DNA of 64,000 nt, taken from positions 744,001 through 808,000 of the forward strand of contig NZ_JACHVS010000001.1 in NCBI RefSeq assembly GCF_014190875.1. The letters are read 5' to 3'. Each line of letters starts with the position of its first letter. Position 1 is the first letter of the stretch. Below the pieces are notes generated by a model, which saw only the letters and a list, made by a program, of their open reading frames with translations, did no database searches and was not told the DNA's origin. The position numbers and the translations under genes were made by a program. Positions 1-64,000 of this stretch are shown in pieces. Source of the stretch: Paeniglutamicibacter cryotolerans (GTDB taxonomy: Bacteria; Actinomycetota; Actinomycetes; Actinomycetales; Micrococcaceae).

Positions 1-1
1 C

Positions 2-748
2 TGGGGCCTGGGCTACTTCGGCCAGCCGCACATCCTCGTGCGCTTCATGGCTCTGCGTTCCCCGGGAGAGGCAAAGACAGCCCGCCGGATCGGCATCGGT
101 TGGATGATCCTCACCGCCGTCGGCGCCATCGCCACGGCACTGATCGGCATCGTCTACTTCGCCGAGTCCCCGTTGGACAAGTCCAGCTCGGAAACGGTCT
201 TCCTGCTGCTGAGCCAAGTCTTCTTCCACCCGTTCGTCGCCGGACTGGTGCTGGCGGCGGTCCTGGCAGCGATCATGTCCACCATGTCCTCGCAACTGAT
301 CGTCTGCTCCTCGGCCCTGGTCGAGGACCTCTACAACATCGTCGGACGCACTGCATCCCCGAAGAAGCAGGTCAACCTGGGACGTCTCGGCGTGCTGATC
401 GTCGCCGTGGTCGCCGCGCTGATGGCCCTGAACCGGAACTCCAGCATCTTGGATCTGGTCGGCTTCGCCTGGGCCGGCTTCGGCGCCGCCTTCGGCCCGA
501 TCGTGCTGCTGAGCCTGTACTGGCGCAAGCTCACCGCCACCGGCGCGCTGGCCGGCATGCTCACCGGTGCAGCCACCGTATTCATCTGGGGCAACATCGA
601 TCCGTTGACCCAGAATATGTACGAGATCGTCCCCGGCTTCCTGCTGAACCTGCTCGTCACGGTCCTGGTCTCGCGGGCAACGTTCAAGGCAAACGAGGTC
701 ATCGAGGACGAGTTCTCCATCATGGAGAAGCAGGTCGCCGGCGTCTAG
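2..748 (+). CDS. putP: Sodium/proline symporter PutP, C-terminal part
   Basis: This is the 3' part of a sodium:solute symporter of the SSS family; the 5' end lies outside the window. The frame is open from base 2 and reads WGLGYFGQPHILVRFMA, the conserved PutP block next to a core transmembrane helix. It is followed by MSTMSSQLIVCSSALVEDL, another family hallmark. About five hydrophobic helices follow and the protein ends in a short charged tail. PutP imports proline with Na+ at the cytoplasmic membrane. The stop is followed by a very strong hairpin (765-811). Assignment to PutP rather than another SSS carrier rests on the GQPHI and STMSSQL blocks. Confidence 0.93.
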   Translation, partial: WGLGYFGQPHILVRFMALRSPGEAKTARRIGIGWMILTAVGAIATALIGIVYFAESPLDKSSSETVFLLLSQVFFHPFVAGLVLAAVLAAIMSTMSSQLIVCSSALVEDLYNIVGRTASPKKQVNLGRLGVLIVAVVAALMALNRNSSILDLVGFAWAGFGAAFGPIVLLSLYWRKLTATGALAGMLTGAATVFIWGNIDPLTQNMYEIVPGFLLNLLVTVLVSRATFKANEVIEDEFSIMEKQVAGV

Positions 749-764
749 CCCGACCCGCTCCCCA

Positions 765-811
765 CGGCGCCGTACCCGCATCCCTTCCGAAGGGATGCGG
801 GTACGGCGCCG
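765..811 (+). terminator. 22-bp perfect hairpin after putP
   Basis: Two perfectly complementary 22-base arms (765-786 and 790-811) are separated by a 3-base loop, CCG. The hairpin starts 16 bases after the putP stop. No T-run follows on the + strand, as is common for actinobacterial terminators. It lies before the carboxypeptidase start, which makes an ATG at 858 more likely than any start inside the stem. Confidence 0.85.
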
Positions 812-857
812 TTGCGCATCCAGCGCACTACCGGATACGGCGGGTACGCTGATTCCC

Positions 858-2387
858 ATGCCCGAACACACCGCCGCGCCAGCACCCGTCGAACCAGCCA
901 AGCCAGAGGCCACGGACGACTTCACCACACGACGCCATGCCACGGCCTCCGGGCTGCGCTACACCTCGACCACCGGGCGCATGGTGCTGCGCCGTGAGGA
1001 GTCCACCGGGGGCAAGGCCGAGGGGCACCGGCCCAAGGCCGAAATCTTCCTGGTCTCCTACACAGCAGACCAGGCGCCAACCGAATCCCCCGCGGCGGTG
1101 AACGCCAAGCCGCGGGCCAAGAAGCACACGGACCCGGTTCCAGCGCCGTTACCCAACCCGCGCCCCGTCATCTTCGCTTTCAACGGCGGACCGGGCTCGG
1201 CCAGCGTCTGGCTGCACATGGGCCTGCTGGGCCCGCGCATCGTCGATTCGGGCGACGCCGGGAACATGACACCCGCGCCCTACGGCATCATCGATAACCC
1301 GGAAACCATCCTCGAGCACGCCGATCTGGTCATGATCGACCCGGTGAACACCGGATTCTCCCGCGTCGTCGACGGCGGCAAGGACGACGAGTTCCATTCC
1401 TTCATCGAGGACCGCGATCTGATCGCCGAGGTCATCCGGCTCTGGGTCACCCGCAACGAGCGCTGGCTCTCCCCCAAGTACCTCATCGGCGAAAGCTACG
1501 GCACGCTGCGCGCCGTGGCCGTGGCCCGACGCCTGTACGAGGCCTACGGCATGGCGGTCAACGGGCTGGGGTTGATCAGCACGGTGCTGAACATGTCCAC
1601 CCTGGACTTCGCCCCGGGCAATGACACCCCCTACGCGCTGCACCTGCCCACTTACGCCGCCATCGCCCACCACCACGGTCGCCACGGGAACCGGCCGCTT
1701 CAGGAAGTGGTTCGCGACGCCGAGGATTATGCCTCGGGCGACTACGTGCTGGCGCTGCATCTGGGCAACCGGATCTCCAAGCGCAAATACGACGCGGCGG
1801 TCAAGCACTTGGCGGAGCTGACCACACTGTCGGAGGCCTTCATCAGGCGCACCGACCTGCGTTGGGACTACATGGAATTCGCCACCGAGCTGCTGCGCGA
1901 AAAGGGGCTGATGGTCGGGCGCATCGACGGCCGCTTCACCGGGCGCCCGCCGCGGCTGCAGGAATCACACACCTGGGACGACCCCTCGCTGCGCGCCATC
2001 GCCGGACCGTACTCGGCGGCCATCAACCACTACGTGCGGGCCGAACTGGGCTATAGCTCGGACCTGCCCTACGAGGTGCTCACCGGCCGCGTCCAGCCCT
2101 GGAGCTACAAGACGTTCGAGGGCGTTCCGGTCGACGTGACCCGGGACTTGGAACGGCTGATGGTCGATCTGCCGCACCTGCGCGTGCATGTCGACTACGG
2201 ATACCACGACGGCGCCACCCCGCACTTCGCCGCCGAATACGTGTGGGCGCACATGAACCTGGGCCCGGAGGCGCGAACCCGCCTCAGCCATCACTATCAC
2301 GCCGCCGGGCACATGATGTATCTGAACCCCGCCTGCCGCAGCGACCAGCTCAGCGCGCTGGCCGCTTTCGTAGCGCCGGCCGGGTAG
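858..2387 (+). CDS. Serine carboxypeptidase-like peptidase (S10 family)
   Basis: This predicted peptidase has 509 residues and the alpha/beta-hydrolase fold of family S10, which removes C-terminal residues from peptides. The oxyanion segment FNGGPGSASVW lies near residues 108-117. The nucleophile motif GESYG is at about 211-215 (Ser213). The catalytic His is in AAGHMMY near residue 485, and the Asp is probably in the YHDGATPH segment just before it. The frame is open further upstream, but those codons fall in the putP terminator hairpin, so ATG 858 is chosen. I see no clear signal peptide, so it is probably cytoplasmic. It stands alone between a terminator and a secreted deacetylase gene. Confidence 0.88.
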   Translation: MPEHTAAPAPVEPAKPEATDDFTTRRHATASGLRYTSTTGRMVLRREESTGGKAEGHRPKAEIFLVSYTADQAPTESPAAVNAKPRAKKHTDPVPAPLPNPRPVIFAFNGGPGSASVWLHMGLLGPRIVDSGDAGNMTPAPYGIIDNPETILEHADLVMIDPVNTGFSRVVDGGKDDEFHSFIEDRDLIAEVIRLWVTRNERWLSPKYLIGESYGTLRAVAVARRLYEAYGMAVNGLGLISTVLNMSTLDFAPGNDTPYALHLPTYAAIAHHHGRHGNRPLQEVVRDAEDYASGDYVLALHLGNRISKRKYDAAVKHLAELTTLSEAFIRRTDLRWDYMEFATELLREKGLMVGRIDGRFTGRPPRLQESHTWDDPSLRAIAGPYSAAINHYVRAELGYSSDLPYEVLTGRVQPWSYKTFEGVPVDVTRDLERLMVDLPHLRVHVDYGYHDGATPHFAAEYVWAHMNLGPEARTRLSHHYHAAGHMMYLNPACRSDQLSALAAFVAPAG

Positions 2388-2547
2388 GCCATTCCCACCC
2401 GTGCCGCCACCAAAAAAGGGGCACGGCGGCACGGACCGATTCCAACGATTCGGTCACGGCCACCCGCCTGCTGTTGTCCGATTCCTGCGGTGCGCCCACA
2501 CTGGGGCTCAGGCCTGCGGCCCAGACCACCGTCACCAGGGGGAGTCA

Positions 2548-3588
2548 ATGTGGGATCCGGTAACGAAAGACCACGCGATCATCCGCATCGCGGGAACGTT
2601 CCTGCTCATTGCGGTGCTGGCGGCAGGCCCGGCGGGCATTGCTTCGGTCACACCGCCGCCTTCCGTGGCAGCAGCCCCGGCTTCAGCCCCCGCCGTGGCT
2701 TTGGCGGGGGGCTTCGCCGCGGCAAAGCTCCCGTCCTCGCTCACCACCACGGCAGCCCTGCATCTACGAACCGGCAGCGGCACCTCGTTCAGGATCCTAC
2801 TCACCATCCCGAAGGGCAAGGCGGTCAGTGTCCTGGCCAAGGCTGCCAACGGCTGGTACCGGGTCCGCTATGCGGGAAAAACCGGTTGGGCCAGCGGCAA
2901 ATACCTGGGTAAGGGGAAGCCGGGCGGATCATCGACTCCGCACCTACCGCGCGCCCACCAGAACAGCGGCCCGAACAGGTCATCCAGGGTCGTGCTGACC
3001 TTCGACGACTGCCCACGCACCCTCACCGCCTTCACGGCGGCGATCAACTACGCGTCGAGGCACGACATCGCGCTGGTCCTGGCTCCCACGGGAGATTGCC
3101 TCACCTCGTTCAAGCACCGCTACGGAGTGGACCTGGCCGCACGCGCCCGGGCCAAGGGCCACTGGGTGATCAACCACTCGGTCTCGCACCCTGACCTGCG
3201 CACGCTTTCCTGCGCGCAGGCCGCCGCCCAGTTGCGCGGCACCGGGGTTCGCACCAACTACGGACGTCCTCCCTATGGCGCCATAGACGAAGGAGTGCGC
3301 TGCGCATATGCCAGAGTCGGAATGAATATTTGGACCTGGACCCGAGACACCCTTGACTGGAGCACCAAGTCGAAGTCCACCACCATTGCCCGGGCCTCAG
3401 CGGCGAAGCCGGGCGACACAGTGCTGATGCACATGGGGTGGCAGGGCTTCGCTCCCGACTCGATCCGCCAGATCAAAAAGGGCCTTGACCGGCGCGGAGT
3501 GGAGCTCTGCCGCGCCTACCACGGGGCCAACGGGACGGGTCCGGTCTATCGCACCCCGCGGCTGCTCCCCGCCTCGCTGCCCTGCTGA
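2548..3588 (+). CDS. Secreted SH3-domain polysaccharide deacetylase (NodB-like)
   Basis: A 346-residue exported protein. Residues 10-35 form a hydrophobic signal or anchor segment, followed by an Ala/Pro-rich linker. A bacterial SH3 domain spans about 66-123 (LHLRTGSGTSF... GWYRVRYAGKTGWASGKYL). A NodB-type deacetylase domain follows from about 147, with the metal/acid motif TFDD (151-154), the zinc-binding NHSVSH (209-214) and RPPYG (240-244). Such enzymes remove acetyl groups from cell-wall or other polysaccharides; the SH3 domain probably binds peptidoglycan. The start ATG has a good Shine-Dalgarno (GGGGGAG) just upstream. The NodB domain is somewhat short and Cys-containing, so the substrate cannot be named. 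Confidence 0.85.
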   Translation: MWDPVTKDHAIIRIAGTFLLIAVLAAGPAGIASVTPPPSVAAAPASAPAVALAGGFAAAKLPSSLTTTAALHLRTGSGTSFRILLTIPKGKAVSVLAKAANGWYRVRYAGKTGWASGKYLGKGKPGGSSTPHLPRAHQNSGPNRSSRVVLTFDDCPRTLTAFTAAINYASRHDIALVLAPTGDCLTSFKHRYGVDLAARARAKGHWVINHSVSHPDLRTLSCAQAAAQLRGTGVRTNYGRPPYGAIDEGVRCAYARVGMNIWTWTRDTLDWSTKSKSTTIARASAAKPGDTVLMHMGWQGFAPDSIRQIKKGLDRRGVELCRAYHGANGTGPVYRTPRLLPASLPC

Positions 3589-3627
3589 GTGTCCGCAGGG
3601 GCGATGCCCGGGAACTATGCTGGGCCT

Positions 3628-5028
3628 ATGCTCTGGAACCGCACGCAGTCGCATTTTTTCGCCCTTGAACCCCACCAACTATGGGACGTATTAAAGGACC
3701 CGTCGACGCTTCCGCGGTGGAACCGGGCGGTTGCCGCGCTGGTCCCTCGCGGCGAGGAGACCGGACCGGGCACTGAACTGGATCAGGTCCCGAATCCCCC
3801 GCTATTCGGCGCGATCCATTCGCGCACCGCACCGCCGGCGACCATCACCCGCTACGAGGAGGGGCGGGCCCTGGCCTGGCGCCAGCCGCAACCCGGCGGC
3901 GGACTGATTGTCAGCTGGGAGATCGATTCCGAGGCCGGGGGTACCCGGCTGACCCAAATCGTCTGCGTTGCCGGTCCCGGCTCCCCCGTCTTCGTCAAAG
4001 CAGCGGCCCGTCCGCTGGCCTCCCGCTTCGCCGAGAACTGCGCCAGGCTTTACACCCTGGCCGGAGGCGTTCCAAGCACCGGCCACAAGGTCGTCATCGC
4101 CGGAGGCAACGGCTGTCTAGGTCGGGCGTTGGCCGCGGACCTGTTATGCCGCGGGCACGAGATAGCCATCCTGACCCGCAACCCACTGCCGGATTCACCA
4201 TTCCGCCAGGTTGCCTGGGACGGCTCGTCCACCGGATCTTGGGCCGCGGAACTGGAATCTGGTGGCGGCCCCATCTCATTGGTGAATCTGGCCGGCAAGC
4301 TGGTCGACTGCCGACCCACGGCGGATAACATCGAGGCGCTGCGGGATTCCAGGGTCTCCCCCACCAGGCTCCTCGTTCGGGCCTCGCGGGAACTGAGCAC
4401 GCCGCTGACCCACTGGGTGCAGGCCAGCACCACGGCCATCTACGGCGACGCGCACGATGCCCAGCTCTCCGAGGACTCGCCGCTTCCCCTCGGTGCCGAT
4501 GCGCTGGAGCAGATGACCGGTGTGGCGCTGCCGTGGGAGCAGGCTGCCCAGGGCGCCAACTCCGGTTCGCTTCACCTGTTGCGGACCTCGATCGTACTGG
4601 CCCAGGAATCCCCCGCCTTCGACCGGCTCGCCCTGCTGGCCAGGGCTGGTCTGGGCGGAAAGGTAGGCAACGGCAAACAATGGGTGAGCTGGATCCACCT
4701 GGCCGACTGGCTGCGCGTGGTCCGCGCCTGCCTGGGCCTAGAGCCGGGCTTGGACGTCCCCGACGGCCCTGTGGTTGCCTCCGCCCCGCATCCTGTCACC
4801 AATCAGGAGCTGATGCATGAGTTGCGCACCCGGCTCGCCCCGGGCCCGCTGAAGAAACATTCACTGGCGACGCCGACGCCGCTAGTGCGCATCGGTGCCG
4901 CAGCCCTACGCACCGACCCGGCACTCGGGCTGACCGGCCGCCATGTGACGTCACACGTGCTGGCCGAGATCGGCTTCGAGTTCGCCCAGCCGGCGCTGAG
5001 CCCGGCCTTGGATGAGCTCCTTGGCTGA
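3628..5028 (+). CDS. TIGR01777-type NAD-binding epimerase with N-terminal SRPBCC domain
   Basis: A 466-residue two-domain protein. Residues 1-150 form an SRPBCC/START-like ligand-binding domain (WDVLKDPSTLPRWNRAV and the C-terminal helix). From about 155 an extended SDR fold begins, with the dinucleotide-binding motif GGNGCLG (159-165), then QASTTAIYG and the DUF1731 C-terminal region. This is the TIGR01777 family, whose substrate is unknown. SRPBCC fusions of this type are familiar in actinobacteria. ATG 3628 is chosen because translation from the GTG at 3589 would add a tail unlike the SRPBCC start. Its last 17 bases overlap the next gene, so the two are probably translationally coupled. 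Confidence 0.85.
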   Translation: MLWNRTQSHFFALEPHQLWDVLKDPSTLPRWNRAVAALVPRGEETGPGTELDQVPNPPLFGAIHSRTAPPATITRYEEGRALAWRQPQPGGGLIVSWEIDSEAGGTRLTQIVCVAGPGSPVFVKAAARPLASRFAENCARLYTLAGGVPSTGHKVVIAGGNGCLGRALAADLLCRGHEIAILTRNPLPDSPFRQVAWDGSSTGSWAAELESGGGPISLVNLAGKLVDCRPTADNIEALRDSRVSPTRLLVRASRELSTPLTHWVQASTTAIYGDAHDAQLSEDSPLPLGADALEQMTGVALPWEQAAQGANSGSLHLLRTSIVLAQESPAFDRLALLARAGLGGKVGNGKQWVSWIHLADWLRVVRACLGLEPGLDVPDGPVVASAPHPVTNQELMHELRTRLAPGPLKKHSLATPTPLVRIGAAALRTDPALGLTGRHVTSHVLAEIGFEFAQPALSPALDELLG

Positions 5029-5536
5029 GTCGCTGCGGCATCTGAGGGCCGGTTCCCCGGTTGGGGAGCTCACCCTGGTGGCCGCTGGCGACGCCCTGGC
5101 CGCCGTCTACCTGCCCGCATCCTCGCAGCACCCCGCGCCCGAGCAGCTGGGAGAACCAGCCAGCGGCTACGATCCCCTCCTCGAGAGGGCGGCCCGGCAG
5201 CTGGCCGAGTACTTCACCGGAAAGCGCCGGAACTTCGACCTGCCCCTTGAGCCGGAAGGCACCGCCTTTCAGCGGCGCGTCTGGTCGGCCCTGTCCCGGA
5301 TCCCGTTCGGCGAAACCCGCACCTACCTGGATCTCGCGCTGGAGCTCGGCGATGCCAGACTGACCCGCGCCGTGGGCACTGCAAATGGGCGCAACCCGCT
5401 GTCCATCGTCGTTCCCTGCCACCGGGTCATCGGCAGCGACGGGTCGTTGACCGGTTACGCCGGTGGCTTGCCAGCCAAGTTGCTCCTGCTACGCCTCGAA
5501 GGAAGTGCCCGGGAAGCCGAACCTACGCTTTTCTAG
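5012..5536 (+). CDS. ogt: Methylated-DNA--protein-cysteine S-methyltransferase
   Basis: A 174-residue O6-alkylguanine-DNA alkyltransferase, which repairs O6-methylguanine by transferring the methyl group to its own cysteine. The active-site motif VVPCHRVI has Cys136 as acceptor. The helix-turn-helix part (FGETRTYLDLALELGD) and the GTANGRNPL asparagine-hinge region precede it, as in the Ogt/MGMT C-terminal domain. The N-terminal ribonuclease-H-like domain is about 75 residues, normal for the family. It starts 17 bases inside the upstream epimerase gene, so the two are likely co-transcribed. The motif match leaves little doubt about the function. Confidence 0.95.
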   Translation: MSSLAESLRHLRAGSPVGELTLVAAGDALAAVYLPASSQHPAPEQLGEPASGYDPLLERAARQLAEYFTGKRRNFDLPLEPEGTAFQRRVWSALSRIPFGETRTYLDLALELGDARLTRAVGTANGRNPLSIVVPCHRVIGSDGSLTGYAGGLPAKLLLLRLEGSAREAEPTLF

Positions 5537-5643
5537 GTTTCACCTTGAGTCTCCAGCTCCTGCGGCTAGGCTGGCATAGGTGGGGAAGCATGCGACGGTT
5601 TGCCGCGCTTCCGGATTAGGCCTGCGGTATCGAGGTGCCCTCC

Positions 5644-6069
5644 ATGACACAAACTGCCATCGTTTATTTCGCTCGTCGTGCCGCCAGTGTGCAATATGCC
5701 CGGTGGCTTTCCGACCGATTGGCATTCCTGAGCAGGCGCGCCCAGCTCCTGACGGTGGCCAATGCCTCGGCCCACGAAGTCGTATTCTTCGATGTCGTGG
5801 TGCTCATCGGCCCCATGCGCTGGGGTCGGATGCATGGCATGGCCGTAGCCAAGGCGGTGGCCCCGATGCGCCCCACGGCCATCCTGGTCACGGGACCGGC
5901 CCCGGCACACCGGGTGCTGCGGCTGCTTCCGGCCGCGGTCCGGGACGAGGTGGCTGTTTTCAACCTCCCGGCCAAGGCCGAGGAAGCCGCCTCCGTCAAT
6001 GCCGCGGCGGAGTGGGTCCTGGCCGCGACCCCGCCCCGACGCGGACCTCCTCGGACCCTCTCCGGCTGA
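5644..6069 (+). CDS. Flavodoxin-like protein
   Basis: A 141-residue protein that starts TQTAIVYFARRAASVQYARW, the shape of a flavodoxin phosphate-binding beta-alpha unit, although the usual T/S-x-T-G-x-T signature is not clearly present. A segment VVVLIGPMRWGRMHG resembles the central strand and second loop of HemG/flavodoxin-type proteins. ATG 5644 is preferred to the GTG three codons earlier. It is followed by a long gene-free stretch and is probably monocistronic. The fold assignment is moderate and no partner or reaction can be named. Confidence 0.6.
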   Translation: MTQTAIVYFARRAASVQYARWLSDRLAFLSRRAQLLTVANASAHEVVFFDVVVLIGPMRWGRMHGMAVAKAVAPMRPTAILVTGPAPAHRVLRLLPAAVRDEVAVFNLPAKAEEAASVNAAAEWVLAATPPRRGPPRTLSG

Positions 6070-6795
6070 GCGTTCACTTTCGGGCTCCGCGATCTATTGA
6101 ACCAACGAGGGGTCGAGATCGCGGGCCCCGGCAGCTCGTCTTCGTGGTGTCCTGAAAACCGAAGCCTCGGGATTAAACAACCGAGTCTGCCCACCGCCCG
6201 TTGCTCCATACCCCCTCGGGTGACCATCGAAGGCGTGAAGAGCCCCTGTGACCGCCCCACGGACCTACCCCCATCTCAATCCCTGCGTCCGCCTTGGGCC
6301 GTCCACGTCCGCTAGCAGAACCTTGTTCGCCTCGATACTGGCAGCGCGCTTTGGGGCTGTCCGGTCACCCTGCCGGGTTGGGGCGTCCGGGTATCACCTT
6401 CCTGTCGGAACTCGCCGCCGGGGCGAACCGGGACACTGCCATAACTGCACTTCATTGCGTTGAATCCGGGCCCGGGACGGATCCGGGCACCGGAAAACCG
6501 GGCGACAATCCGGCCCGGCACCCCAGCACGTTCGCCGTTACCGAGGAATGGTGCGAGACAGCCCGATAAAGAATTATCGACTCGCAGGCGAATCCCAGTC
6601 GGCCTGGCCCCGCCCATTGGCCTCCGCCTTGCCGGTCGAGGCCGAGGGGACACCCCTGCCACTTTGAGGAGATACGGTAGCTCGAGCATCTCCCGGAATG
6701 GCGCCCGAAGTTCCCGGTTATCCATTCCCTTCGTAAGAAAATATTCGTAGAATGATAGTGACATTTCACTGTGCGAAATTATATGGAGGTTTTCC
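6070..6795. other. 726-bp region without a supported gene
   Basis: Several short open frames exist on both strands, but none has a convincing start, composition or recognisable motif. The last 60 bases before bcp are AT-rich and hold a dyad AGTGA-N4-TCACT (6757-6770) and a clear Shine-Dalgarno (TGGAGG), so the bcp promoter region is there. The rest may be decayed sequence. Confidence 0.5.
6757..6770. promoter_or_regulatory. Small dyad in the bcp promoter region
   Basis: AGTGA CATT TCACT is a perfect 5-bp dyad with a 4-base spacer, 26 bases before the bcp start codon in an AT-rich stretch. It could be an operator, but it is short and appears only once. Confidence 0.3.
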
Positions 6796-7272
6796 ATGAA
6801 CAACACCCAGGCGCGACTCCAGCCGGGCAATACTGCTCCAGACTTCTCCCTCCAAGACTCCGAGGGGCATACCGCCTCCCTGGCGGACCGCAAGGGCCGA
6901 TCAGTGGTCGTCTATTTCTACCCCAAGGCAGCCACCCCCGGTTGCACCACGGAAGCCTGCGATTTTCGCGATAATCTCAGCGCCCTTCAGGGTGCCGGAT
7001 ATGACGTGCTGGGCATCTCCCCCGACGGTGGCGAGGATCTGCGTGCCTTCGCCGCGGCCGAGAACCTGACCTTCCCACTGCTCTCGGACCCCGATGCCGC
7101 GGTCGCCCGGGCCTACGGCTCCTATGGCGAGAAGGAAATCAACGGCAAGAAGCTCACCGGGGTACTGCGCAGCACCATCGTCGTGGGCCCGGATGGCACG
7201 GTCACCCAGTCCGAGTACAACATCCAGCCCCAGGGTCATGTGCGTGAACTACGCGCCTCACTGGGCATCTAG
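6796..7272 (+). CDS. bcp: Thioredoxin-dependent thiol peroxidase (Bcp/PrxQ)
   Basis: A 158-residue peroxiredoxin of the Bcp/PrxQ class that reduces peroxides using thioredoxin. The peroxidatic cysteine lies in ATPGCTTEACDFRD (Cys50), and Cys55, five residues later, is the resolving cysteine typical of PrxQ. The N-terminal block PGNTAPDFSLQDSEG is also diagnostic. It has a strong ribosome-binding site (TGGAGG, 6 bases before ATG). Cytoplasmic, monocistronic, followed by a hairpin at 7305-7339. Confidence 0.95.
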   Translation: MNNTQARLQPGNTAPDFSLQDSEGHTASLADRKGRSVVVYFYPKAATPGCTTEACDFRDNLSALQGAGYDVLGISPDGGEDLRAFAAAENLTFPLLSDPDAAVARAYGSYGEKEINGKKLTGVLRSTIVVGPDGTVTQSEYNIQPQGHVRELRASLGI

Positions 7273-7304
7273 CAGGAATTCAGCGAGCCTCACGCCCACC
7301 ACGA

Positions 7305-7339
7305 CGACGGTCCCGGCGAACTCTCCGCGGGGACCGTCG
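7305..7339 (+). terminator. Hairpin after bcp
   Basis: Two complementary 10-base arms (7305-7314 and 7330-7339) flank a GC-rich 15-base loop, 32 bases after the bcp stop. Probable intrinsic terminator without a T-run. Confidence 0.6.
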
Positions 7340-7547
7340 CGGGATTTCATGTCCTCGCCGGGACACCGCGCGCGTAGCGGAAGAATCCTGGTGGCAGGGC
7401 CAGACCAAGTGGGCTTCCTTCGCCGGCATTTCCCGGGCATCAGGCACAGGGGCCAATACGGGGTCCGGTCTTACTGGTAACGCCCGGAAATTCACGCTGA
7501 GAAAGTTCCGATGTCGATTCCGGCGTGGAGGGTGGAATTTTGTGGAT

Positions 7548-8131
7548 CTACGTGGTGGCGTCGCTGGCGCGCTTGATGGCTCGGTAGACGGTGGATCGGA
7601 CCACTCCGAAGAGTTCGGCAATTTCAACGGTCGTGTGTTTCCCCGCCAGATGCACGGCGAGGAGATGTTCTTCCTGCTTCTTGGAGAGCTTGGGCTGCTT
7701 TCCGCGCAACTTTCCCTTGGCTTTGGCGACAGCCGTCCCTTCACGGGTTCGTGCCCGGATCAGGTCTGCCTCGAACTCGGCAACCATGGCCAGGACATGG
7801 AACAGGAGTTTCCCTACGGGGTCGGTGGGGTCATGGACGGAGCCGCCGATGCAGAGCTTGACTTCGCGACGGGTGAGTTCATCAACGATGTCCTTTGCAT
7901 CGCGCAGTGACCTGGCCAGGCGGTCGAGCTTGGTCACGAGGAGGGTATCCCCGCCCGGCAGGCCGCCAGGGCTTGCCCCAGTCCAGGACGTGCCCGGCTT
8001 GTGCCAGTGAGGCCCTGGTCAGTGAAAGTCTTTTCAGGTGACACACCCATCGCCAGTAGCGCGTTCTTTTGGGCGGTGAGGTCTTGGTCGTTGATGGATA
8101 CGCGAGCGTATCCGAGGAGGAGCCTGGTCAT
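7548..8131 (-). pseudogene. Serine resolvase/invertase, frameshifted
   Basis: A small serine recombinase (resolvase/invertase type). The N-terminal half (from ATG 8131) reads LLLGYARVSINDQDLTAQK with the catalytic Ser12. The second half continues in another frame with TKLDRLARSLRDA, the helix containing the catalytic arginines, the E-helix and a C-terminal HTH (TVEIAELFGVVRSTVYRAI). The frames part at a run of four C (7949-7952, + strand). One more base there would restore the family sequence AGDTLLVTKLDRLARS. So this is either a one-base deletion in a homopolymer or an assembly error. With its frame restored the protein would be about 194 residues, normal for a stand-alone resolvase. Confidence 0.88.
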
Positions 8132-8304
8132 GATTTTGAGTGTGCCGTTTAGCCCCCCATCACCGGGCTTTTTCTCGGGCATGATATACGGGAATCCGGC
8201 ACCTGCGGTACCACGAGGATTCGAGAATTTCCGAAGTCCTCCTCACTCACTCCGGTGAACGACCGGCTTGCGGGACTGCTAACGCCCACATGGAATCTCT
8301 TTGG

Positions 8305-8325
8305 GAAACGTTAGCCGGACGTTTC
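8305..8325. promoter_or_regulatory. Inverted repeat upstream of the resolvase (possible res subsite)
   Basis: GAAACGT and ACGTTTC form a perfect 7-bp dyad with a 7-base spacer, about 175 bases upstream of the resolvase start. Serine resolvases act on paired inverted subsites upstream of their gene, so this is a candidate binding site. The full three-subsite res layout is not evident. Confidence 0.35.
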
Positions 8326-8352
8326 AATGTCAATCCACGATCCCCAACACAT

Positions 8353-8535
8353 CTAACTGCCTCGATTTCGCCTCGCCCGTTCCACCAAGATGACGATCAT
8401 TAATGCGGCTACCATTATTACCACGTTGCCGATCATCAGAGGATGCAGCAGGTTTGGAACCGCAACAGCCAGTACTCCCATCGCAATCATCAGGATTATC
8501 GCAGGCCCAAGTATTGCTAATCTCAACTTAAACAC
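8353..8535 (-). CDS. Small two-helix membrane protein
   Basis: A 60-residue protein of two hydrophobic helices (about 7-29 and 33-51) with a short Arg-rich C-terminus (VERARRNRGS). The start GTG has an AGGAG sequence at good spacing. The region is less GC-rich than its neighbours. No family is recognised; helix hydrophobicity and the RBS are the only evidence that it is a gene. Confidence 0.5.
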   Translation of the reverse strand: MFKLRLAILGPAIILMIAMGVLAVAVPNLLHPLMIGNVVIMVAALMIVILVERARRNRGS

Positions 8536-8659
8536 GCCGCACTCCTGATGGTCCCCAATTGAGTTCTAGCTTTGCGTCAGATATCCGAACCGTACCCGAC
8601 AGTCACGTACCCGCCAATGGCATTGACGAAAAGCCGGAACGAAAATGCACTGATCATCG

Positions 8660-8765
8660 AAGCGTCCCGCAGAGCGTTCCTCAAAGGAACTGCCAAAGTG
8701 CGACTTTTCAGCTCCGACGGGTGCGTGAATCCACGGGTCGGTCTCCGAACTGGTTACGGGACTAC
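8660..8765 (+). repeat. Dispersed ~105-bp repeat, copy A
   Basis: Shares long identical blocks with 19255-19360, for example CCCGCAGAG, GGAACTGCCA, GTGCGACTTTTC, TCCACGGG and CGGTCTC, in the same order and spacing. It contains a 5-bp stem GTTCC-N5-GGAAC whose loop differs between the copies. The last part (GACCGGCTTGCGGG in copy B) also resembles 8255-8272 beside the resolvase. It lies just upstream of the broken SUMF1-like gene. Confidence 0.7.
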
Positions 8766-8781
8766 ATGGGAGCATTGTGAA

Positions 8782-9528
8782 ATGTCTACGTTTGATCTTC
8801 GCCCTCTACCGGCCGGACAAGTGGAACTGCACGACGCGCGACGGCAGCGCCGTTGGGTTGTCGAGCTGGAACCATTCGAAATCGGGGCCGTCCCTGTCAC
8901 CACAGCCCAGCACGCGCAGCTGATGGGTAATATCGGACCAGCATCCCAATCGCCACTAGTGGATATTAATTGGCTGGACGCCGTCAAGTTTTGTATTGCA
9001 GCGTCAGTGGGCGAGGGCCTTGACCCTGCCTACGCCTTTGACACAGGTGACGTGATTTGGCGAACTAGAGCCTCCGGTTACCGCTTACCCACTGAAGCTG
9101 AGTGGGAATATGCGTGCCGCGCTGGCACCGTTGGGCCACACTAAGGACCCCTCGATGCCATTGGCTGGACAGCGAATGACAAACTGGAAAATCCGGAAGA
9201 CGTGGGCCTAAAACAGCCCAATGCCTTTGGACTCCACGACACCCTCGGAAACGTCTGGGAATGGTGCTGGGATCTGCTCGATCCCGCCCGGTACGGCGAT
9301 TACCAAGTTTTTCGTGGGGGAGGTTTTGCTGACAAACAGTGGAGCGTGCGGGCCTCGACGCGTCGCGGCGGTGCGTCTGGGATGAGTCACCCAGATCTCG
9401 GCCTACGTCTGGCGCGGGGTGCCTTCCAAGATGCGGTAACAGTTCAAGGCTGGTCAGCGGAGGCCGATTCTGAACGTGGAAAGATCACTGGCATGTTGCC
9501 ATCAGGGTGGACGCCCAGGCACCACTAA
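8782..9528 (+). pseudogene. Formylglycine-generating-enzyme (SUMF1)-like protein, in-frame stop
   Basis: A SUMF1/FGE-sulfatase-domain protein broken by one in-frame stop. The first part (from ATG 8782) has the FGE features VPVTTAQHAQLMG, SPLVDINWLDAVKFC and YRLPTEAEWEYACRAGT. After TAA at 9142-9144 the same frame continues with GPLDAIGWTAND, NAFGLHDTLGNVWEWCWD and the GGGFADKQWSVRASTRR region. Homologues have Tyr in this place (R/H-Y-G-P-L-D), so a single TAC to TAA change explains the break. Without it the product would be about 248 residues, typical of the small FGE-like proteins. Their exact substrate is unknown. Confidence 0.85.
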
Positions 9529-9741
9529 CTCTGTTCAATATGGACCAGCTTGTGGGCATACCGGTGAGCGTCAGCAGGAGGTTCCTCAACCGACACAGCG
9601 ATACTTCTTCAACTAGAAAAGCTCGCTTTCTCCGGCATACGCGTCATGGCAGCTCTGAACAGATGCCTGAACTCAAGGGTTTTCGCACTTCTCCCTAGAT
9701 GACAAAAGACAATTGTGATTGGTTAACTGCAACGTCCAGCA

Positions 9742-10848
9742 TCAGATTCCGACGACATACTCGCGTAGGCCGGGTATCGCGAAATCAATCAGTCCTCGAC
9801 CCGCGGGCTGGATGAGCCCAGCGTCGATGAGCCTAGCTCGGTAGTTGCCGATCGTATTTTTTGCGTCTCCGAGACGCATACCAATCTCAGCAGTGCTCGA
9901 CGGCCCATCATCTTCGGACATTGCCTGTAAGAAGTCGATATCTTTGGGCGATGCCGTGGCTAATGCCGCAGCCAGCACTACGCGCGTGTTTTTCCGGTGC
10001 GCGGCAGCCAAAGCCAGATCAACACCAGCTTCTGTCAGTGGGGTTTCTTTTGATTCTGCTACTTGCCACAAGTGGTATCCCACCAGTTGTATGAGGAATG
10101 GATAGCCTCCGGTTGATTTGGCTGCTTTCCGAATGAGCTTCGGAGAAATTGGGTGTTCTAGGCTTGCGAACGTCGCTAGGTAGGAGTCTTCAACCTCACG
10201 GATTGCCGCGGCATGCAAGTCGATTCGGTCGGCCCGGCGGAGGAACGTTGCGACGCCTTCATTGAGTAGATCAGAGACGGCTGCTGGTAAGCCTGCAAAC
10301 AACAACGCAATAGGCAGTCCTTGACGGATGAAGTGCTGCACGAAGGCAGCCAGCTGCGCAAGCTCATCGCGGTTGGCCCCATGAATCTCATCCAAGGTGA
10401 TAATCAGCCCGGTGCGCTTCTCCTCCAGCAACTGCAACAGCTGTTCGCCTAGTTGCCGCCATCCTAATTGCTGAGCTGGGGCCAACTGTGAAGTAATCGA
10501 GAAGCCTGCGGCTCCAATGCCTGTAATTTTCCGGCCCTTCGGCCCCTTTCCCAGTTCTTCGGCAGCTGAACGCATGGCTTCACCTATTCGGCCCAAGAAA
10601 CCAATCGTTGCAGTCTCTGAAACCACTAACCATCCTTGGGCACGCGCGATGTCTTCGGCTTCCCCGAGCATGACGGTCTTGCCGATACCACGGGCTCCGG
10701 TAAAAATAGTGAGCAAGCCGGGGGCACCGGATCTAATTTGTAGTCCGTAAGAGAACTCGTCTAGCAGCCCAGCTCGGCCGATGAGTTGTGGCGGCTCGGC
10801 TCCTGCCGTGGGACGGAAAGGATTCTGAGTTGCTTGCTGACTGGCCAC
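9742..10848 (-). CDS. Stand-alone AAA+ ATPase with C-terminal winged helix
   Basis: A 368-residue P-loop ATPase. Walker A is GARGIGKT (51-58) and Walker B is ITLDEIHG (about 151-158). A sensor segment FAGLPAAVSDLL and a lid region follow. The C-terminal ~90 residues look like a winged helix (DIDFLQAMSEDDGPSSTAEIGMRLG ... NYRARLIDAGLI). The layout matches the Orc1/Cdc6-like or MSP-type ATPases often found on mobile DNA. GTG 10848 is chosen because AGGAG lies 5 bases before it, whereas the frame further upstream runs into the repeated promoter region. No toxin, nuclease or transposase is adjacent. Function is unknown. Confidence 0.8.
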   Translation of the reverse strand: MASQQATQNPFRPTAGAEPPQLIGRAGLLDEFSYGLQIRSGAPGLLTIFTGARGIGKTVMLGEAEDIARAQGWLVVSETATIGFLGRIGEAMRSAAEELGKGPKGRKITGIGAAGFSITSQLAPAQQLGWRQLGEQLLQLLEEKRTGLIITLDEIHGANRDELAQLAAFVQHFIRQGLPIALLFAGLPAAVSDLLNEGVATFLRRADRIDLHAAAIREVEDSYLATFASLEHPISPKLIRKAAKSTGGYPFLIQLVGYHLWQVAESKETPLTEAGVDLALAAAHRKNTRVVLAAALATASPKDIDFLQAMSEDDGPSSTAEIGMRLGDAKNTIGNYRARLIDAGLIQPAGRGLIDFAIPGLREYVVGI

Positions 10849-10868
10849 GAATTCTCCTGTGAATAGCT

Positions 10869-10912
10869 GTGTACCCAGTGTACCCCTGTGTACAAGATGA
10901 ACAGGCGTGTAC
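10869..10912. promoter_or_regulatory. Four GTGTAC repeats (iteron-like operator)
   Basis: GTGTAC occurs at 10869-10874, 10878-10883, 10888-10893 and 10907-10912. Start-to-start spacings are 9, 10 and 19 bases, so the copies lie on one face of the helix. They sit 20-65 bases upstream of the ATPase start. This suggests cooperative binding by the ATPase itself or by an unseen regulator. Confidence 0.65.
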
Positions 10913-11174
10913 TCAAGTCTTCCAGCCACATCGGCTGAATCTGAGAAAGCACGTCACTAAATGCACGGTTCAATTTCGCGTGTCAGCTGACCCGTACGAG
11001 GTTCCCGAGTGGCACACGCCCGATTGTCACTCAATGCCCCGCATTGATTTCGGTTAACCATGGGCCAACCGGCTTACGGGCGTTCGATTGCGGACAACGG
11101 CACCTGAGCCCAATGTCAGGAGCCGGCCAGTCCGGGGAGGCCGCAAAGGGTAGCTGGCATCAGGCCCGAAGTTT
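10913..11174. other. Gene-free stretch between the ATPase promoter and a small orphan gene
   Basis: I see no supported gene here. Short open frames lack starts and motifs. The part next to the GTGTAC repeats is probably promoter DNA of the ATPase gene. Confidence 0.4.
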
Positions 11175-11516
11175 TCATTGCTCGGACTTGCTGACCCTGA
11201 CTGAATGTATTTCAATCCCCTCACTTTCGGTGGGGTTCTCTCCGTATATGCGAACAGCGCTCTTTTGCATGTGCATCCCATCGGGGCTTTGAGTGACTAG
11301 GGCCGGCCCTTCTGCGAATACCTCAAATTCCCTGCCATTGCATTTTGCCTTCGCCCATTCAAGAACTTCATCAATTCCCTTCGCCTCAGTTATGCACGCT
11401 GATTCTGACCGGAAACCGGCGTACTTCCCGGATGGCGCATCCCAAAAACGAACGAAAAACGTCTTTGCGGAAATTCGAACTTCCAGCGCAAGCAGGTCCG
11501 ATGGAGTCACCTTCAT
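11175..11516 (-). CDS. Hypothetical protein, 113 residues
   Basis: A 113-residue soluble protein starting MKVTPSDLLALEVRISAKTF, with a Phe/Trp-rich beta-looking core (FFVRFWDAPSGKYAGFRSES) and a helix (IDEVLEWAKAKCNGREFEVFA). AAGGAG lies 10 bases upstream of the ATG. No domain is recognised. Its neighbours are an ATPase and a secreted orphan protein, within an accessory region. Confidence 0.55.
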   Translation of the reverse strand: MKVTPSDLLALEVRISAKTFFVRFWDAPSGKYAGFRSESACITEAKGIDEVLEWAKAKCNGREFEVFAEGPALVTQSPDGMHMQKSAVRIYGENPTESEGIEIHSVRVSKSEQ

Positions 11517-11698
11517 GCTGCCCCAGCTCCTTGGTAGTAGAGGTTTTCGCGACCCATCTGATTGTGGAGGATCTTCTCAGTTCAAACTAGCCGTCGGCGG
11601 GAGTAATTCGAAAACCGCGAGGAATCTTCAATCCACCTTTTGCGCAAAAACCGCTGGAAGGCTACGTTCGGCCTACCAGCGAACATCTCAGGGGGGAA

Positions 11699-12259
11699 AT
11701 GGGTAAGAAACTACTGTCTGCCACACTGATCTGCAGCTTAGCCGGGATCGGCTTGGTCGCAGGATCTGTGGGGGCGGCGGCACCGGCTTCAGCCGCAGTG
11801 ATTGTGTCTGTGTGCACAGTCAAAACGAACTACGCGCATGGGTCTACGCACGTTAGCGGCACGATTAATGTCGAAGGCAACATCAATTGCACCGATGTCA
11901 TGCCAGAGATCTATTTGCGCACGACCCTGAGGAAGACCAGCAACAACAAGAGCTGGCAGGGAACGCCAAAGGACTATTTCAACGCTACGACGTTCTCTAC
12001 GTTTGCCAGCACCAGTTGCAATCGAGCGCCTGGAAGCTTCCGTGGCGAAACCTACTATTCACTACGTTTCCCGCCTGGCTACACGCCAGCGACGGCAAAA
12101 GGGACGGTTAGCGGGGCGATAACGTCCGTGAACTGCAATGGGGCGAATTTGCTACCAGAGCAACCACGAGAAGCGGAGACCGTGGTCGTCCGCTCGACCA
12201 TCATGGCCCCAGGATCGCAGGTGCCCAACCCGGGAAGTGTTCAGCCGGAGCTGTTCTAG
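11699..12259 (+). CDS. Secreted hypothetical protein
   Basis: A 186-residue protein with a classic signal peptide: MGKK, a hydrophobic core to residue 26, and likely cleavage after PASAA near residue 33. The mature part is Thr/Ser/Asn-rich and has several cysteines (CTVKTNY, INCTD, TSCNRAPG, VNCNGANL) that could form two disulfides outside the cell. A GGGGGG-type Shine-Dalgarno precedes the ATG. No family recognised; an extracellular beta-rich protein is the best guess. Confidence 0.7.
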   Translation: MGKKLLSATLICSLAGIGLVAGSVGAAAPASAAVIVSVCTVKTNYAHGSTHVSGTINVEGNINCTDVMPEIYLRTTLRKTSNNKSWQGTPKDYFNATTFSTFASTSCNRAPGSFRGETYYSLRFPPGYTPATAKGTVSGAITSVNCNGANLLPEQPREAETVVVRSTIMAPGSQVPNPGSVQPELF

Positions 12260-12684
12260 CGAGAAAAATTACCGGGAGAGGTGAAGGGGTAATAAGCGCC
12301 CGTCACCTTTTCCTGCGTGACAGCAATGGGCCGAGTAAGACGCCTTGTTGGCAGAGCCAGGAGTACCGCTCTACTTGCTGATTCCGAAACGCAAGGCCAC
12401 GCTGAACGACGCAAATCTGTCGTAGTCCACGACTTGAACGCAGAGCCCAGGTCCATGCCGATCTTGCCCCCCTGCCCGCCGCAAAACTGCCCGGTGAGGG
12501 TTCGACAAACGGGACCGACGAAGGTTCACAGTCTTCATCAGCGGGTTCGGCGCTGACGATTGTGGTGATGCCGAACGGATGGTGCACGTCCTACAGCGGT
12601 TCCAAGTATGCCGGGCCGAGCAGGATCAGGGTCGCGGATGTTAGGGTTCAGCAAAGGGTGGGACTTCTTGGCAAGCACCTGGGC
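12260..12684. other. ~425-bp stretch without a supported gene
   Basis: Open frames here are short, lack ribosome-binding sites and show no recognisable motif. The last few bases are the ribosome-binding region of the next gene (AGGAGG at 12685-12690). Confidence 0.4.
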
Positions 12685-12698
12685 AGGAGGCGATGAGC

Positions 12699-13175
12699 GT
12701 GAAGGCGGACGAGGTAACGATCGGATCCTACCCACGGGATGATGTCTTCAACTCCTGGGTGAAGGATGGACTGGTCAGAGCAGGAACAGCAAAGATCAGC
12801 GTCCGCATAGCCGACGGTTCACTCAAGCGGGTCGGTGAGCTCATCCTTGGGAGTCTTGACGTCCTGCATCCTGCCGTCGAGGTCGGCGCTGAGATCATCA
12901 TCGACCTACACGGGCAGTTCGATGGTCAGGTTTACGAGCGGCAGGTCACTTTCTTCGCTACCGGCGACGAGGGTCATGACGTGTACATCTCCGCAGTTGG
13001 TCCGGGGGCACGCGCAGAGCCTAAAACAGGTCGCCTATTCAAGAAGACCCGCTACTGTGGTTTCGAATTCGGCGTGCTGGCCATGGCAGTGACGACAGAG
13101 CAGGGCACACGCGTGACGAGTCGATCAAGTCCGCTCATCGAGCACGGTCCCGGTGATGGCGTCGCCCCGAGCTGA
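12699..13175 (+). CDS. Hypothetical protein, ~158 residues
   Basis: A soluble protein with a regular beta-strand pattern (KISVRIADGSLKRVGELILGS, GAEIIIDLHGQFDG, YERQVTFFATGDEGHDVYISAVG). AGGAGG at 12685-12690 is only 2 bases from an ATG at 12693 but 8 from the GTG at 12699, so the GTG is preferred. The C-terminus is low-complexity. No family is recognised; it is an orphan in an accessory region. Confidence 0.5.
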   Translation: MKADEVTIGSYPRDDVFNSWVKDGLVRAGTAKISVRIADGSLKRVGELILGSLDVLHPAVEVGAEIIIDLHGQFDGQVYERQVTFFATGDEGHDVYISAVGPGARAEPKTGRLFKKTRYCGFEFGVLAMAVTTEQGTRVTSRSSPLIEHGPGDGVAPS

Positions 13176-13305
13176 CAGCATTGGTCTTGGGCGGACGGCC
13201 ACACACAGACCTTATGCCCCCCAGCCCAAGACGGAAACGCCCTCGAAACGGATCGATCACCATAAACGTCCCTCCCCAACGATCAAGTGCTCGCAAGGCG
13301 TTCCA

Positions 13306-13794
13306 CTATCGGACACTTCGTCTGGTGCGCCTTGTCCCAGCCGGACACCGATCTGGATCCCTGAAGAATCGTGCTCGTGGTCTGGAGCCTGTGTCGTACT
13401 CCAAACCCGCTTCACGATCAGCAGCTGCAATTTGTTCATGGAAGCGCTTGTGCACCCAGTGCCGCTTGCCGAGCAAACGGACTTCCGCCCAGCGGCCAGA
13501 GACCGGGCCAAGCCGGGTGTTCCTCGTCATCTGGCCGGCTAAGGCTTGAGGTTTCGCGCCGCCTGACCACTTGGAGCTGTCGAGCACGTAGATTGCTTCA
13601 GGCGTCACAACGACGCATCGGTACTCGTTCCCGAACATGAGGCCGGTTAGATACGTGACGATGAAATAGAAGAAGCTCGGTGCCGCCTGGGCGATGAAGG
13701 CTTGGCGGATCTCGCTCCCCACGGGCAGGAAGGGCAGCGCTCGTTCCACGAGATTCGCTCGCGGCATGACGGGCCTATCGGGCTGTGGGGGCAT
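13306..13794 (-). CDS. Conserved hypothetical protein of a PH-like type
   Basis: About 162 residues. The segments ANLVERALPFLPVGSEIRQ, FFYFIVTYLTGLMF, YRCVVVTPEAIYVLDSSK and GRWAEVRLLGKRHWVHKRFH resemble a conserved actinobacterial hypothetical family that I recall but cannot name. The pattern of a 'value read out by a membrane-proximal beta sheet' recalls PH-like domains. The start is uncertain: the frame is open to 13956, and ATG 13794 or 13767 are the plausible starts. The last ~30 residues are Arg/Pro-rich and may be read past a small frameshift. Confidence 0.55.
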   Translation of the reverse strand: MPPQPDRPVMPRANLVERALPFLPVGSEIRQAFIAQAAPSFFYFIVTYLTGLMFGNEYRCVVVTPEAIYVLDSSKWSGGAKPQALAGQMTRNTRLGPVSGRWAEVRLLGKRHWVHKRFHEQIAAADREAGLEYDTGSRPRARFFRDPDRCPAGTRRTRRSVR

Positions 13795-14140
13795 GCTCCA
13801 AGAATACGGCAGGCGCATGCACTTACGGGCCTGTGTCGACGTACTCGCCGCACTGATGCAGGGGCGTCTCGTACGGAACAGCCCTGGCGGGATGGGAGGC
13901 ATCATCCGCCGGTCGCCGCCGCGGTCGTTCGTCTCGTCGCCGGTGACAGTTCCCAAGTGAAAACGACAAACACGGACCCCTCATCTGCACCATTCTGTTT
14001 TCAGTGCGCCACCTGCCGGTCCTATGCAGGACACAAACTTCAATCGCTACGAAGCCTTGAACCGACTATGGCTTCAGCCTCCGACCAACGACTTCCAATG
14101 CGTGTTAGATTCGGCTTTACCGACAGTGAAAGGCCTAATC
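13795..14140. other. Divergent intergenic region
   Basis: 346 bases between two divergent orphan genes. It should contain both promoters, but I see no distinct operator, repeat or RNA gene. Confidence 0.4.
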
Positions 14141-14536
14141 ATGAGCCCAATAATTCGTCTGGTGAGTTTTGCCGACAGTGACAACGCAACCACCGGTGAA
14201 ACAGTAGAAGTGTCGGTGCGGCATGAGGCCGAACTCGACAACGGAAAGCTGGTTTTGCTTTTGAATGACCGCGGGTGGTGTTCCAGCGGTCATTGGTCCG
14301 AAGTCCGGCAGCAGGAGATCGAGGAAACGGTCCGCGTTGTTGTGGGACCCGATGAGCCCTATGGCGAGGAGAACGTAGAAGAAGCAATAACCGGACACTG
14401 GGCCTACATACAAGATATCCTGACCCAGCAGGGAATCGAGGTCAGGGTTTCTGAGTTACGGGAAATGCAGCATGACGTGGTGCTCAGCAAGCGACTCCAG
14501 GATCGCCTAGGCATTGGCAACAACCATTCAGGCTGA
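14141..14536 (+). CDS. Hypothetical protein, 131 residues
   Basis: A small acidic protein (MSPIIRLVSFADSDNATTGETVEVSVRHE..., then EEAITGHWAYIQDILTQQGIEV). The frame is open upstream to 14024, but ATG 14141 has an AAAGG sequence 7 bases before it and begins a plausible fold. The codon use looks like that of surrounding genes. No domain is recognised; no function is proposed. Confidence 0.5.
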   Translation: MSPIIRLVSFADSDNATTGETVEVSVRHEAELDNGKLVLLLNDRGWCSSGHWSEVRQQEIEETVRVVVGPDEPYGEENVEEAITGHWAYIQDILTQQGIEVRVSELREMQHDVVLSKRLQDRLGIGNNHSG

Positions 14537-14730
14537 GCCAGCCCTACCCGGACATCTGGCGGCGTTCTAAAAGCGCGCACGTTCGCCAGATCAACGCCCG
14601 GTAAAGGTTCCTGCTGCGGGCATGAAATCGCAGTGCAGGCGCCTTCGGACATCAGTACTGTCGACTTTGGAAAATGACACTCGTTCCCGGTACAGGAAGC
14701 CCATAGGCATACGGCCCCGCGCGCCCAACG

Positions 14731-15771
14731 TCACTGGGGGCGATTGAGCACGTCGCCATCACAAGTCAGATCGGCGCCGGTTCGAATCGGGAGCACTTCG
14801 AGACCCGGCGTTCGCATGAGCTCGTGGATGAGTGCCGCGGTTCCCGCAACGAGCGTCGAGTCGAAGTCGATCTCGGTGGCGAGCACCCACGCGTGGTCCT
14901 CGGGCCACAGGATGCTGGGCGACTGCGCCCACATTGAATCATCGACCCAGGGCACCTGGTCGGGCCACCTGACATCGGCGAAGCCGTTCGCCCCGGCCTC
15001 GAACAGAATATAGTTCCGCCCGGTGCCACCATGCAGGTCGAACCGCGGCCCTGCTGAGACCTCACGCGCCAGCAGCCCGGAGCCAGGTTCGGGCTCGCGG
15101 GGAGCGAGCCCCGGAAGTGCCTCGAACATCGACCGCGCACCGGCGATCCCTTGTCGTGCGGCCGAAGTAAGCCGTTCGGGCAGCGACGGACCGGCGGGGT
15201 GCGCAGCATCTTCATCGGTGTAGCGTGCTGGCATTCCGCCGCTTGGCTCGAACCCGAAGTGCGCTACTCCTGCCGAGCTCACCAGACCACCCCAGCCATC
15301 CCAAACGGCGGCGATGCCGGCATCCGGAGTCGCGGTGTGGCGGGCCAGAACTTCGGATGCCACCGCAAGCGAGGCGGCATCAAGATTGCCCTCGGACGTG
15401 CTGCCGTAGCGCCAACCGTCTGCGGAGATCGCCCCGTCGGCATTTCCATAGTCGCGCCGCACCAGCCGTGCATACTGCGCCTCGGGGTGCATGGTCGTGT
15501 TGAATGATGCCGCAGCCTTCGCCCACGCGACGCGCTCCGTCTCGAGCGATGCCTCGATGTCCTGGACACTGTTGAAGCATGTCGACTCGTCAACACCCCG
15601 CCACGTCTTCGTGTCTCGCGGGCGGTCGCGCTCGACGGGATGGAACACCCGCGCGTACATCTCGAAACCGCGGGGCACAATCGACAGGATGCTGCCAAAC
15701 GGTTCGGCTTCCATGGGACGAAGCCACTCGCCCCGTGCGAGGTCAGGCACCCACTTGAAACTTTCTGACAT
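14731..15771 (-). CDS. Conserved hypothetical protein, 346 residues
   Basis: A 346-residue soluble protein starting MSESFKWVPDLARGEWLRPM. It is rich in Trp and Asp/Glu, with segments PRGFEMYARVFHPVERDRP, TWRGVDE and RNYILFEAGANGFADV that look conserved, and an ending TGADLTCDGDVLNRPQ. GGAG sits 9 bases before ATG 15771. It resembles uncharacterised actinobacterial proteins, but I cannot name a domain. It flanks the IS1380 element at 15916. Confidence 0.7.
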   Translation of the reverse strand: MSESFKWVPDLARGEWLRPMEAEPFGSILSIVPRGFEMYARVFHPVERDRPRDTKTWRGVDESTCFNSVQDIEASLETERVAWAKAAASFNTTMHPEAQYARLVRRDYGNADGAISADGWRYGSTSEGNLDAASLAVASEVLARHTATPDAGIAAVWDGWGGLVSSAGVAHFGFEPSGGMPARYTDEDAAHPAGPSLPERLTSAARQGIAGARSMFEALPGLAPREPEPGSGLLAREVSAGPRFDLHGGTGRNYILFEAGANGFADVRWPDQVPWVDDSMWAQSPSILWPEDHAWVLATEIDFDSTLVAGTAALIHELMRTPGLEVLPIRTGADLTCDGDVLNRPQ

Positions 15772-15915
15772 GCACCCATTCTCCACCAGCGCCATCGGTG
15801 TCGTCCGCTAGCGGACGATCCGTATCGCCTTGGGCATCTGGGATCGTCAGCATCTAGCCGACCATCCGATCACCCACACTTTCGCAGGCTGTCGTTTAAC
15901 GAAGCAACCCCGAAG

Positions 15916-17602
15916 CTAAGCCTTGATCCACCGATCCGCCCCCGGTCGTCGTCTGCTGACGACGGACGGGGGCGGTTTCGTTTTTGGGCACGGGAAGGGC
16001 GCCAGCCTCTCTGCCGGCGGGTGTTCCACGATGGTTTCCTGGTTGCGCCGCAGAGGGCTCGGTGAACGGTTCTAGGCGATTTGGGGTGGGGCGTGCACGG
16101 AAGTGAAGAGCCGTTCCCCTTCGGTTTCCCAGGGCCAATCCAGCGGAAGCCGGAGCTTGGTTTTCCTGGCACTGCGCGCGATGCGCGCCGGAACCTGGAT
16201 GAGCGTGCGCCGGACCGTTGCGCTCCTGGCCTTGGCTGGCCTTGGCGAAGGTGCCGCCGGCCAGGATTCCGGTGGCGCGGGTGAGGTTGTAGGCGATGGC
16301 CGCGGCCACCAGCCAGGCACTATTGGCGCCGAAGTGCCCGGAGGGCATATGGGCCAGTGCGCTGTCCTTCAAATCTGCGTTGACCTGCTCGATGACCGCG
16401 TGTTGGCGGTGGGCCTTGTCCGCCGCGACGGTGTCCAGGACACCGTGGTCCACGGTGGTGAAGAACGCGTGGAAACGGTGGCTGTCAAAGAGGGTGCCTT
16501 GCCCGGCGGCCTTCTTCGGGTTCAGTTCCGGGATCCGGCGCACCACCAGGCGCCCGGGAACCCGTTCGGCTTTCTTGCGGGAGGTGAACGCGGTGAAGCC
16601 GGTTTCGGCGACCTCGGCGCTGGAGACCAAAACCCCGGTGGATTCGTCAAGGATCGCATCGGTGTAGTGGATGGTCTCCCAGGCATCCTCCGGGATCGTG
16701 GCGATCGCCCGCTTCACGGCCGGGTCCATGCGCACCGTCACCGAGACCTGCGCGCCCGCCTTCAAGGCCGCCGATACCGGCCCGTGGCCGTAGTAGGCGG
16801 AGTCGAAACGGCACAACACCTTCGATCCGGGTTGGCAACGTGTGAGCGTGCCCAGTGCCTCGGTGACGAACTTCTTGGCTCCGCGGGCGGAGTTGGCTGC
16901 GCCCTTGCGCAGGCGTTGGGCGGCAATGAACGGCACCGCGTCCTTCGTGGATGCTGTGGCCAGCAAGGCGTTGAGCCCGCGCACCCCGGAATATCCGTAG
17001 CCCGAGCCCTGCTTCTGGTAGCCGTGGACCTCGATGATGGTGTCATCGACGTCGAGGTAAACGTAGTCATCAGCGGCAACATCACCCAGCAGTGGGGCCT
17101 TGCGGTTCAGGCTCACCAGGAACCTGGAGGCCACGGCATCGAGCTGGCGTACGTGCCCGAAGGTGAAGGAGCGCAGGAAGGACCCCAGGGTGGAGGGGGC
17201 ATAGCAGGCGGTGAAGACCTTTTTCATGGCTCCGTGCCGCAACAGGGCCATATCGTCAATGGAGTCGGCGCCGGCCACCATCCCGGCCACGAGGGAAGCA
17301 ATCTTTAACCCGGGGTGGGCACCTTTGTCGGTGGGCACGCTGAGCCATTGGTCAGTCAGTTCATGCAGGCCTGAGTCCCGGGCCAGGACCATGGCCGGCA
17401 GCAACCCGGCGGTGGACACGAGGTTCGGTTCGTCGAAGGAAACTGACACGGCGGAGGGATTGTGGGAAACTTGCATCTACGAGATGTCCTTCATTTCAGG
17501 AATGTTGCTACTGTCGCAAGTTCAATTTTCCCTGATACGACGGGCATTTCGTGGTTAAAACGCCGAGCAGCTCCCAAATCTCATCGGTGGATCAAGGCTT
17601 AG
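15916..17602 (-). mobile_element. IS1380-family insertion sequence (copy 1)
   Basis: A 1687-bp element bounded by perfect 20-bp inverted repeats, CTAAGCCTTGATCCACCGAT at 15916-15935 and its complement at 17583-17602. It encodes one IS1380-type transposase on the minus strand. The length fits the family (about 1.7 kb). The 5 bases flanking each end (CGAAG and TGCTG) do not match, so no target duplication is visible, suggesting deletion or recombination at one end. It truncates a DUF1801 gene on its right. Confidence 0.92.
16072..17476 (-). pseudogene. IS1380-family transposase, frameshifted by a 10-bp duplication
   Basis: The frame from ATG 17476 carries DDE-transposase features: VYLDVDDTIIEVHG, LCRFDSAYYG and the glutamate in HAVIEQVNADLKDS. 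Near the C-terminus a perfect 10-bp tandem duplication (16226-16235 and 16236-16245, + strand) shifts the frame. The true C-terminus (ATVRRTLIQVPARIARSARK ... TSVHAPPQIA, ending at 16072) is therefore out of frame. As it stands, translation would run on past the inverted repeat. Removing one 10-bp copy restores a normal ~464-residue transposase. Confidence 0.9.
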
Positions 17603-17892
17603 TGCTGCTGGAGGAAATTCGTGCGCTACCGACTCCGCTGGAAGAGAGCATCAAATGGCGCAACCCCTACTTCGACTACAACGGCGCAGTCGTGAAGTGG
17701 TACGTAGCTAAGGCGTGGCTCAACGTCTACTTCTACAAGGGCTATCTGCTCGAGGACTCGGAAGGCTTGTTCGAGCAAACCGACGACCTCCGGATCAGGA
17801 CGGTCAAGATTACCCAGGCCCGGCCGTTGGACCGGGTTTCCTTTGCTGCGCTTCTGGATGCCGCGGTCCAGCTCAACACACCGGGCGGGTAG
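17603..17892 (+). pseudogene. DUF1801 protein, 5'-truncated by IS1380
   Basis: The part outside the IS reads LLEEIRALPTPLEESIKWRNPYFDYNG, then KWYVAKAWLNVYFYKG and LRIRTVKI, characteristic of DUF1801 (YdhG-like) proteins. Its start is missing: codons before 17603 lie in the IS terminal repeat. Homologues have about 20 more N-terminal residues. Translation from the open frame (17551) would give a chimeric N-terminus, so it may still be expressed, but it is treated here as a remnant. Confidence 0.7.
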
Positions 17893-18038
17893 ATGGCACA
17901 CCGGTGGCATGGCGTCGTACCCGGCGGCCGCGGAGGCGGATCCGCAAATTCGAAAACCTCTTGATGAGGTAATTCTGTCTCAGTAGCCGGGTTGGCTTTC
18001 CAACGGTCCCATGCCGAGAGGCTGCTAGGCTCACAAAC

Positions 18039-18563
18039 GTGAGTCGATACCCCTGGAGACGTTTGGTGGCTTGTCTTGTTGACTGGCTGCTGGTCCTGGG
18101 ATGGGTGGCTACTACTGCCGCAGTGGGGATTCCCTTGTTTCTCAGCGGCGTGACAAGAGGATTGTCGGTCGTAGCACTGAATCTCGTCGCAACACTTGTG
18201 TTGGTGGCCCCGGTGACCGTTGGCCTGGCTGTGCTCGAATCAGGCGTTCGGGAAGCAACTATTGGCAAGCGCGCTCGTCAGCTGATTGTCGTCAACGTCA
18301 CAACGGGCCAGCGCATATCCATGAAACGCGCACTCCTTCGCAACGCCTTGAAGATAGCCTTGCCATGGACGATTGGCCATGCAGCCGTGTATGGGATCGT
18401 CCGCACGAGCATGACAGGCTCTGTTCCGCCCGCTATCTGGGTTGTGACTGCAATTGCCTACGTTCTACCAATCGCATACGTGGTCTCTCTGTTCATCGGC
18501 TCAGGACGGACACCCTACGATCGAATTTCCGGCACGTCTGTTGTCATCCACACCCCCGTCTAA
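18039..18563 (+). CDS. RDD-family membrane protein
   Basis: A 174-residue membrane protein. It starts MSRYPWRRLVACLVDWLLVLGW, the RDD pattern (Arg near the start, LVD in the first helix), then has three to four hydrophobic helices (about 10-32, 43-66, 106-125, 131-155). A GKR...VVNVTTGQRIS segment in the central loop is typical of RDD proteins. Starts at GTG 18039. RDD proteins are membrane proteins of poorly known function, some implicated in ion transport. Confidence 0.78.
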   Translation: MSRYPWRRLVACLVDWLLVLGWVATTAAVGIPLFLSGVTRGLSVVALNLVATLVLVAPVTVGLAVLESGVREATIGKRARQLIVVNVTTGQRISMKRALLRNALKIALPWTIGHAAVYGIVRTSMTGSVPPAIWVVTAIAYVLPIAYVVSLFIGSGRTPYDRISGTSVVIHTPV

Positions 18564-18774
18564 ATCAGCGACACCGGATCAAGAAGCGCTCTCAATCTCC
18601 TGTTTCCCGCCCGCAGGACGGTCCTCTTACGATGATCGCGCACGACCTGCGATGTCGGGTTCGTCGTACACGAGCGCCTGTCACAGATTGGTCCGGCTGG
18701 CGTTGGGCCGTATGCGGTGGACAGCCATCGGTTCGAACGGCACGATTAAGGGACATCGACGACTGGAGAAGCCC

Positions 18775-19131
18775 ATGCACGTCATCCGCGTGACGATTGA
18801 CCTCACGGTACCCGACATAAAGGAGGCGAGGGCCTTCTACGCGGACTACCTCGGGCTCGACGGGGAGGACTTGGGCCTCGACTGGGTCACCCGCTTTATC
18901 GTGCCCGGCTCCGGGGAGCACATCCAGCTCGTATCCCGAGATGCGACGGCGTCCGAGAATCCACTGCTCACCTTCAAAGTCGATGATGTCGACGACGCCT
19001 ACGCTGAGGCCCGTCGACGCGGCTACGAGGTTGTTCATCCCCTGACCACAGAGCCGTGGGGCATTCGCCGGTTCTTCGTCCGCGCACCCGACGGGACGGT
19101 GCTAAACATCGCCCAGCACCGCGACCACTAA
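18775..19131 (+). CDS. VOC-family (glyoxalase/dioxygenase-like) protein
   Basis: A 118-residue protein with the beta-alpha-beta-beta-beta module of the vicinal-oxygen-chelate fold: IRVTIDLTVPDIKEARAFYADYLGL, then EHIQLVSRD, LTFKVDDVDDAYAEARRRGY and WGIRRFFVRAPDGTVLNIAQH. The terminal PDG...N block is diagnostic of the family. A GGAGA sequence sits 5 bases before the ATG. The substrate is unknown. Confidence 0.85.
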   Translation: MHVIRVTIDLTVPDIKEARAFYADYLGLDGEDLGLDWVTRFIVPGSGEHIQLVSRDATASENPLLTFKVDDVDDAYAEARRRGYEVVHPLTTEPWGIRRFFVRAPDGTVLNIAQHRDH

Positions 19132-19561
19132 GATCGCCCAGCACCGCTGGCGACACCAGCTATCCCGACCACGGCTTAACTGGCGTCTCGGACTCGACGA
19201 CGGGCTCAGCCGACCGCACCCGGACCCGTTGCAGATCCCCCGCAGGGCTCGGCGAACCATCCCGCAGAGGGTTCCCCTCTGGAACTGCCATTGTGCGACT
19301 TTTCGGCCCCAGCGCGCGCATGAGTCCACGGGCCGGTCTCTGACCGGCTTGCGGGGCACTCTGAAATGCCTATCCGGACGGACCCCTTACGGGTGCTTCC
19401 CGGCGGCCTGCTCATCACTATGAAAATCGACCGCCATGGAACCCATTCAACAGTCCGCTGACTCCTTAGCGTGAATTTCCGGGCAATTCTTCCCCAGACC
19501 CCAATACCTCAAATCCATATCGACGCGGGAGCGGGGAATACCCCCGCAGAATCACCGCGCA
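19132..19561. other. Gene-free stretch around repeat copy B
   Basis: No supported gene. It contains repeat copy B (19255-19360); apart from that I see no recognisable element before the deacetylase stop at 19562. Confidence 0.5.
19255..19360 (+). repeat. Dispersed ~105-bp repeat, copy B
   Basis: Second copy of the repeat at 8660-8765, same orientation and about 75-80% identical by eye. It keeps the GTTCC-N5-GGAAC stem but with a different loop (CCTCT instead of TCAAA). It ends in GGTCTCTGACCGGCTTGCGGGG. It lies downstream of the VOC gene, in a 430-bp stretch without a gene. Confidence 0.7.
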
Positions 19562-20344
19562 TCACCCCATCGGCAGGACGCGCACACCCAGCGCGTACTC
19601 GACTCCGGCCTCTCGACCTGTATTTGTCAGCAGACCGGTGAGCAGTTCCCGTGCCGATACATGATCGGGCAAAGCCGAAAGATAGACCTCGTGCGCATTG
19701 AGTGAGGCGATGCCCATTTCCAAGGACTTCTCGCTCACGGGAATGGCGTGGGTGTTTTCCGTCCCGGTGACCAACAGCCATGAAACCGCCCAGGCCCCCG
19801 GATCGCTTTCCGCCTCGTCAGGGCGGAACAGCCACGGATTATCGGCATCTCGGATCGCATCAATCACGCCAAGTCCCGCTGCCCTGTGATCAGCATGGTT
19901 GAGCCCCCACGGCACCTCCAACTCCCACGTCATGGTCAATACGGCATCCGGTTTGAACCTGCGGATCTGGTGGGTTATATGAGCCCTTACTTCAAGGTCT
20001 GCTTCCAACAGGCCATCGGGCAAATCCAAGATGGTGAGATCCGAAACCCCGACGATTTCACAGGCCCGGCGTTGTTCTTCAGCGCGCAGGGGGCCCACCG
20101 TGCGCGGATCCATTCCGCGGATGCCTGCCTCTCCCGACGTCAGGAGAAGGTATCCCACCTCGATCCCGCGTGAGCGCCATTCGGCTACGGCAGCCGACGC
20201 CCCATATTCCATATCGTCAGGATGGGCCACCACGCATAGAACACGTTGAATTTCTGAATCGTTCAGGTACGGAAGCACTGCGGCTCTCTCTCCATCTGAT
20301 GAACTTGCGGAATTGCCATTGATGGGTCGAGTGTAGGGGAACAT
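19562..20344 (-). CDS. PIG-L family deacetylase
   Basis: A 260-residue zinc-dependent N-deacetylase of the PIG-L/MshB/LmbE group. The metal-binding motif AHPDDMEYG is near residues 40-48, the third ligand lies in WGLNHADHRAAG, and LLTSGEAGIRGMD and the RRFKPDAVLTMTWE strand complete the fold. Family members act on GlcNAc-type conjugates, including mycothiol intermediates. ATG 20344 is chosen as the first start giving a compact protein. It lies behind the purine cluster on the same strand but is separated from it by 285 bases. Confidence 0.85.
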   Translation of the reverse strand: MFPYTRPINGNSASSSDGERAAVLPYLNDSEIQRVLCVVAHPDDMEYGASAAVAEWRSRGIEVGYLLLTSGEAGIRGMDPRTVGPLRAEEQRRACEIVGVSDLTILDLPDGLLEADLEVRAHITHQIRRFKPDAVLTMTWELEVPWGLNHADHRAAGLGVIDAIRDADNPWLFRPDEAESDPGAWAVSWLLVTGTENTHAIPVSEKSLEMGIASLNAHEVYLSALPDHVSARELLTGLLTNTGREAGVEYALGVRVLPMG

Positions 20345-20629
20345 GGCCGGAATTTCACCGCTGGTACGGCTCGGCTGAGCGCAAACCCAGACAGGGGACA
20401 TCGGCCCCCGGCACCCAAGCCGTTCCGGATCACCCGGACCGGTTTTGGCATGCTGCCAACCGATGCACCGTTGCAGCGGAGAAGGCACTGTCGGCGACGG
20501 GGCCGTGTCGAGGCACTGCTCCATGGGGAAACTTCCGGAGAGCGCCGTTTCACCGCCCCCGGAACATCGCCCATGCCGCGATACGGCTAGGACGACGTTA
20601 CGGGTCGGGCCGGCCCGTCTCCCGGGCGC

Positions 20630-22030
20630 CTAGGCCTGGCCCCGGCGCAGCAACTGTCCATGCGGGGTCTGGAAATCCACTTCCGCTCCACGCACGAACG
20701 TCCGGCGCACCTTCCCTGCCAGCGCCTTGCCCTGGTAGGGCGAAATCGGGTTGCGGTGGTGTAGCGCATCGACATCGACCACGTAGCTTTCTTCCGGCGC
20801 GAAGACCGAGAAGTCTGCGTCGTAGCCCAGCGCAATGTGCCCCTTGTGGGAGAGCCGCGCCAGTTCGGCCGGCTTGTGCGCCATCCAGGAGAGCACTTGC
20901 TCCAAGGCGATGCCGCGGCGCTTGGCCTCCGTCCAGATCAGCGAGAGGCCCAGCTGAAGCGAGGCTACCCCGCCCCAGGCCACGCCGAAATCGCCGTTTT
21001 CCAGGTCCTTCAGATCCAGTGTGGAGGGCGAATGGTCCGAGACGATGCAGTCGATGACTCCATCGGCGAGACCCTTCCACAGCAGTTCGCGGTTGGAGGC
21101 CTCGCGGATCGGCGGGCAGCATTTGTATGCGGTGGCCCCGTTCGGGATCTCCTCCGCCAGCAGGGTGAGGTAGTGCGGGCAGGTTTCCACGCTCAACTTC
21201 ACCCCGTCTCGCTTGGCACTGGCGATCATCGCCAACGCGTCGGAGGAGGACAGATGCAGGATGTGCGCCCGAGCACCGGTCCAGCGGGCACGTTCGATGA
21301 CCTCGGCAATGGCCACGTTTTCGGCCCCACGGGGACGGGAGGCCAGGAATCTTCCGTACTGGTCGCCCTCCGCGTTCGGTGCCCGGTCGATGGCCCGCGA
21401 ATCCTCGGCATGGACCAGCATCACTGAATCGAATTGGCGTAGTTCGGCCATGTCCGCTTCCATCTCGTCCGGCTCCAGGTAGGGGAATTCATCGACACCC
21501 GAGTGCAACAGGAAGCACTTGAAACCGAACACCCCCTCGTCGTGCAGCTCGCGGAGGTCCTTCTGGTTCCCCGGGATCGCTCCGCCCCAGAAACCGACAT
21601 CGACAAAGGCCTGGGTTTCGGCGGCGGCGCGCTTCAACGCAAGCGCCGCGACGTCGACCGTCGGCGGGATCGAATTCAGCGGCATGTCCACGATGGTGGT
21701 CACCCCTCCAGCGGCGGCGGCCCGGGTCGCCGAGGCGAAACCCTCCCATTCGGTCCGTCCGGGCTCGTTGACGTGTACGTGAGTGTCCACCAGGCCCGGA
21801 ATCATGACCTCATCCGGGGCAAGTTCGACGTATTCGCGTCCCTGCAGTCCGTTTCCTAGGGGTTCGATGGCGATGACCCGGCCATTGCTGATGCCTACCT
21901 CGCGCCCGACGATCCCGGCGCCGGTGAGCACTCGCGCACCGCTGATAACCAGGTCGTAGACGATCCGCGTTTCGGCGTCCTGGCCCTGCGCCGACTGCTG
22001 CCCCGCGCTGGTTTCCGTTGTATTGCTCAT
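20630..22030 (-). CDS. allB: Allantoinase AllB
   Basis: A 466-residue cyclic amidohydrolase that opens the hydantoin ring of (S)-allantoin to give allantoate. The metal site shows PGLVDTHVHVNEPG (HxH), the carboxylated lysine in GVFGFKCFLLHSGVDEFP, ETCPHYLTL and IVSDHSPS (Asp). The HVNEPGRTEWEGF sequence and the CPPIRE segment fit allantoinase better than dihydropyrimidinase. The stop of glycerate kinase overlaps this start (ATGA-type, 4 bases), and GGAGG lies 9 bases before ATG 22030. It is the last gene of the hyi-garR-gcl-glxK-allB operon. Confidence 0.92.
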   Translation of the reverse strand: MSNTTETSAGQQSAQGQDAETRIVYDLVISGARVLTGAGIVGREVGISNGRVIAIEPLGNGLQGREYVELAPDEVMIPGLVDTHVHVNEPGRTEWEGFASATRAAAAGGVTTIVDMPLNSIPPTVDVAALALKRAAAETQAFVDVGFWGGAIPGNQKDLRELHDEGVFGFKCFLLHSGVDEFPYLEPDEMEADMAELRQFDSVMLVHAEDSRAIDRAPNAEGDQYGRFLASRPRGAENVAIAEVIERARWTGARAHILHLSSSDALAMIASAKRDGVKLSVETCPHYLTLLAEEIPNGATAYKCCPPIREASNRELLWKGLADGVIDCIVSDHSPSTLDLKDLENGDFGVAWGGVASLQLGLSLIWTEAKRRGIALEQVLSWMAHKPAELARLSHKGHIALGYDADFSVFAPEESYVVDVDALHHRNPISPYQGKALAGKVRRTFVRGAEVDFQTPHGQLLRRGQA

Positions 22031-23199
22031 GCGCTGATTCCTCCTTGATTCGTTGTGACCATCATCTCTCCTTCCAGCAGCCCGCGGGCAATCACGGCTC
22101 CGGCCTCGGCCACGAGCCGTGCAGCATCCGCCATGCACACCACGGGATCCGGTTCCAGCGAAGTCAGGGATACCACCTGGCCGAAGCCAGCCCCGCGGGT
22201 CTGGTCCTCGTCGAGCAGGCTGCGCCCGCATACCGCATGTGCGGGGATTCCCGCGGCGGTAGCCACGCTGGCGACCCCGACCGGCGCCTTGCCGGCGAGG
22301 CTTTGCAGGTCGAGGCTTCCCTCGCCGGTAATGACGGCGGCGGCCCCGGCCAATGCTGCATGCAGCCCGGTCAACTCAAGGACCACGTCGATGCCGCGGC
22401 GGCGTTCTGCCCCGAGCACAGCCAGCGCGGCGAACCCGGCCCCACCGGCTGCACCGGCACCGGGCAGAACCGCGGCCGCCCGCGCCCGGCCCTCCCCCAA
22501 AGCAACATCCAGGACGGACACCCAATGCTCAAGTCCTGATTCCAGGGTGGTCACTTCGGCGGGCCCGGCACCCTTTTGCGGCCCGAATACCGCAGCTGCC
22601 CCGTTCGTACCCAGCAACGGATTGTCCACGTCGGCGGCCAGCACGAATTCGGTCAGTTCCAGGCGGGGGTCCATCCCGGCGAGATCAACCTCGTGGATCA
22701 GCCCCAACCCGCCGCCGCCCTGGGGTACCGGGTTCCCGGCGAGGTCCAGCAGGCGCGCCCCCAACCCCCGCAGGAGGCCGGCCCCGCCATCGGTGCAGGC
22801 ACTTCCCCCCACGCCGAGCACGATGCGCCGGGCCCCGGTGTCTAGGGCAGCGGCAATCAGCTGCCCGGCGCCCAGGCTGGTGGAGCCCAGCGCATCGAGC
22901 GCGCCACCGGGCAAGAGATCCAGCCCGGAGGCGGCCGCCAGTTCGATGACGGCGCTGGCGCCGTCGATCGCGATCGCCGCTTCAAGGTCACGGCCGGTGG
23001 GCCCTGTCACCGTATGCCTGGATTCCCTGTGGCCGGCCTCGAGCGCCGCCGCCAAGGTGCCTTCGCCGCCATCTGCAACCGGGATGAGCACGGTACGGGC
23101 ATCTGGAAGCACACGCTCGATGCCCTCGCGCAAGGCCCGGGCCACTTCGGCCCCGGTGAGTGAACCCTTGAACTTGTCCGGGGCGATTACGATCAACAT
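22027..23199 (-). CDS. glxK: Glycerate kinase
   Basis: A 390-residue kinase of the GarK/GlxK family that phosphorylates D-glycerate to 2-phosphoglycerate, the last step from tartronate semialdehyde to glycolysis. It begins MLIVIAPDKFKGSLTGAEVA, and VADGGEGTLAAAL, GGSACTDGGAGLLRGLG and the DVDNPLLG region are signature blocks. Eleven bases separate it from gcl, and it overlaps allB by 4 bases, so it is tightly coupled. Cytoplasmic. GarK or GlxK naming cannot be settled by sequence alone. Confidence 0.94.
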   Translation of the reverse strand: MLIVIAPDKFKGSLTGAEVARALREGIERVLPDARTVLIPVADGGEGTLAAALEAGHRESRHTVTGPTGRDLEAAIAIDGASAVIELAAASGLDLLPGGALDALGSTSLGAGQLIAAALDTGARRIVLGVGGSACTDGGAGLLRGLGARLLDLAGNPVPQGGGGLGLIHEVDLAGMDPRLELTEFVLAADVDNPLLGTNGAAAVFGPQKGAGPAEVTTLESGLEHWVSVLDVALGEGRARAAAVLPGAGAAGGAGFAALAVLGAERRRGIDVVLELTGLHAALAGAAAVITGEGSLDLQSLAGKAPVGVASVATAAGIPAHAVCGRSLLDEDQTRGAGFGQVVSLTSLEPDPVVCMADAARLVAEAGAVIARGLLEGEMMVTTNQGGISA

Positions 23200-23209
23200 G
23201 GCCGCAAGC

Positions 23210-25003
23210 CTAGGCGTTCACGGTGGCCACGGTCAGCGGCGTGATGGCGGTCGGGGCGTCCGCGGCCACCAGGGCAAGGTCCTCGAACTCATTGATGTTA
23301 TCCAGCTCGGTGCCCATGGAAATATTGGTCACTCGTTCCAGGATGACCTCGACCACGACCGGCACCTGGTGCTCCGCCGCCAGTGCTCCGGCGCGGGCGA
23401 AGCCGGCGGCCAGATCGGCCGGGTCCTCGACCCGCACGGCCTTGCAGCCCAGGCCCTCGGCGACCTTGACGTGGTCCACTCCGTAGCCGTTGGTTTCCGG
23501 GGAGTTGATGTTTTCGAAGCCGAGCTGGACATGGTAGTCCATCTCGAAGCCGCGCTGGGCCTGGCGAATCAGGCCCAGGTAGGAGTTGTTGACGACGACA
23601 TGGATGTAGGGCAGTTTGAACTGCGCACCAACGGCCAGTTCCTCGAGCATGAACTGGAAATCGTAGTCGCCGGAGAGCGCAACGACTGTTTCCCCGGGCT
23701 TGCCGCGCACCACGCCCAGAGCTGCGGGACCAGTCCAGCCCAGCGGGCCGGCCTGTCCGGCATTGATCCAACGGCGCGGACCGTAGACGTGCAGCATCTG
23801 CGCGCCGGCGATCTGGGACAGCCCAATGGTGGAGACATAGGTGGTATCCGGGCCGAAGGCCGCATTCATTTCCTGGTACACGCGCTGCGGCTTGATCGGA
23901 ATGTTATCGAAGTTGGTCTTGCGGTGGCCCTCCCCCTTGCGGGCGGTGGTGACGTCGGCCCAACCGGAGTAGTCCTTCAGGGAACCGGCCGCCTGGCGTT
24001 CGGCCGCGACCTCGATCAGGATCTCCAGCGCGGCCTTCGCATCGGAGACGACGCCGAAGTGCGGGGAGAAAACCCGACCGATCTGGGTCGGTTCGATGTC
24101 CACGTGCACGAACGTGCGTCCGGCGGTGTAGGTGTCAAGCCCACCGGTGTGGCGGTTTGCCCAGCGGTTGCCCAGGCCCAGGACGAAGTCCGAGTCCAGG
24201 AAGTTCGCGTTGCCGTAGCGGTGGTGGGTCTGCAGCCCGACCATGCCGGCCATCAGCCGGTGGTCGTCCGGGATCGTCCCCCAGCCCATCAGCGTCGGGA
24301 TCACCGGCACGTTGAGCAGTTCGGCCAGCTCGACCAGCTGTGCGGAGGCATCGGCATTGATGATGCCACCACCGGCGACAATGACCGGGTGTTCGCTGGC
24401 GCTCAGCAGGTCCAGGATCTTCTCGGCCTGGCGGCGGGTGGCCCTCGGCTTCTCGACGGCCAGCGGCTCGTAGGCTTCGATGTCGAACTCGATGACTGCC
24501 TGTTGCACGTCGATGGGCAGGTCGATCAGCACGGGGCCCGGGCGGCCCGAGCGCATGAGCTGGAACGCCTTCTGGAAGGTGCCCGGAACCTGACCCGGTT
24601 CCATGACAGTCACGGCCATCTTGGTCAGCGGTTTGGCAATCGATTCGATGTCCACGGCCTGGAAATCTTCCTTGTGCAGCTTCGCCACCGGGGCCTGACC
24701 GGTGATGCACAGGATCGGGATGGAGTCGGCGAACGCCGCGTAGAGCCCGGTGATCATGTCGGTGCCGGCCGGACCCGAGGTGCCCAGGCAGAGCCCGATG
24801 TTCCCGGCAGCGGAACGCGAGTAGCCGTCGGCCATATGCGAGGCGCCCTCGACGTGTCGGGCCAGGGTGTGGCGGATCCCGCCGTGGGCCCGCATGGCCG
24901 AGTAGAACGGGTTGATGGCGGCTCCGGGCAGCCCGAAGGCCTCGGTGGCCCCCTCCTTTTCGAGGATCAGCACGGCTGCATCAACGGTACGCATCTGGGT
25001 CAT
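23210..25003 (-). CDS. gcl: Glyoxylate carboligase
   Basis: A 597-residue ThDP-dependent enzyme joining two glyoxylates into tartronate semialdehyde plus CO2. It opens with [19 protein letters not shown] and [16 protein letters not shown], where most ThDP enzymes have a Glu but Gcl carries Val; here GLPGAAIN matches Gcl. The ThDP motif GDYDFQFM...[14 protein letters not shown] is in the C-terminal domain and FAD-site segments are in the middle. Full length. It is flanked by hyi and garR upstream and glxK downstream. A strong hairpin lies between garR and gcl. Confidence 0.96.
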
Positions 25004-25057
25004 GAGGTTCTCCTAATACGGGTGCACCGGCACTGCCGGGCGGGGGGGGGTATGTGG

Positions 25058-25096
25058 CGGCCGCCGGTGCGCGTCTAGCACAGGCACCGGCGGCCG
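25058..25096 (-). terminator. Hairpin between garR and gcl
   Basis: A 13-bp perfect stem (25058-25070 with 25084-25096) with a 13-base loop sits in the 131-bp gap between two genes of the same operon, right after a run of nine G. It may be a partial terminator or processing site that sets different levels for hyi-garR and gcl-glxK-allB. Confidence 0.55.
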
Positions 25097-25134
25097 GGAT
25101 GAGGGGGTCGCAGAGCCTAGGCTCCGGTCGGGGA

Positions 25135-26031
25135 TCAGGCCGCTTCGGTAGTTCCGGAAAGTCGCTGGACACCGCGGAAGAGGCCCGAGTGGTCTAGCCC
25201 ACCGTCGCCGTTGGCGACGGTGGATGCCACCAGCTGGGCCACGACGGCACCCAGCGGCAATACGATGCCGGCCTCGCGGGCAGCCGAGGTGACGATACCC
25301 ATGTCCTTGTTGTGCAGGGCCAGGCGGAAGCCCGGGCCGAAGGAACGGTCCAGGATCTTCTGGCCTTTCTGTTCCAGTACCTTGGAACCGGCCAGCCCGC
25401 CACCGAGCACCCGCAAGGCCGCGGTGGTGTCCACGCCGTAGGCCTCAAGGAAGACGACGGCCTCGGAGAGCGCCTGGATATTGGCAGCAACGATCAGCTG
25501 GTTGGCTGCCTTCACCGTCTGTCCAGAGCCAACCGGGCCCACGTGCACGATGGTCTTGCCAATGGATTCAAGGACCGGTAGAGCGGTTTCGAAGTCCTCC
25601 TTCTCCCCGCCGACCATGATCGAGAGCACGGCATCGATGGCGCCCTGTTCTCCACCGGATACCGGCCCGTCCAGCGGGCGCAGTCCCGCCGCACGGGCTT
25701 CGGCGGCCAGTTCCACTGCCACATCGGGGCGGATCGAGGAGTTGTCGATCCACAGTGCCCCGGCCTTGGCGTGGGCGAAGACGCCCTGCTCGCCGCGTAC
25801 GACGGCAGCTACGTCCGGGGAGTCCGGAACCATGGTGATGATGACGTCGGCCCCGGCCACCGCTTCGGGGATGCCCGCGGCGGAGGTCCCCCCGGCCGCG
25901 GCCAGGTCAGCGGCACCTTGTGGGCTACGGTTATAGCCGCTGACCGTGTATCCGGCCTTGACCAGGTTGATGGCCATGGGCAGGCCCATGATGCCCAGTC
26001 CAATGAATGCGACGTGTTCCTTGTTCGACAC
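25135..26031 (-). CDS. garR: 2-hydroxy-3-oxopropionate (tartronate semialdehyde) reductase
   Basis: A 298-residue beta-hydroxyacid dehydrogenase. The NAD(P) site is FIGLGIMGLPMAINLVKAGY (from residue 10). The substrate-binding DGPVSGGEQGA and the catalytic lysine in GSGQTVKAANQLIVAANIQA are as in GarR/GlxR. It reduces tartronate semialdehyde made by Gcl to D-glycerate. It follows hyi by 42 bases. GarR, not 3-hydroxyisobutyrate dehydrogenase, is favoured by context. Confidence 0.93.
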   Translation of the reverse strand: MSNKEHVAFIGLGIMGLPMAINLVKAGYTVSGYNRSPQGAADLAAAGGTSAAGIPEAVAGADVIITMVPDSPDVAAVVRGEQGVFAHAKAGALWIDNSSIRPDVAVELAAEARAAGLRPLDGPVSGGEQGAIDAVLSIMVGGEKEDFETALPVLESIGKTIVHVGPVGSGQTVKAANQLIVAANIQALSEAVVFLEAYGVDTTAALRVLGGGLAGSKVLEQKGQKILDRSFGPGFRLALHNKDMGIVTSAAREAGIVLPLGAVVAQLVASTVANGDGGLDHSGLFRGVQRLSGTTEAA

Positions 26032-26073
26032 GGTATGTCTCCTTCTGAAATCTGGTGGATGGGGCGGTTCGGA

Positions 26074-26874
26074 TCAGGCGTTCTGGCGGATCAGCCAACC
26101 GAAGGCGTCCTCGACGGCGGCCTTGTACTCCAGGCCGATGTGCCCGGCATAGCCCAGTTCACGGCTGCGGGTGATCCAGTCGCCCAGCGGGAGGGTTCCG
26201 CTGCCCGGTGCCCCGCGTCCCGGATCGTCGGCTATCTGGATGTGCCCGAATTCGTGGGCGTGGGCGTTGATAACGGCCTCGACATCGTCACCGTTGACTG
26301 CCAGATGATAGAAGTCGGCGAGCAGCTTCACGTTCTGGACACCGGCTGCACGGGTCTTGGCGATCACCGACAGCGCGTCGTCGGCGAACTTTAACGGATA
26401 GCGGGCCGCGCCCGAGACCGGTTCGAGCAATACCGTACCGCCGATGGCCGCCACGCCGATGGCGGCCGCAACCAGGTTCTCAACTGCCAGCTCGTCCTGG
26501 GCCTCGGGAGTGTGCTCCTCCTGGCGGTTTCCGTAGAGCGCGTTGAAGGCGGTGCATCCGGTGGCGGAGCCGATAGCCACAACGATTTCGATGTTTTCCT
26601 TGAACTCGGAGCAGCGGCCCTTCCAAGAGACCAGTCCGCGGTCTCCCGCTGGCATGTCTCCGGCATTGAAGTTCAGGCCAGTGAGCTGAACGCCGGCGTC
26701 CTTCAATGCGGCGATGAACTGGTCAACCTCGGCGTCCTTCGGAACGGATGCGGCGAAGGGCCACCAGAATTCCACGTTTTCGAAACCGGCGGCCTTGGCG
26801 GCCGCGGGTCGCTGGAGCAGCGGCAGCTCGGTCAGCAGGATGGAGCAGTTGACGGTGTAGGACACGATCGTCAC
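26074..26874 (-). CDS. hyi: Hydroxypyruvate isomerase
   Basis: A 266-residue TIM-barrel isomerase (xylose-isomerase-like) that interconverts hydroxypyruvate and tartronate semialdehyde. Typical blocks are YTVNCSILLTELPLLQRPAAAKAAGFENVEFWWPF, GLNFNAGDMPAGDRG, LLEPVS and LLADFYHL, with metal-binding Glu/Asp/His residues. It is the first gene of the five-gene operon. The start is GTG 26874, and a candidate IclR operator lies only 8 bases upstream, over the leader/RBS region. Confidence 0.93.
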   Translation of the reverse strand: MTIVSYTVNCSILLTELPLLQRPAAAKAAGFENVEFWWPFAASVPKDAEVDQFIAALKDAGVQLTGLNFNAGDMPAGDRGLVSWKGRCSEFKENIEIVVAIGSATGCTAFNALYGNRQEEHTPEAQDELAVENLVAAAIGVAAIGGTVLLEPVSGAARYPLKFADDALSVIAKTRAAGVQNVKLLADFYHLAVNGDDVEAVINAHAHEFGHIQIADDPGRGAPGSGTLPLGDWITRSRELGYAGHIGLEYKAAVEDAFGWLIRQNA

Positions 26875-26881
26875 CCTTCTA

Positions 26882-26898
26882 TTTCATATCGTGGAAAT
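26882..26898. promoter_or_regulatory. Candidate IclR/AllR operator upstream of hyi
   Basis: TTTCATATCGTGGAAAT on the + strand matches two other cluster sites at 10 or more fixed positions (T-T-N4-A-T-N-GTGGA-N2-T). It lies directly before the hyi start, within an AT-rich promoter. A related half-site (TTACATGAAA, 26907-26916) lies 8 bases further out. No other copy is seen inside the coding regions I read. Confidence 0.6.
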
Positions 26899-27030
26899 AA
26901 GTTCTTGTTACATGAAACCCTAGAAGTGGCCAGGGTCACTGTCAAGAGATTTATCGCTAAATGGACACATGATTTCGCCATGCGATATTTAATGCCCGAT
27001 GAGGCGCTTCGAGTCCGTCCGCAACGACCA

Positions 27031-27076
27031 TGGGCCTCGTTAGGCTGGCAGCCAGCTGCCGGCCTAACGAGGCCCA
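27031..27076 (-). terminator. Long hairpin ending the allE operon
   Basis: Outer arms of 15 perfectly complementary bases (27031-27045, 27062-27076) enclose a second perfect 6-bp stem, GGCAGC-CA-GCTGCC. The whole stem is about 22 bp with one G-T pair. It begins 29 bases after the allE stop and separates that operon from the hyi promoter. Confidence 0.85.
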
Positions 27077-27104
27077 TTCGGGTGTCCCGCGGAACAACCT
27101 GCCC

Positions 27105-27950
27105 TTACAGGGCGATCTGTCGATTCACGTCCTTGTAGAGCAAGTACCGGAAATTGGCGGGGCCACCGGCATAGCAAGCCTGTGGGCAGAAGGCGCGTAG
27201 AGCCATGTAGTCGCCCTCCTGCACCTCCACCCAGTCGCCGTTGAGCCGGTAGACGGCCTTGCCTTCGAGGACGTAGAGGCCATGCTCCATCACATGGGTC
27301 TCTGCAAACGGAATCGAGGCCCCGGGTTCGAAGGTCACGATGTTCACGTGCATGTCGTAGGCCAGGTTTTCCGGATCCAGCATCCTGGTCGTGCGCCACT
27401 TGTTGTCGGTACCCGGCATGGCGCCGGGCACCAGGTCCGCTTCATTGCCCACGACCGGGGCAGGAACGTGTCCGGCCAGCGCCTCGTAGCGCTTGCGGAT
27501 CCAGTGGAAGCGGACCACGTCGACACCGTTGTTCGCGGCTTTCCAGGCCGTTCCGGCCGGAAGGAAGGCGAATCCTCCCGCTTCCAGCTCGTGCCCCTGT
27601 CCCTCAATTTCCAGCGCCAGGCGCCCTTCGACCACAAACAGGAATCCCTCGACACCAGACTGCGGTTCCGGGTTTTCGGAGCCGCCGCCGGGCGACACCT
27701 CGACGATGGACTGGGCGAAAGTCGTCGCACCCCCGGCCACGGGCCGGTTCAACACCCAGGCCCGGGTGCCGGTCCATTCGGGAAAGACCGAGGTGACAAT
27801 ATCGCGCATCACTCCGCGCGGAATCACCGTGTAGGCCTCGGTAACGATCGCCCGGTCGGTGAGCAGGTCATTCTGTGGCGGATGCCCGCCCAAATCACTG
27901 TAGTAGGGGCTGCGCTGGAGCGGTTTCGTGGCCGACGGGGTGTTAGACAT
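27105..27950 (-). CDS. allE: (S)-ureidoglycine aminohydrolase AllE
   Basis: A 281-residue double-cupin enzyme converting (S)-ureidoglycine to (S)-ureidoglycolate and ammonia. The first cupin shows FLFVVEGRLALEIEGQ and AGGFAFLPAGTAWKA. The second, metal-binding one shows HVMEHGLYVLEGKAVYRLNGDW and LRAFCPQACYAGG. Length and order match AllE. The start overlaps the upstream DUF6986 gene by 8 bases, indicating translational coupling. The upstream enzyme making ureidoglycine (AllC) is not in the window. Confidence 0.92.
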   Translation of the reverse strand: MSNTPSATKPLQRSPYYSDLGGHPPQNDLLTDRAIVTEAYTVIPRGVMRDIVTSVFPEWTGTRAWVLNRPVAGGATTFAQSIVEVSPGGGSENPEPQSGVEGFLFVVEGRLALEIEGQGHELEAGGFAFLPAGTAWKAANNGVDVVRFHWIRKRYEALAGHVPAPVVGNEADLVPGAMPGTDNKWRTTRMLDPENLAYDMHVNIVTFEPGASIPFAETHVMEHGLYVLEGKAVYRLNGDWVEVQEGDYMALRAFCPQACYAGGPANFRYLLYKDVNRQIAL

Positions 27951-29216
27951 GGCATTCTTCCTTGGTCGTGTGGCGGGAGAGGGCGATCTCCTCGAGCTGG
28001 CCGAAGCCGATGCCGGCCTCTGCGCTGATTTCTTCCAGGGTCAGTGCCCCGCAGGAGTGCCCACGGTGGATGAACCGGGCCAACGCACGGGCGGTGGCCG
28101 GCTCGTCCATGATGGACGATTCGATCTGGTGGACGTAGTTGTTCAATCGCCGTGCCGCGGCACCGAAGCCGTCGCGGTAGAACGAGTAGGTGGCCAGGTA
28201 TCGGGTCACCAGCTGGGCCGGATGCAGGTCCCAGCCCTGGTAGATCCCGCGTTCCAGATGCCGGCGCACCAACCGGGCGTGCAGGGCCCAAGCCCCGGCA
28301 ACGTCCTTCGGGGAACCAAGCGGCAAGATATTCGTCGAGCCATCCGAGAGGTGCACGCCGGTACCTGCAACGGCCACCTGCATCACCGACTTGGCATAGT
28401 CGGCAGCCGGGTGTTCCATCGACTGGTAGGCGGCGGCTATACCCAGCGACGCCGAATAGTCATAAGTGCCGTAGTGCAGCGAAGAGACCCGGCCCTTGCC
28501 CGCATGGATGAGCCGCGCCGAGGGTACCGTGCCGTCTTGGGAGAGGATCAGCTGCGGGGTTTCCATCTGGACTTCGAACCGCAGCCGGCCGGGAGCCAGT
28601 CCGTGGGCCAGTTCGAGCTCTTCGCAGATGAAGACCATGGCTTCAACCTGGGCCACCGTGGTGACCTTAGGCAGGGTCAGCACCAACCCCGAGGGTAGCG
28701 GGCCATGCGCGGAAAGCTCGGAAAGAAAGAGGTCAAGGGTGCGCAGCGCCCTTGACCGGGTAGGCGCCTCGAAACACTTGAACCTGATCCCAATGAACGG
28801 GGGCGCGGTGCCTCCGGCCACCGCTCGGGCCACCAGCCGGGCCGCTTCGCTGGCCGAGGCATCCTCCTCGGCATCGCCACGGTTGCCGTAGCCGTCCTCG
28901 AAGTCCAGGCGAAGGTCCTCGATCGGCTCACTGCCCAGCTTGAGCCCGACGAGTTCCGCGAGGCGTTGGGTCTGCTCCAGCCCCAGGGAGCGGGCAATGG
29001 CTTCGAGTCCGCCAGCCGATGCGGCGGCCTCCAGCGCGGCACCTCCCCAATCGGCCGCCAGCGTTTCGTTGAATTTGTCGGCCGGCACGTAGGCGGTGTG
29101 GATCGGCTGGCGGGTGCCGTCATCGCCCGGATAGGAGTGCTCGAGCATCCGGTCCGTAGCGGCCAGGCGCAGCTCCACGGACTGCAGGGCTCCGGCGTTC
29201 AGCACCGGAGCGGCTT

Positions 29217-29220
<4 letters not shown>
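27943..29220 (-). CDS. DUF6986 protein, HpcH/HpaI aldolase-like
   Basis: A 425-residue protein of the citrate-lyase/HpcH-HpaI (PEP-pyruvate TIM barrel) superfamily, which binds Mg2+ and often glyoxylate or oxaloacetate. Visible features are the acidic RLDFEDGYGNRGDAEED, GLVLTLPKVTT, RFEVQMETPQLIL (Glu ligand) and LHYGTYDYSASLG. It overlaps aceB by 4 bases and allE by 8, so it lies in one translational block with malate synthase and AllE. The family function is unknown. Position suggests an aldolase or a ureidoglycolate-cleaving enzyme; that is inference only. Confidence 0.8.
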
Positions 29221-30842
<1,622 letters not shown>

Positions 30843-30853
30843 GGCAGGGGTCC

Positions 30854-32242
30854 TTACTTCTTCTTGGAGACGGCGGCCACGACTGCGGCGGCGACATCTG
30901 AGGCGACGTGTGGATCAAAGACGTTGGGGACGATGAATCCCGGGTTCAGTTCGGCGTCCGAGACGCGGGCTGCGATGGCGTTGGCCGCGGCCACGAGCAT
31001 GGCCGGTTCGATTTCCGAGACTCCCGCGTCCAGGAGACCGCGGAAGAATCCGGGGAAGGCCAGCACGTTGTTGATCTGGTTCGGGAAGTCGCTACGCCCG
31101 GTGGCGACCACTGCCGCATGGCGGCCGGCGATGTTCGGGTCGATTTCCGGGTCCGGGTTGGCCATGGCGAAGACGATCGAGTCCTTGGCCATGGAGGCCA
31201 CGTGTTTTTCTTCGAGCACGTCTGGTGCCGAAACGCCGATGAAGACATCGGCCCCGGCGACTGCATCGTGCAGCGTTCCACTGAAGTTGTCCGGGTTCGT
31301 GTTTGCTGCCAACCAAGCGCGGTGGGGATCGGCATGCTCGCTATTGCGGTCGATGGCGCCGTTCCGTCCGCAGGCAATGATGTTCGTTGCACCGCGCGCC
31401 TGCAGCAGCTGGATAATGGCGTTGCCGGCGGCTCCGACACCCGAGACCACGATCTTAACCGACTCGATGCGCTTGTTCACGACGAGCAGGGCGTTCTGCA
31501 GCGCGGCGAGGGTCACGATCGCCGTGCCGTGCTGATCGTCGTGGAAGACCGGGATATCCAGTTCCTCGCGCAGGCGGGCCTCGATCTCGAAGCAACGCGG
31601 TGCGGCGATGTCTTCGAGGTTGATGCCTCCGTAGACGGGCGCCAACGCCTTCACGATCATGATGATTTCCTCGGTGTCCTGCGTGTCAAGACACACCGGC
31701 CACGCGTCGACATCGGCAAACTGCTTGAAGAGCGCGGCCTTGCCCTCCATCACCGGCAGCGCGGCGGCCGGGCCGATATTTCCCAGGCCCAGCACGGCCG
31801 AACCGTCGGTGACCACGGCAATGGTGTTGCGCTTGATGGTCAGGTTGCGGGCGTCGGCGGGGTTCTTGGCAATCGCCAGGCAGACCCGGGCCACACCCGG
31901 GGTGTAGGCACGGGAAAGGTCATCTCGGTTGCGCAGCGGAACCTTCGGATTCACCGAGAGCTTGCCGCCCAGATGCATCAGGAAGGTGCGGTCACTCACG
32001 TGCTGGACCGTGACATCGTCAAGCGCGTTCAGGGCATCACGGACGCGCTCGGCGTGCTCTTCGCCCGTCGTGTTGCAGCTGACGTCCACGACCATGGTGT
32101 CGTGCCCCGATTCGGTCACGTCAAGTGCCGTGATGGCACCTCCTACGGAACCCACCGCGATGGCAAGTTCGCTGGTCGCGGTGATCGTCGCGGGGGTTTC
32201 CACCCGAAGCGTCAGTGAGTATCCGGGGCTGGGATTCGCCAT
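30854..32242 (-). CDS. NAD(P)-dependent malic enzyme with ACT domain
   Basis: A 462-residue oxaloacetate-decarboxylating malate dehydrogenase. An ACT-like N-terminal domain (about 8-85) precedes the catalytic part: [49 protein letters not shown] and the Rossmann GVGAAGNAI. It converts malate to pyruvate and CO2, draining the product of the next gene, aceB. It is the first gene of the operon; a candidate IclR operator lies 51 bases before the start. Confidence 0.94.
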
Positions 32243-32292
32243 GCATGCCTCCTGGTTGCGAAAGTAAGCGTCGTCACTCTCGATTTTATTAT

Positions 32293-32309
32293 TTCCGTAT
32301 AGTGGACAT
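32293..32309. promoter_or_regulatory. Candidate IclR/AllR operator between malic enzyme and iclR
   Basis: TTCCGTATAGTGGACAT shares T-T-N4-A-T-N-GTGGA-N2-T with the sites before hyi and the OHCU decarboxylase. It lies in the divergent 264-bp region, 51 bases upstream of the malic enzyme start and about 200 bases upstream of the iclR start. One site could control both promoters. Confidence 0.6.
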
Positions 32310-32506
32310 TATTATCTAACAGATGGAAACGCAAGGGGTTTTGTTGAGAAGTCCCCCCGAGCGCGACAAACAGTTTTCCGAATCGTGGAATCAAACAACC
32401 CCCATCCGGTATTCTGGGATCCAGTGCGGCCCACTTCGAGATGACTTATGGGCAGCCGTCGCACCGGCCCATCACCCGCACGGAATAGACCCGGAAGAGG
32501 CACAAG

Positions 32507-33268
32507 ATGTCCATCAAGCAAGCCAGTGGCGTGCAGTCTGTTGAACGCGCCTTCGAGCTCCTTGAGCTGATGGCCCGCGCCGGCGGAGAGGTTACGCTCA
32601 CCCAGCTCGCCACTGAAACCCCGCTGCCGCTACCGACCATCCACCGCCTGTTGCGGACTCTGGTGGGCATCGGATATGTCAGGCAGCTGCCCAGCCGCAG
32701 ATATTCGCTCGGGCCCCGGCTGATCCGCCTCGGAGAGGTGGCCAACCGCCAGCTGGGCGCACTGGCGGAACCCGTCCTGCGCGAAATGGTGGAACAGTTG
32801 GGCGAGTCGGCCAACATGGCGGTACTGGACGGGGACATGGTCACCTACATCTCCCAAGTCCCCTCCCCCCACTCGATGCGCATGTTCACCGAGGTGGGCC
32901 GCCGGGCCAACCTCCACGACACCGGCGTGGGCAAGGCGATCCTCTCGGTGCTCGCCGACGAACGCGTCCGGCGCCTGGTCGGCGAGGCCGGCATGCCCAC
33001 CCCCACGCCGAATACTATAGCCACCCTCCCCGACCTGTTCACCGAGCTCGAGCGCATCCGCGACGTCGGCTACGCGGTTGACGAGGAGGAGCAGGAACCC
33101 GGCGTCCGGTGCTTTGCGATGGCGGTGCCCGGGGCGCCGACACCGATGGCGTTGTCCATCTCCGGCCCCACGACCCGGGTGGATGCCGCCTTCGCCGACC
33201 GGGCCATTCCGGCCCTGATCCTGGCAACCTCAAAGATCGCCAGCGCACTGGTGGCTGTAGAGAACTGA
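32507..33268 (+). CDS. IclR-family transcriptional regulator (AllR-like)
   Basis: A 253-residue IclR regulator. The winged HTH spans about 8-70 (VERAFELLELMARAGGEVTLTQLATE...PTIHRLLRTLVGIGYV). The effector domain shows LGEVANRQLG, NMAVLDGDMVTYISQ, LHDTGVGKAILSVL and EPGVRCFAMAVPG. It is divergent from the malic enzyme operon and lies between the two halves of the purine cluster. E. coli AllR, a homologue, senses glyoxylate and allantoin; the same is likely here. It probably acts on the shared 17-bp motif. Confidence 0.9.
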   Translation: MSIKQASGVQSVERAFELLELMARAGGEVTLTQLATETPLPLPTIHRLLRTLVGIGYVRQLPSRRYSLGPRLIRLGEVANRQLGALAEPVLREMVEQLGESANMAVLDGDMVTYISQVPSPHSMRMFTEVGRRANLHDTGVGKAILSVLADERVRRLVGEAGMPTPTPNTIATLPDLFTELERIRDVGYAVDEEEQEPGVRCFAMAVPGAPTPMALSISGPTTRVDAAFADRAIPALILATSKIASALVAVEN

Positions 33269-33317
33269 GCCTCTCGGCACCCCTGCCCCGCAGGGAAAGA
33301 CCAGTGGGAATACCCCC

Positions 33318-33373
33318 ACGACCGAAGCTGCGGCATGCGCCCCTGCGGGGGCGCATGCCGCAGCTTCGGTCGT
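33318..33373. terminator. 26-bp perfect hairpin between convergent iclR and permease
   Basis: Two 26-base perfectly complementary arms (33318-33343 and 33348-33373) with a TGCG loop lie between the iclR stop (33268, +) and the permease stop (33382, -). It works in both directions as a shared terminator. Confidence 0.9.
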
Positions 33374-33381
33374 TCGGAAAC

Positions 33382-34941
33382 CTACTTCCGCTCGAATTCG
33401 CTGACTTCCGGTACCGGAATGCCGGCATTCTTGCATTCATGCTGGTGCCGTACCACCTCAGCCCTGAACTCCTCATCTGTCACGAGAATGATTTCATCGC
33501 CGTCGGCATCGATCAGCTTGCCGGCCTGGAAGTAGTCTCCGTCGAGCAACCCGCGGACCTCCTCGCGGCGGACCATGCGCGGTGGCGTGGCCACCAGGAC
33601 CGAGCCGCCCTTCTTCGGGTTGCCGAACTTCATCTCGTTGAAGAGCAGGTTCAACAGCACCGCCATCACCGCGGCGGAGCTGATTCCGGAGTGGAAGATG
33701 GTGGCGAACCAGGTCGGGAACGCATCGTAGAAGTCGGGCTTGACGATCGGGATCATGCCGAAGGCCAGCGAGGCCGAAACGATGATCATATTCAGGCCCT
33801 TGTCATAGTTCACCTTCGACAAGGTGCGCACGCCGCTGGCTGCAACGGTGCCGAAGAGCACGATCCCGGCCCCACCGAGAACCGGAGTGGGGATGGCCGC
33901 AACGACGCGTCCGAGGACCGGCAGAACACCCAGGACCACCAGGATGCCGCCGCCTGCGGTAACCACGAAGCGGGATTTGACCCCGGTAATGGCCACGAGG
34001 CCGACGTTCTGGGCAAAGGCGCTCTGGGTGAAGGTGTTGAAGAAGGGGGCGACGATGCTCGAGGCCATGTCGGCGCGAAGCCCGTTGGCGATACGCTTGG
34101 AGTCGACCCGGGTCTTCGCAATTTCGCCCACGGCCAGGATGTCCGCCGTGGTTTCGGTGAGGATGACCAGCACCACGATGGTCATCGAAATAATGCCGCC
34201 GATCTCGAAGACGGGCCAGCCGAAGGCCAACGGAGCCGGAATGGCGAAGATCGGTCCATTGCCCACGCGGGAGAAGTCGGTCATGCCCACGGCCGCGGCG
34301 ATCAATGTGCCGATAACCATGGCCAGCAGGATGGAGAGCCGCGAGATGGCGGCGACGCCGACCTTGCTCAACAACAGGACGATGGCGAAGGTGACGGCCG
34401 CCAGGCCGATGTTCGGCAGGCTGCCGTAGTCCTCGGAGCTGGCGTTTCCACCCATGGCCCAGTTCGCGGCAACCGGGGTCAGCGAGAGCCCGATCATCGT
34501 AATCACCACGCCAGTCACCACCGGTGGGAAGAACCGTACGATGCGGGCGAAGAACGGGGCTATCAGGAAGCCTATCGCTGAAGCCGCGAGCACCGCGCCA
34601 AAGACCGCGGGAAGGCCACCGCCTCCGTTGACGATGGCAACGAGCGTGGCCACCGAGGCGAAGGACGTTCCCTGCACCAGAGGCAGCTGGCAACCGAAGA
34701 ACGGAATGCCGACGGTCTGCAGGATAGTTGCCAGGCCGCCGATGAACAGACAGCTGGCAACCAGCACACCGACCTGGACATCGTCCAGGCCAGCGGCCCT
34801 GCCGATAATCAGCGGAGGGGCAATGATGCCCCCGTACATGGTCAAGACGTGTTGGAAACCGTAGGCGATGGTCCGTCCCAGGGGCAGGACCTCATCTTCG
34901 GGGCGTTTCGGTATAGCAGTATGACTACTGACAGCCTTCAT
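33382..34941 (-). CDS. NCS2 uric acid/xanthine permease
   Basis: A 519-residue NCS2 (nucleobase-ascorbate) transporter with about 12-14 helices, importing urate or xanthine at the membrane. TIAYGFQHVLTMYGGIIAPP is the helix-1 motif and QNVGLVAITGVKSRFVV is the family signature. The AAK/GLP/QLP-rich helices 3-8 fit. ATG 34941 has AAGGAGG 6 bases before it. About 80 residues (from KFGNPKKGGS) follow the last helix and are unusual for the family; they are hydrophilic and look soluble. It follows uricase in the same operon. PucJ/UacT-type function is by context. Confidence 0.92.
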   Translation of the reverse strand: MKAVSSHTAIPKRPEDEVLPLGRTIAYGFQHVLTMYGGIIAPPLIIGRAAGLDDVQVGVLVASCLFIGGLATILQTVGIPFFGCQLPLVQGTSFASVATLVAIVNGGGGLPAVFGAVLAASAIGFLIAPFFARIVRFFPPVVTGVVITMIGLSLTPVAANWAMGGNASSEDYGSLPNIGLAAVTFAIVLLLSKVGVAAISRLSILLAMVIGTLIAAAVGMTDFSRVGNGPIFAIPAPLAFGWPVFEIGGIISMTIVVLVILTETTADILAVGEIAKTRVDSKRIANGLRADMASSIVAPFFNTFTQSAFAQNVGLVAITGVKSRFVVTAGGGILVVLGVLPVLGRVVAAIPTPVLGGAGIVLFGTVAASGVRTLSKVNYDKGLNMIIVSASLAFGMIPIVKPDFYDAFPTWFATIFHSGISSAAVMAVLLNLLFNEMKFGNPKKGGSVLVATPPRMVRREEVRGLLDGDYFQAGKLIDADGDEIILVTDEEFRAEVVRHQHECKNAGIPVPEVSEFERK

Positions 34942-35019
34942 GGCTGACCTCCTTAGTGGATGCCGCGATGGGGTTGTGGTGCCCCGCCCCGCAGGAGGGG
35001 CACCACAACCGTTCATCGC

Positions 35020-35943
35020 CTAGCAGAAACCGGGCGTATTTTCCCAAACTGAATGCGTGGCGGGGACCCCTTCACGCGTGATCGTGGCCTCGATCAGCCC
35101 GTACGGGCGATCAGCCGCAAAGAACACCTCGTTGGGATTCTCCTGCCCGAAGGGCGAGAGGTCAACGAGGAAGTGGTGCTTGTTCGGCAAAGACATGCGG
35201 ATTTCCTGGATTTCCGGGTGGGCTTCCAGGACCAGCTTGCCCATCTCAAACATCGATTGCTGCAGGGCTAGCGAGTGCGTGGCGGAGAAGCCCTTCAGCA
35301 GCAGCCCGCGCACCGAGGCGTATATGGCGTTGAAGTCGATGGTGCCGGCGTCTGCCGCCACATCGTCGTAGCGCCAGCGGGCAGTGACATCCGTGGCCAG
35401 GATCCGATCGGTGGCTTCCTGCAGCGTGGTGTACTTGTCCACAGGGAACCCGGTGAACTCGCTGCCAGTCGACTTCAGGACCGTCAGGTCCCGGATGCCC
35501 GCCAGGAAGTGGAAGCGGCCGTTCTCCACCTCGAGCGCGGCGGTGCGTACCTCGGACTTGTTCCGCGAGAACGAGTGGTCGTGGTCCTCGATGCGGTCCC
35601 AGAAGTACTGCTCGGCCGACCAGCGGCCGCCGTTGACCCATGCGAATTCCGAGGTGAAGTGCTTACCAAGACGCCCCAAGAATGCTTCCGGGGAACCCAC
35701 TCCGTCGCGAGCGAAGGAATACACGGTATTCTTCTGCGTGTCGGTCGGAACCACGTGGGCATTATCGCCGTCCAGGTGCGCGTTTTCGAAGTCTCCATGC
35801 AGCTGAGAGCTGACATTCAGGTCCTCGATGGTGTGCCGCGCGGAGTCACGGGTCACCTTGACTACCCGAACTTCGGCCTTGCCGAACTGGTTCTTGCCCA
35901 GGATGATGCTGGTGCCGGTCTTCGCTTCTGCTGTGGTGGTCAT
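35020..35943 (-). CDS. uox: Urate oxidase (uricase)
   Basis: A 307-residue cofactor-free urate oxidase turning urate into 5-hydroxyisourate. It shows GKNQFGKAEVRVVKVTRD, the SSQLHGDFENAHLDGDNAHVVPTDTQKNTVY block (catalytic Thr and its partners), LKSTGSEFTGFPVDKYTTL (Arg/Gln/Phe site) and SLPNKHHFLVDLSPFGQ with the conserved HH. ATG 35943 follows GGAGCTAATCTC. The gene ends 79 bases before the permease. Stop-start spacing to the HIU hydrolase gene is 4 bases. Confidence 0.97.
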   Translation of the reverse strand: MTTTAEAKTGTSIILGKNQFGKAEVRVVKVTRDSARHTIEDLNVSSQLHGDFENAHLDGDNAHVVPTDTQKNTVYSFARDGVGSPEAFLGRLGKHFTSEFAWVNGGRWSAEQYFWDRIEDHDHSFSRNKSEVRTAALEVENGRFHFLAGIRDLTVLKSTGSEFTGFPVDKYTTLQEATDRILATDVTARWRYDDVAADAGTIDFNAIYASVRGLLLKGFSATHSLALQQSMFEMGKLVLEAHPEIQEIRMSLPNKHHFLVDLSPFGQENPNEVFFAADRPYGLIEATITREGVPATHSVWENTPGFC

Positions 35944-35947
35944 GAGA

Positions 35948-36304
35948 TTAGCTCCCTCGGTACGTGGAATATGCAAACGGGCTGATAAGAAGGGGTACAT
36001 GGTAGTGATCGGTGGTGCTAGACACCTGGAAATCGATTGTTACCGTGGGGAAGAAAGTTTCCGTTCCCTGCTTCCCGAAGTAGGCGCCAGTGTCGAATCC
36101 GACGCGGTAGGTGCCGACTTCAACCTGAACCGGTCCCAGGTTTCTGATGCGGCCATCGCCGTCAGTGAACCCGGATCCGATTTCTTGCCAGCCGGATGCC
36201 GTCTTAGCTTCCAGCGTGGCCTTGACACCGGAGGCGGGCCTCCCGGTCCCGGTGTCGAGTACATGGGTGGTGATATGGCTGACTTCAGCCGGTAATGAGC
36301 TCAT
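35948..36304 (-). CDS. pucM: 5-hydroxyisourate hydrolase
   Basis: A 118-residue transthyretin-like HIU hydrolase. It ends in the diagnostic YRGS tetrapeptide and holds THVLDTGTGRPASGVK near the start and ETFFPTVTIDFQV plus DHYHVPLLISPFAYSTY near the end; the two conserved His and one Arg are present. It acts on the product of uricase to give OHCU. Four bases separate it from uricase. Confidence 0.96.
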   Translation of the reverse strand: MSSLPAEVSHITTHVLDTGTGRPASGVKATLEAKTASGWQEIGSGFTDGDGRIRNLGPVQVEVGTYRVGFDTGAYFGKQGTETFFPTVTIDFQVSSTTDHYHVPLLISPFAYSTYRGS

Positions 36305-36368
36305 GAATGGCTCCTGTCTGTGGGTCGTGGCTGTACGGCGGGCCCGGCCAACCGGATCCGCGGAACGG

Positions 36369-36866
36369 TCAGGGTGCGTCGATCAGGTTGCGCAGACGAA
36401 GGACGGCGATCTCGCGGAGCTGCGTTGCCGTTTCGGCGAACTCTTGCGCGTCATTGTTCCGCAGCCGGCCTTCAAGCGATTCGAGAATTTCCCCGGCGCT
36501 GCGACCGGCGGCACGGATCAGAAAAACTCGGTCGAAGCGCTCTTCGTATGCGGCGTTGCCCTCGCTCAGGCGGCGGGCCATGTCCTGGTCAGCACTGACG
36601 CCCGACTGCTCGGTACGGCTCATTCTTGCTTCGCTCGAGCTGCCGGCCGCACGGTCCCCGATCCGGGGATGGTGGGCCAATGCCGTGGCGAGTTCGGCCG
36701 AGGTGAAGGGAAATGCGGAATTGCTGGCCGTCCGAAGCAAGGCATTCAGGTCCGCATATGGACGGGAACTGACAATTGCCTCAATCCAGCGATCAATGTC
36801 GGCGCAGGGACGTACCAACTGGCGCACTGAATTTACGGGGGCGCTATTGAAATCGGTCAAATTCAT
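36369..36866 (-). CDS. uraD: OHCU decarboxylase
   Basis: A 165-residue 2-oxo-4-hydroxy-4-carboxy-5-ureidoimidazoline decarboxylase that makes (S)-allantoin. ALAHHPRIGDRAA holds the catalytic His and the HPRIG motif; SRTEQSGVSADQDMARRLSEGNAAYEERFDRVFLIRAAGRS is the typical family core. It is the first gene of the uric-acid operon; a candidate IclR operator lies about 94 bases before it. Confidence 0.94.
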   Translation of the reverse strand: MNLTDFNSAPVNSVRQLVRPCADIDRWIEAIVSSRPYADLNALLRTASNSAFPFTSAELATALAHHPRIGDRAAGSSSEARMSRTEQSGVSADQDMARRLSEGNAAYEERFDRVFLIRAAGRSAGEILESLEGRLRNNDAQEFAETATQLREIAVLRLRNLIDAP

Positions 36867-37235
36867 CGGGTGTCAGCTCTTTTCGCACTCGTGCGTTCGA
36901 ATCCACCACGTCGCTGAACACCCTTACCGTTGGCGTTGCCGCCAAGTTTGACTCGATGTTTTTACATGGTGGAATTTTTATTTCATTTCAAATGTAAGCG
37001 GCGTCACACTAAAGCGCAATGGGGGTGCTAAATATTTTTCCCAGCCCCGCAATCACGCTGGAGGGGAGCTGCAGCCCGAGCGGCGCACCCAGGAAGGGGC
37101 GAGCCTGCAACTCGGCGCGGGCAGAGGCGTGGCGCCGGCCAGCCATTGCCACACCGCCCGGCCTGCCGCATACTATTTCCGTAGAACAAAACATTTATTC
37201 CATAAAGTGATAATTTGAGATCGAAGGAGGCTCCG
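36867..37235. other. Intergenic region with purine-operon promoter and a small-gene promoter
   Basis: This 369-bp stretch holds no gene. It contains the operator candidate at 36960-36976. At 37175-37183 the 9-mer ATTTCCGTA is identical to part of the malic-enzyme/iclR operator, followed by an AT-rich tract and an AAGGAGG ribosome-binding site for the small gene at 37236. Confidence 0.55.
36960..36976. promoter_or_regulatory. Candidate IclR/AllR operator upstream of uraD
   Basis: TTTTACATGGTGGAATT shares T-T-N4-A-T-N-GTGGA-N2-T with the other two cluster sites. It is in an AT-rich stretch about 94 bases upstream of the uraD start, next to a second T/A-rich segment (TTTATTTCATTTC). Confidence 0.55.
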
Positions 37236-37460
37236 ATGAAGACCATCGACAAAGGGACCACGGGCAAGGTCGCTGTCCGTCCGCGGTCGTCGCCGGCCCA
37301 CAAGCCCGCGGAGCCGGATATGAACAGCACGATGTTTGCCATCTACAAGGTCGGCGGCAGCGACCCGGACTTCATACTGCCCGTCCCCCGAGCACGTACC
37401 GCCGGAAGGCTGAATAAGCTGATTTCACGCCTGCGCCCGGGAAGCAAACCGGTTATCTGA
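37236..37460 (+). CDS. Small hypothetical basic protein
   Basis: A 74-residue protein, MKTIDKGTTGKVAVRPRSSP..., with a middle segment MNSTMFAIYKVGGSDPDFILPVP and an Arg/Lys-rich end. It has a textbook Shine-Dalgarno (AAGGAGG, 5 bases before ATG). No family is recognised. Position beside the purine cluster and a motif shared with its operators hint at co-regulation; that is weak. Confidence 0.55.
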   Translation: MKTIDKGTTGKVAVRPRSSPAHKPAEPDMNSTMFAIYKVGGSDPDFILPVPRARTAGRLNKLISRLRPGSKPVI

Positions 37461-37825
37461 CGGAAGGAAGCCAGCTTCTGGAAGACCCAAACGCCAGGAA
37501 AGCATTCCGCCACATGCTGCAGCGGGTCCCGCGTTGGGAGGCGCATGCGGAGCCTGCTGCATTTTCATCGTGAGTCCATTGATCCGCCCCCACCCCCATA
37601 TGATTCCGGCCTTCGGGGGCTTTTATTTCTGGCACGGGACAGGAGTCCCCCGCCCCGGCGACTGCTGGGCTCACTGCCGGGGCCAGCCGCGGATCCAACC
37701 CCGTTAAAGCCGCTTCCAAGGCCGGGCCTCACCATGGAGCGGGAAGTGCGCCAAAATATTTCTGGTCCTGTCGGCGATTCACCTGCTTCGTCAAGTTGAA
37801 GTCGGCAATTTCAGCGCCAAGAAAC
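37461..37825. other. ~365-bp gene-free stretch
   Basis: No gene is supported. A short GC stem followed by TTTTATTT near 37600-37630 could end the small gene at 37236. The region leads into the istB remnant. Confidence 0.35.
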
Positions 37826-38285
37826 AGGCCTCTGTGCAGCCCGCCCATTCCACCAGGGCACTCTTGACCTGGCAGGACTCGCCACTGAACTGCAACAAAC
37901 CCCCGTGGTGCACGATCAGGTCGATCACCACGGCAGTCATACCTTCATCACCGAACACCGTGCCCACCGATCTGTAAGTAATCCATGTTCCTTTCCAGGC
38001 GCCCCTCCTCCATGCTCCGGTGCAGCATCATCGCCAGCGAGGACTTGGTGAAGAACTGCTCCTCGACGCCCTTGCGGCACGCCTCGGCCACCAAGGCCGT
38101 GGCCAGACGCGTCATGCCGGTCCCTGCCTCCCCACTGAGGACTAGACCTTGGGCAAGACCTTGGGCAAGCTCGATGAACTCCACCAATTCCAACGCCTCA
38201 CGCCCTTATGCCGCAGGGAAGCTGGCGAACACATAATCGAAACCCCGCAGGGACTTCAACGCTGGCAACCGGGCTCACATCAGCA
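37826..38285 (-). pseudogene. IS21-family istB ATPase remnant
   Basis: Reading right to left: ARLPALKSLRGFDYVFASFPAA, a stop, then GREALELVEFIELAQGL, LVLSGEAGTGMTRLATALVAEACRKG, and after a gap VFGDEGMTAVVIDLIVHHGGLLQFSGESC. These are the known IstB blocks, with Walker A GEAGTGKT changed to GEAGTGMT. There are two stops upstream, a 12-bp tandem repeat in the AQGL codons, and the middle of the protein is missing. No istA or inverted repeats are seen. Confidence 0.8.
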
Positions 38286-38448
38286 GCCGGGACCGCCATA
38301 AAGCCTGCCAAGACTCATCCCCGGCCACCAGCACCCCATGCGGGTATTCGCGCCACCTCGGGGCCGAGCCGATTGGCAGCAAGATCCATCGAACGAGAGG
38401 CCAGCGGGCGGCTTCTGGTCGGCCGGATGGCTCGTGGCACATCACGGT

Positions 38449-40068
38449 TCACCGCGTCGGCCGTTTCATTCGTTTTCGCTCCTGCGTCGGTGCCGTGCCA
38501 GGAATATTGCGAGACAGCAGCAGTGCGATCCCGCTGATCATCGCGAGGGAAGCGAAAGAGACCCTGAGAGCGCTGACTTGGGCCCGCTGGTACAGGTTGG
38601 TCAGTTCGGTGGCATCTGACGGGCTGAGGCCTACTCGCTCAGCAATTGCCTCGACACTGGTTGCCGGGATGATCGCGATGCCGGAGTTCGTCTCTTGGAC
38701 CACGGTCGCCTGCACGGATTCAGGGAGCATACTCGAATTCACGCTACCCAGAAAAACACTTCCCAGCGAGGCGATCAGGATCGATCCGATCAGCGCGGTC
38801 CCTAACGAGGAGCCAAGGTTCTGCATCACTCCCTGAAGTCCGCCGACTTCGCTTGATTGCTGTTCGGGGACACTGGTCATATTCACGTTACCGAGTTGCG
38901 AAGCTAGAAGGCCCAAGGCCGCCCCCGCGAAGAACATCCCGACCCCGAAGGCGACGCCCTTCAAATCAACTGAGACCGATGCAAGCAGGAAGAGGCTGCT
39001 TGCTACCAGGATCAGCTGGCCGATGCGCACGATCCTCTTCGCAGACCAGCGCCGACTGAGCCAAGTGCCGAATACCGAGAAGAGGATGAGAGCGATCGAG
39101 AGTGGAAAAATCTTGATGCCCGTTTGAAGAGCATTGAGACCGAGCGTCATTTGCAGGTAAATCGGCACCATGAAGAATAGGCCGGCGGTGATGGCATACT
39201 GGGCAGACAATACGCTCAAGCCACTCTGGAGCCTGGGGATCGAGAGCATCGACACCTGCAGTAGCGGGGTGCGCCCGGCGAGGACGAGCTCCTTCTGTCG
39301 GTGAAGGAACCACCACAGCAACACGACGCCTGCAGCCATGACGTAGGGCACAGGTGACAGGCCGAGCGGCGTGATCGGAACCCCACCAATCGTCGGCGGA
39401 AGGATCGGAAGGATCCAACCCCACGTTTTCGACTGAAGCATGCCCACCACGATTAACACGAGGCCGGCGGCCGACAGGAGGGCGCTGAGCACATCGATCC
39501 GGATGCGAACAGGCCTGCTGCGGTCCGCTACAAATCGGGTCACCAGCAGCACAAGGACTATCACGACGCTTTCTCCGAAAAAAACGAAACGCCAACTGGA
39601 GTAAGTCGTGACCAGTCCCCCGATGAGCGGTCCAGCCGCAACGGCCGCGCCCGATACGGCTCCGAGGACGGCGAACGCCGTGACCCGGTCACGGCCGGTG
39701 TAGTTTTCGGCCACCAACGCAGCAATGGCAGGAATGACCAGGACAGCACCCAGCCCCTCGATCACCGCCCAACCGATAAACAACACGGTGATGTTGGGGC
39801 TGAGGCCGGTGATCAGTGACCCCAGTCCATAGACCACTGCTCCGATGACGAATGCTCGCCGGCGACCCCAGACATCGCCGAGCTTGGCACCGAGAAGCAT
39901 TACCGCAGCCATTGTCAGCGTGTAGAAGGTGATCGTGCTCTGCATGGCACCCACCGTGGTGCGTAGGTCTACGACAATGGCTGAGATAGAGACGTTCATC
40001 ACGGTACTATCTAGGACCATCACGAATTGTGCACTGCCGAGGATTCCGACTGCAGACCACCTCGCCAT
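38449..40068 (-). CDS. DHA2-family MFS drug exporter
   Basis: A 539-residue 14-helix exporter of the EmrB/QacA type. Motif A-like GAKLGDVWGRRRAFVIG, motif C-like VLGAVSGAAVAAGPLIGGLV and a helix-1 block LDSTVMNVSISAIVVDLRTT are present. ATG 40068 has GGAGG 10 bases upstream, the frame being open further. The protein looks intact despite decayed neighbours. No regulator is adjacent. Substrate unknown; export of toxic compounds in exchange for protons is the family role. Confidence 0.9.
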   Translation of the reverse strand: MARWSAVGILGSAQFVMVLDSTVMNVSISAIVVDLRTTVGAMQSTITFYTLTMAAVMLLGAKLGDVWGRRRAFVIGAVVYGLGSLITGLSPNITVLFIGWAVIEGLGAVLVIPAIAALVAENYTGRDRVTAFAVLGAVSGAAVAAGPLIGGLVTTYSSWRFVFFGESVVIVLVLLVTRFVADRSRPVRIRIDVLSALLSAAGLVLIVVGMLQSKTWGWILPILPPTIGGVPITPLGLSPVPYVMAAGVVLLWWFLHRQKELVLAGRTPLLQVSMLSIPRLQSGLSVLSAQYAITAGLFFMVPIYLQMTLGLNALQTGIKIFPLSIALILFSVFGTWLSRRWSAKRIVRIGQLILVASSLFLLASVSVDLKGVAFGVGMFFAGAALGLLASQLGNVNMTSVPEQQSSEVGGLQGVMQNLGSSLGTALIGSILIASLGSVFLGSVNSSMLPESVQATVVQETNSGIAIIPATSVEAIAERVGLSPSDATELTNLYQRAQVSALRVSFASLAMISGIALLLSRNIPGTAPTQERKRMKRPTR

Positions 40069-40120
40069 GGTTAAATCACCTCCAAATTGCGGGTGTCGAA
40101 CTCGAAAATGGGGCGCATGT

Positions 40121-40879
40121 CTACAGTCCGCCGACGGCTTGAAGGCGTCCGGAATCGATCGTGTGCAGGAACGCCGCAAAGTTCTGTCCACTTTGGTCCG
40201 CGCGCTGCCCCGCAACGTCGGCAAGTGCCCGGTCGATAAGGTTTGCGGATCCGCGGTAGGCGGCGCAGGCGACACGATCCCCGGTGCAAGAATGAGCCAG
40301 AGCCAGTGTTTCTCCGCAGAGTTCCGCATACGGCACCGCAGCGGTCGGGCGCATCGTGACTACATTGGCGGAACCCTTCCAATCCTTCCGTCGACTCACA
40401 GAGAAGTCGCGCACCTCCCCGTTCATCTTGGTTGGCGCGTTGCCAGCCAGGGAAGATGTTGCTGGCCGCCTTCCACGGCACCATCCACGCCCACGTTCCA
40501 ACGTTTCCGAGCCCGACCGGCTTTATGACCATGTCTGCATAGCTGGACTCGGAGAGCGGATGTGGTTCAAACGGCAGGGTACCGGCGTAGCTGGCCAGCA
40601 GGCTGTGCAGGTAAATCTCGGTTTCCACCCTCTCCTCCTGGTCAAATATGGGGGCCACTCGCGGTTCGATCACAGGAAGATAGATGATGACGCACAGATG
40701 ATGATTGGTTAATTTGACCCGCTTGGAGAACGCTTCCATGGCGTCCGAGACTCGAGCCTTGGTGATTGCCTGTTCGCTGCGTTTAGCTTGGTCCTTTCCC
40801 GCCCGATGAGCGTTGCGTTCCACATCGAACCGGTTATACCGGGCATCGAGCACACGTGCATTTCTCAGGTGCCTCGTCC
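40121..40879 (-). pseudogene. DUF2252 protein, 3' part
   Basis: The far half of a DUF2252 (kinase-fold) protein whose 5' half is at 45543-46021, 4.7 kb away. The first frame reads ARYNRFDVERNAHRAGKDQ, FVSDPPL-like VIEPRVAPIF, SSYADMVIKPVGLGNVGTWAWM (family: FVDVARKVVGVGSVGTR.WI) and AASNIFPGW. A second frame then continues FSVSRRKDWKGSANVVTM, ELCGETLALAHSCTGDRVACAAY and ALADVAGQRADQ. So it has a frameshift near 40450 and an internal deletion of about 40 codons. Confidence 0.85.
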
Positions 40880-40933
40880 TCAGACCCGAATCCGCGTGTA
40901 GTGGATTTTCGGGGCTGATCTACTGGCGATGCG

Positions 40934-41489
40934 CGGGAATCGGGCAATTTTCGGTTTTTGGGCATGGAGGCGACCCGGCTCTCGTGCCAGGTTGACGAAA
41001 GGCCCATATTCCTTGGGGCGTTCTTTCTCGTGTGGTTCGGGCAGTGGTCCCCGGCATCAGTGGGGGACGGTAATTCTTGTAGTTTCGGCAGGACGCGCGT
41101 GAGCAGGTTTTCACCGGGCGGCAAGCGCAGGTATGTAATCCCGGCCCCGCGGGTGATCCTCCCGGGGATCGCGAACAGCTCCCGACGTATCGTCTTGACG
41201 GTGCGCCGCCCGCGTCCGTTGCCGTGGTCGCTCCCGGTGATTTCCTGGATCCAAGCGCTGATCGCGCACCCCAACAGCCCCGCCCACATCCACACACTGT
41301 TGGCTGAAAAAGAAGATGATGGCAAATGGCGCATAGCGGTGCCGTGCTTGGCGTTCTTGTTCAGTTCCTCGATATCGGTGCGGTGCCGGTACCAGAATTC
41401 AACCTCCGCCAGCTTCTCCTCGGTGCTGAGGTCCATGTTGGTGAGGATGAAGGAATAGGAGTCGACTTCGTCGATGCGTCCCGGAACTT
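40934..41489 (-). pseudogene. IS1380 transposase, C-terminal fragment
   Basis: Starts after the IS3 insertion and reads VDSYSFILTNMDLSTEEKLAEVEFWYRHRTDIEELNKNAKHG, the IS1380 end-of-domain block, then SVWMWAGLLGCAISAWIQEITG and RRELFAIPGRITRGAG. It is the downstream end of the transposase that begins at 45460. The frame runs past the element's end, so the original stop is not obvious. Confidence 0.85.
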
Positions 41490-41519
41490 GTCAAATCAAA
41501 TGAGACATAGTGGTGGTCG

Positions 41520-42580
41520 TTAATGCGTCGAAGGCTCGGCTCTTTTCGCCGGGTCGTTAATGGCCGCCTTGACCGGTAACGGCGGCGCGGCTGGCCGGCG
41601 AGCAAATCGCTCTGGGTGCGCGTGATAGGCCCGGTCCAAGGTGATCTGGCGTCGCTCACGCACCGCGCCAGCGGTGCCGTAATGCACGCTCGCCGGGGTG
41701 TGATAACCGATCCCCGAGTGCCGGTGCTCATGGTTGTAGTAGACGGTGAACCCTTCTATCCAGGCCCGTGCCTCGTTCACCGAGGCGAAGCGTTCGGGGT
41801 AGTCAGAGGTGTATTTCATTGATTTGAACTGGGCCTCGCTGTAAGGGTTGTCATTGCTCGTGTGGGGCCTGGAGTGGGACCTGGTGATATCCATATCCAC
41901 CAACATCGATGCCAATGCCTTTGACGTCATCGCCGCCCCTCCGTCGGCATGCAGGTAGCCCGGCGGGTGACCGCCGGTATCGGCGACGATCTCCTGGACG
42001 AGGTCCGCGGCCAGCTGCCCATCCTCGATGATTTCGACCCGCCAACCAACGACATAGCGGGAGAAAATATCGAGCACCACGTAGGCGTGATACCAGATTC
42101 CCTTGGCCGGACCACGCATTTTCGTGATATCCCACGACCAGACGGAATTGGGTTCGGTGGCCATTAGCTCGGGTATTTTTCGAGGCGGGTGGGTCGCCTG
42201 CCGCCTGCGCTCACCACTCATCTTTGCATCCGCCAGGATGCGATACATGCTGCGCTGAGAGCACCAATATCGACCCTCATCTAGTTCGCGGACATAGACC
42301 TGGGTTGGTGAAAGGCTCGCGTAGTCCTCGCGGTTGAGCACGGCCAAAACCTCTGCCCGTTCGCCTGGTGAGAGCTCCGCTGGGTGCTGCGCCTTGGGCC
42401 AGGGACCGTGCATCCGCGGCTTGGGGCTGGACTGACGGTGATGGGTGGCCCGGGAGCGGCCCACCAGCTTGCAGGCATTCACCACACCCAGATGGGGGAT
42501 GAGTTCTACTACGGTCTCTGCTTGCCACGATGTGTATTCGGTGCCGGTGATGACGCGTTCTTCGAGCAGAGAGCTTCCAA
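41520..42580 (-). CDS. IS3-family transposase OrfB
   Basis: The integrase-core half of an IS3 transposase. Coding begins in the orfB frame upstream of the GTG at 42485, with ETVVELIPHLGVVNACKLVGRSRATH. The DDE residues are seen in WSWDITKMRG, HADGGAAMTSKAL and NDNPYSEAQFKSMKY. It ends after AINDPAKRAEPSTH. No damage is visible. It is normally made as an OrfAB fusion by a -1 frameshift, and the upstream OrfA overlaps this frame, so OrfB is treated as part of the fused product. Confidence 0.88.
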
Positions 42581-43003
42581 GAACGCGACCCCTTTTCCCA
42601 AGGTGTCCAAAGCGGCATCAGATGAGGCCAGCTGGTCGCGGGTCCGCTCGTGTGAGGCCCGTTCGGCAGCCAGCTCTTTGGTCAGCTGAGCGATCTGAGT
42701 CTGCTCGGTTGAGTTCTTCGGCCGGCCCCGGCGTGCCGTCGGTTTCTCGAGCTTGCCCGCCTCAAATGCAGCCCGCCATTCTTGGATATGGGAGTCGTAA
42801 AGCCGTTCGCGGCGAAGTATCGCGCCCTTGGATCCGTTCGGTGCCGAGTCGTATTCCTTGACGATTGCCCGTTTGAACTCGGCGGTAAAGGTCCTGCGTG
42901 CTGGCCGGTCCGAACGTGGTCCCTGCTCCGGTGACTCTTGGTCCTGGCCGGTGGGTTCTTCCGGTGCGGGTTGCCCGGTCTCGTCTGGTGTGGATGTGGT
43001 CAT
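42509..43003 (-). CDS. IS3-family transposase OrfA
   Basis: A 164-residue DNA-binding OrfA: an acidic N-terminus, the HTH RTFTAEFKRAIVKEYDSAPNGSKGAILRRERLYDSHIQEWR and a leucine-zipper-like helix (TQIAQLTKELAAERASHERTRDQL). It overlaps OrfB in the -1 frame, the usual arrangement for programmed frameshifting. A GGAGGGAA ribosome-binding site precedes the ATG. Confidence 0.85.
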   Translation of the reverse strand: MTTSTPDETGQPAPEEPTGQDQESPEQGPRSDRPARRTFTAEFKRAIVKEYDSAPNGSKGAILRRERLYDSHIQEWRAAFEAGKLEKPTARRGRPKNSTEQTQIAQLTKELAAERASHERTRDQLASSDAALDTLGKGVAFLEALCSKNASSPAPNTHRGKQRP

Positions 43004-43044
43004 GGTGAAGTTTCCCTCCTGCCTTCAGCCTCTATTCTCGTTCA

Positions 43045-43471
43045 AGAAGCGGTCTCTAACGAGTCTGGCTGATAGGGTCCTTCCAAGGCGAGGGCGAGCT
43101 GGTGCTTGGATATGGTGCGTCGCTTGCGGGCCCTGGCAGTGGGGATCTTGCCTGCGGCCACGCGGGTGCGCCGGGCGATACAGGTAATGTTTTCGTCTTT
43201 GGGCCAGTTGCCGGGCAGGTAGTCGATGACAGCGATTTCGGTGTTTTCCATGCCGATGGTCGGGATCCAGGTGTAGCGGCCCAGTCCCGCGGCAGCGGCC
43301 ATGACCTTGCCGGTGCGCTTGGCGCCGATGGCAAATTCCACGTTGCGTTCCAGGCAGGCCTTCGCCAGGTTCCCGGCGAAGTATCCGGCGTCCCAACGGC
43401 AGCGGATCTGCTGCACGCCCTCCGGCAGCCCGGCGATGGATCGGTCCAGGATGTCCACGGCGTTGGCGCGT
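43045..43471 (-). pseudogene. IS1380 transposase, middle fragment
   Basis: The reading starts after the ISAs1 target duplication: VDILDRSIAGLPEGVQQIRCRWDAGYFAGNLAKACLERNVEFAIGAKRTGKVMAAAAG ... ARARKRRTISKHQLALALEG. This is the IS1380 core, with the D of RCRWDAGYF as a likely catalytic Asp. It is cut at the IS3 border after SLETAS. Confidence 0.85.
43462..43471. repeat. Target-site duplication of the ISAs1 element (left)
   Basis: GTTGGCGCGT next to the left inverted repeat is identical to 44777-44786 next to the right one. The 10-bp length fits the ISAs1 family. Confidence 0.92.
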
Positions 43472-44776
43472 CACGGCTAATGCAAAGTCGTTGATAGGCC
43501 CGTAATCCCAATGGTTTTCATTGGACGGGCCGGGTTGAAGGACATCTTGCGGTTGCCCTGGGCGACATTCTTGGTGCCGGCCAGCAGTAGGACGCTGATC
43601 GCCAGGCTCCGCATGGAGGCCATCACCCGGGGTGCTGATCCGGTCCGGACCTGTGATTTGTCCTCCAAATAAATTGAGTCCCTCCGCCAATGGAGACCGT
43701 TTTCTATGCCCCAGTGCCCCCGGACCCAGGTGTTCAGTTGCTTTGGGCTGCCCCGATGCACGGGCACGGAGGTGATGATGTAGACCGTTTCGATGGACCA
43801 GGTGTTCGTGCCTCGTTTCTTGGTTTTGCGGATCAGTTGGGCCACTTGGGCGACGTGGGGGAAGCCCAGGCCTTTCGGGACGCTGGAGACCTTGATCCTC
43901 CGGATGGCCCGGCGTCCATGGCCCGTATCGCGCTGGTCATTGCCCACCGGTGCAAGCTCCCACGGCAGGGCAGTCAAGTGCTTGAGCAGCTTGGGCTGGT
44001 TGGCTTTCACGGTGAGCACGAAATGCGCCCCCTGCTGGTGGAGGAACTCGGCGTGAGCCCGCTGGGTATGCAGGGCGTCGGCGGTAAAGATCCTGCCCTG
44101 CAGGTCACCCAGGGTTTCCAGGAGCGTCTCGAATTGCGTGATCTCATTGGTTTTCCCACCAACCTCGACTTGTCCCAGGACGGCGCCGGTGTTGTGGTCG
44201 ACCGCGGCCATCAGGTGCACCCGGGTTCCGCCTGCGTGCTTGGCGCCACGGACCTCCTTGCCATCGATGGCAATGACCTGGGCATCGATGCGGGTGCGTA
44301 CCCAGGTTCCCACGGCCTGGTCGAACGCGTCGGCGTCAAGGGAACCCAGGACGCGTTGGTAGGTGGTCACGTGCGGGGCTCGGAAGCCGGTGCCGTGCAG
44401 GGAGGTGTCGGCGGCGTGAAGCGCCCAGTCAGCGATGGCGGCAAAGGATTTCGAGCCGGCGAGCACGGCGCACAGGGTGGTGGCCAGGATCCAGGCCAGG
44501 GCATGGCGGACGCCGCGGGGCTTGCGGGGATCGGGAAACAAGGCCAAGACCTCGGCGATGGATTGCGCCTCGATGTGCTGGGCGAGGTCCCGGGGCAGGT
44601 CCTCCAGCTGGCGGCGGATGCGGGTGATGGGGGAAGATGGCATGGAAGGACTCCTGTTGCACTGATGATCTCGACAATCACCAGTTCTAACAGGGGTCTT
44701 TCGTCATCAGAAGCACCGTTGGGCGCGTGTTGCGCCGGGGTTGGATTCCACCGCTACCGACTTTGCATTAGCCGTG
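43472..44776 (-). mobile_element. ISAs1-family insertion sequence
   Basis: A 1305-bp element with perfect 19-bp inverted repeats, CACGGCTAATGCAAAGTCG (43472-43490) and its complement (44758-44776), and a perfect 10-bp target duplication. It sits within the IS1380 transposase gene; removal of element plus one target copy (1315 bp) puts the two flanking transposase frames exactly back in phase. A recent, clean insertion. Confidence 0.95.
43477..44643 (-). CDS. ISAs1-family transposase
   Basis: A 388-residue ISAs1 transposase (DDE type). The conserved LEDLPRD...VLALFPDPRKPRGVRHALAWILA, VIAIDGKEVRGAKHAGG (first Asp), IFTADALHTQRAHAEFL (second Asp) and GHWGIENGLHWRRDSIYLED (Glu) segments are all in place. 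It is full length and apparently intact, so the element may still move. Confidence 0.95.
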   Translation of the reverse strand: MPSSPITRIRRQLEDLPRDLAQHIEAQSIAEVLALFPDPRKPRGVRHALAWILATTLCAVLAGSKSFAAIADWALHAADTSLHGTGFRAPHVTTYQRVLGSLDADAFDQAVGTWVRTRIDAQVIAIDGKEVRGAKHAGGTRVHLMAAVDHNTGAVLGQVEVGGKTNEITQFETLLETLGDLQGRIFTADALHTQRAHAEFLHQQGAHFVLTVKANQPKLLKHLTALPWELAPVGNDQRDTGHGRRAIRRIKVSSVPKGLGFPHVAQVAQLIRKTKKRGTNTWSIETVYIITSVPVHRGSPKQLNTWVRGHWGIENGLHWRRDSIYLEDKSQVRTGSAPRVMASMRSLAISVLLLAGTKNVAQGNRKMSFNPARPMKTIGITGLSTTLH

Positions 44777-44786
44777 GTTGGCGCGT
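44777..44786. repeat. Target-site duplication of the ISAs1 element (right)
   Basis: GTTGGCGCGT, identical to 43462-43471. Confidence 0.92.
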
Positions 44787-45460
44787 GGGTCTTCGGTTCC
44801 GCCCATGAGTTCGGCGGCCAAAGGGATCCCGGCCTCGGCCCGGAATCCGATGTGGGAGCGCAGGGTCAGGGCGCCGGTGTAGGCGTGGGCGGCTTTTTCC
44901 TTGGAACGCCCGTAGACCTCGATGTCGGTGGCGTCCCCGTCGATGGTCGCGACCTTGAGCAGGCTGCTGCGCCTGGGCAGCGACAGCAGGCCCAGCATCG
45001 TGGTGTTGATGGAGGCAACACCCGCTTCGATACCAGCCAGCTGGTGGGGTCCGAAGCGTTTGGCGATTCCGTAGGCGGTGGTGGAGGGAGGGGTGGGCAC
45101 CGGTTCCAGTTCCTGGCCCGCGACGTCCCGCCTTCTGCGGTCCAAGCCCACGAAGAAGTCTTCCCCGGCCAACTGTGCCGAGGCCATGGAGAGGAGTAGT
45201 TCCCCGCCTGAGAGTCCCCGGTTTCGTTGTTTCACCGCACCGATCCCGGCTTCCAGTGAGTCCTTGAGCCCGAGGACTCGGTCGGCCTCTCGTAGGGCTT
45301 CTATGCCAGCGGAGGGGGTCAGTCGGGGGTCCGGGGTTCCGATGCGGACCCGTCGTGCGCGTTGGCGCTTTTTCCCGGTTTTGGGGGTCTTCTTTTTGCC
45401 GCGTAAGCTTGCCACTGAACAAGTGTCCTTTTCTGCTTGGCTAATTTTCGGTTTCGTCAC
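44787..45460 (-). pseudogene. IS1380 transposase, N-terminal fragment
   Basis: Starts MTKPKISQAEKDTCSV and reads LTPSAGIEALREADRVLGLKDSLEAGIGAVKQRNRGLSGGELL, the IS1380 N-terminal domain, up to VATIDGDATDIEVYGR (first catalytic Asp) and LMGGTEDPRAN, where the ISAs1 element cuts it. Together with the fragments at 43045-43471 and 40934-41489 it forms one complete transposase. Confidence 0.88.
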
Positions 45461-45542
45461 CTTAATTATCCCAAGTCAAAGGGCACTTGTTCGGCTTAAA
45501 CACACCCTTGGTTTAGGTGCTTACTCGCGGATTCGGGTCAGA

Positions 45543-46021
45543 CGGTACGCCCTACCTACAGCACAAGTTATCTCTCGCCGCTTTGTGCGGAAGAAGTCAC
45601 CTTCCCGTCCCACGATCTCGAAGCTCGCGGCAAGCCTCCACAGATCCCATGCACATTGTCCGGCGAGGGTATCCTCGAAGTCGTATAAGTCAAAGATGGA
45701 GGGGTGCTCAGGGGCTCCGAAGAGGTCGGAATCTGACAGGCGTGCGTCATCACAGATTTGGGCTTGCAACCCCGAATCTGGTGTAGAGGCGAGATCTGCA
45801 GTCTTGATCAGGGCCGCACCTCGAAAGAAGGCGAACGGAGAGCTCGTCATGCCTCTGTGACGGATTTGGGCGAGCTCGGGGACATGTGACCGCGCTCCTT
45901 CCTCGAAGAGATTCGCTGGGTCCCTAGTACCTACCGGCACCTGTCGGATGCCATGGACAGAATGTCGGGTCCGTGTGCCCACGGCACGCCCCGCGGCCGT
46001 TCGTTCCGGACAGCTAATCAT
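45543..46021 (-). pseudogene. DUF2252 protein, 5' part
   Basis: Reads RSHVPELAQIRHRGMTSSPFAFFRGAALIKTADLASTPDSGLQAQICDDARLSDSDLFGAPEHPSIFDLYDFEDTLAGQCAWDLWRLAASFEIVGR, the typical DUF2252 N-terminal half. The normal APE-x-x-x-x-FD-x-NDFDET core is recognisable. It breaks off at the IS1380 end after AVGRAYR; the continuation is at 40121-40879. The family is kinase-like; the original function is unknown. Confidence 0.88.
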
Positions 46022-46103
46022 GATCGAATGATAAGCGCATCCGGTGGTTCCGACATCATAATCAACGCGGGAATTTTCGAAGATCCTCAACCAAGAAGAA
46101 CCA

Positions 46104-46460
46104 TCACAAACGTGTGCGATTGTTTCCGATGATCACAAGACCGATCATCTTCAGGATCAGGATGCTGACAATCTGGTTGTTGCGAGCGATCCAGGTTCGG
46201 GCGGACACCAGCAATTCCTGAGTCCTGGCTGGCGCAACCAAAACTCCGATGACGGGCGCCGTGACGCTCGAGGCTGCAATGATCGTGTAGACCGAGAAGA
46301 TGATGGGAACCTCGGTCAGGCTCCGATCACAGCTTCGTAGCGAATTCCCTGCAGCAGCCAACAGGATCGCATTGGGCCGCAGTCGAGGGACGCAACCAAA
46401 TCCAAAGGATGTCCATGGTTCGAAGGGCGCCACTGCGGACAGCCATTTGGGTTCGGCTGC
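46104..46460 (-). pseudogene. GAP-family (Sap) membrane transporter, C-terminal remnant
   Basis: KWLSAVAPFEPWTSFGFGCVPRLRPNAILLAAAGNSL resembles the 'PKWMATIDGFTPAKALGLGVALSALNPKNLLL' part of the GAP (sulfolipid-addressing-protein-like) family; VPIIFSVYTIIAASSVTAPVIGVLVAP and RTWIARNNQIVSILILKMIGLVIIG match its last helices. The N-terminal half is missing: the frame ends in the tandem duplication on its right. Confidence 0.65.
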
Positions 46461-46483
46461 CGTCCGCCTGCGTCGGTACCTCA

Positions 46484-46676
46484 TGCGGGACAGCGACATA
46501 TAAGCCTCCGATGTTCGAGGCCACACAGTGGTCACGGACATACTCAGGATCGTTCAAGGCGCATTTCGAAACCATTGCGGGACAGCGACATATAAGCCTC
46601 CGATGTTCGAGGCCACACAGTGGTCACGGACATACTCAGGATCGTTCAAGGCGCATTTCGAAACCATTGCGGGACA
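46484..46676. repeat. Perfect 92-bp tandem duplication
   Basis: Unit 46484-46575 is repeated exactly at 46576-46667, followed by 9 bases of a third copy (46668-46676). The length is not a multiple of 3. It lies between the GAP remnant and the aceE stop. A recent duplication or an assembly artefact. Confidence 0.95.
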
Positions 46677-46775
46677 CCCCCGGCAGCAAGTCCGTCAAGG
46701 TTCCCCCGCTCACCGCGGAACCGCCCTGACTATCAAGGCCACACGACAGCCAGAGGCGGGTCTGCGGATTCAGGA

Positions 46776-49532
46776 TTAGGCGCACGCGCCGTGGTCTGCC
46801 GGGATTTCATCGAGCTGATACCTCGCGAACGCCGCGGCCGGCACCGACGCGTCCACCTCCCCGCGCTTGGCCAGCATCTGCAGCGTACGCACCACCACCG
46901 AGTGCGCGTCGATCTTGAAGAAGCGCCGCGCCGCAGCCCGGGTATCCGAGAAGCCGAAGCCGTCGGCACCCAGGGTCGCGAACTCGTTCGGGACGAACTG
47001 GCGGATCTGATCCGGCACGGCCTTCATGTAATCGGTCACCGCGATCACCGGACCGGCCGCCCCGGCCAGCTGCCGGGTCACGAACGGCACCCGCGGCACC
47101 GCACCCGGATCCAGGAACGATTCCTCCTCGGCCGCCAACCCGTCACGGCGCAACTCGTTCCAGCTGGTCACCGACCAGACATCGGCCGACACCCCCCACT
47201 CCTGGGCCAGCAGGCGCTGGGCCTCGATGGTCCAGGGCACCGCCACGCCCGAGGCCAGCAGCTGCGCACGCGGGCCATCGACCGTGGCCGGGGAAGCCAG
47301 GTAGATGCCGCCGAGCACACCGGCGACGTCCAGGTCCTCGGGCTCCTTGGGCTGCTGGTACGGCTCGTTATACAACGTGATGTAATACATCACGTTCGGA
47401 TCCTCATGCTTCCCGCCATACATGCGCTGAAGGCCGGCCTTCATGATATGCCCGATCTCATAACCGTAGGCCGGATCGTAGGTGATCACCGCCGGGTTGG
47501 TCGAGGCCAGGATCGGGGAGTGCCCGTCGGCGTGCTGCAGCCCCTCGCCGGTCAGCGTGGTGCGCCCGGCGGTGGCACCCATGATGAACCCGCGGGCCAT
47601 CTGGTCCCCGGCGGCCCAGAAGGCATCGCCGGTGCGCTGGAAGCCGAACATCGAGTAGAACACGTAGATCGGCACCAGCGGCTCATCATGCGTGGCATAG
47701 GAGGTACCGGCGGCGGTGAACGCGGCCACCGCACCGGCCTCGTTGATGCCCGGGTGGATCAGCTGCCCGGAGACCGACTCCTTGTAGGCCAGGACCAGTT
47801 CGCGGTCCACCGAGAGGTAGTTCTGTCCGCCCGGGTTGTAGATCTTCGCCGTGGGGAAGAACGAGTCCATGCCGAAGGTGCGGGACTCATCGGGAACCAC
47901 CGGCACCACGCGCTTGCCGAAGTCCTTGTCGCGCATCAAATCCTTGAGCAGGCGCACGAAGGCCATCGTGGTGGCGGCCTCCTGCTTGCCCGAACCGCGG
48001 GCCGCGACCTCGTAGGCCTTGTCCTCGGGCAGGTGGATGGCCTTGGCCTGGGCCCGGCGTGCGGGCACGGCTCCGCCCAGGGCGGCACGGTGCTCCATCA
48101 TGTACTTGATTTCCGGTGCGTCCATGCCCGGGTGGTAGTACGGGGGCAGGTACGGGTCCGCTTCGAGCTGGGCATCGGTGATCGGGATGCGCAGGTGGTC
48201 GCGGAAGGCCTTGAGGTCCTCCAGGGTCAGCTTCTTCATCTGGTGGGTCGCGTTGCGGCCCTCGAAGTGCGGGCCCAGCCCGTAGCCCTTGACCGTCTTG
48301 GTCAAGATGACCGTCGGCTTGCCCTTGAACTCGGTGGCGGCCTGGTAGGCGGCATACATCTTGTGGTAGTCGTGGCCGCCGCGCTTGAGGTTCCAGATCT
48401 GCGTGTCGGACATGTCCGCGACCATTTCCTTGGTCTGCGGGGACTTGCCGAAGAAGTGCTCGCGCACGAAGCCGCCGGATTCAGCCTTGTAGGTCTGGTA
48501 GTCCCCGTCCGGTGTCTGGTTCATGATCTCGACCAGGGAGTTATCGGTGTCGGCGTCCAGCAGGGCATCCCACTCCCGGCCCCAGACGACCTTGATGACG
48601 TTCCAGCCGGCGCCGCGGAAGAACGCTTCGAGTTCCTGCATGATCTTGCCGTTGCCGCGCACCGGGCCATCGAGGCGCTGCAGGTTGCAGTTCACCACGA
48701 AGGTCAGGTTGTCGAGGTGTTCGTTGGCGGCGAGCTGGAGCAGGCCGCGTGATTCGGGCTCGTCCATTTCACCGTCGCCCAAAAACGCCCAGACGTGCTG
48801 GCCGGAGGTGTCCTTGATGCCGCGGTTTTGCAGGTAGCGGTTGGATTGGGCCTGATAGATCGCGTTCATCGGGCCGATGCCCATGGACACGGTCGGGAAT
48901 TCCCAGAAGTCCGGCATGGAGCGCGGGTGCGGATAGGAGGGCAGGGCGTGGCCCTTGCGGGACTTTTCCTGGCGGAAGCCGTCGAGGTCTTCCTCGCTCA
49001 GGCGCCCTTCCATGAACGCGCGGGCGTACATGCCGGGGGAGGCATGGCCCTGGAAGAAGACCTGGTCTCCGCCGGAAGGGTGGTCCTTGCCCTTGAAGAA
49101 GTGGTTGAAGCCGACCTCGTAGAGGGTGGCGGCACCGGCGTAGGTGGAGATGTGTCCGCCGACGCCCACCCCGGGGCGTTGGCCGCGGTGGACCATCACG
49201 GCGGCGTTCCAGCGCATCCAGGCGCGGTAGCGGCGTTCGACTTGTTCATCGCCGGGGAAGTCCGGTTCCTGGTCCACGGGGATGGTGTTGACGTAGTCGG
49301 TGGTGGTCACCATGGGCACTCCGACGCTTTTGGCGCCGGCGCGCTGGAGTAGTGAGCGCACGATGTATTGGGCGCGTTCGGTGCCTTGGGTTTCCACCAG
49401 GTCATCGAAGGATTCGATCCATTCGGCGGTTTCTTCGGGATCGCGATCCGGTAGCTGGCTGGTCAAGCCGCTGCGGATGTGGGAAATATGTTCCTCTACA
49501 ACTTGGATCCGCGGCTCATCAATAATGGTCAT
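46776..49532 (-). CDS. aceE: Pyruvate dehydrogenase E1 component (homodimeric type)
   Basis: A 918-residue E1 of the pyruvate dehydrogenase complex, decarboxylating pyruvate with ThDP for transfer to lipoyl-E2. It has the AceE start ([26 protein letters not shown]), [23 protein letters not shown], the ThDP motif [12 protein letters not shown]...[17 protein letters not shown] and the [21 protein letters not shown] catalytic loop region. No E2 gene is next to it, as is common in actinobacteria. Monocistronic. A dyad (ATGTGA-N10-TCACAT) lies about 60 bases upstream. Confidence 0.97.
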
Positions 49533-49590
49533 GCTGTCCTCTCGAGGTAGAGAAAGTCGAGATGTCCCACAGGACCATTAGACTCTCGCG

Positions 49591-49612
49591 ATGTGAAAAC
49601 TTTTTATCACAT
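49591..49612. promoter_or_regulatory. Dyad upstream of aceE
   Basis: ATGTGA and TCACAT are perfect complements with a 10-base AT-rich spacer, 59-80 bases before the aceE start. The arms resemble CRP/FNR half-sites but with wider spacing. It could bind a GntR/PdhR or CRP-type regulator. Confidence 0.4.
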
Positions 49613-50011
49613 TGCAATAACCAGTGAACTCGGTCACTGCATCCCTGTCAACACTGCCACTCCGGGCACCCCGTTGATTGATCCACAAAAGCCTCCCCCG
49701 GCCGCCTGCCCCCACTCCCCATAGCCGGCGCAGCGCGCCATGCCGACGAATCGCCCACGCGAACGCGCAAGCCACACCACGAGGGTGCCGATAGCCGCAG
49801 GACCATGAGCAGATGGGTGGCATGGAAACCCGACGGGACGGCACCCCTGGCTCACCGCCGACTCCCCTGCATCGTTCATTGGCGCTGACGACAGGCATTA
49901 TCCGGCATGGTCCGAGCACGACGGCGTTGCCGGGATTACGGATGCCCGCAGTGAGGGTGCAACGACGCGCTCTGCGCCCGATTTCGCTCGAAGGCACGAC
50001 GCAGATGAGAA
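49613..50011. other. Gene-free stretch between aceE and tRNA-Ala
   Basis: No supported gene. GC-rich, with short frames lacking starts. It ends in two consecutive hairpins (50012-50036 and 50049-50086). Confidence 0.4.
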
Positions 50012-50036
50012 AGGCCCCCGACCGAAGAGGGGGCCT
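50012..50036. terminator. Hairpin AGGCCCCC-loop-GGGGGCCT
   Basis: An 8-bp perfect GC stem (50012-50019 with 50029-50036) with a 9-base loop, typical of strong terminators. It lies downstream of the tRNA on the minus strand, after the hairpin at 50049-50086. Confidence 0.6.
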
Positions 50037-50048
50037 GTCCTGTTAAGC

Positions 50049-50086
50049 AAACCAGCGAGATATCAATGAAGATATCTCGCTGGTTT
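50049..50086 (-). terminator. 16-bp hairpin after tRNA-Ala
   Basis: Arms 50049-50064 and 50071-50086 are perfectly complementary over 16 bases with a 6-base loop, 7 bases from the tRNA 3' end. A terminator for the tRNA transcript. Confidence 0.75.
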
Positions 50087-50092
50087 ATCTCG

Positions 50093-50165
50093 TGGAGGTA
50101 AGGGGATTCGAACCCCTGACCTTCTGCATGCCATGCAGACGCGCTACCAACTGCGCCATACCCCC
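50093..50165 (-). tRNA. tRNA-Ala (anticodon GGC)
   Basis: 73 bases. The acceptor stem GGGGGTA pairs with TACCTCC (one G-T pair). The D-arm GCGC...GCGC, the anticodon stem TCTGC/GCAGA with loop ATGGCAT (anticodon GGC) and the T-arm AGGGGTTCGAATCCCCT are all present. The CCA end is not encoded. Reads GCC codons. Confidence 0.95.
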
Positions 50166-50436
50166 GAGGAGGTGATTACAACAAACCGTTTGGACTGCCG
50201 AACCGGATAATAATCTACAACACCTTGGGGCCAAAACGCCAATCGGTGCCCGCACCCAGCGGGAAACCCGGATTTCAGTGCCCTTCCCACCTTGGGGGGA
50301 ACCGCTGGTCACGATCCCGCGGCGTGCGGTATGGCCTCGGGCTGCTTCGTGGGAGTCAAGGGCGGGGACCACCCCATGCCATCAGCCCTCGACAAACAGG
50401 CAGAAGCAACTGCCCGGCGCGGAAGCCTGGAGTTCC

Positions 50437-51675
50437 TCAGATCCGAGCCTTCGCCTGTCGCTTTGCACGTGCCCCGGTGATCAGCGCAAGGCACAGCCCG
50501 AGCACTGCCAGACCCGAACCCAGGAACGCAGGCGCTTGGTATCCAAACCCGGCCAGGATGACCCAGGCCCCCAGTGCCGCGCCCATGGCGTTGGCGACGT
50601 TCAGTGCCGAGTGGTTCAGCGACGCGGCCAGCGACTGCGCATGTGGGGCCGAGTCCATCAGCAGCGCCTGAAGACCCGGGACCATCGTCGAACCAGTAAT
50701 GCCCAGCAGGAAGAGCAGGATCAGCGCCGGGGCCTGGAACGGGGACAGCAGGCCGAACAGCAACTGGAAGAGGACCATCGCACACGATGCGACGTAGATC
50801 GAGCCCATCACTGACCAGTCGGCCAACCGGCCGCCAATCACATTGCCCACTACCATGCCCACGCCGTAGAGTCCCAGCACAAGCGGGATGGAGGAGATGG
50901 ACATGCCAGTCACCAGCGTCAGCGTCGGGCTGATGAAGGAATAGACGGCGAAGAAGCCACCGAACCCGACGATGCCGGTCAGCATGGCCAGCCAGACCTG
51001 CCCGTTGCGCAACGCGGTGAGCTCCCGGCGGATGCTTGCTTCCTTGTGGGCCGGCGCATGGGGGACAAAAGTGCGGATGGCCAGCCAGGTCAGCGCGCCG
51101 ACGATGCCCACCGCACCGAACATCCAGCGCCACCCGTAGACCTGGCCCAGGAACACCACCAGCGGCACACCCACGACGTTGGAGACGGAGAGCCCCAGCA
51201 TCACCCAGGCGATGGCCCGGCCGCGCATTGACGCGGGCACCAGCGTCCCAGCGAGGATGGCAGCGATACCGAAATAGGCCCCGTGCGGCAACCCGGCCAA
51301 GAACCGCGAAGCAAGCATCCACTCGTAGGTGGGGGCCAGCACCGAACTCAGGTTGGCGGCGGTGAAGAAGACCATCAGCCACAGCACCATCGTCTTGCGG
51401 GCCACTTTGGCGCCTAGGGCCGTCAGCACCGGGGCGCCGACGACCACGCCCAGGGCGTATGAGGAAATCAGGTAACCCATGCTCGGATTATCGACACCCA
51501 AGTCGATGGCGCCCTCCTGCAGCAGGCCCATGATGCTGAACTCGGTGGTCCCGATGCCGAATCCTCCCAGGGCCAGGGCCAGCACGGCCAGTAGCAGCGG
51601 ACGCCCAGTGAGTAACTGGCTGGCGGTCCGCTTCGAGGTCGGCGGGGAAGTCGGTGAAACGGCGTCGTTGATCAA
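50437..51675 (-). CDS. MFS transporter (DHA1/AraJ-like)
   Basis: A 412-residue 12-helix transporter. Helix 1 has FGIGTTEFSIMGLL, the DHA1 sugar-efflux/NepI-like motif, with SYALGVVVGAPVLTALGAKVARK (motif A) and SRFLAGLPHGAYFG (motif B) next. The second half repeats the pattern. It is likely an exporter, perhaps for sugars, arabinose-type or purine nucleosides as in AraJ/NepI, but the substrate is unknown. It starts with a short N-terminal tail containing SPTSPPTSKRTASQLL. Confidence 0.9.
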   Translation of the reverse strand: MINDAVSPTSPPTSKRTASQLLTGRPLLLAVLALALGGFGIGTTEFSIMGLLQEGAIDLGVDNPSMGYLISSYALGVVVGAPVLTALGAKVARKTMVLWLMVFFTAANLSSVLAPTYEWMLASRFLAGLPHGAYFGIAAILAGTLVPASMRGRAIAWVMLGLSVSNVVGVPLVVFLGQVYGWRWMFGAVGIVGALTWLAIRTFVPHAPAHKEASIRRELTALRNGQVWLAMLTGIVGFGGFFAVYSFISPTLTLVTGMSISSIPLVLGLYGVGMVVGNVIGGRLADWSVMGSIYVASCAMVLFQLLFGLLSPFQAPALILLFLLGITGSTMVPGLQALLMDSAPHAQSLAASLNHSALNVANAMGAALGAWVILAGFGYQAPAFLGSGLAVLGLCLALITGARAKRQAKARI

Positions 51676-51802
51676 GGCGGCCTTCGAGAGTGGGGTGTGC
51701 GGGGTCCCTGTTGCTTCGTCGCATCACGGGGCTGGCCCCACCAGCTTACGCCGATGGCATCCTGGACTTCAGCGGCCGCCCACCGGTCAGTAGCGCCGCT
51801 GA

Positions 51803-53056
51803 TCATATCCCGTCGTTCAGTTCCTCCAGCCCGATGGCAAGATCGGTGAGCCGCCCGGCGGGGATCGCCTTGCCCACCAGAGCACGCAGGGCATCGTTAA
51901 CGTCCCAGGTGTTCACGTTCATCGCGGCACTGATCACACCGTCCGCCAGCCAGAACGCGATGAATGCGCCGTCGGCCAGATTGCCCCGGATGAGCACCTC
52001 GTCACTGGGCGCGGAGCGACCCACGTATTCCATGCCCAAGTCGAACTGGTCGGTGAAGAAGTACGGCTGCCAAGCGTAGTCCTCGATACCCTCCAGGATG
52101 CTGCCCGCTACCAGCTTGCCCTGGCGGATCGCGTTGTCCCAGTGCTCCACGCGCAGGCGTTCGCCCCGCAGGGTGTTCCAGGCATTGGCCACGTCGCCGA
52201 TGGCGAAGACCGAACTGTCCAGTGTCCGAAGCCTGGAGTCGACGACCACACCGTTGTCGATTTCCAGTCCCGCCGCCTCAGCCAGTTCCGTATTGGGCAT
52301 CGCCCCGATGGCCACCAGGACCAAGTCCGCTTCCACGTCCCCCGCACTGGTGTGGAGCCCTGCGGCACGGCCATTGCGTTCGATGATCCCCTCGACACTG
52401 GTGCCCAGGTGCAGGTCGACGCCGTTGCGGCGATGCAGCTCCGCCAGATACCCGCCGATGGTTTCGCCCAGGATCCGCTCCAGCGGCAGGTGCTCGGGTG
52501 CCACCACGGTGACTTCGACCCCAGCCTGCCGGGCGGAGGCGGCGATCTCCAGACCGATCCAGCCCGAACCCACGATCGCCAGCCGCGCCCCGGGCTTGAA
52601 CTGCTCCCGCAGCGCCTCGCTGTCAGCCAGAGTACGCAGGTAGTGCACGCCTGGTAGCTTGGCGCCGGGCATTTTTCCGGGGATCCTCGGCCGGGAACCG
52701 GTCGCCAGGATCAGAGCCTCGTAGTCCAGCTCCTCGCCACCGGACAGCCGGACCTTCTTGGCTTCGGTGTCGATCGACTCGACCCGGGTCCCGAAGCGGG
52801 TGGTGACACGATGCTGTTCATACCAGTCGGCGGCGTGAACGAAGACCTCCTCACGTGGCTTGCTTCCCTGCAGGTATTCCTTAGACAGCGGGGGACGCTC
52901 ATAGGGCCGTTCCGGTTCCTCACCGATCAATATGATGGCCCCTCGGTAGTTCCGTTCCCGCAGCGACTGGACGGCATGGGCCGCCGCCAGTCCCGCCCCG
53001 ATGATGACGCAGCCGGCACCAGCCTTGCCGCTTTCCTCTCCAGCCAGCGAGTCCAT
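51803..53056 (-). CDS. FAD-dependent oxidoreductase, ferredoxin reductase-like
   Basis: A 417-residue flavoprotein of the rubredoxin/ferredoxin-reductase class. The FAD motif is CVIIGAGLAAAHAVQSLRE, ERPYERPPLSKEYL is a class signature, and VGSGWIGLEIAASARQAGVEVTVV is the NAD(P) site. VFAIGDVAN closes the FAD domain. It passes electrons from NAD(P)H to a small redox protein; no ferredoxin or P450 gene is adjacent. It is probably cytoplasmic. ATG 53056 has GGGAG 8 bases before it. Confidence 0.9.
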   Translation of the reverse strand: MDSLAGEESGKAGAGCVIIGAGLAAAHAVQSLRERNYRGAIILIGEEPERPYERPPLSKEYLQGSKPREEVFVHAADWYEQHRVTTRFGTRVESIDTEAKKVRLSGGEELDYEALILATGSRPRIPGKMPGAKLPGVHYLRTLADSEALREQFKPGARLAIVGSGWIGLEIAASARQAGVEVTVVAPEHLPLERILGETIGGYLAELHRRNGVDLHLGTSVEGIIERNGRAAGLHTSAGDVEADLVLVAIGAMPNTELAEAAGLEIDNGVVVDSRLRTLDSSVFAIGDVANAWNTLRGERLRVEHWDNAIRQGKLVAGSILEGIEDYAWQPYFFTDQFDLGMEYVGRSAPSDEVLIRGNLADGAFIAFWLADGVISAAMNVNTWDVNDALRALVGKAIPAGRLTDLAIGLEELNDGI

Positions 53057-53183
53057 GGTTTACGCTCCCCGTTTCGATGTCCCCGGCCGTTGCGGTCGGG
53101 GATCCGTTCCTGCCAGAGTGGCACCGGGGACCGGCAATGGCAACGGTATGCGCCCACCGCTCGGCGGGGTCTAGGCTGGGCCC

Positions 53184-53645
53184 ATGCCTGTTTTCGCACC
53201 GATTCGCAGCCCGAAAATGCGCTCTGCCACCGCAGCCGACCTCCCCCTGATATGGCGCCGCGAATACGCCTACATGCTCGAATTCGAGCCCTCGCAGTCC
53301 GGAGGCTGGCTGACCGCGACGGACAGGAATCTGCATCTATGGATCCAGCAGCTGGACCGCGCCACGGTCATCGAGTCAGATGGGGAGGTGGCCGGCTATT
53401 CGATCTGGATGGGCGAAGACGACGAAGCGGTGCTCATCACGGTGCAAGTGCTGCCCGCGTGGCGTCGGCGCGGACTGGGAGGGCTGCTGATGGACCGGTT
53501 CGTCTCGGAGGCTGATGCCGCCGGACACGCCCGCAAGGCCCTCGGTGTGCTCAAGGGAAACCCGGCCGAGGCGTTATACATCTCGGCCGGGTTCCGGCAC
53601 ACTCACGACGAGGGCGGCTACCGCTTCATGAGCTACGCGTCCTGA
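53184..53645 (+). CDS. GNAT-family N-acetyltransferase
   Basis: A 153-residue GNAT. Acetyl-CoA binding is shown by VLPAWRRRGLGGLLMDRFV (R/Q-x-x-G-x-G), and the last motif by ALYISAGFRHTHDEGGYRFMSY. The strand TVIESDGEVAGYSIWM precedes it. The last 13 bases overlap the convergent dehydrogenase gene. The substrate is unknown. Confidence 0.85.
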   Translation: MPVFAPIRSPKMRSATAADLPLIWRREYAYMLEFEPSQSGGWLTATDRNLHLWIQQLDRATVIESDGEVAGYSIWMGEDDEAVLITVQVLPAWRRRGLGGLLMDRFVSEADAAGHARKALGVLKGNPAEALYISAGFRHTHDEGGYRFMSYAS

Positions 53646-54799
53646 CGCGCCCCGGCCACCAGATGCGGATAACGAGCATCGCGGTGTTGAAAATCCAGAA
53701 TGGCCGTGTTGCGGATGACCCCGTCCTGGATTTCGATCGCCCGTTGGATCGTTTCATTCCCTGCCCACGCATCGGGCCCGGCCACAACCGTGTCGATGAA
53801 CGGCAGCAGCGCCTCGCTGATTTCCCAGCTCGCCGAATTCCAGAGGTACGAAGGGCTGTGGTCAACGGCGTAGTAGTTGATGTTCTCCCCCACGGTGAAC
53901 ATCGGCTCGGCGAAGGACGTCGGAAGCGCCCAATCGAACCCCATGCCCTCGTCGCAGGACACATCCACGATGATGCTCCCCGGGGTGAACGCAGTCAGGT
54001 CTGCGGTGCGCAGATACATCAGTGGGGCATTGGGGTCCTGCAGCGTACAGTTCACGACAATGTCGTTCTCCGCCAAGAACGGCGCCAATGGTACTCGTCC
54101 ATCCTCCGTGATGACCTCGCTGAGGTCCCCCCCACCGTCATGGTCGAACTGCACCATATCCACAGCATGGATCGGCGATGCCACCGCTGCGACGGCCCGG
54201 CTGGTCAACACCCGGACATCATGGATACCGTGGGCGCGTAGCGCGGTGACCGCCCCGCGGGCGGTTGCCCCGAATCCGATCACCACGGCGGAGAGCCGTC
54301 GCCCATAGTCTCCGGTGGAACCGCATAGGGCCAGAGCATGGATGACCGATGCGTAACCGGCTAGCTCGTTGTTCTTATGGAACACATGCAAGCCGAAACT
54401 ACCGTCGCTGCCCCAATGGTTCATCGCCTCGAACGCGATCAGCGTCAGCTTCTTATCGATGGCCAACTGCGTAACCCGCTTGTCCTGGACGCAGTGCGGC
54501 CAGCCCCATAGGACCTGTCCGTCACGCATCTCCTCCAAATCGGCCGCCTGCGGCTTCGGCAGCAGCAGGATGTCCGATGCGGCGATGATCTCGGCACGAG
54601 TCCCGATTTTCCCCACTAAGGGCGCCATCTGGTCATCGTCCATCCCGAACGGCAAGCCGTATCCGGATTCCACCATGATGCGATCCCTGTGTTCGCCGTC
54701 GATGCGCTCGAAGTGGGCGGGGTGGATGGGCACCCGGTGTTCGTCAGACTTGCGGGATGTACCCAGCACTCCCAGTGTCAAAGAATTCTTCACAGGCAT
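53633..54799 (-). CDS. N5-(carboxyethyl)ornithine synthase-like dehydrogenase
   Basis: A 388-residue protein of the alanine-dehydrogenase/PNT-like fold. Its N-terminus (RKSDEHRVPIHPAHFERI) carries the R-V-P-I-H-P substrate motif of lactococcal N5-(carboxyethyl)ornithine synthase and its relatives. The dinucleotide site is SAVVIGFGATARGAVTALRAHG, followed by VDVSCDEGMGFDWALPTSF. Such enzymes make or break N-carboxyethyl amino acids. Alanine or saccharopine dehydrogenase activity is an alternative. Monocistronic. Confidence 0.75.
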   Translation of the reverse strand: MPVKNSLTLGVLGTSRKSDEHRVPIHPAHFERIDGEHRDRIMVESGYGLPFGMDDDQMAPLVGKIGTRAEIIAASDILLLPKPQAADLEEMRDGQVLWGWPHCVQDKRVTQLAIDKKLTLIAFEAMNHWGSDGSFGLHVFHKNNELAGYASVIHALALCGSTGDYGRRLSAVVIGFGATARGAVTALRAHGIHDVRVLTSRAVAAVASPIHAVDMVQFDHDGGGDLSEVITEDGRVPLAPFLAENDIVVNCTLQDPNAPLMYLRTADLTAFTPGSIIVDVSCDEGMGFDWALPTSFAEPMFTVGENINYYAVDHSPSYLWNSASWEISEALLPFIDTVVAGPDAWAGNETIQRAIEIQDGVIRNTAILDFQHRDARYPHLVAGARQDA

Positions 54800-54973
54800 G
54801 TCGCACGTCCAATCGGGACGCCTCGGTGGCGTCCCATATGACCCTCACCGTACACGTGATCACCCTTTGATCGGCAGGGCCTCTGCCCTAGTCGGACCAA
54901 CAGTCCGGCATCAGCGTCAAGTTCCCTGCCGGGGTCGGCTGCTGTACAGAGCATTCGTGCCGAGTCGAGGGCT

Positions 54974-55918
54974 TTAGTCGGAGGCGGCTTCGCGTCGGGA
55001 TTCCCAGTGGCGGAGCACCAGGGCGATCAGCACCGCCGCGACGATGCCAATCACCGTGAAAACAACCCGCTCAATGGTCAGCTCGAACCCCCGTTCAATA
55101 TCGCCAAGCGATGCGAAGATCAACAGCATGGGCGTCAGGGCCAGCGCCTGCATCAGGTAGGCCCCTCCCATGGAGTACCAGACGAGGAAGAACAGGCACA
55201 GCACGGCGACAATGATTGCGCCCCATACAGGAAGGAATAGCACAGCCAGAAGCGCGATGATGGCGCCCAGGAAAGTGCCGATGAGGCGCCCGTTGAGGGT
55301 CTCCCGGCGCTGATTGGGCAGCGGCCGCAGGGCCATCAGAACGGTGACAGCGATCCAGTAACCGTGGGGGATGTCAAAGGCGAGGCTCCAGAACATGATT
55401 CCGGCGCACAATATGCCCACCGCTATGCCGTGCTCCCAGGCAGTCCGTTTTTCAACGGGCAGGGCCGGGGCCTGAAACTTCAGCAGGCGGGTGATCAGGG
55501 CGCCCACGACTCCCCCTCCAAGAATCCACAAGACCGCGGCCCACCAGCTGAGGTCGATGGGACCGGGGCCAAAGAGGATCACGATGATCGGTGTCAGTGA
55601 GAGCAGGCCGGCGGAGCGCTGGTTGGTGAGGGCAAACAGGACAGCGGAAACGAAGATGAGCACGGCGATGGCCCACGGTGTCGAACCGGCCCAAGAAGCC
55701 AGACCTCCCAGTGCCGCGCCAAGGACTACCAGCAGGGCAGCCTGTCGTGGCCGACTGACTGGAGTGACCGCCATCCCCAGGCCCATGGCCAGACCGAAGC
55801 CCATACTTGCCGAGACCCCGCCCAACACGCTCACGATTGCCGAAGGAATCAGGATAGCCACGAGGAGCTTGAGTGTTGTCGGCAAGGTTCCTGGCTGGGG
55901 ACGACTGAGAATCACCAT
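54974..55918 (-). CDS. FUSC-family membrane protein
   Basis: A 314-residue protein with roughly ten hydrophobic helices in two groups, separated by a central cytoplasmic segment (FQAPALPVEKRTAWEHGIAVG). HGYWIAVTVLMALRPLPNQRRETLNGRLIGTFLGA is the FUSC signature region (PYWAAITVLIVLQP...RTLGT). These resemble aromatic-acid exporters such as AaeB but are half the length. Likely an efflux protein; the substrate is unknown. Confidence 0.8.
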   Translation of the reverse strand: MVILSRPQPGTLPTTLKLLVAILIPSAIVSVLGGVSASMGFGLAMGLGMAVTPVSRPRQAALLVVLGAALGGLASWAGSTPWAIAVLIFVSAVLFALTNQRSAGLLSLTPIIVILFGPGPIDLSWWAAVLWILGGGVVGALITRLLKFQAPALPVEKRTAWEHGIAVGILCAGIMFWSLAFDIPHGYWIAVTVLMALRPLPNQRRETLNGRLIGTFLGAIIALLAVLFLPVWGAIIVAVLCLFFLVWYSMGGAYLMQALALTPMLLIFASLGDIERGFELTIERVVFTVIGIVAAVLIALVLRHWESRREAASD

Positions 55919-56248
55919 GGTGTCGCTGCCTTTGCATCAGTCCGGTTAGATGGAAAACTACCCTCCGAGGGGGCCTGGTGAAGAAACCGATATTAACAAC
56001 CACCATACTGCGGCGAATCCGGCTCCCCGACTAAGTCGGAGATCTATTCTTCGCGACACGTTGCGCGCACTGGGGCATACTGAATGATCTTCGGCGCTGC
56101 GGACGATGTCATCTTCCTTGAAACTCCATCAGTGAAAGATCGAGCGATGCCTCTTCGCCCGCAGTTAATCCCCTTCATGCACGATTATGCAATTGACTAC
56201 AGTGATTGCGACACCGTTGAGGAATCGTACGGAGCATTAAACGGAAAA
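55919..56248. other. Gene-free region before tRNA-Ala(CGC)
   Basis: About 330 bases between FUSC and the tRNA terminator. One + strand open frame runs through it into the tRNA, and it is therefore not accepted as a gene. No other element seen. Confidence 0.4.
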
Positions 56249-56266
56249 CCCCCGGAAGTCCGGGGG
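56249..56266 (-). terminator. Intrinsic terminator of tRNA-Ala(CGC)
   Basis: On the minus strand, CCCCCGG ACTT CCGGGGG followed by TTTT, 11 bases from the tRNA 3' end. Here a T-run is present, which makes this one a textbook intrinsic terminator. Confidence 0.85.
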
Positions 56267-56276
56267 GGTGATTTTG

Positions 56277-56349
56277 TGGAGCTTAGGGGAATCGAACCCC
56301 TGACCTTTTCATTGCGAACGAAACGCTCTACCAACTGAGCTAAAGCCCC
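56277..56349 (-). tRNA. tRNA-Ala (anticodon CGC)
   Basis: 73 bases. The acceptor stem GGGGCTT pairs with AAGCTCC, the D-arm is GCTC...GAGC, the anticodon loop TTCGCAA (anticodon CGC) lies in TTTCG/TGAAA, and the T-arm is AGGGGTTCGATTCCCCT. No encoded CCA. Reads GCG codons. Confidence 0.95.
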
Positions 56350-56431
56350 GTGTTCCAAACCTGGCGGCCGTGAACCCTGTAAGAATATCCCCCACAGGTC
56401 CCGTGATGCAAAATGAACCACGTCACATGTG

Positions 56432-56638
56432 CTAGAGATTATTTTCCGACTCTATGGCTTCCCTAGCCGTTGCATATTGACGCTGGATGTAGGCTTCAAG
56501 TTCGCTTCGTTCAACACGCCAGACACCGCGACCACCGATCTTAATGGCCGGAAGATCGCCGCTACGCACCAACGACCGCACCTGGGGTAGATTGACGTTC
56601 AGCTCATCGGCAACGTCTTCCAGACGCATGAATCTCAT
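56432..56638 (-). CDS. BldC-like small HTH DNA-binding protein
   Basis: A 68-residue excisionase/MerR-type HTH: MRLEDVADELNVNLPQVRSLVRSGDLPAIKIGGRGVWRVERSELEAYIQRQYA. The HTH and the wing (IGGRGVWRV) are complete, and the size fits BldC-type or AlpA-like proteins. ATG 56638 is chosen; ATG 56629 is possible. It lies just past tRNA-Ala(CGC). Direct target genes are unknown. Confidence 0.8.
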   Translation of the reverse strand: MRFMRLEDVADELNVNLPQVRSLVRSGDLPAIKIGGRGVWRVERSELEAYIQRQYATAREAIESENNL

Positions 56639-57093
56639 ACCCAAAATCTAGTTCCCCCACCAGCAACTCTCCACCCAGCCGAGCCGAACTGTGGATAACT
56701 TCCGCACAATGACCAGGAACAGGATTTTGTGGAAAACAAGTATCCGACTAAACGGCAGACGGCCCGGCGGACTCCTCCAATGTACGAGAGGGAACGCGGG
56801 CCGTCTTGCCTTTAAACCATGGCTGCGGGCTTCGTGGGCCGTTTCGAAAACCAGCTGGGATATCGCCTTATTTCGCCAACCGCTCCCCCTCTTAGCTTGT
56901 GGCCTAGGGCGAGCAACTGACTCAATTGAAGCAAGCATCGGTCATACCGTGCAACAAGCTTGGGAATCAGTGAGCATATTGACTAACCTAGATCAGAGAG
57001 AACCAAACAACTTGGTCAGTCTGACGGACTGCACCAGATCGGCCCCGGATCTTGCACGCCACCGGGCCCATCAACGAATCGAACAGGAGCCTC
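56639..57093. other. Divergent promoter region of the HTH and Lrp genes
   Basis: About 455 bases without a supported gene. One DnaA-box-like TGTGGATAA at 56690-56698 stands alone. An AGGAG sequence precedes the Lrp start. Confidence 0.4.
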
Positions 57094-57567
57094 ATGACAC
57101 CGGAGACCTACCACTTGGACGAGACGGATAAGCGCATCCTCTTGGCAATGGACGAGGACCCCCGGATTCCGACGATGATGCTCGCCCAACGCCTCGGACT
57201 TGCCCGTGGCACTGTGCAGACGCGGCTAGAACGCCTTGCCTCATCGGGAGCCCTTCGACCGAATAGCAGCCGCATCAAACCGGCCTCCCTGGGACGCGGG
57301 GTTTCGGCAGTGGTCAGCGCCGAGCTGGATCAGGCACACCTCAACGAGGCGATTGACGCGCTGCGTAGGATCCCCGAGGTCCTCGAATGCGTGGCCCCGG
57401 CCGGTGATACTGACCTGCTGATCCGGGTAGTGGCCCGCGATCCCGACGATCTGTACCGGGTCAGCGAGGAGATTCGCCTGTGCCCGGGCATCACCCGGAC
57501 TTCGACATCGATGATCCTGCGCGATGTCATCCCCTACCGCACCACAGAGCTCTTGAAGAGCGTATAA
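57094..57567 (+). CDS. Lrp/AsnC-family regulator
   Basis: A 157-residue Lrp/AsnC transcription regulator. The N-terminal HTH reads LDETDKRILLAMDEDPRIPTMMLAQRLGLARGTVQTRLERLASSGAL, and a RAM domain follows (AVVSAELDQAHLNEAIDAL, CVAPAGDTDLLIRVVARDPDDLYRV, ITRTSTSMILRDVIPYRTTELL). It binds amino-acid-like effectors. ATG 57094 has AGGAG 4 bases before it. No neighbouring structural gene reveals the regulon. Confidence 0.92.
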   Translation: MTPETYHLDETDKRILLAMDEDPRIPTMMLAQRLGLARGTVQTRLERLASSGALRPNSSRIKPASLGRGVSAVVSAELDQAHLNEAIDALRRIPEVLECVAPAGDTDLLIRVVARDPDDLYRVSEEIRLCPGITRTSTSMILRDVIPYRTTELLKSV

Positions 57568-57872
57568 CGCATTCTCCAGGCACCCACAGGACAACTCCCC
57601 CGTTCTCGACGGGCCTTGTCGCCCGACGGCCCGTGAAACCCACCGGACCGGGTTCCGGTCGACCTGCTTACGGCCGGAGGACCACCTCCAACGAGCTAAT
57701 GGTCGGGCATCCATACAGCGTCAGTTCCCAGGTTGAAAATCACGGGTCCCGCCCACGCCGCTTTGTGCAGGTCCCGGCCCCCGAATACGTCACGACTCCG
57801 ACCGATAACTGTCCGCGAAACCTGATCCCTGCAATCACGGCACATGCTCTGGACCTTCCAGCCAGGTGGATA

Positions 57873-58500
57873 GGGCCCATGATCGTGCAGTACGCCGTCG
57901 GGTGGCGGGAGGCGTTCGAGGCGCGATCCGGCATAGCCGTGGCCCTCTACACAGCGGCGGCATTCCTACCCCAGGCGTGGTCTTCCTTTTCGGAAGGGTG
58001 CTTGCCGACCGGATGAACAGCAAGGACCTGTTGACCATCACCGCCAACGCCTTCTGGCAGGCCCTTCCGATGCACAACGGGGCATCGAACCCTGGATTAT
58101 CCTGCTCGTGGTCGGGGGTCCGGTCGCTGGCCGACGTCGTTCGTCTCGCCCCTGCTGGTTGAGATGACCCTCGTCCCCGATTTCTGGATGGTGGCGGTCC
58201 TCGAGATCGTTTTCAGCACCGGCATGATCCTGGGCGGAGTGCTGATGTCAGCCCAGCTGGCCAACCATAGCCGAACCACCTTGTTGGTGTTCTGCTTCTT
58301 CCTGTTCGCGTTCGGCCTCCTGCACCCGTTGTTCGACGAGCGGTTAATGACGCTGATTCGGGAGACGGTGGAACCGGGGATGCCGGGACGGCTCTTCAGC
58401 TACGTGGGCATCCTCATGGCACTTTCCACGCCGTTCGCCATGACTGCGTTCGCCCGCTCACCGATGTCATCAGCGTCCAGCCGTTGCTGGCTTGTGCGGG
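57873..58500 (+). pseudogene. MFS transporter (DHA3-like) remnant
   Basis: Three frames carry pieces of one MFS protein in order: IVQYAVGWREAFEARSGIAVALYTAAAFLPQ (57873-57975), then VVFLFGRVLADRMNSKDLLTITANAF (motif A region), and after a gap VPDFWMVAVLEIVFSTGMILGGVLMSA...RETVEPGMPGRLFSYVGILMALSTPF (58164-58470). The parts between (helices 4-7) are missing. Two or more frameshifts and a large internal deletion. Confidence 0.75.
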
Positions 58501-58791
58501 CATGGCCAACTTGCCGGTAACGCTCCTCGCCATGCCGGTCCACCCGCCGGCAGGGCGGCGATGGCAACGGATCGCGCCAACGCCTCCAGCGCTCGGGAGA
58601 CCGGGGACGCGGAAGCTGGAGTCGGACACCGAAATGGAACCGGTCGGGCAGGTTTCCTGAGCCTCCGGGCTGCCGAAAGCCCCTCATCTCCAGCCACCAC
58701 CCCATGGCTGTGTACGCTGCCTGCACGCTAGATTGAATCCAAAAAACCACCCTTCAGGGGTGCTGGGGAGCCGAAGGTGCAAGAGGAAACC

Positions 58792-59254
58792 ATGTCAACG
58801 CCGCAACCCACAGGCCGCATCAAGACCATCAATGGGGGCTTCCACCTGGTCTTGGTCCGCCGATTCCCCTCACCGGCCACTGGTCTCTGGTCTCCGGGCG
58901 GACCTGACCGAATCGGCATTGATGGGACGCTAGGATCGGGCGCGGAGAGGGCCACCCCTCCAGCGGGTCGGTTGACTACTTCATGACAGCCGAAGACGCA
59001 GAGGCATCGGCGATGCCGTGTGGCACCTGTACTTCGACCTCGAGGAGGCCGAAGGCATCACGACGCCGACCTTCGGGCAGAAGCTGAACCCCTCCGATGA
59101 TCCGACGGATATCTGCCCGGGCTGCGAATACTACCTCGCCCGGCTCACCCTCACCGCGGCCCGCGAGGGACGCGATGCCGGCTCGATCCAGTGGGACGAC
59201 TACTACCCGGGCTTTCGGCCGCCTACGCCCTGGACGGGCGACCTCCTGTGCTGA
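58792..59254 (+). pseudogene. SRPBCC/AHSA1-domain protein remnant
   Basis: ATG 58792 begins MSTPQPTGRIKTINGGFHLVLVRRFPSP..., the AHSA1 start (usually TGRI...GLDLVLTRTFRAP), to GPDRIGIDGTLGSG. A later frame has WHLYFDLEEAEGITTPTFGQKLN and PGCEYYLARLTLTAAREGRDAGSIQWDDYYPGF, the typical C-terminal half. The middle is missing. These sit next to MFS and regulator genes in many actinobacteria, so this and the MFS remnant look like one decayed operon. Confidence 0.75.
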
Positions 59255-59309
59255 TCGATGCGACAGCTGGCCGCCGCGGAAGACCTCCTCGACCGGCGCT
59301 GGTCGTTAC

Positions 59310-60446
59310 CTACCGGTCCACGGCCAGGCGACCGATGATCAGCTTCATGATCTCGTTGCTTCCCTCGAGGATCTGGTGCACGCGCAGGTCCCTCACGATC
59401 TTCTCGATCCCGTATTCGGTGAGGTACCCGTAGCCGCCATGCAGTTGCAGCGCCGTGTTCGCCGCGTTGAACCCGGCGTCGGTGGCGACCTTCTTCGCCA
59501 TCGCACACAGCCTGACGGTGTCCTTGCTGCCGCGCTCAAGCGCATCGGCCGCGCGCCAGACCATGGTGCGCGCCGTTTCCAGCTCGGTTTCCATGTCGGC
59601 GATCTGGAACAGCAGCGCCTGCTGACCGATCAGCGGGGCTCCGAAGGCCGAGCGTTCCTTCAGGTACGCGATGGATTTGTCCAGCGCCGCCTGCCCGCCG
59701 CCGAGCGAGCAGGCACCGATGTTGATCCGGCCGCCGTTGAGCCCCTTCATCGCGATCCCGAATCCGGTCCCCTCCTCGCCGAGCCGGTTGGCAGCGGGAA
59801 TGCGCACGTTCTCGAGCACCACCTGGCGGGTGGGCTGGGCATTCCACCCCATCTTCTTCTCCAGCGCACCGAAGGACAGCCCCGGCGTCCCGTCCGGAAC
59901 AATGAACGCCGTGATACCGGCGCTGCCGGTGTCGGCGGTGCGTGCCATCACCAGGTACACCCCGGCGGATCCGGCGCCCGAGATGAACTGCTTGGTCCCG
60001 TTCAGCACGTAGTGCTCCCCGTCGCGGACCGCGCGGGTGCTCAGAGCCCCGGCATCCGAGCCGACTCCGGGTTCGGTCAGGCAGTAGCTGCCCAGCGAGG
60101 CCATCGTGCAGAGGTCCGGAAGCCATGTCGCACGCTGTCCGTCGTTGCCGAAGCGGTCGATCATCCAGGCGACCATGTTGTGGATGGAAATGTAGGCGGC
60201 AATCGTCGGATCCGCCTTGGCCAGCTCCTCGAAGATCAGGGCTGCATCCAGACGGGTCATCCCCGATCCGCCATGCTGCTCCCCCACATAGATCCCGCCC
60301 ATGCCCAGCCCGCCGGCATCGGCCAGCACGTCCACCGGGAAATGATGTTCCTGGTCCCAGGCCGCCGCATGCGGTGCGATGTGCTCGGCGGCGAAATCGC
60401 GCACCATTTCGACGATGGCCTGTTGGTCCTCGGTCAGTTCAAACAT
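59310..60446 (-). CDS. Acyl-CoA dehydrogenase
   Basis: A 378-residue acyl-CoA dehydrogenase, most like the short/branched-chain (isobutyryl-CoA-type) members. MFELTEDQQAIVEMVRDFAAEHIAPHAAAWD, CLTEPGVGSDA, GTKQFISGAGSAGVYLVMART and the C-terminal HGGYGYLTEYGIEKIVRDLRVHQILEGSNEIMK (catalytic Glu) are present. It introduces a C2-C3 double bond and gives electrons to ETF, whose genes are upstream. The upstream open frame runs into the cytochrome gene; the start is ATG 60446. Confidence 0.94.
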   Translation of the reverse strand: MFELTEDQQAIVEMVRDFAAEHIAPHAAAWDQEHHFPVDVLADAGGLGMGGIYVGEQHGGSGMTRLDAALIFEELAKADPTIAAYISIHNMVAWMIDRFGNDGQRATWLPDLCTMASLGSYCLTEPGVGSDAGALSTRAVRDGEHYVLNGTKQFISGAGSAGVYLVMARTADTGSAGITAFIVPDGTPGLSFGALEKKMGWNAQPTRQVVLENVRIPAANRLGEEGTGFGIAMKGLNGGRINIGACSLGGGQAALDKSIAYLKERSAFGAPLIGQQALLFQIADMETELETARTMVWRAADALERGSKDTVRLCAMAKKVATDAGFNAANTALQLHGGYGYLTEYGIEKIVRDLRVHQILEGSNEIMKLIIGRLAVDR

Positions 60447-60493
60447 CTCTGCTCCTTGGTCGCTGGACGATGAGGTGCGGTGTGCCGTACCTG

Positions 60494-61426
60494 CTATTTG
60501 CCGACCTTTCCGGTCAGCGCGGCGATCGGCCGCAGGAAGAGGGGGCGGGCAAGGAACCAGAACCCGACGACGACCACTATCGAGACGGCAAAGAGGATGA
60601 GCCCGGTCCAGCTCGTCGAGTTGTTCGACGCATACATGTGGTTCAGGTTGTTCAGCGCCCCGGTGGCCAGCACCAGTGCGACGTGGACGACGACGAATGC
60701 GACGAAATAGATCATCACCGGGAAGTGCAGGGCCCGGGCCAGCTCCATCGGGTAGGCCTTGTTCAGCCGCACGGCCTTCTTCGGCCAGGCCCCGGACATG
60801 CGCAGTCCGGTGATGATGGCCAGTGGGGCAGCGATGAACACCGTGGTGAAGTAGGCCAGCAGCTGCAGCGCGTTGTAGTTCGTCCAGCCGCTTTCGGTGG
60901 GCCAGTTCAGCGAAAGGTACTGCAGAGCCGCGGAAACCGCGTTGGGGAACACGTCCCAACTGGTAGGGACGATCCGCATCCATTGCCCAGTGGCAAAGAG
61001 GATGACCACGAAGATGATGCCGTTGAGCACCCACAGCGCATCGAGCGTCAAGTGGAACCAGAGCTCGAGGCTGATCTTGGTGGGGGCGCCCTTGGTGCGG
61101 ATCAGGCCCTTGTTGTTCCTCAGCCAGTGCGCCTTGGGCCGAGCGGTGGTGCGCACCTGCCAGCCGGTGCGCACTATCAGCACCAGGAAGAACATATTCA
61201 TGAAGTGCTGCCAGCCCAGCCAGGCGGGGAACCCGACGGGGGCGCCCGTCGGAAGGGCCGAATGGCCGGTGCGGGTTTCCATCCAGGTCTTCACCGGGTC
61301 CAACCCCACCAGCCAGCGGGCGAGCAGCACCATGATGACCAGCAGGATGATCAATGAACCGGCGATGATTCCGGCCCGGGTCCACGTGTTGGACTCTGGT
61401 TGCCTGCTGCTGGTCCGGGTGCTCAT
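60494..61426 (-). CDS. Cytochrome b/b6-domain membrane protein
   Basis: A 310-residue protein with five to six hydrophobic helices (about 18-40, 70-90, 125-145, 190-215, 230-260, 275-295). Histidines lie in GWQHFMNMFF, ELWFHLTLDALW, and LARALHFPVMIYFVAFVVVHVALV, the pattern of di-haem cytochrome b561/thiosulfate-reductase-type b subunits. It sits between etfA and an acyl-CoA dehydrogenase and could pass ETF electrons to quinone. No iron-sulfur protein is next to it. Confidence 0.85.
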   Translation of the reverse strand: MSTRTSSRQPESNTWTRAGIIAGSLIILLVIMVLLARWLVGLDPVKTWMETRTGHSALPTGAPVGFPAWLGWQHFMNMFFLVLIVRTGWQVRTTARPKAHWLRNNKGLIRTKGAPTKISLELWFHLTLDALWVLNGIIFVVILFATGQWMRIVPTSWDVFPNAVSAALQYLSLNWPTESGWTNYNALQLLAYFTTVFIAAPLAIITGLRMSGAWPKKAVRLNKAYPMELARALHFPVMIYFVAFVVVHVALVLATGALNNLNHMYASNNSTSWTGLILFAVSIVVVVGFWFLARPLFLRPIAALTGKVGK

Positions 61427-61461
61427 CGATGTGTCCTCGCTGGTTTCTTCGTCGGGCTCGG

Positions 61462-62430
61462 TTAAGTGCGGTTCTTGAGCAGCTCGATGACCTGCGGGAC
61501 CACCGTGAACACGTCACCGACGATACCCAGGTCGGCCACCTCGAAGATCGGGGCGTCCTCGTCCTGGTTGATGGCCACGATGGTCTTGGAGCTCTGCATA
61601 CCGGCCCGGTGCTGGATTGCCCCGGAGATTCCCAAGGCGATATACAGCTGCGGGGCGACGGTGACACCGGTCTGACCGACCTGTGCCGTCTGGGCGATGT
61701 ATCCGGCGTCGACGGCAGCGCGCGATGCCCCGACCGCTCCGCCGAGGGCGTCGGCCAGCTGTTCGACCAGCGCGAAATTGGCCTCCGATCCGATGCCGCG
61801 TCCACCGGAGACCACAGTTGCTGCACCGCGCAGCTCCGGGCGGGCACTGGTTTCGGGCGCCGGGGAGAAGCTCAGCACCGCGGCTTGGTTTCCGGGCGGG
61901 GCCGGCATGTCGGCCTTGAGGAGTTCGGGGATGGCGGCGGGGGCCTGTTCGTCGATGGCCCCCTGGCGCACGGTGATGATCGGCAGCCCGCCATCGGCGA
62001 CGGCGTGCACGGTGAAGCTTCCGCCGAAGACCGAGTGTTCGGCGATGATCTGTCCGTCATGCGCGGCGACGTCGACGACGTCTGCGAGAAGCACCCCCCC
62101 GGCGCGCACAGCCAGCCGGCCTGCCGCCTCGCGCCCGTCGGCGGATCCGGAAAGCAGTACGGCCGCGGGCGCGTACGCCGCCACCGCCGCGCCCAGGGCA
62201 TCGACGAGGGGCGTGGCAAGGATGGCCTGTGTCGCGTCCGATGTCACGGCATGGACCCTCACCGCTCCGAGCTCACCGAGCCGGGCTACCGCCTCGGTGG
62301 CCAGCGGCACGTCGGAGACGGTGAGGGCAATCGGCGTTCCGAGCCGGGCCGCAGCGGCCAGCAGGCCGCGGGCCGCCGCTCCAACGTGTCCGCTGCGGGT
62401 CAATTCGATGTGGACCAGGATGTCGCTCAT
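61462..62430 (-). CDS. etfA: Electron transfer flavoprotein subunit alpha
   Basis: A 322-residue ETF alpha. The C-terminal FAD domain has [66 protein letters not shown] and [26 protein letters not shown], all standard. The start at 62430 has GGGGAACAAAC before it; 14 bases separate it from etfB. It accepts electrons from acyl-CoA dehydrogenases. Confidence 0.96.
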
Positions 62431-62444
62431 GTTTGTTCCCCTTG

Positions 62445-63203
62445 CTAGATCAGTCGCTGGGCGGCCAGGAAGTCGACGAGTCCCGCTGCGGCGCTTCCGT
62501 CGTCGATAAGCTTCCGCCCCGCACTGCGTGGTGGCCGTTCGGTGACGTCCAGGACCCTGCTCCGGCTGGCGGGCGTAGCGCCCCTTGCTGGAACCGTCGC
62601 GACTGGCTTGCGCTTGGCGCCCATGATTCCCTTGAAGTTCGGGAACCTCGCCTCGGGAAAGCGTTCGGTGATGGTCAGCATCGCAGGCAAGGCTGCCTCG
62701 ACCATCTGTGATCCGGCCTCTGTCTGGCGTTCCCCGCTCGCCTTCCCGCTACCGATCTCGGCCGAGACCAATGACCCGAGCATCGGCAGGCCCAGGTGCT
62801 CGGCCACCATGGCCGGCACCATTCCGGCGCGTCCGTCGGTGGACTCGTTACCCGCGATGAACAAGTCCGCCCCGATATCGCGCAGGGCAGCGGCGAGGTT
62901 CGACGCGGTGAGCAGCAGATCGGCACCGGCCAGTGAGTCGTCAAGGATGTGGATGCCCGAATCAGCCCCCATCGACAGGGCCTTGCGCACCGCCTTCGTT
63001 GCCTCGCCCGGTCCCATGGTGACCACGACGATCTCCGTGGACTTGTCCCGGTCCTTCACGGTGAGGGCTAGTTCGAGGGCCCGTTCGGTGATTTCGTCGA
63101 CGACGGGGTCGTTGGCTGCCCGGTCTAGCAAGCCGGTCGCGGCATCGATTCTTCGCTCTTCCCACGTGTCAGGAACCTGCTTGATCAAGACCGCGATTTT
63201 CAT
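62445..63203 (-). CDS. etfB: Electron transfer flavoprotein subunit beta
   Basis: A 252-residue ETF beta starting [18 protein letters not shown], with [42 protein letters not shown], and [14 protein letters not shown] (AMP site region). ATG 63203 follows AAGGAG. It is the first gene of the etfB-etfA-cytochrome b-acyl-CoA dehydrogenase operon; a 22-bp palindrome lies about 65 bases upstream. Confidence 0.95.
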
Positions 63204-63245
63204 GCTTTCGCTCCTTAAGCTGCCGGGCCGTTTGCCTGATCGTGA

Positions 63246-63288
63246 GACTACTAGGGCACCCCTCGAATTACTAGGTCTTCCTAGTAAT
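63246..63288. promoter_or_regulatory. Palindrome and half-site upstream of etfB
   Basis: ATTACTAGG-TCTT-CCTAGTAAT (63267-63288) is a perfect 9-bp inverted repeat. A third ACTACTAGG half lies at 63247-63255. It ends 64 bases upstream of the etfB start and has the shape of a TetR-family operator such as those controlling fatty-acid genes. Confidence 0.65.
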
Positions 63289-63534
63289 ATCCGTGCCGGA
63301 AACACTTGAGTGGCAGAAGCTGCGGGGTCGGAACCGAACCGACCGAATCGCCTGAGGCGGGTTCCTGCACCATCACTTGACGGAACCCGGGAATGACGAC
63401 GAAACTACGGGGCAACTCGACGCAGTTCATGGCCCACCAGTACGGATGATCATGCTGTTGACGCACCCATCGGTATTCCCGCAGCCAGGGGCTATGCTTC
63501 GACGCAATCACGACCTGCCATTCATTGGAGGATC

Positions 63535-64000
63535 ATGCTCTGGAAAATCACCGCACTGACTGCAACGGCCGCTTCAGCCGCCGGGGCACTCGTGGGAACA
63601 TCAATGCCGGCCCAGGCCGCAGCCAAGACCATCTACACGCAATGCACTGCCGACGGTTTACCGCAGAAGCTGACCAAGAAGACGCTGTCGACAGGGCGAT
63701 ACATCGTTTGCACCGATCTGGCTGACCTCTCGGCCTTGAAGGGGGCAAAGAAACTGGAAAGCCTCAGCTTGAATGGCAGCAAGAAGCTGAAGATCACCGG
63801 CACCTCCAAGCTCCAGAGCCTGTCGACGGGGCCAACCAAGGTCACCTCACTGGGTAACATCGCCCGGCTCAAGCACCTCGCCAACCTCATGATTTCAACC
63901 ACCAAGTCGTTCAACTACGCACAGCTGGCCAGTCGCAATCAGCTGTTGTCACTCGAGGTCAACACCGGGACTTCAACGATTAATCTTGCCTCCGTTGCAG
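63535..64000 (+). CDS. Secreted leucine-rich-repeat-like protein, 5' part
   Basis: Runs off the window end without a stop (155 complete codons). GGAGG lies 3 bases before ATG 63535. The signal peptide has a hydrophobic core at about 5-25 and probable cleavage after MPAQAA. The mature part has a repeated pattern of leucines and short LxxL units: ADLSALKGAKKLESLSLNGSKKLKI, KLQSLSTGPTKVTSLGNIARLKHLANLMIS, QLLSLEVNTGTSTINLAS. This fits a beta-solenoid or LRR fold, extracellular. The function is unknown. Confidence 0.8.
   Translation, partial: MLWKITALTATAASAAGALVGTSMPAQAAAKTIYTQCTADGLPQKLTKKTLSTGRYIVCTDLADLSALKGAKKLESLSLNGSKKLKITGTSKLQSLSTGPTKVTSLGNIARLKHLANLMISTTKSFNYAQLASRNQLLSLEVNTGTSTINLASVA

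Follow-up and report, generated by a model that had tools for sequence, protein, structure and literature searches.

Known enzymes of ureidoglycolate breakdown

Ureidoglycolate also decays spontaneously, and plant UAH, which hydrolyses it, is an amidohydrolase of another family. The 'UGL' of Burkholderia cenocepacia belongs to the FAH family and is labelled in databases with EC 4.3.2.3, the activity proposed below for DUF6986. The label of this UGL is disputed in passages of PMC3793230, which describe AllA as the ureidoglycolate urea-lyase, a nickel-dependent enzyme of two small cupin-type barrels. The AllA/DAL3 family (PF04115, EC 4.3.2.3) resembles DUF6986 in the reaction proposed for the latter and in its place beside allantoicase. 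AllD, the (S)-ureidoglycolate dehydrogenase, consumes the same metabolite as is proposed for DUF6986; AllD homologues were detected in 9 of 31 tested genomes, scoring over the cut-off in none of the 31. According to a passage of PMC3534580, Arthrobacter sp. Rue61a grows on allantoin, while candidate genes leading from allantoate to glyoxylate "were not obvious."

Organization of the gene cluster

The window analyzed here is a stretch of 64,000 nt from Paeniglutamicibacter cryotolerans (GCF_014190875.1, contig NZ_JACHVS010000001.1, positions 744,001-808,000, forward strand). The original prediction placed a urate-to-glyoxylate gene cluster at 20630..36866, and the open reading frames lie where it had put them, with their families confirmed by profile matches:

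20630..22231, minus strand: allantoinase AllB ORF, 533 aa (TIGR03178, 539 bits, residues 93-527)
22027..23199, minus strand: glycerate kinase GlxK (TIGR00045, 343 bits)
23210..25003, minus strand: glyoxylate carboligase Gcl (TIGR01504, 1093 bits)
25135..26031, minus strand: tartronate semialdehyde reductase GlxR (TIGR01505, 366 bits, cut-off 341)
26074..26874, minus strand: hydroxypyruvate isomerase-like protein, Hyi (TIGR03234, 229 bits, below the cut-off of 353)
27105..27950, minus strand: AllE-type two-cupin protein (NF008376, 462 bits; NF040771, 450 bits, cut-off 350; TIGR03214, 303 bits)
27943..29220, minus strand: DUF6986, 425 aa, proposed ureidoglycolate lyase (PF22484, 562 bits)
29217..30842, minus strand: malate synthase A, aceB (TIGR01344, 708 bits)
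30854..32242, minus strand: malic enzyme (PF00390 and PF03949)
32507..33268, plus strand: IclR-family regulator, divergent from malic enzyme (PF01614 and PF09339)
33382..35016, minus strand: NCS2 xanthine/urate-type permease (TIGR03173, 491 bits)
35020..36000, minus strand: uricase ORF (PF01014, 196 bits)
35948..36304, minus strand: HIUase (PF00576, 130 bits)
36369..36866, minus strand: OHCU decarboxylase (PF09349, 132 bits)

Since the AllB ORF shares 205 bases with glxK and its match to the allantoinase profile starts only at residue 93, the true AllB gene is placed at about 20630-21955. The uricase ORF likewise overlaps that of HIUase, so its true start may lie further in.

Both gene overlaps claimed for DUF6986 were read directly in the sequence: four bases (ATGA) at the junction with aceB and eight bases (ATGTCTAA) at the junction with the cupin gene. 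The three-gene coupling is therefore real in this genome, but the partnership with malate synthase proved to be local, as shown below by the loci of other genomes.

Searches of the complete assembly (4.14 Mb, 99.99% complete) detected neither AllA nor allantoicase, and no homologue of AllD at E 1e-3. A known AllA or AllD hidden elsewhere in this genome was thus rejected, in line with the predicted gap at the ureidoglycolate-cleaving step. Three homologues of AllC are encoded elsewhere in the genome, all scoring below the AllC cut-off; in principle, they could include a ureidoglycolate amidohydrolase.

Allantoate amidohydrolase had been reported missing as well. This is correct for canonical AllC, but the allantoate step itself may not be missing, because the cupin passes the model NF040771, "bifunctional allantoicase/(S)-ureidoglycine aminohydrolase," by 100 bits. 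The cupins of G008, G082, and G249 score 463.5, 502, and 452 bits with the same model, and in all four proteins NF008376, the model of plain ureidoglycine aminohydrolase, scores slightly higher. A literature search found no source paper for NF040771. Solved relatives of the cupin are 1sq4, 1sef, 1rc6, 1sfn, and 4e2q. Judged from these profile matches, the protein is assigned as an (S)-ureidoglycine aminohydrolase that possibly acts also on allantoate.

Family, predicted fold and putative active site of DUF6986

The DUF6986 protein is a full-length Pfam match to PF22484 (562 bits, cut-off 27, profile positions 1-405 of 408). PF04115 is absent from its Pfam matches, and it is thus not a member of the AllA/DAL3 family; the folds also differ, AllA consisting of two cupin-type barrels according to the passages cited above and DUF6986 of a predicted TIM barrel. 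Unlike malate synthases A and G (PF01274), it has no Pfam match to the N- or C-terminal domains of malate synthase, and the actual malate synthase gene, aceB, lies next to it. The malyl-CoA lyase model NF041626 gave 15.4, 24.5, and 22.6 bits with three DUF6986 proteins, against a cut-off of 500. An anti-phage role was discarded, as PADLOC returned no match.

The structure model, which is a confident one (pLDDT 93.8), resembles, in structure comparison, malyl-CoA lyase structures that hold Mg and glyoxylate. Identity to the malyl-CoA/beta-methylmalyl-CoA lyases 4l9y, 4l9z, and 5ugr is 14-19%; phmmer with DUF6986 against PDB sequences gave no match, while a profile search recovered the relatives. 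Residues E220 and D254 align with the metal site of the superfamily in one alignment, and R146, E220, and D254 in another. All three are invariant across the DUF6986 alignments (set A1 comprises 24 of the 28 Actinomycetota DUF6986 sequences) and correspond to the conserved Arg, Glu, and Asp that we take to be the Mg/oxoacid site of the CitE/malyl-CoA lyase/malate synthase superfamily. In malyl-CoA lyase a C-terminal Asp is catalytic; the invariant D372 of DUF6986 is shifted by one residue from the CitE-like Asp in the alignment, where E373 is the residue paired with this Asp. The model and the retained metal-site residues agree with the Mg-dependent, glyoxylate-binding aldolase fold that had been predicted, and indicate that DUF6986 belongs to this superfamily.

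Distribution among Actinomycetota

The strongest evidence for the role of DUF6986 is its distribution. Co-occurrence was analyzed in 266 genomes of Actinomycetota, the phylum of the window. An initial count of 96 genomes with DUF6986 included 68 that had short matches alone (<50 bits); these were left out. Such proteins, two of which were inspected, probably belong to the wider CitE/HpcH group. Counting only full-length proteins at E < 1e-100 left 28 of the 266 genomes, and all 28 encode a ureidoglycolate producer, allantoicase in 24 and AllE in four. Conversely, DUF6986 is present in 28 of the 32 genomes with a producer vs. none of the 234 without allantoicase and AllE. AllB was rejected as the gene that DUF6986 tracks, since 16 genomes with AllB but without allantoicase or AllE have no DUF6986.

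The four producers that lack both full-length DUF6986 and AllA are G038 and G071, two members of one genus with allantoicase, which indicate that some bacteria manage without either enzyme; G259; and G083, whose contig stops just past allantoicase. Over all 266 genomes DUF6986 and AllA are not anticorrelated (Fisher test ignoring phylogeny, p 0.43), as AllA is rare in this phylum. G249 entered this test as carrying both, although we doubt that its AllA-family protein (44.9 bits) is the pathway lyase, because its neighbors are an amidase, a luciferase-like monooxygenase, and an NMT1-type protein.

Other phyla and gene neighborhoods

Among 189 genomes of Pseudomonadota, all six drawn genomes with allantoicase carry AllA adjoining it, and none of the six has DUF6986. 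Marinicella, picked for having DUF6986, contains no AllA, and its DUF6986 gene lies inside the allantoicase cluster. Clustering with allantoicase extends to many further phyla, and Flavobacterium luteum is among the carriers of such a cluster. The search for DUF6986 beside allE or allantoicase that the original prediction had suggested therefore bore it out, the gene tracking the producers as well. Its companion proposal, that allA would be absent where DUF6986 is present, agrees with the six Pseudomonadota and Marinicella but fails in G281, G287, and G288, which have a strong AllA match together with DUF6986 and no listed purine gene near the latter. The AllA search of the locus genomes covered 48 of the 80 loci described next.

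These 80 loci represent the best 80 of at least 578 matches, a set biased to one side of the tree because it was found with a divergent first sequence. Allantoicase is present at 30 of its 37 well-flanked loci, and malate synthase and Gcl are present at none; six (L124, L139, L151, L156, L166, and L175) show no purine gene, considering the flanks only. DUF6986 is also unclustered with purine genes in G255 and throughout the eight genomes of genus g9. Malate synthase was rejected as a conserved partner: at the thresholds used, aceB was found at one of 27 other Actinomycetota loci and at none of the 80 others. The figures for Gcl near DUF6986 are the same, one of 27 and 0 of 80, at these thresholds. 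In G008 malate synthase adjoins DUF6986, and in G082 Gcl lies in the same stretch.

Proposed function and alternatives

Distribution, allantoicase clusters and fold together lend good support to DUF6986 as the enzyme filling the gap by a putative retro-addition. We assign it as a putative ureidoglycolate urea-lyase (EC 4.3.2.3 activity), unrelated to AllA/DAL3 and built on the TIM barrel of a C-C lyase superfamily, and consider this assignment likely. The reaction would convert (S)-ureidoglycolate to glyoxylate and urea. Mg2+ held by E220 and D254 would bind the carboxylate and hydroxyl of ureidoglycolate with the help of R146, and an acid/base, perhaps from the acidic pair D372-E373, would take the hydroxyl proton as the C-N bond breaks. 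Urea would depart from the position at which the acetyl-CoA enolate leaves in a relative, and Mg-bound glyoxylate would stay behind. The bond proposed to be cut is thus C-N rather than the C-C bond of malyl-CoA lyase, from which DUF6986 also differs in being longer and in lying with purine genes at most of the well-flanked loci among the best 80 of at least 578. Against the assignment, such a lyase would be unusual in the malyl-CoA lyase/CitE/malate synthase superfamily. In P. cryotolerans, allantoin would be converted by AllB to allantoate, by the presumably bifunctional cupin to ureidoglycolate and by DUF6986 to glyoxylate, which would then feed both the neighboring malate synthase and the Gcl-GlxR-GlxK branch.

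The fold is shared with malate synthase and malyl-CoA lyase, and this, together with the malate synthase overlap in the window and the neighbors in G008 and G082, would suit a glyoxylate-condensing aldolase or synthase disposing of pathway glyoxylate, with ureidoglycolate decaying alone or being cleaved by another enzyme. This alternative, raised in the original prediction, is weakened by the 30 allantoicase loci and the lack of malate synthase and Gcl among the 37 well-flanked loci from the best 80 of at least 578. Glyoxylate arises by further routes too, yet none of the 234 Actinomycetota without a producer has DUF6986; nor would a condensing enzyme be predicted to be absent from the drawn AllA genomes. 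We regard it as very unlikely.

Co-occurrence cannot separate one substrate from a closely linked one, and DUF6986 might instead serve a neighboring step or side product, for example by acting on (R)-ureidoglycolate or ureidoglycine or somewhat like a racemase, a role that any genome making ureidoglycolate would require. Against this, AllA, a ureidoglycolate urea-lyase according to the cited passages of PMC3793230, stands in its place in all six Pseudomonadota producers drawn, and we consider such a role very unlikely. Pathway position and distribution would be identical if DUF6986 hydrolysed ureidoglycolate in the manner of plant UAH (EC 3.5.3.19), the products being glyoxylate, carbon dioxide and two ammonia. 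UAH is of a different family, though, and an active site of the malyl-CoA lyase type would suit retro-addition better than the attack of an amide by water, so that hydrolysis appears very unlikely.

Under the preferred assignment as a urea-lyase, DUF6986 would probably be a third, independently evolved enzyme of ureidoglycolate breakdown, after AllA/DAL3 and plant-type UAH, and a C-N urea-lyase arisen within a C-C-cleaving superfamily. It would be the usual one in uric-acid-degrading Actinomycetota and common in Acidobacteria, Bacteroidetes, Myxococcota, and other phyla, and in the lineage of the window the minimal set of AllB, bifunctional cupin and DUF6986 would convert allantoin all the way to glyoxylate, with no need for AllC, allantoicase or AllA. 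The name DUF6986 was not found in the open literature searched, and none of the papers listed by searches with pathway terms appeared to report a third ureidoglycolate enzyme, although other protein names, subscription papers and preprints could escape it. If true, the assignment would fill a recognized hole, of the kind noted for Arthrobacter sp. Rue61a, at a step for which many uric acid degraders lack the known enzyme, and would place a C-N lyase in a superfamily whose known chemistry is that of C-C bonds. The database names "aldolase" and "citrate lyase beta subunit" of DUF6986 proteins would be corrected, and a DUF family of Pfam that counts thousands of proteins would gain a function: PF22484 is matched by 7998 of the 7999 candidates scored.

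Uricolytic gene cluster and its apparent gaps

The window contains a uricolytic cluster, recognized from open reading frames and profile matches, with the following layout:

minus strand, first block (profile matches): OHCU decarboxylase, HIUase, uricase, NCS2 permease
plus strand, between the first block and malic enzyme: IclR gene
minus strand, past the IclR gene: malic enzyme, malate synthase (aceB), DUF6986 (27943–29220), AllE-type cupin (27105–27950)
minus strand, after the cupin gene: Hyi, GlxR, Gcl, GlxK, AllB

The originally described overlaps of the DUF6986 gene with aceB (4 bases) and the cupin gene (8 bases) were read in the sequence. Between the cupin gene and hyi, an inverted repeat of 23 bases (27030–27077; near-perfect at 96%, with a 2-base loop) is a possible terminator or attenuator dividing the cluster into two transcripts; thus the genes from malic enzyme to the cupin may be transcribed as a unit of their own. 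Among named relatives, those nearest to this DUF6986 protein (76–77% identical) belong to Paeniglutamicibacter (Actinomycetota, Micrococcaceae), which makes a host within the Micrococcaceae probable.

The IclR and permease genes converge, and between their 3' ends lies a perfect 26-base inverted repeat (4-base loop, 33318–33373), possibly a two-way terminator. Two 15-base direct repeats, 87% alike (32292–32306 and 32375–32389), in the intergenic region separating malic enzyme from IclR are possible regulator sites that could also be due to chance. AllB is followed on its strand by an ORF of the PIG-L deacetylase family (19562–20524).

The organism's own assembly (4.14 Mb, 99.99% complete) yielded no AllA, no allantoicase and, at E 1e-3, no AllD homologue, in agreement with the proposed absence of a ureidoglycolate lyase. 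Allantoate amidohydrolase had also been considered missing. Canonical AllC is indeed absent from this assembly (three homologues score 179–200 bits vs. a cut-off of 598), but the cupin scores above the cut-off of NF040771, a model that NCBI calls "bifunctional allantoicase/(S)-ureidoglycine aminohydrolase." The cupins of three other genomes (G008, G082, and G249) likewise exceed this cut-off; all four cupins score slightly higher against NF008376, the model for the plain aminohydrolase. AllC had no match at E 1e-40 in G008 and G249 and a single match, below cut-off, in G082, which fits the cupin also handling allantoate. The clearest gap in the pathway is thus the ureidoglycolate step.

Distribution of DUF6986

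The same 266 Actinomycetota genomes were searched for five families. Of these, 28 have allantoicase and four others have the AllE cupin, giving 32 producers of ureidoglycolate by these routes. Full-length DUF6986 (E below 1e-100) is encoded by 28 genomes, all of them among the 32 producers, and by none of the other 234. Since allantoicase and AllE have a common product, ureidoglycolate as the DUF6986 substrate is the simplest reading of this pattern. Allantoinase was rejected as the gene that DUF6986 follows: 16 of the 45 AllB genomes lack both allantoicase and AllE, and none of these 16 has DUF6986.

Four of the 32 producers (G038, G071, G083, and G259) lack full-length DUF6986. In G083 allantoicase lies on a 4485-base contig that stops just past it. 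G038 and G071 belong to one genus. In G071, and beside one of the two G038 copies, allantoicase is adjoined by a protein of the polysaccharide-deacetylase family, to which PuuE belongs. Allantoinase and allantoicase of G038 (locus L098, 8402–13928) also adjoin a 2OG-Fe(II) oxygenase and a metallo-beta-lactamase-fold protein, which might be another ureide enzyme.

Gene neighborhoods of DUF6986

In deep actinobacterial lineages the gene order is AllB, allantoicase, (OHCU), HIUH, (uricase), DUF6986. Apart from the window, 27 Actinomycetota loci were covered, and 17 of them have a purine gene in the fetched stretch; the remaining ten comprise eight of one genus (g9), G255, and G231, whose contig stops 120 bases from the DUF6986 match.

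A wider scan with 17 aligned DUF6986 members gave 578 loci. The best 80 of them bear titles from Acidobacteria, Bacteroidetes, Deltaproteobacteria/Myxococcales, Gemmatimonadetes, Elusimicrobia, Spirochaetales, Verrucomicrobiaceae, Gammaproteobacteria, and others, and at the thresholds used show allantoicase (49/80), AllB (46/80), HIUase (58/80), and OHCU decarboxylase (52/80). None of these genes was seen at 21, 15 of which have one flank shorter than 6 kb. At the 37 loci within this best 80 that have 6 kb on both sides, the expected association of DUF6986 with allantoicase was seen in 30, any purine gene in 31, and malate synthase or Gcl in none. The six well-flanked loci (at least 6 kb on both sides) without a listed purine gene (L124, L139, L151, L156, L166, and L175) possibly represent paralogues or dispersed pathways; neighbors there include an amidohydrolase (L139), M49 peptidase (L124), aldehyde dehydrogenase (L166), and beta-lactamase-fold protein (L175).

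AllA in place of DUF6986

Two enzymes converting ureidoglycolate to glyoxylate, a lyase and an amidohydrolase, are given as known in PMC6320678. AllA is a nickel-dependent urea-lyase, and the Burkholderia UGL is disputed (both in PMC3793230). An Arthrobacter strain grows on allantoin without obvious genes for this part of the pathway, according to PMC3534580. Among the papers listed by literature searches on pathway terms, no report of a third ureidoglycolate enzyme appeared, and the name DUF6986 occurred in none of the papers searched. DUF6986 would perform the same work as AllA, although it falls outside the AllA family; its predicted fold, with a conserved site, places it in the CitE/malyl-CoA lyase superfamily.

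Among 189 Pseudomonadota genomes sampled around Marinicella G299, which was chosen for having DUF6986, allantoicase occurs in seven, AllA in 45, and DUF6986 (at 1e-30) in G299 only. In all six drawn allantoicase genomes AllA lies on the same strand, at most 130 bases from allantoicase (profile-match ends). In G299, where AllA was not found, DUF6986 lies within the allantoicase cluster. Over 38 producers (G299 left out), 27 have DUF6986 only, six AllA only, one both and four neither (p 5e-4 for exclusivity, uncorrected for phylogeny). No anticorrelation appears within the 266 Actinomycetota (p 0.43), because AllA occurs in only five.

The anticipated absence of allA alongside DUF6986 held for 43 of 48 DUF6986 genomes taken from the best 80 of 578 loci: these 43 have no AllA-family match, two others have a partial and three a strong one. 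In the three strong-AllA genomes no listed purine gene lies near DUF6986 (L139, L151, and L149, whose left flank is short). AllA adjoins allantoicase, OHCU and HIUH in one of them, G281; in the other two, none of these three genes occurs in the 3.5-kb stretch surrounding AllA. Three AllA queries (1e-5) had no match in 107 DUF6986 loci. Independent comparative evidence backs the original proposal of DUF6986 as the ureidoglycolate-cleaving enzyme. The analysis shows the cluster and its overlaps, the lack of any known enzyme among the searches made, the co-occurrence, the use of AllA by the drawn Pseudomonadota producers, and the predicted fold with its conserved site; substrate, products and mechanism are inferred.

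Possible transfer of the AllE-type module

A 33-sequence tree places the DUF6986 sequences of the AllE type in a single clade (0.986) among those of the allantoicase type, a pattern suggesting that DUF6986 was kept while the upstream enzyme was swapped. G249, of another family, is nearer to the window (AllB 76%, AllE 77%, DUF6986 67% identical) than G008 of the same family (AllE 62%, DUF6986 64%), suggesting joint transfer of the module. The compact allantoin module of G249 (L085, 4828–11900) comprises AllB, a cytosine/purine/allantoin-type permease, an Asp/Glu/hydantoin racemase, AllE, DUF6986, and IclR; its AllB, AllE, DUF6986, and IclR are 63–77% identical to those of the window, which suggests horizontal transfer.
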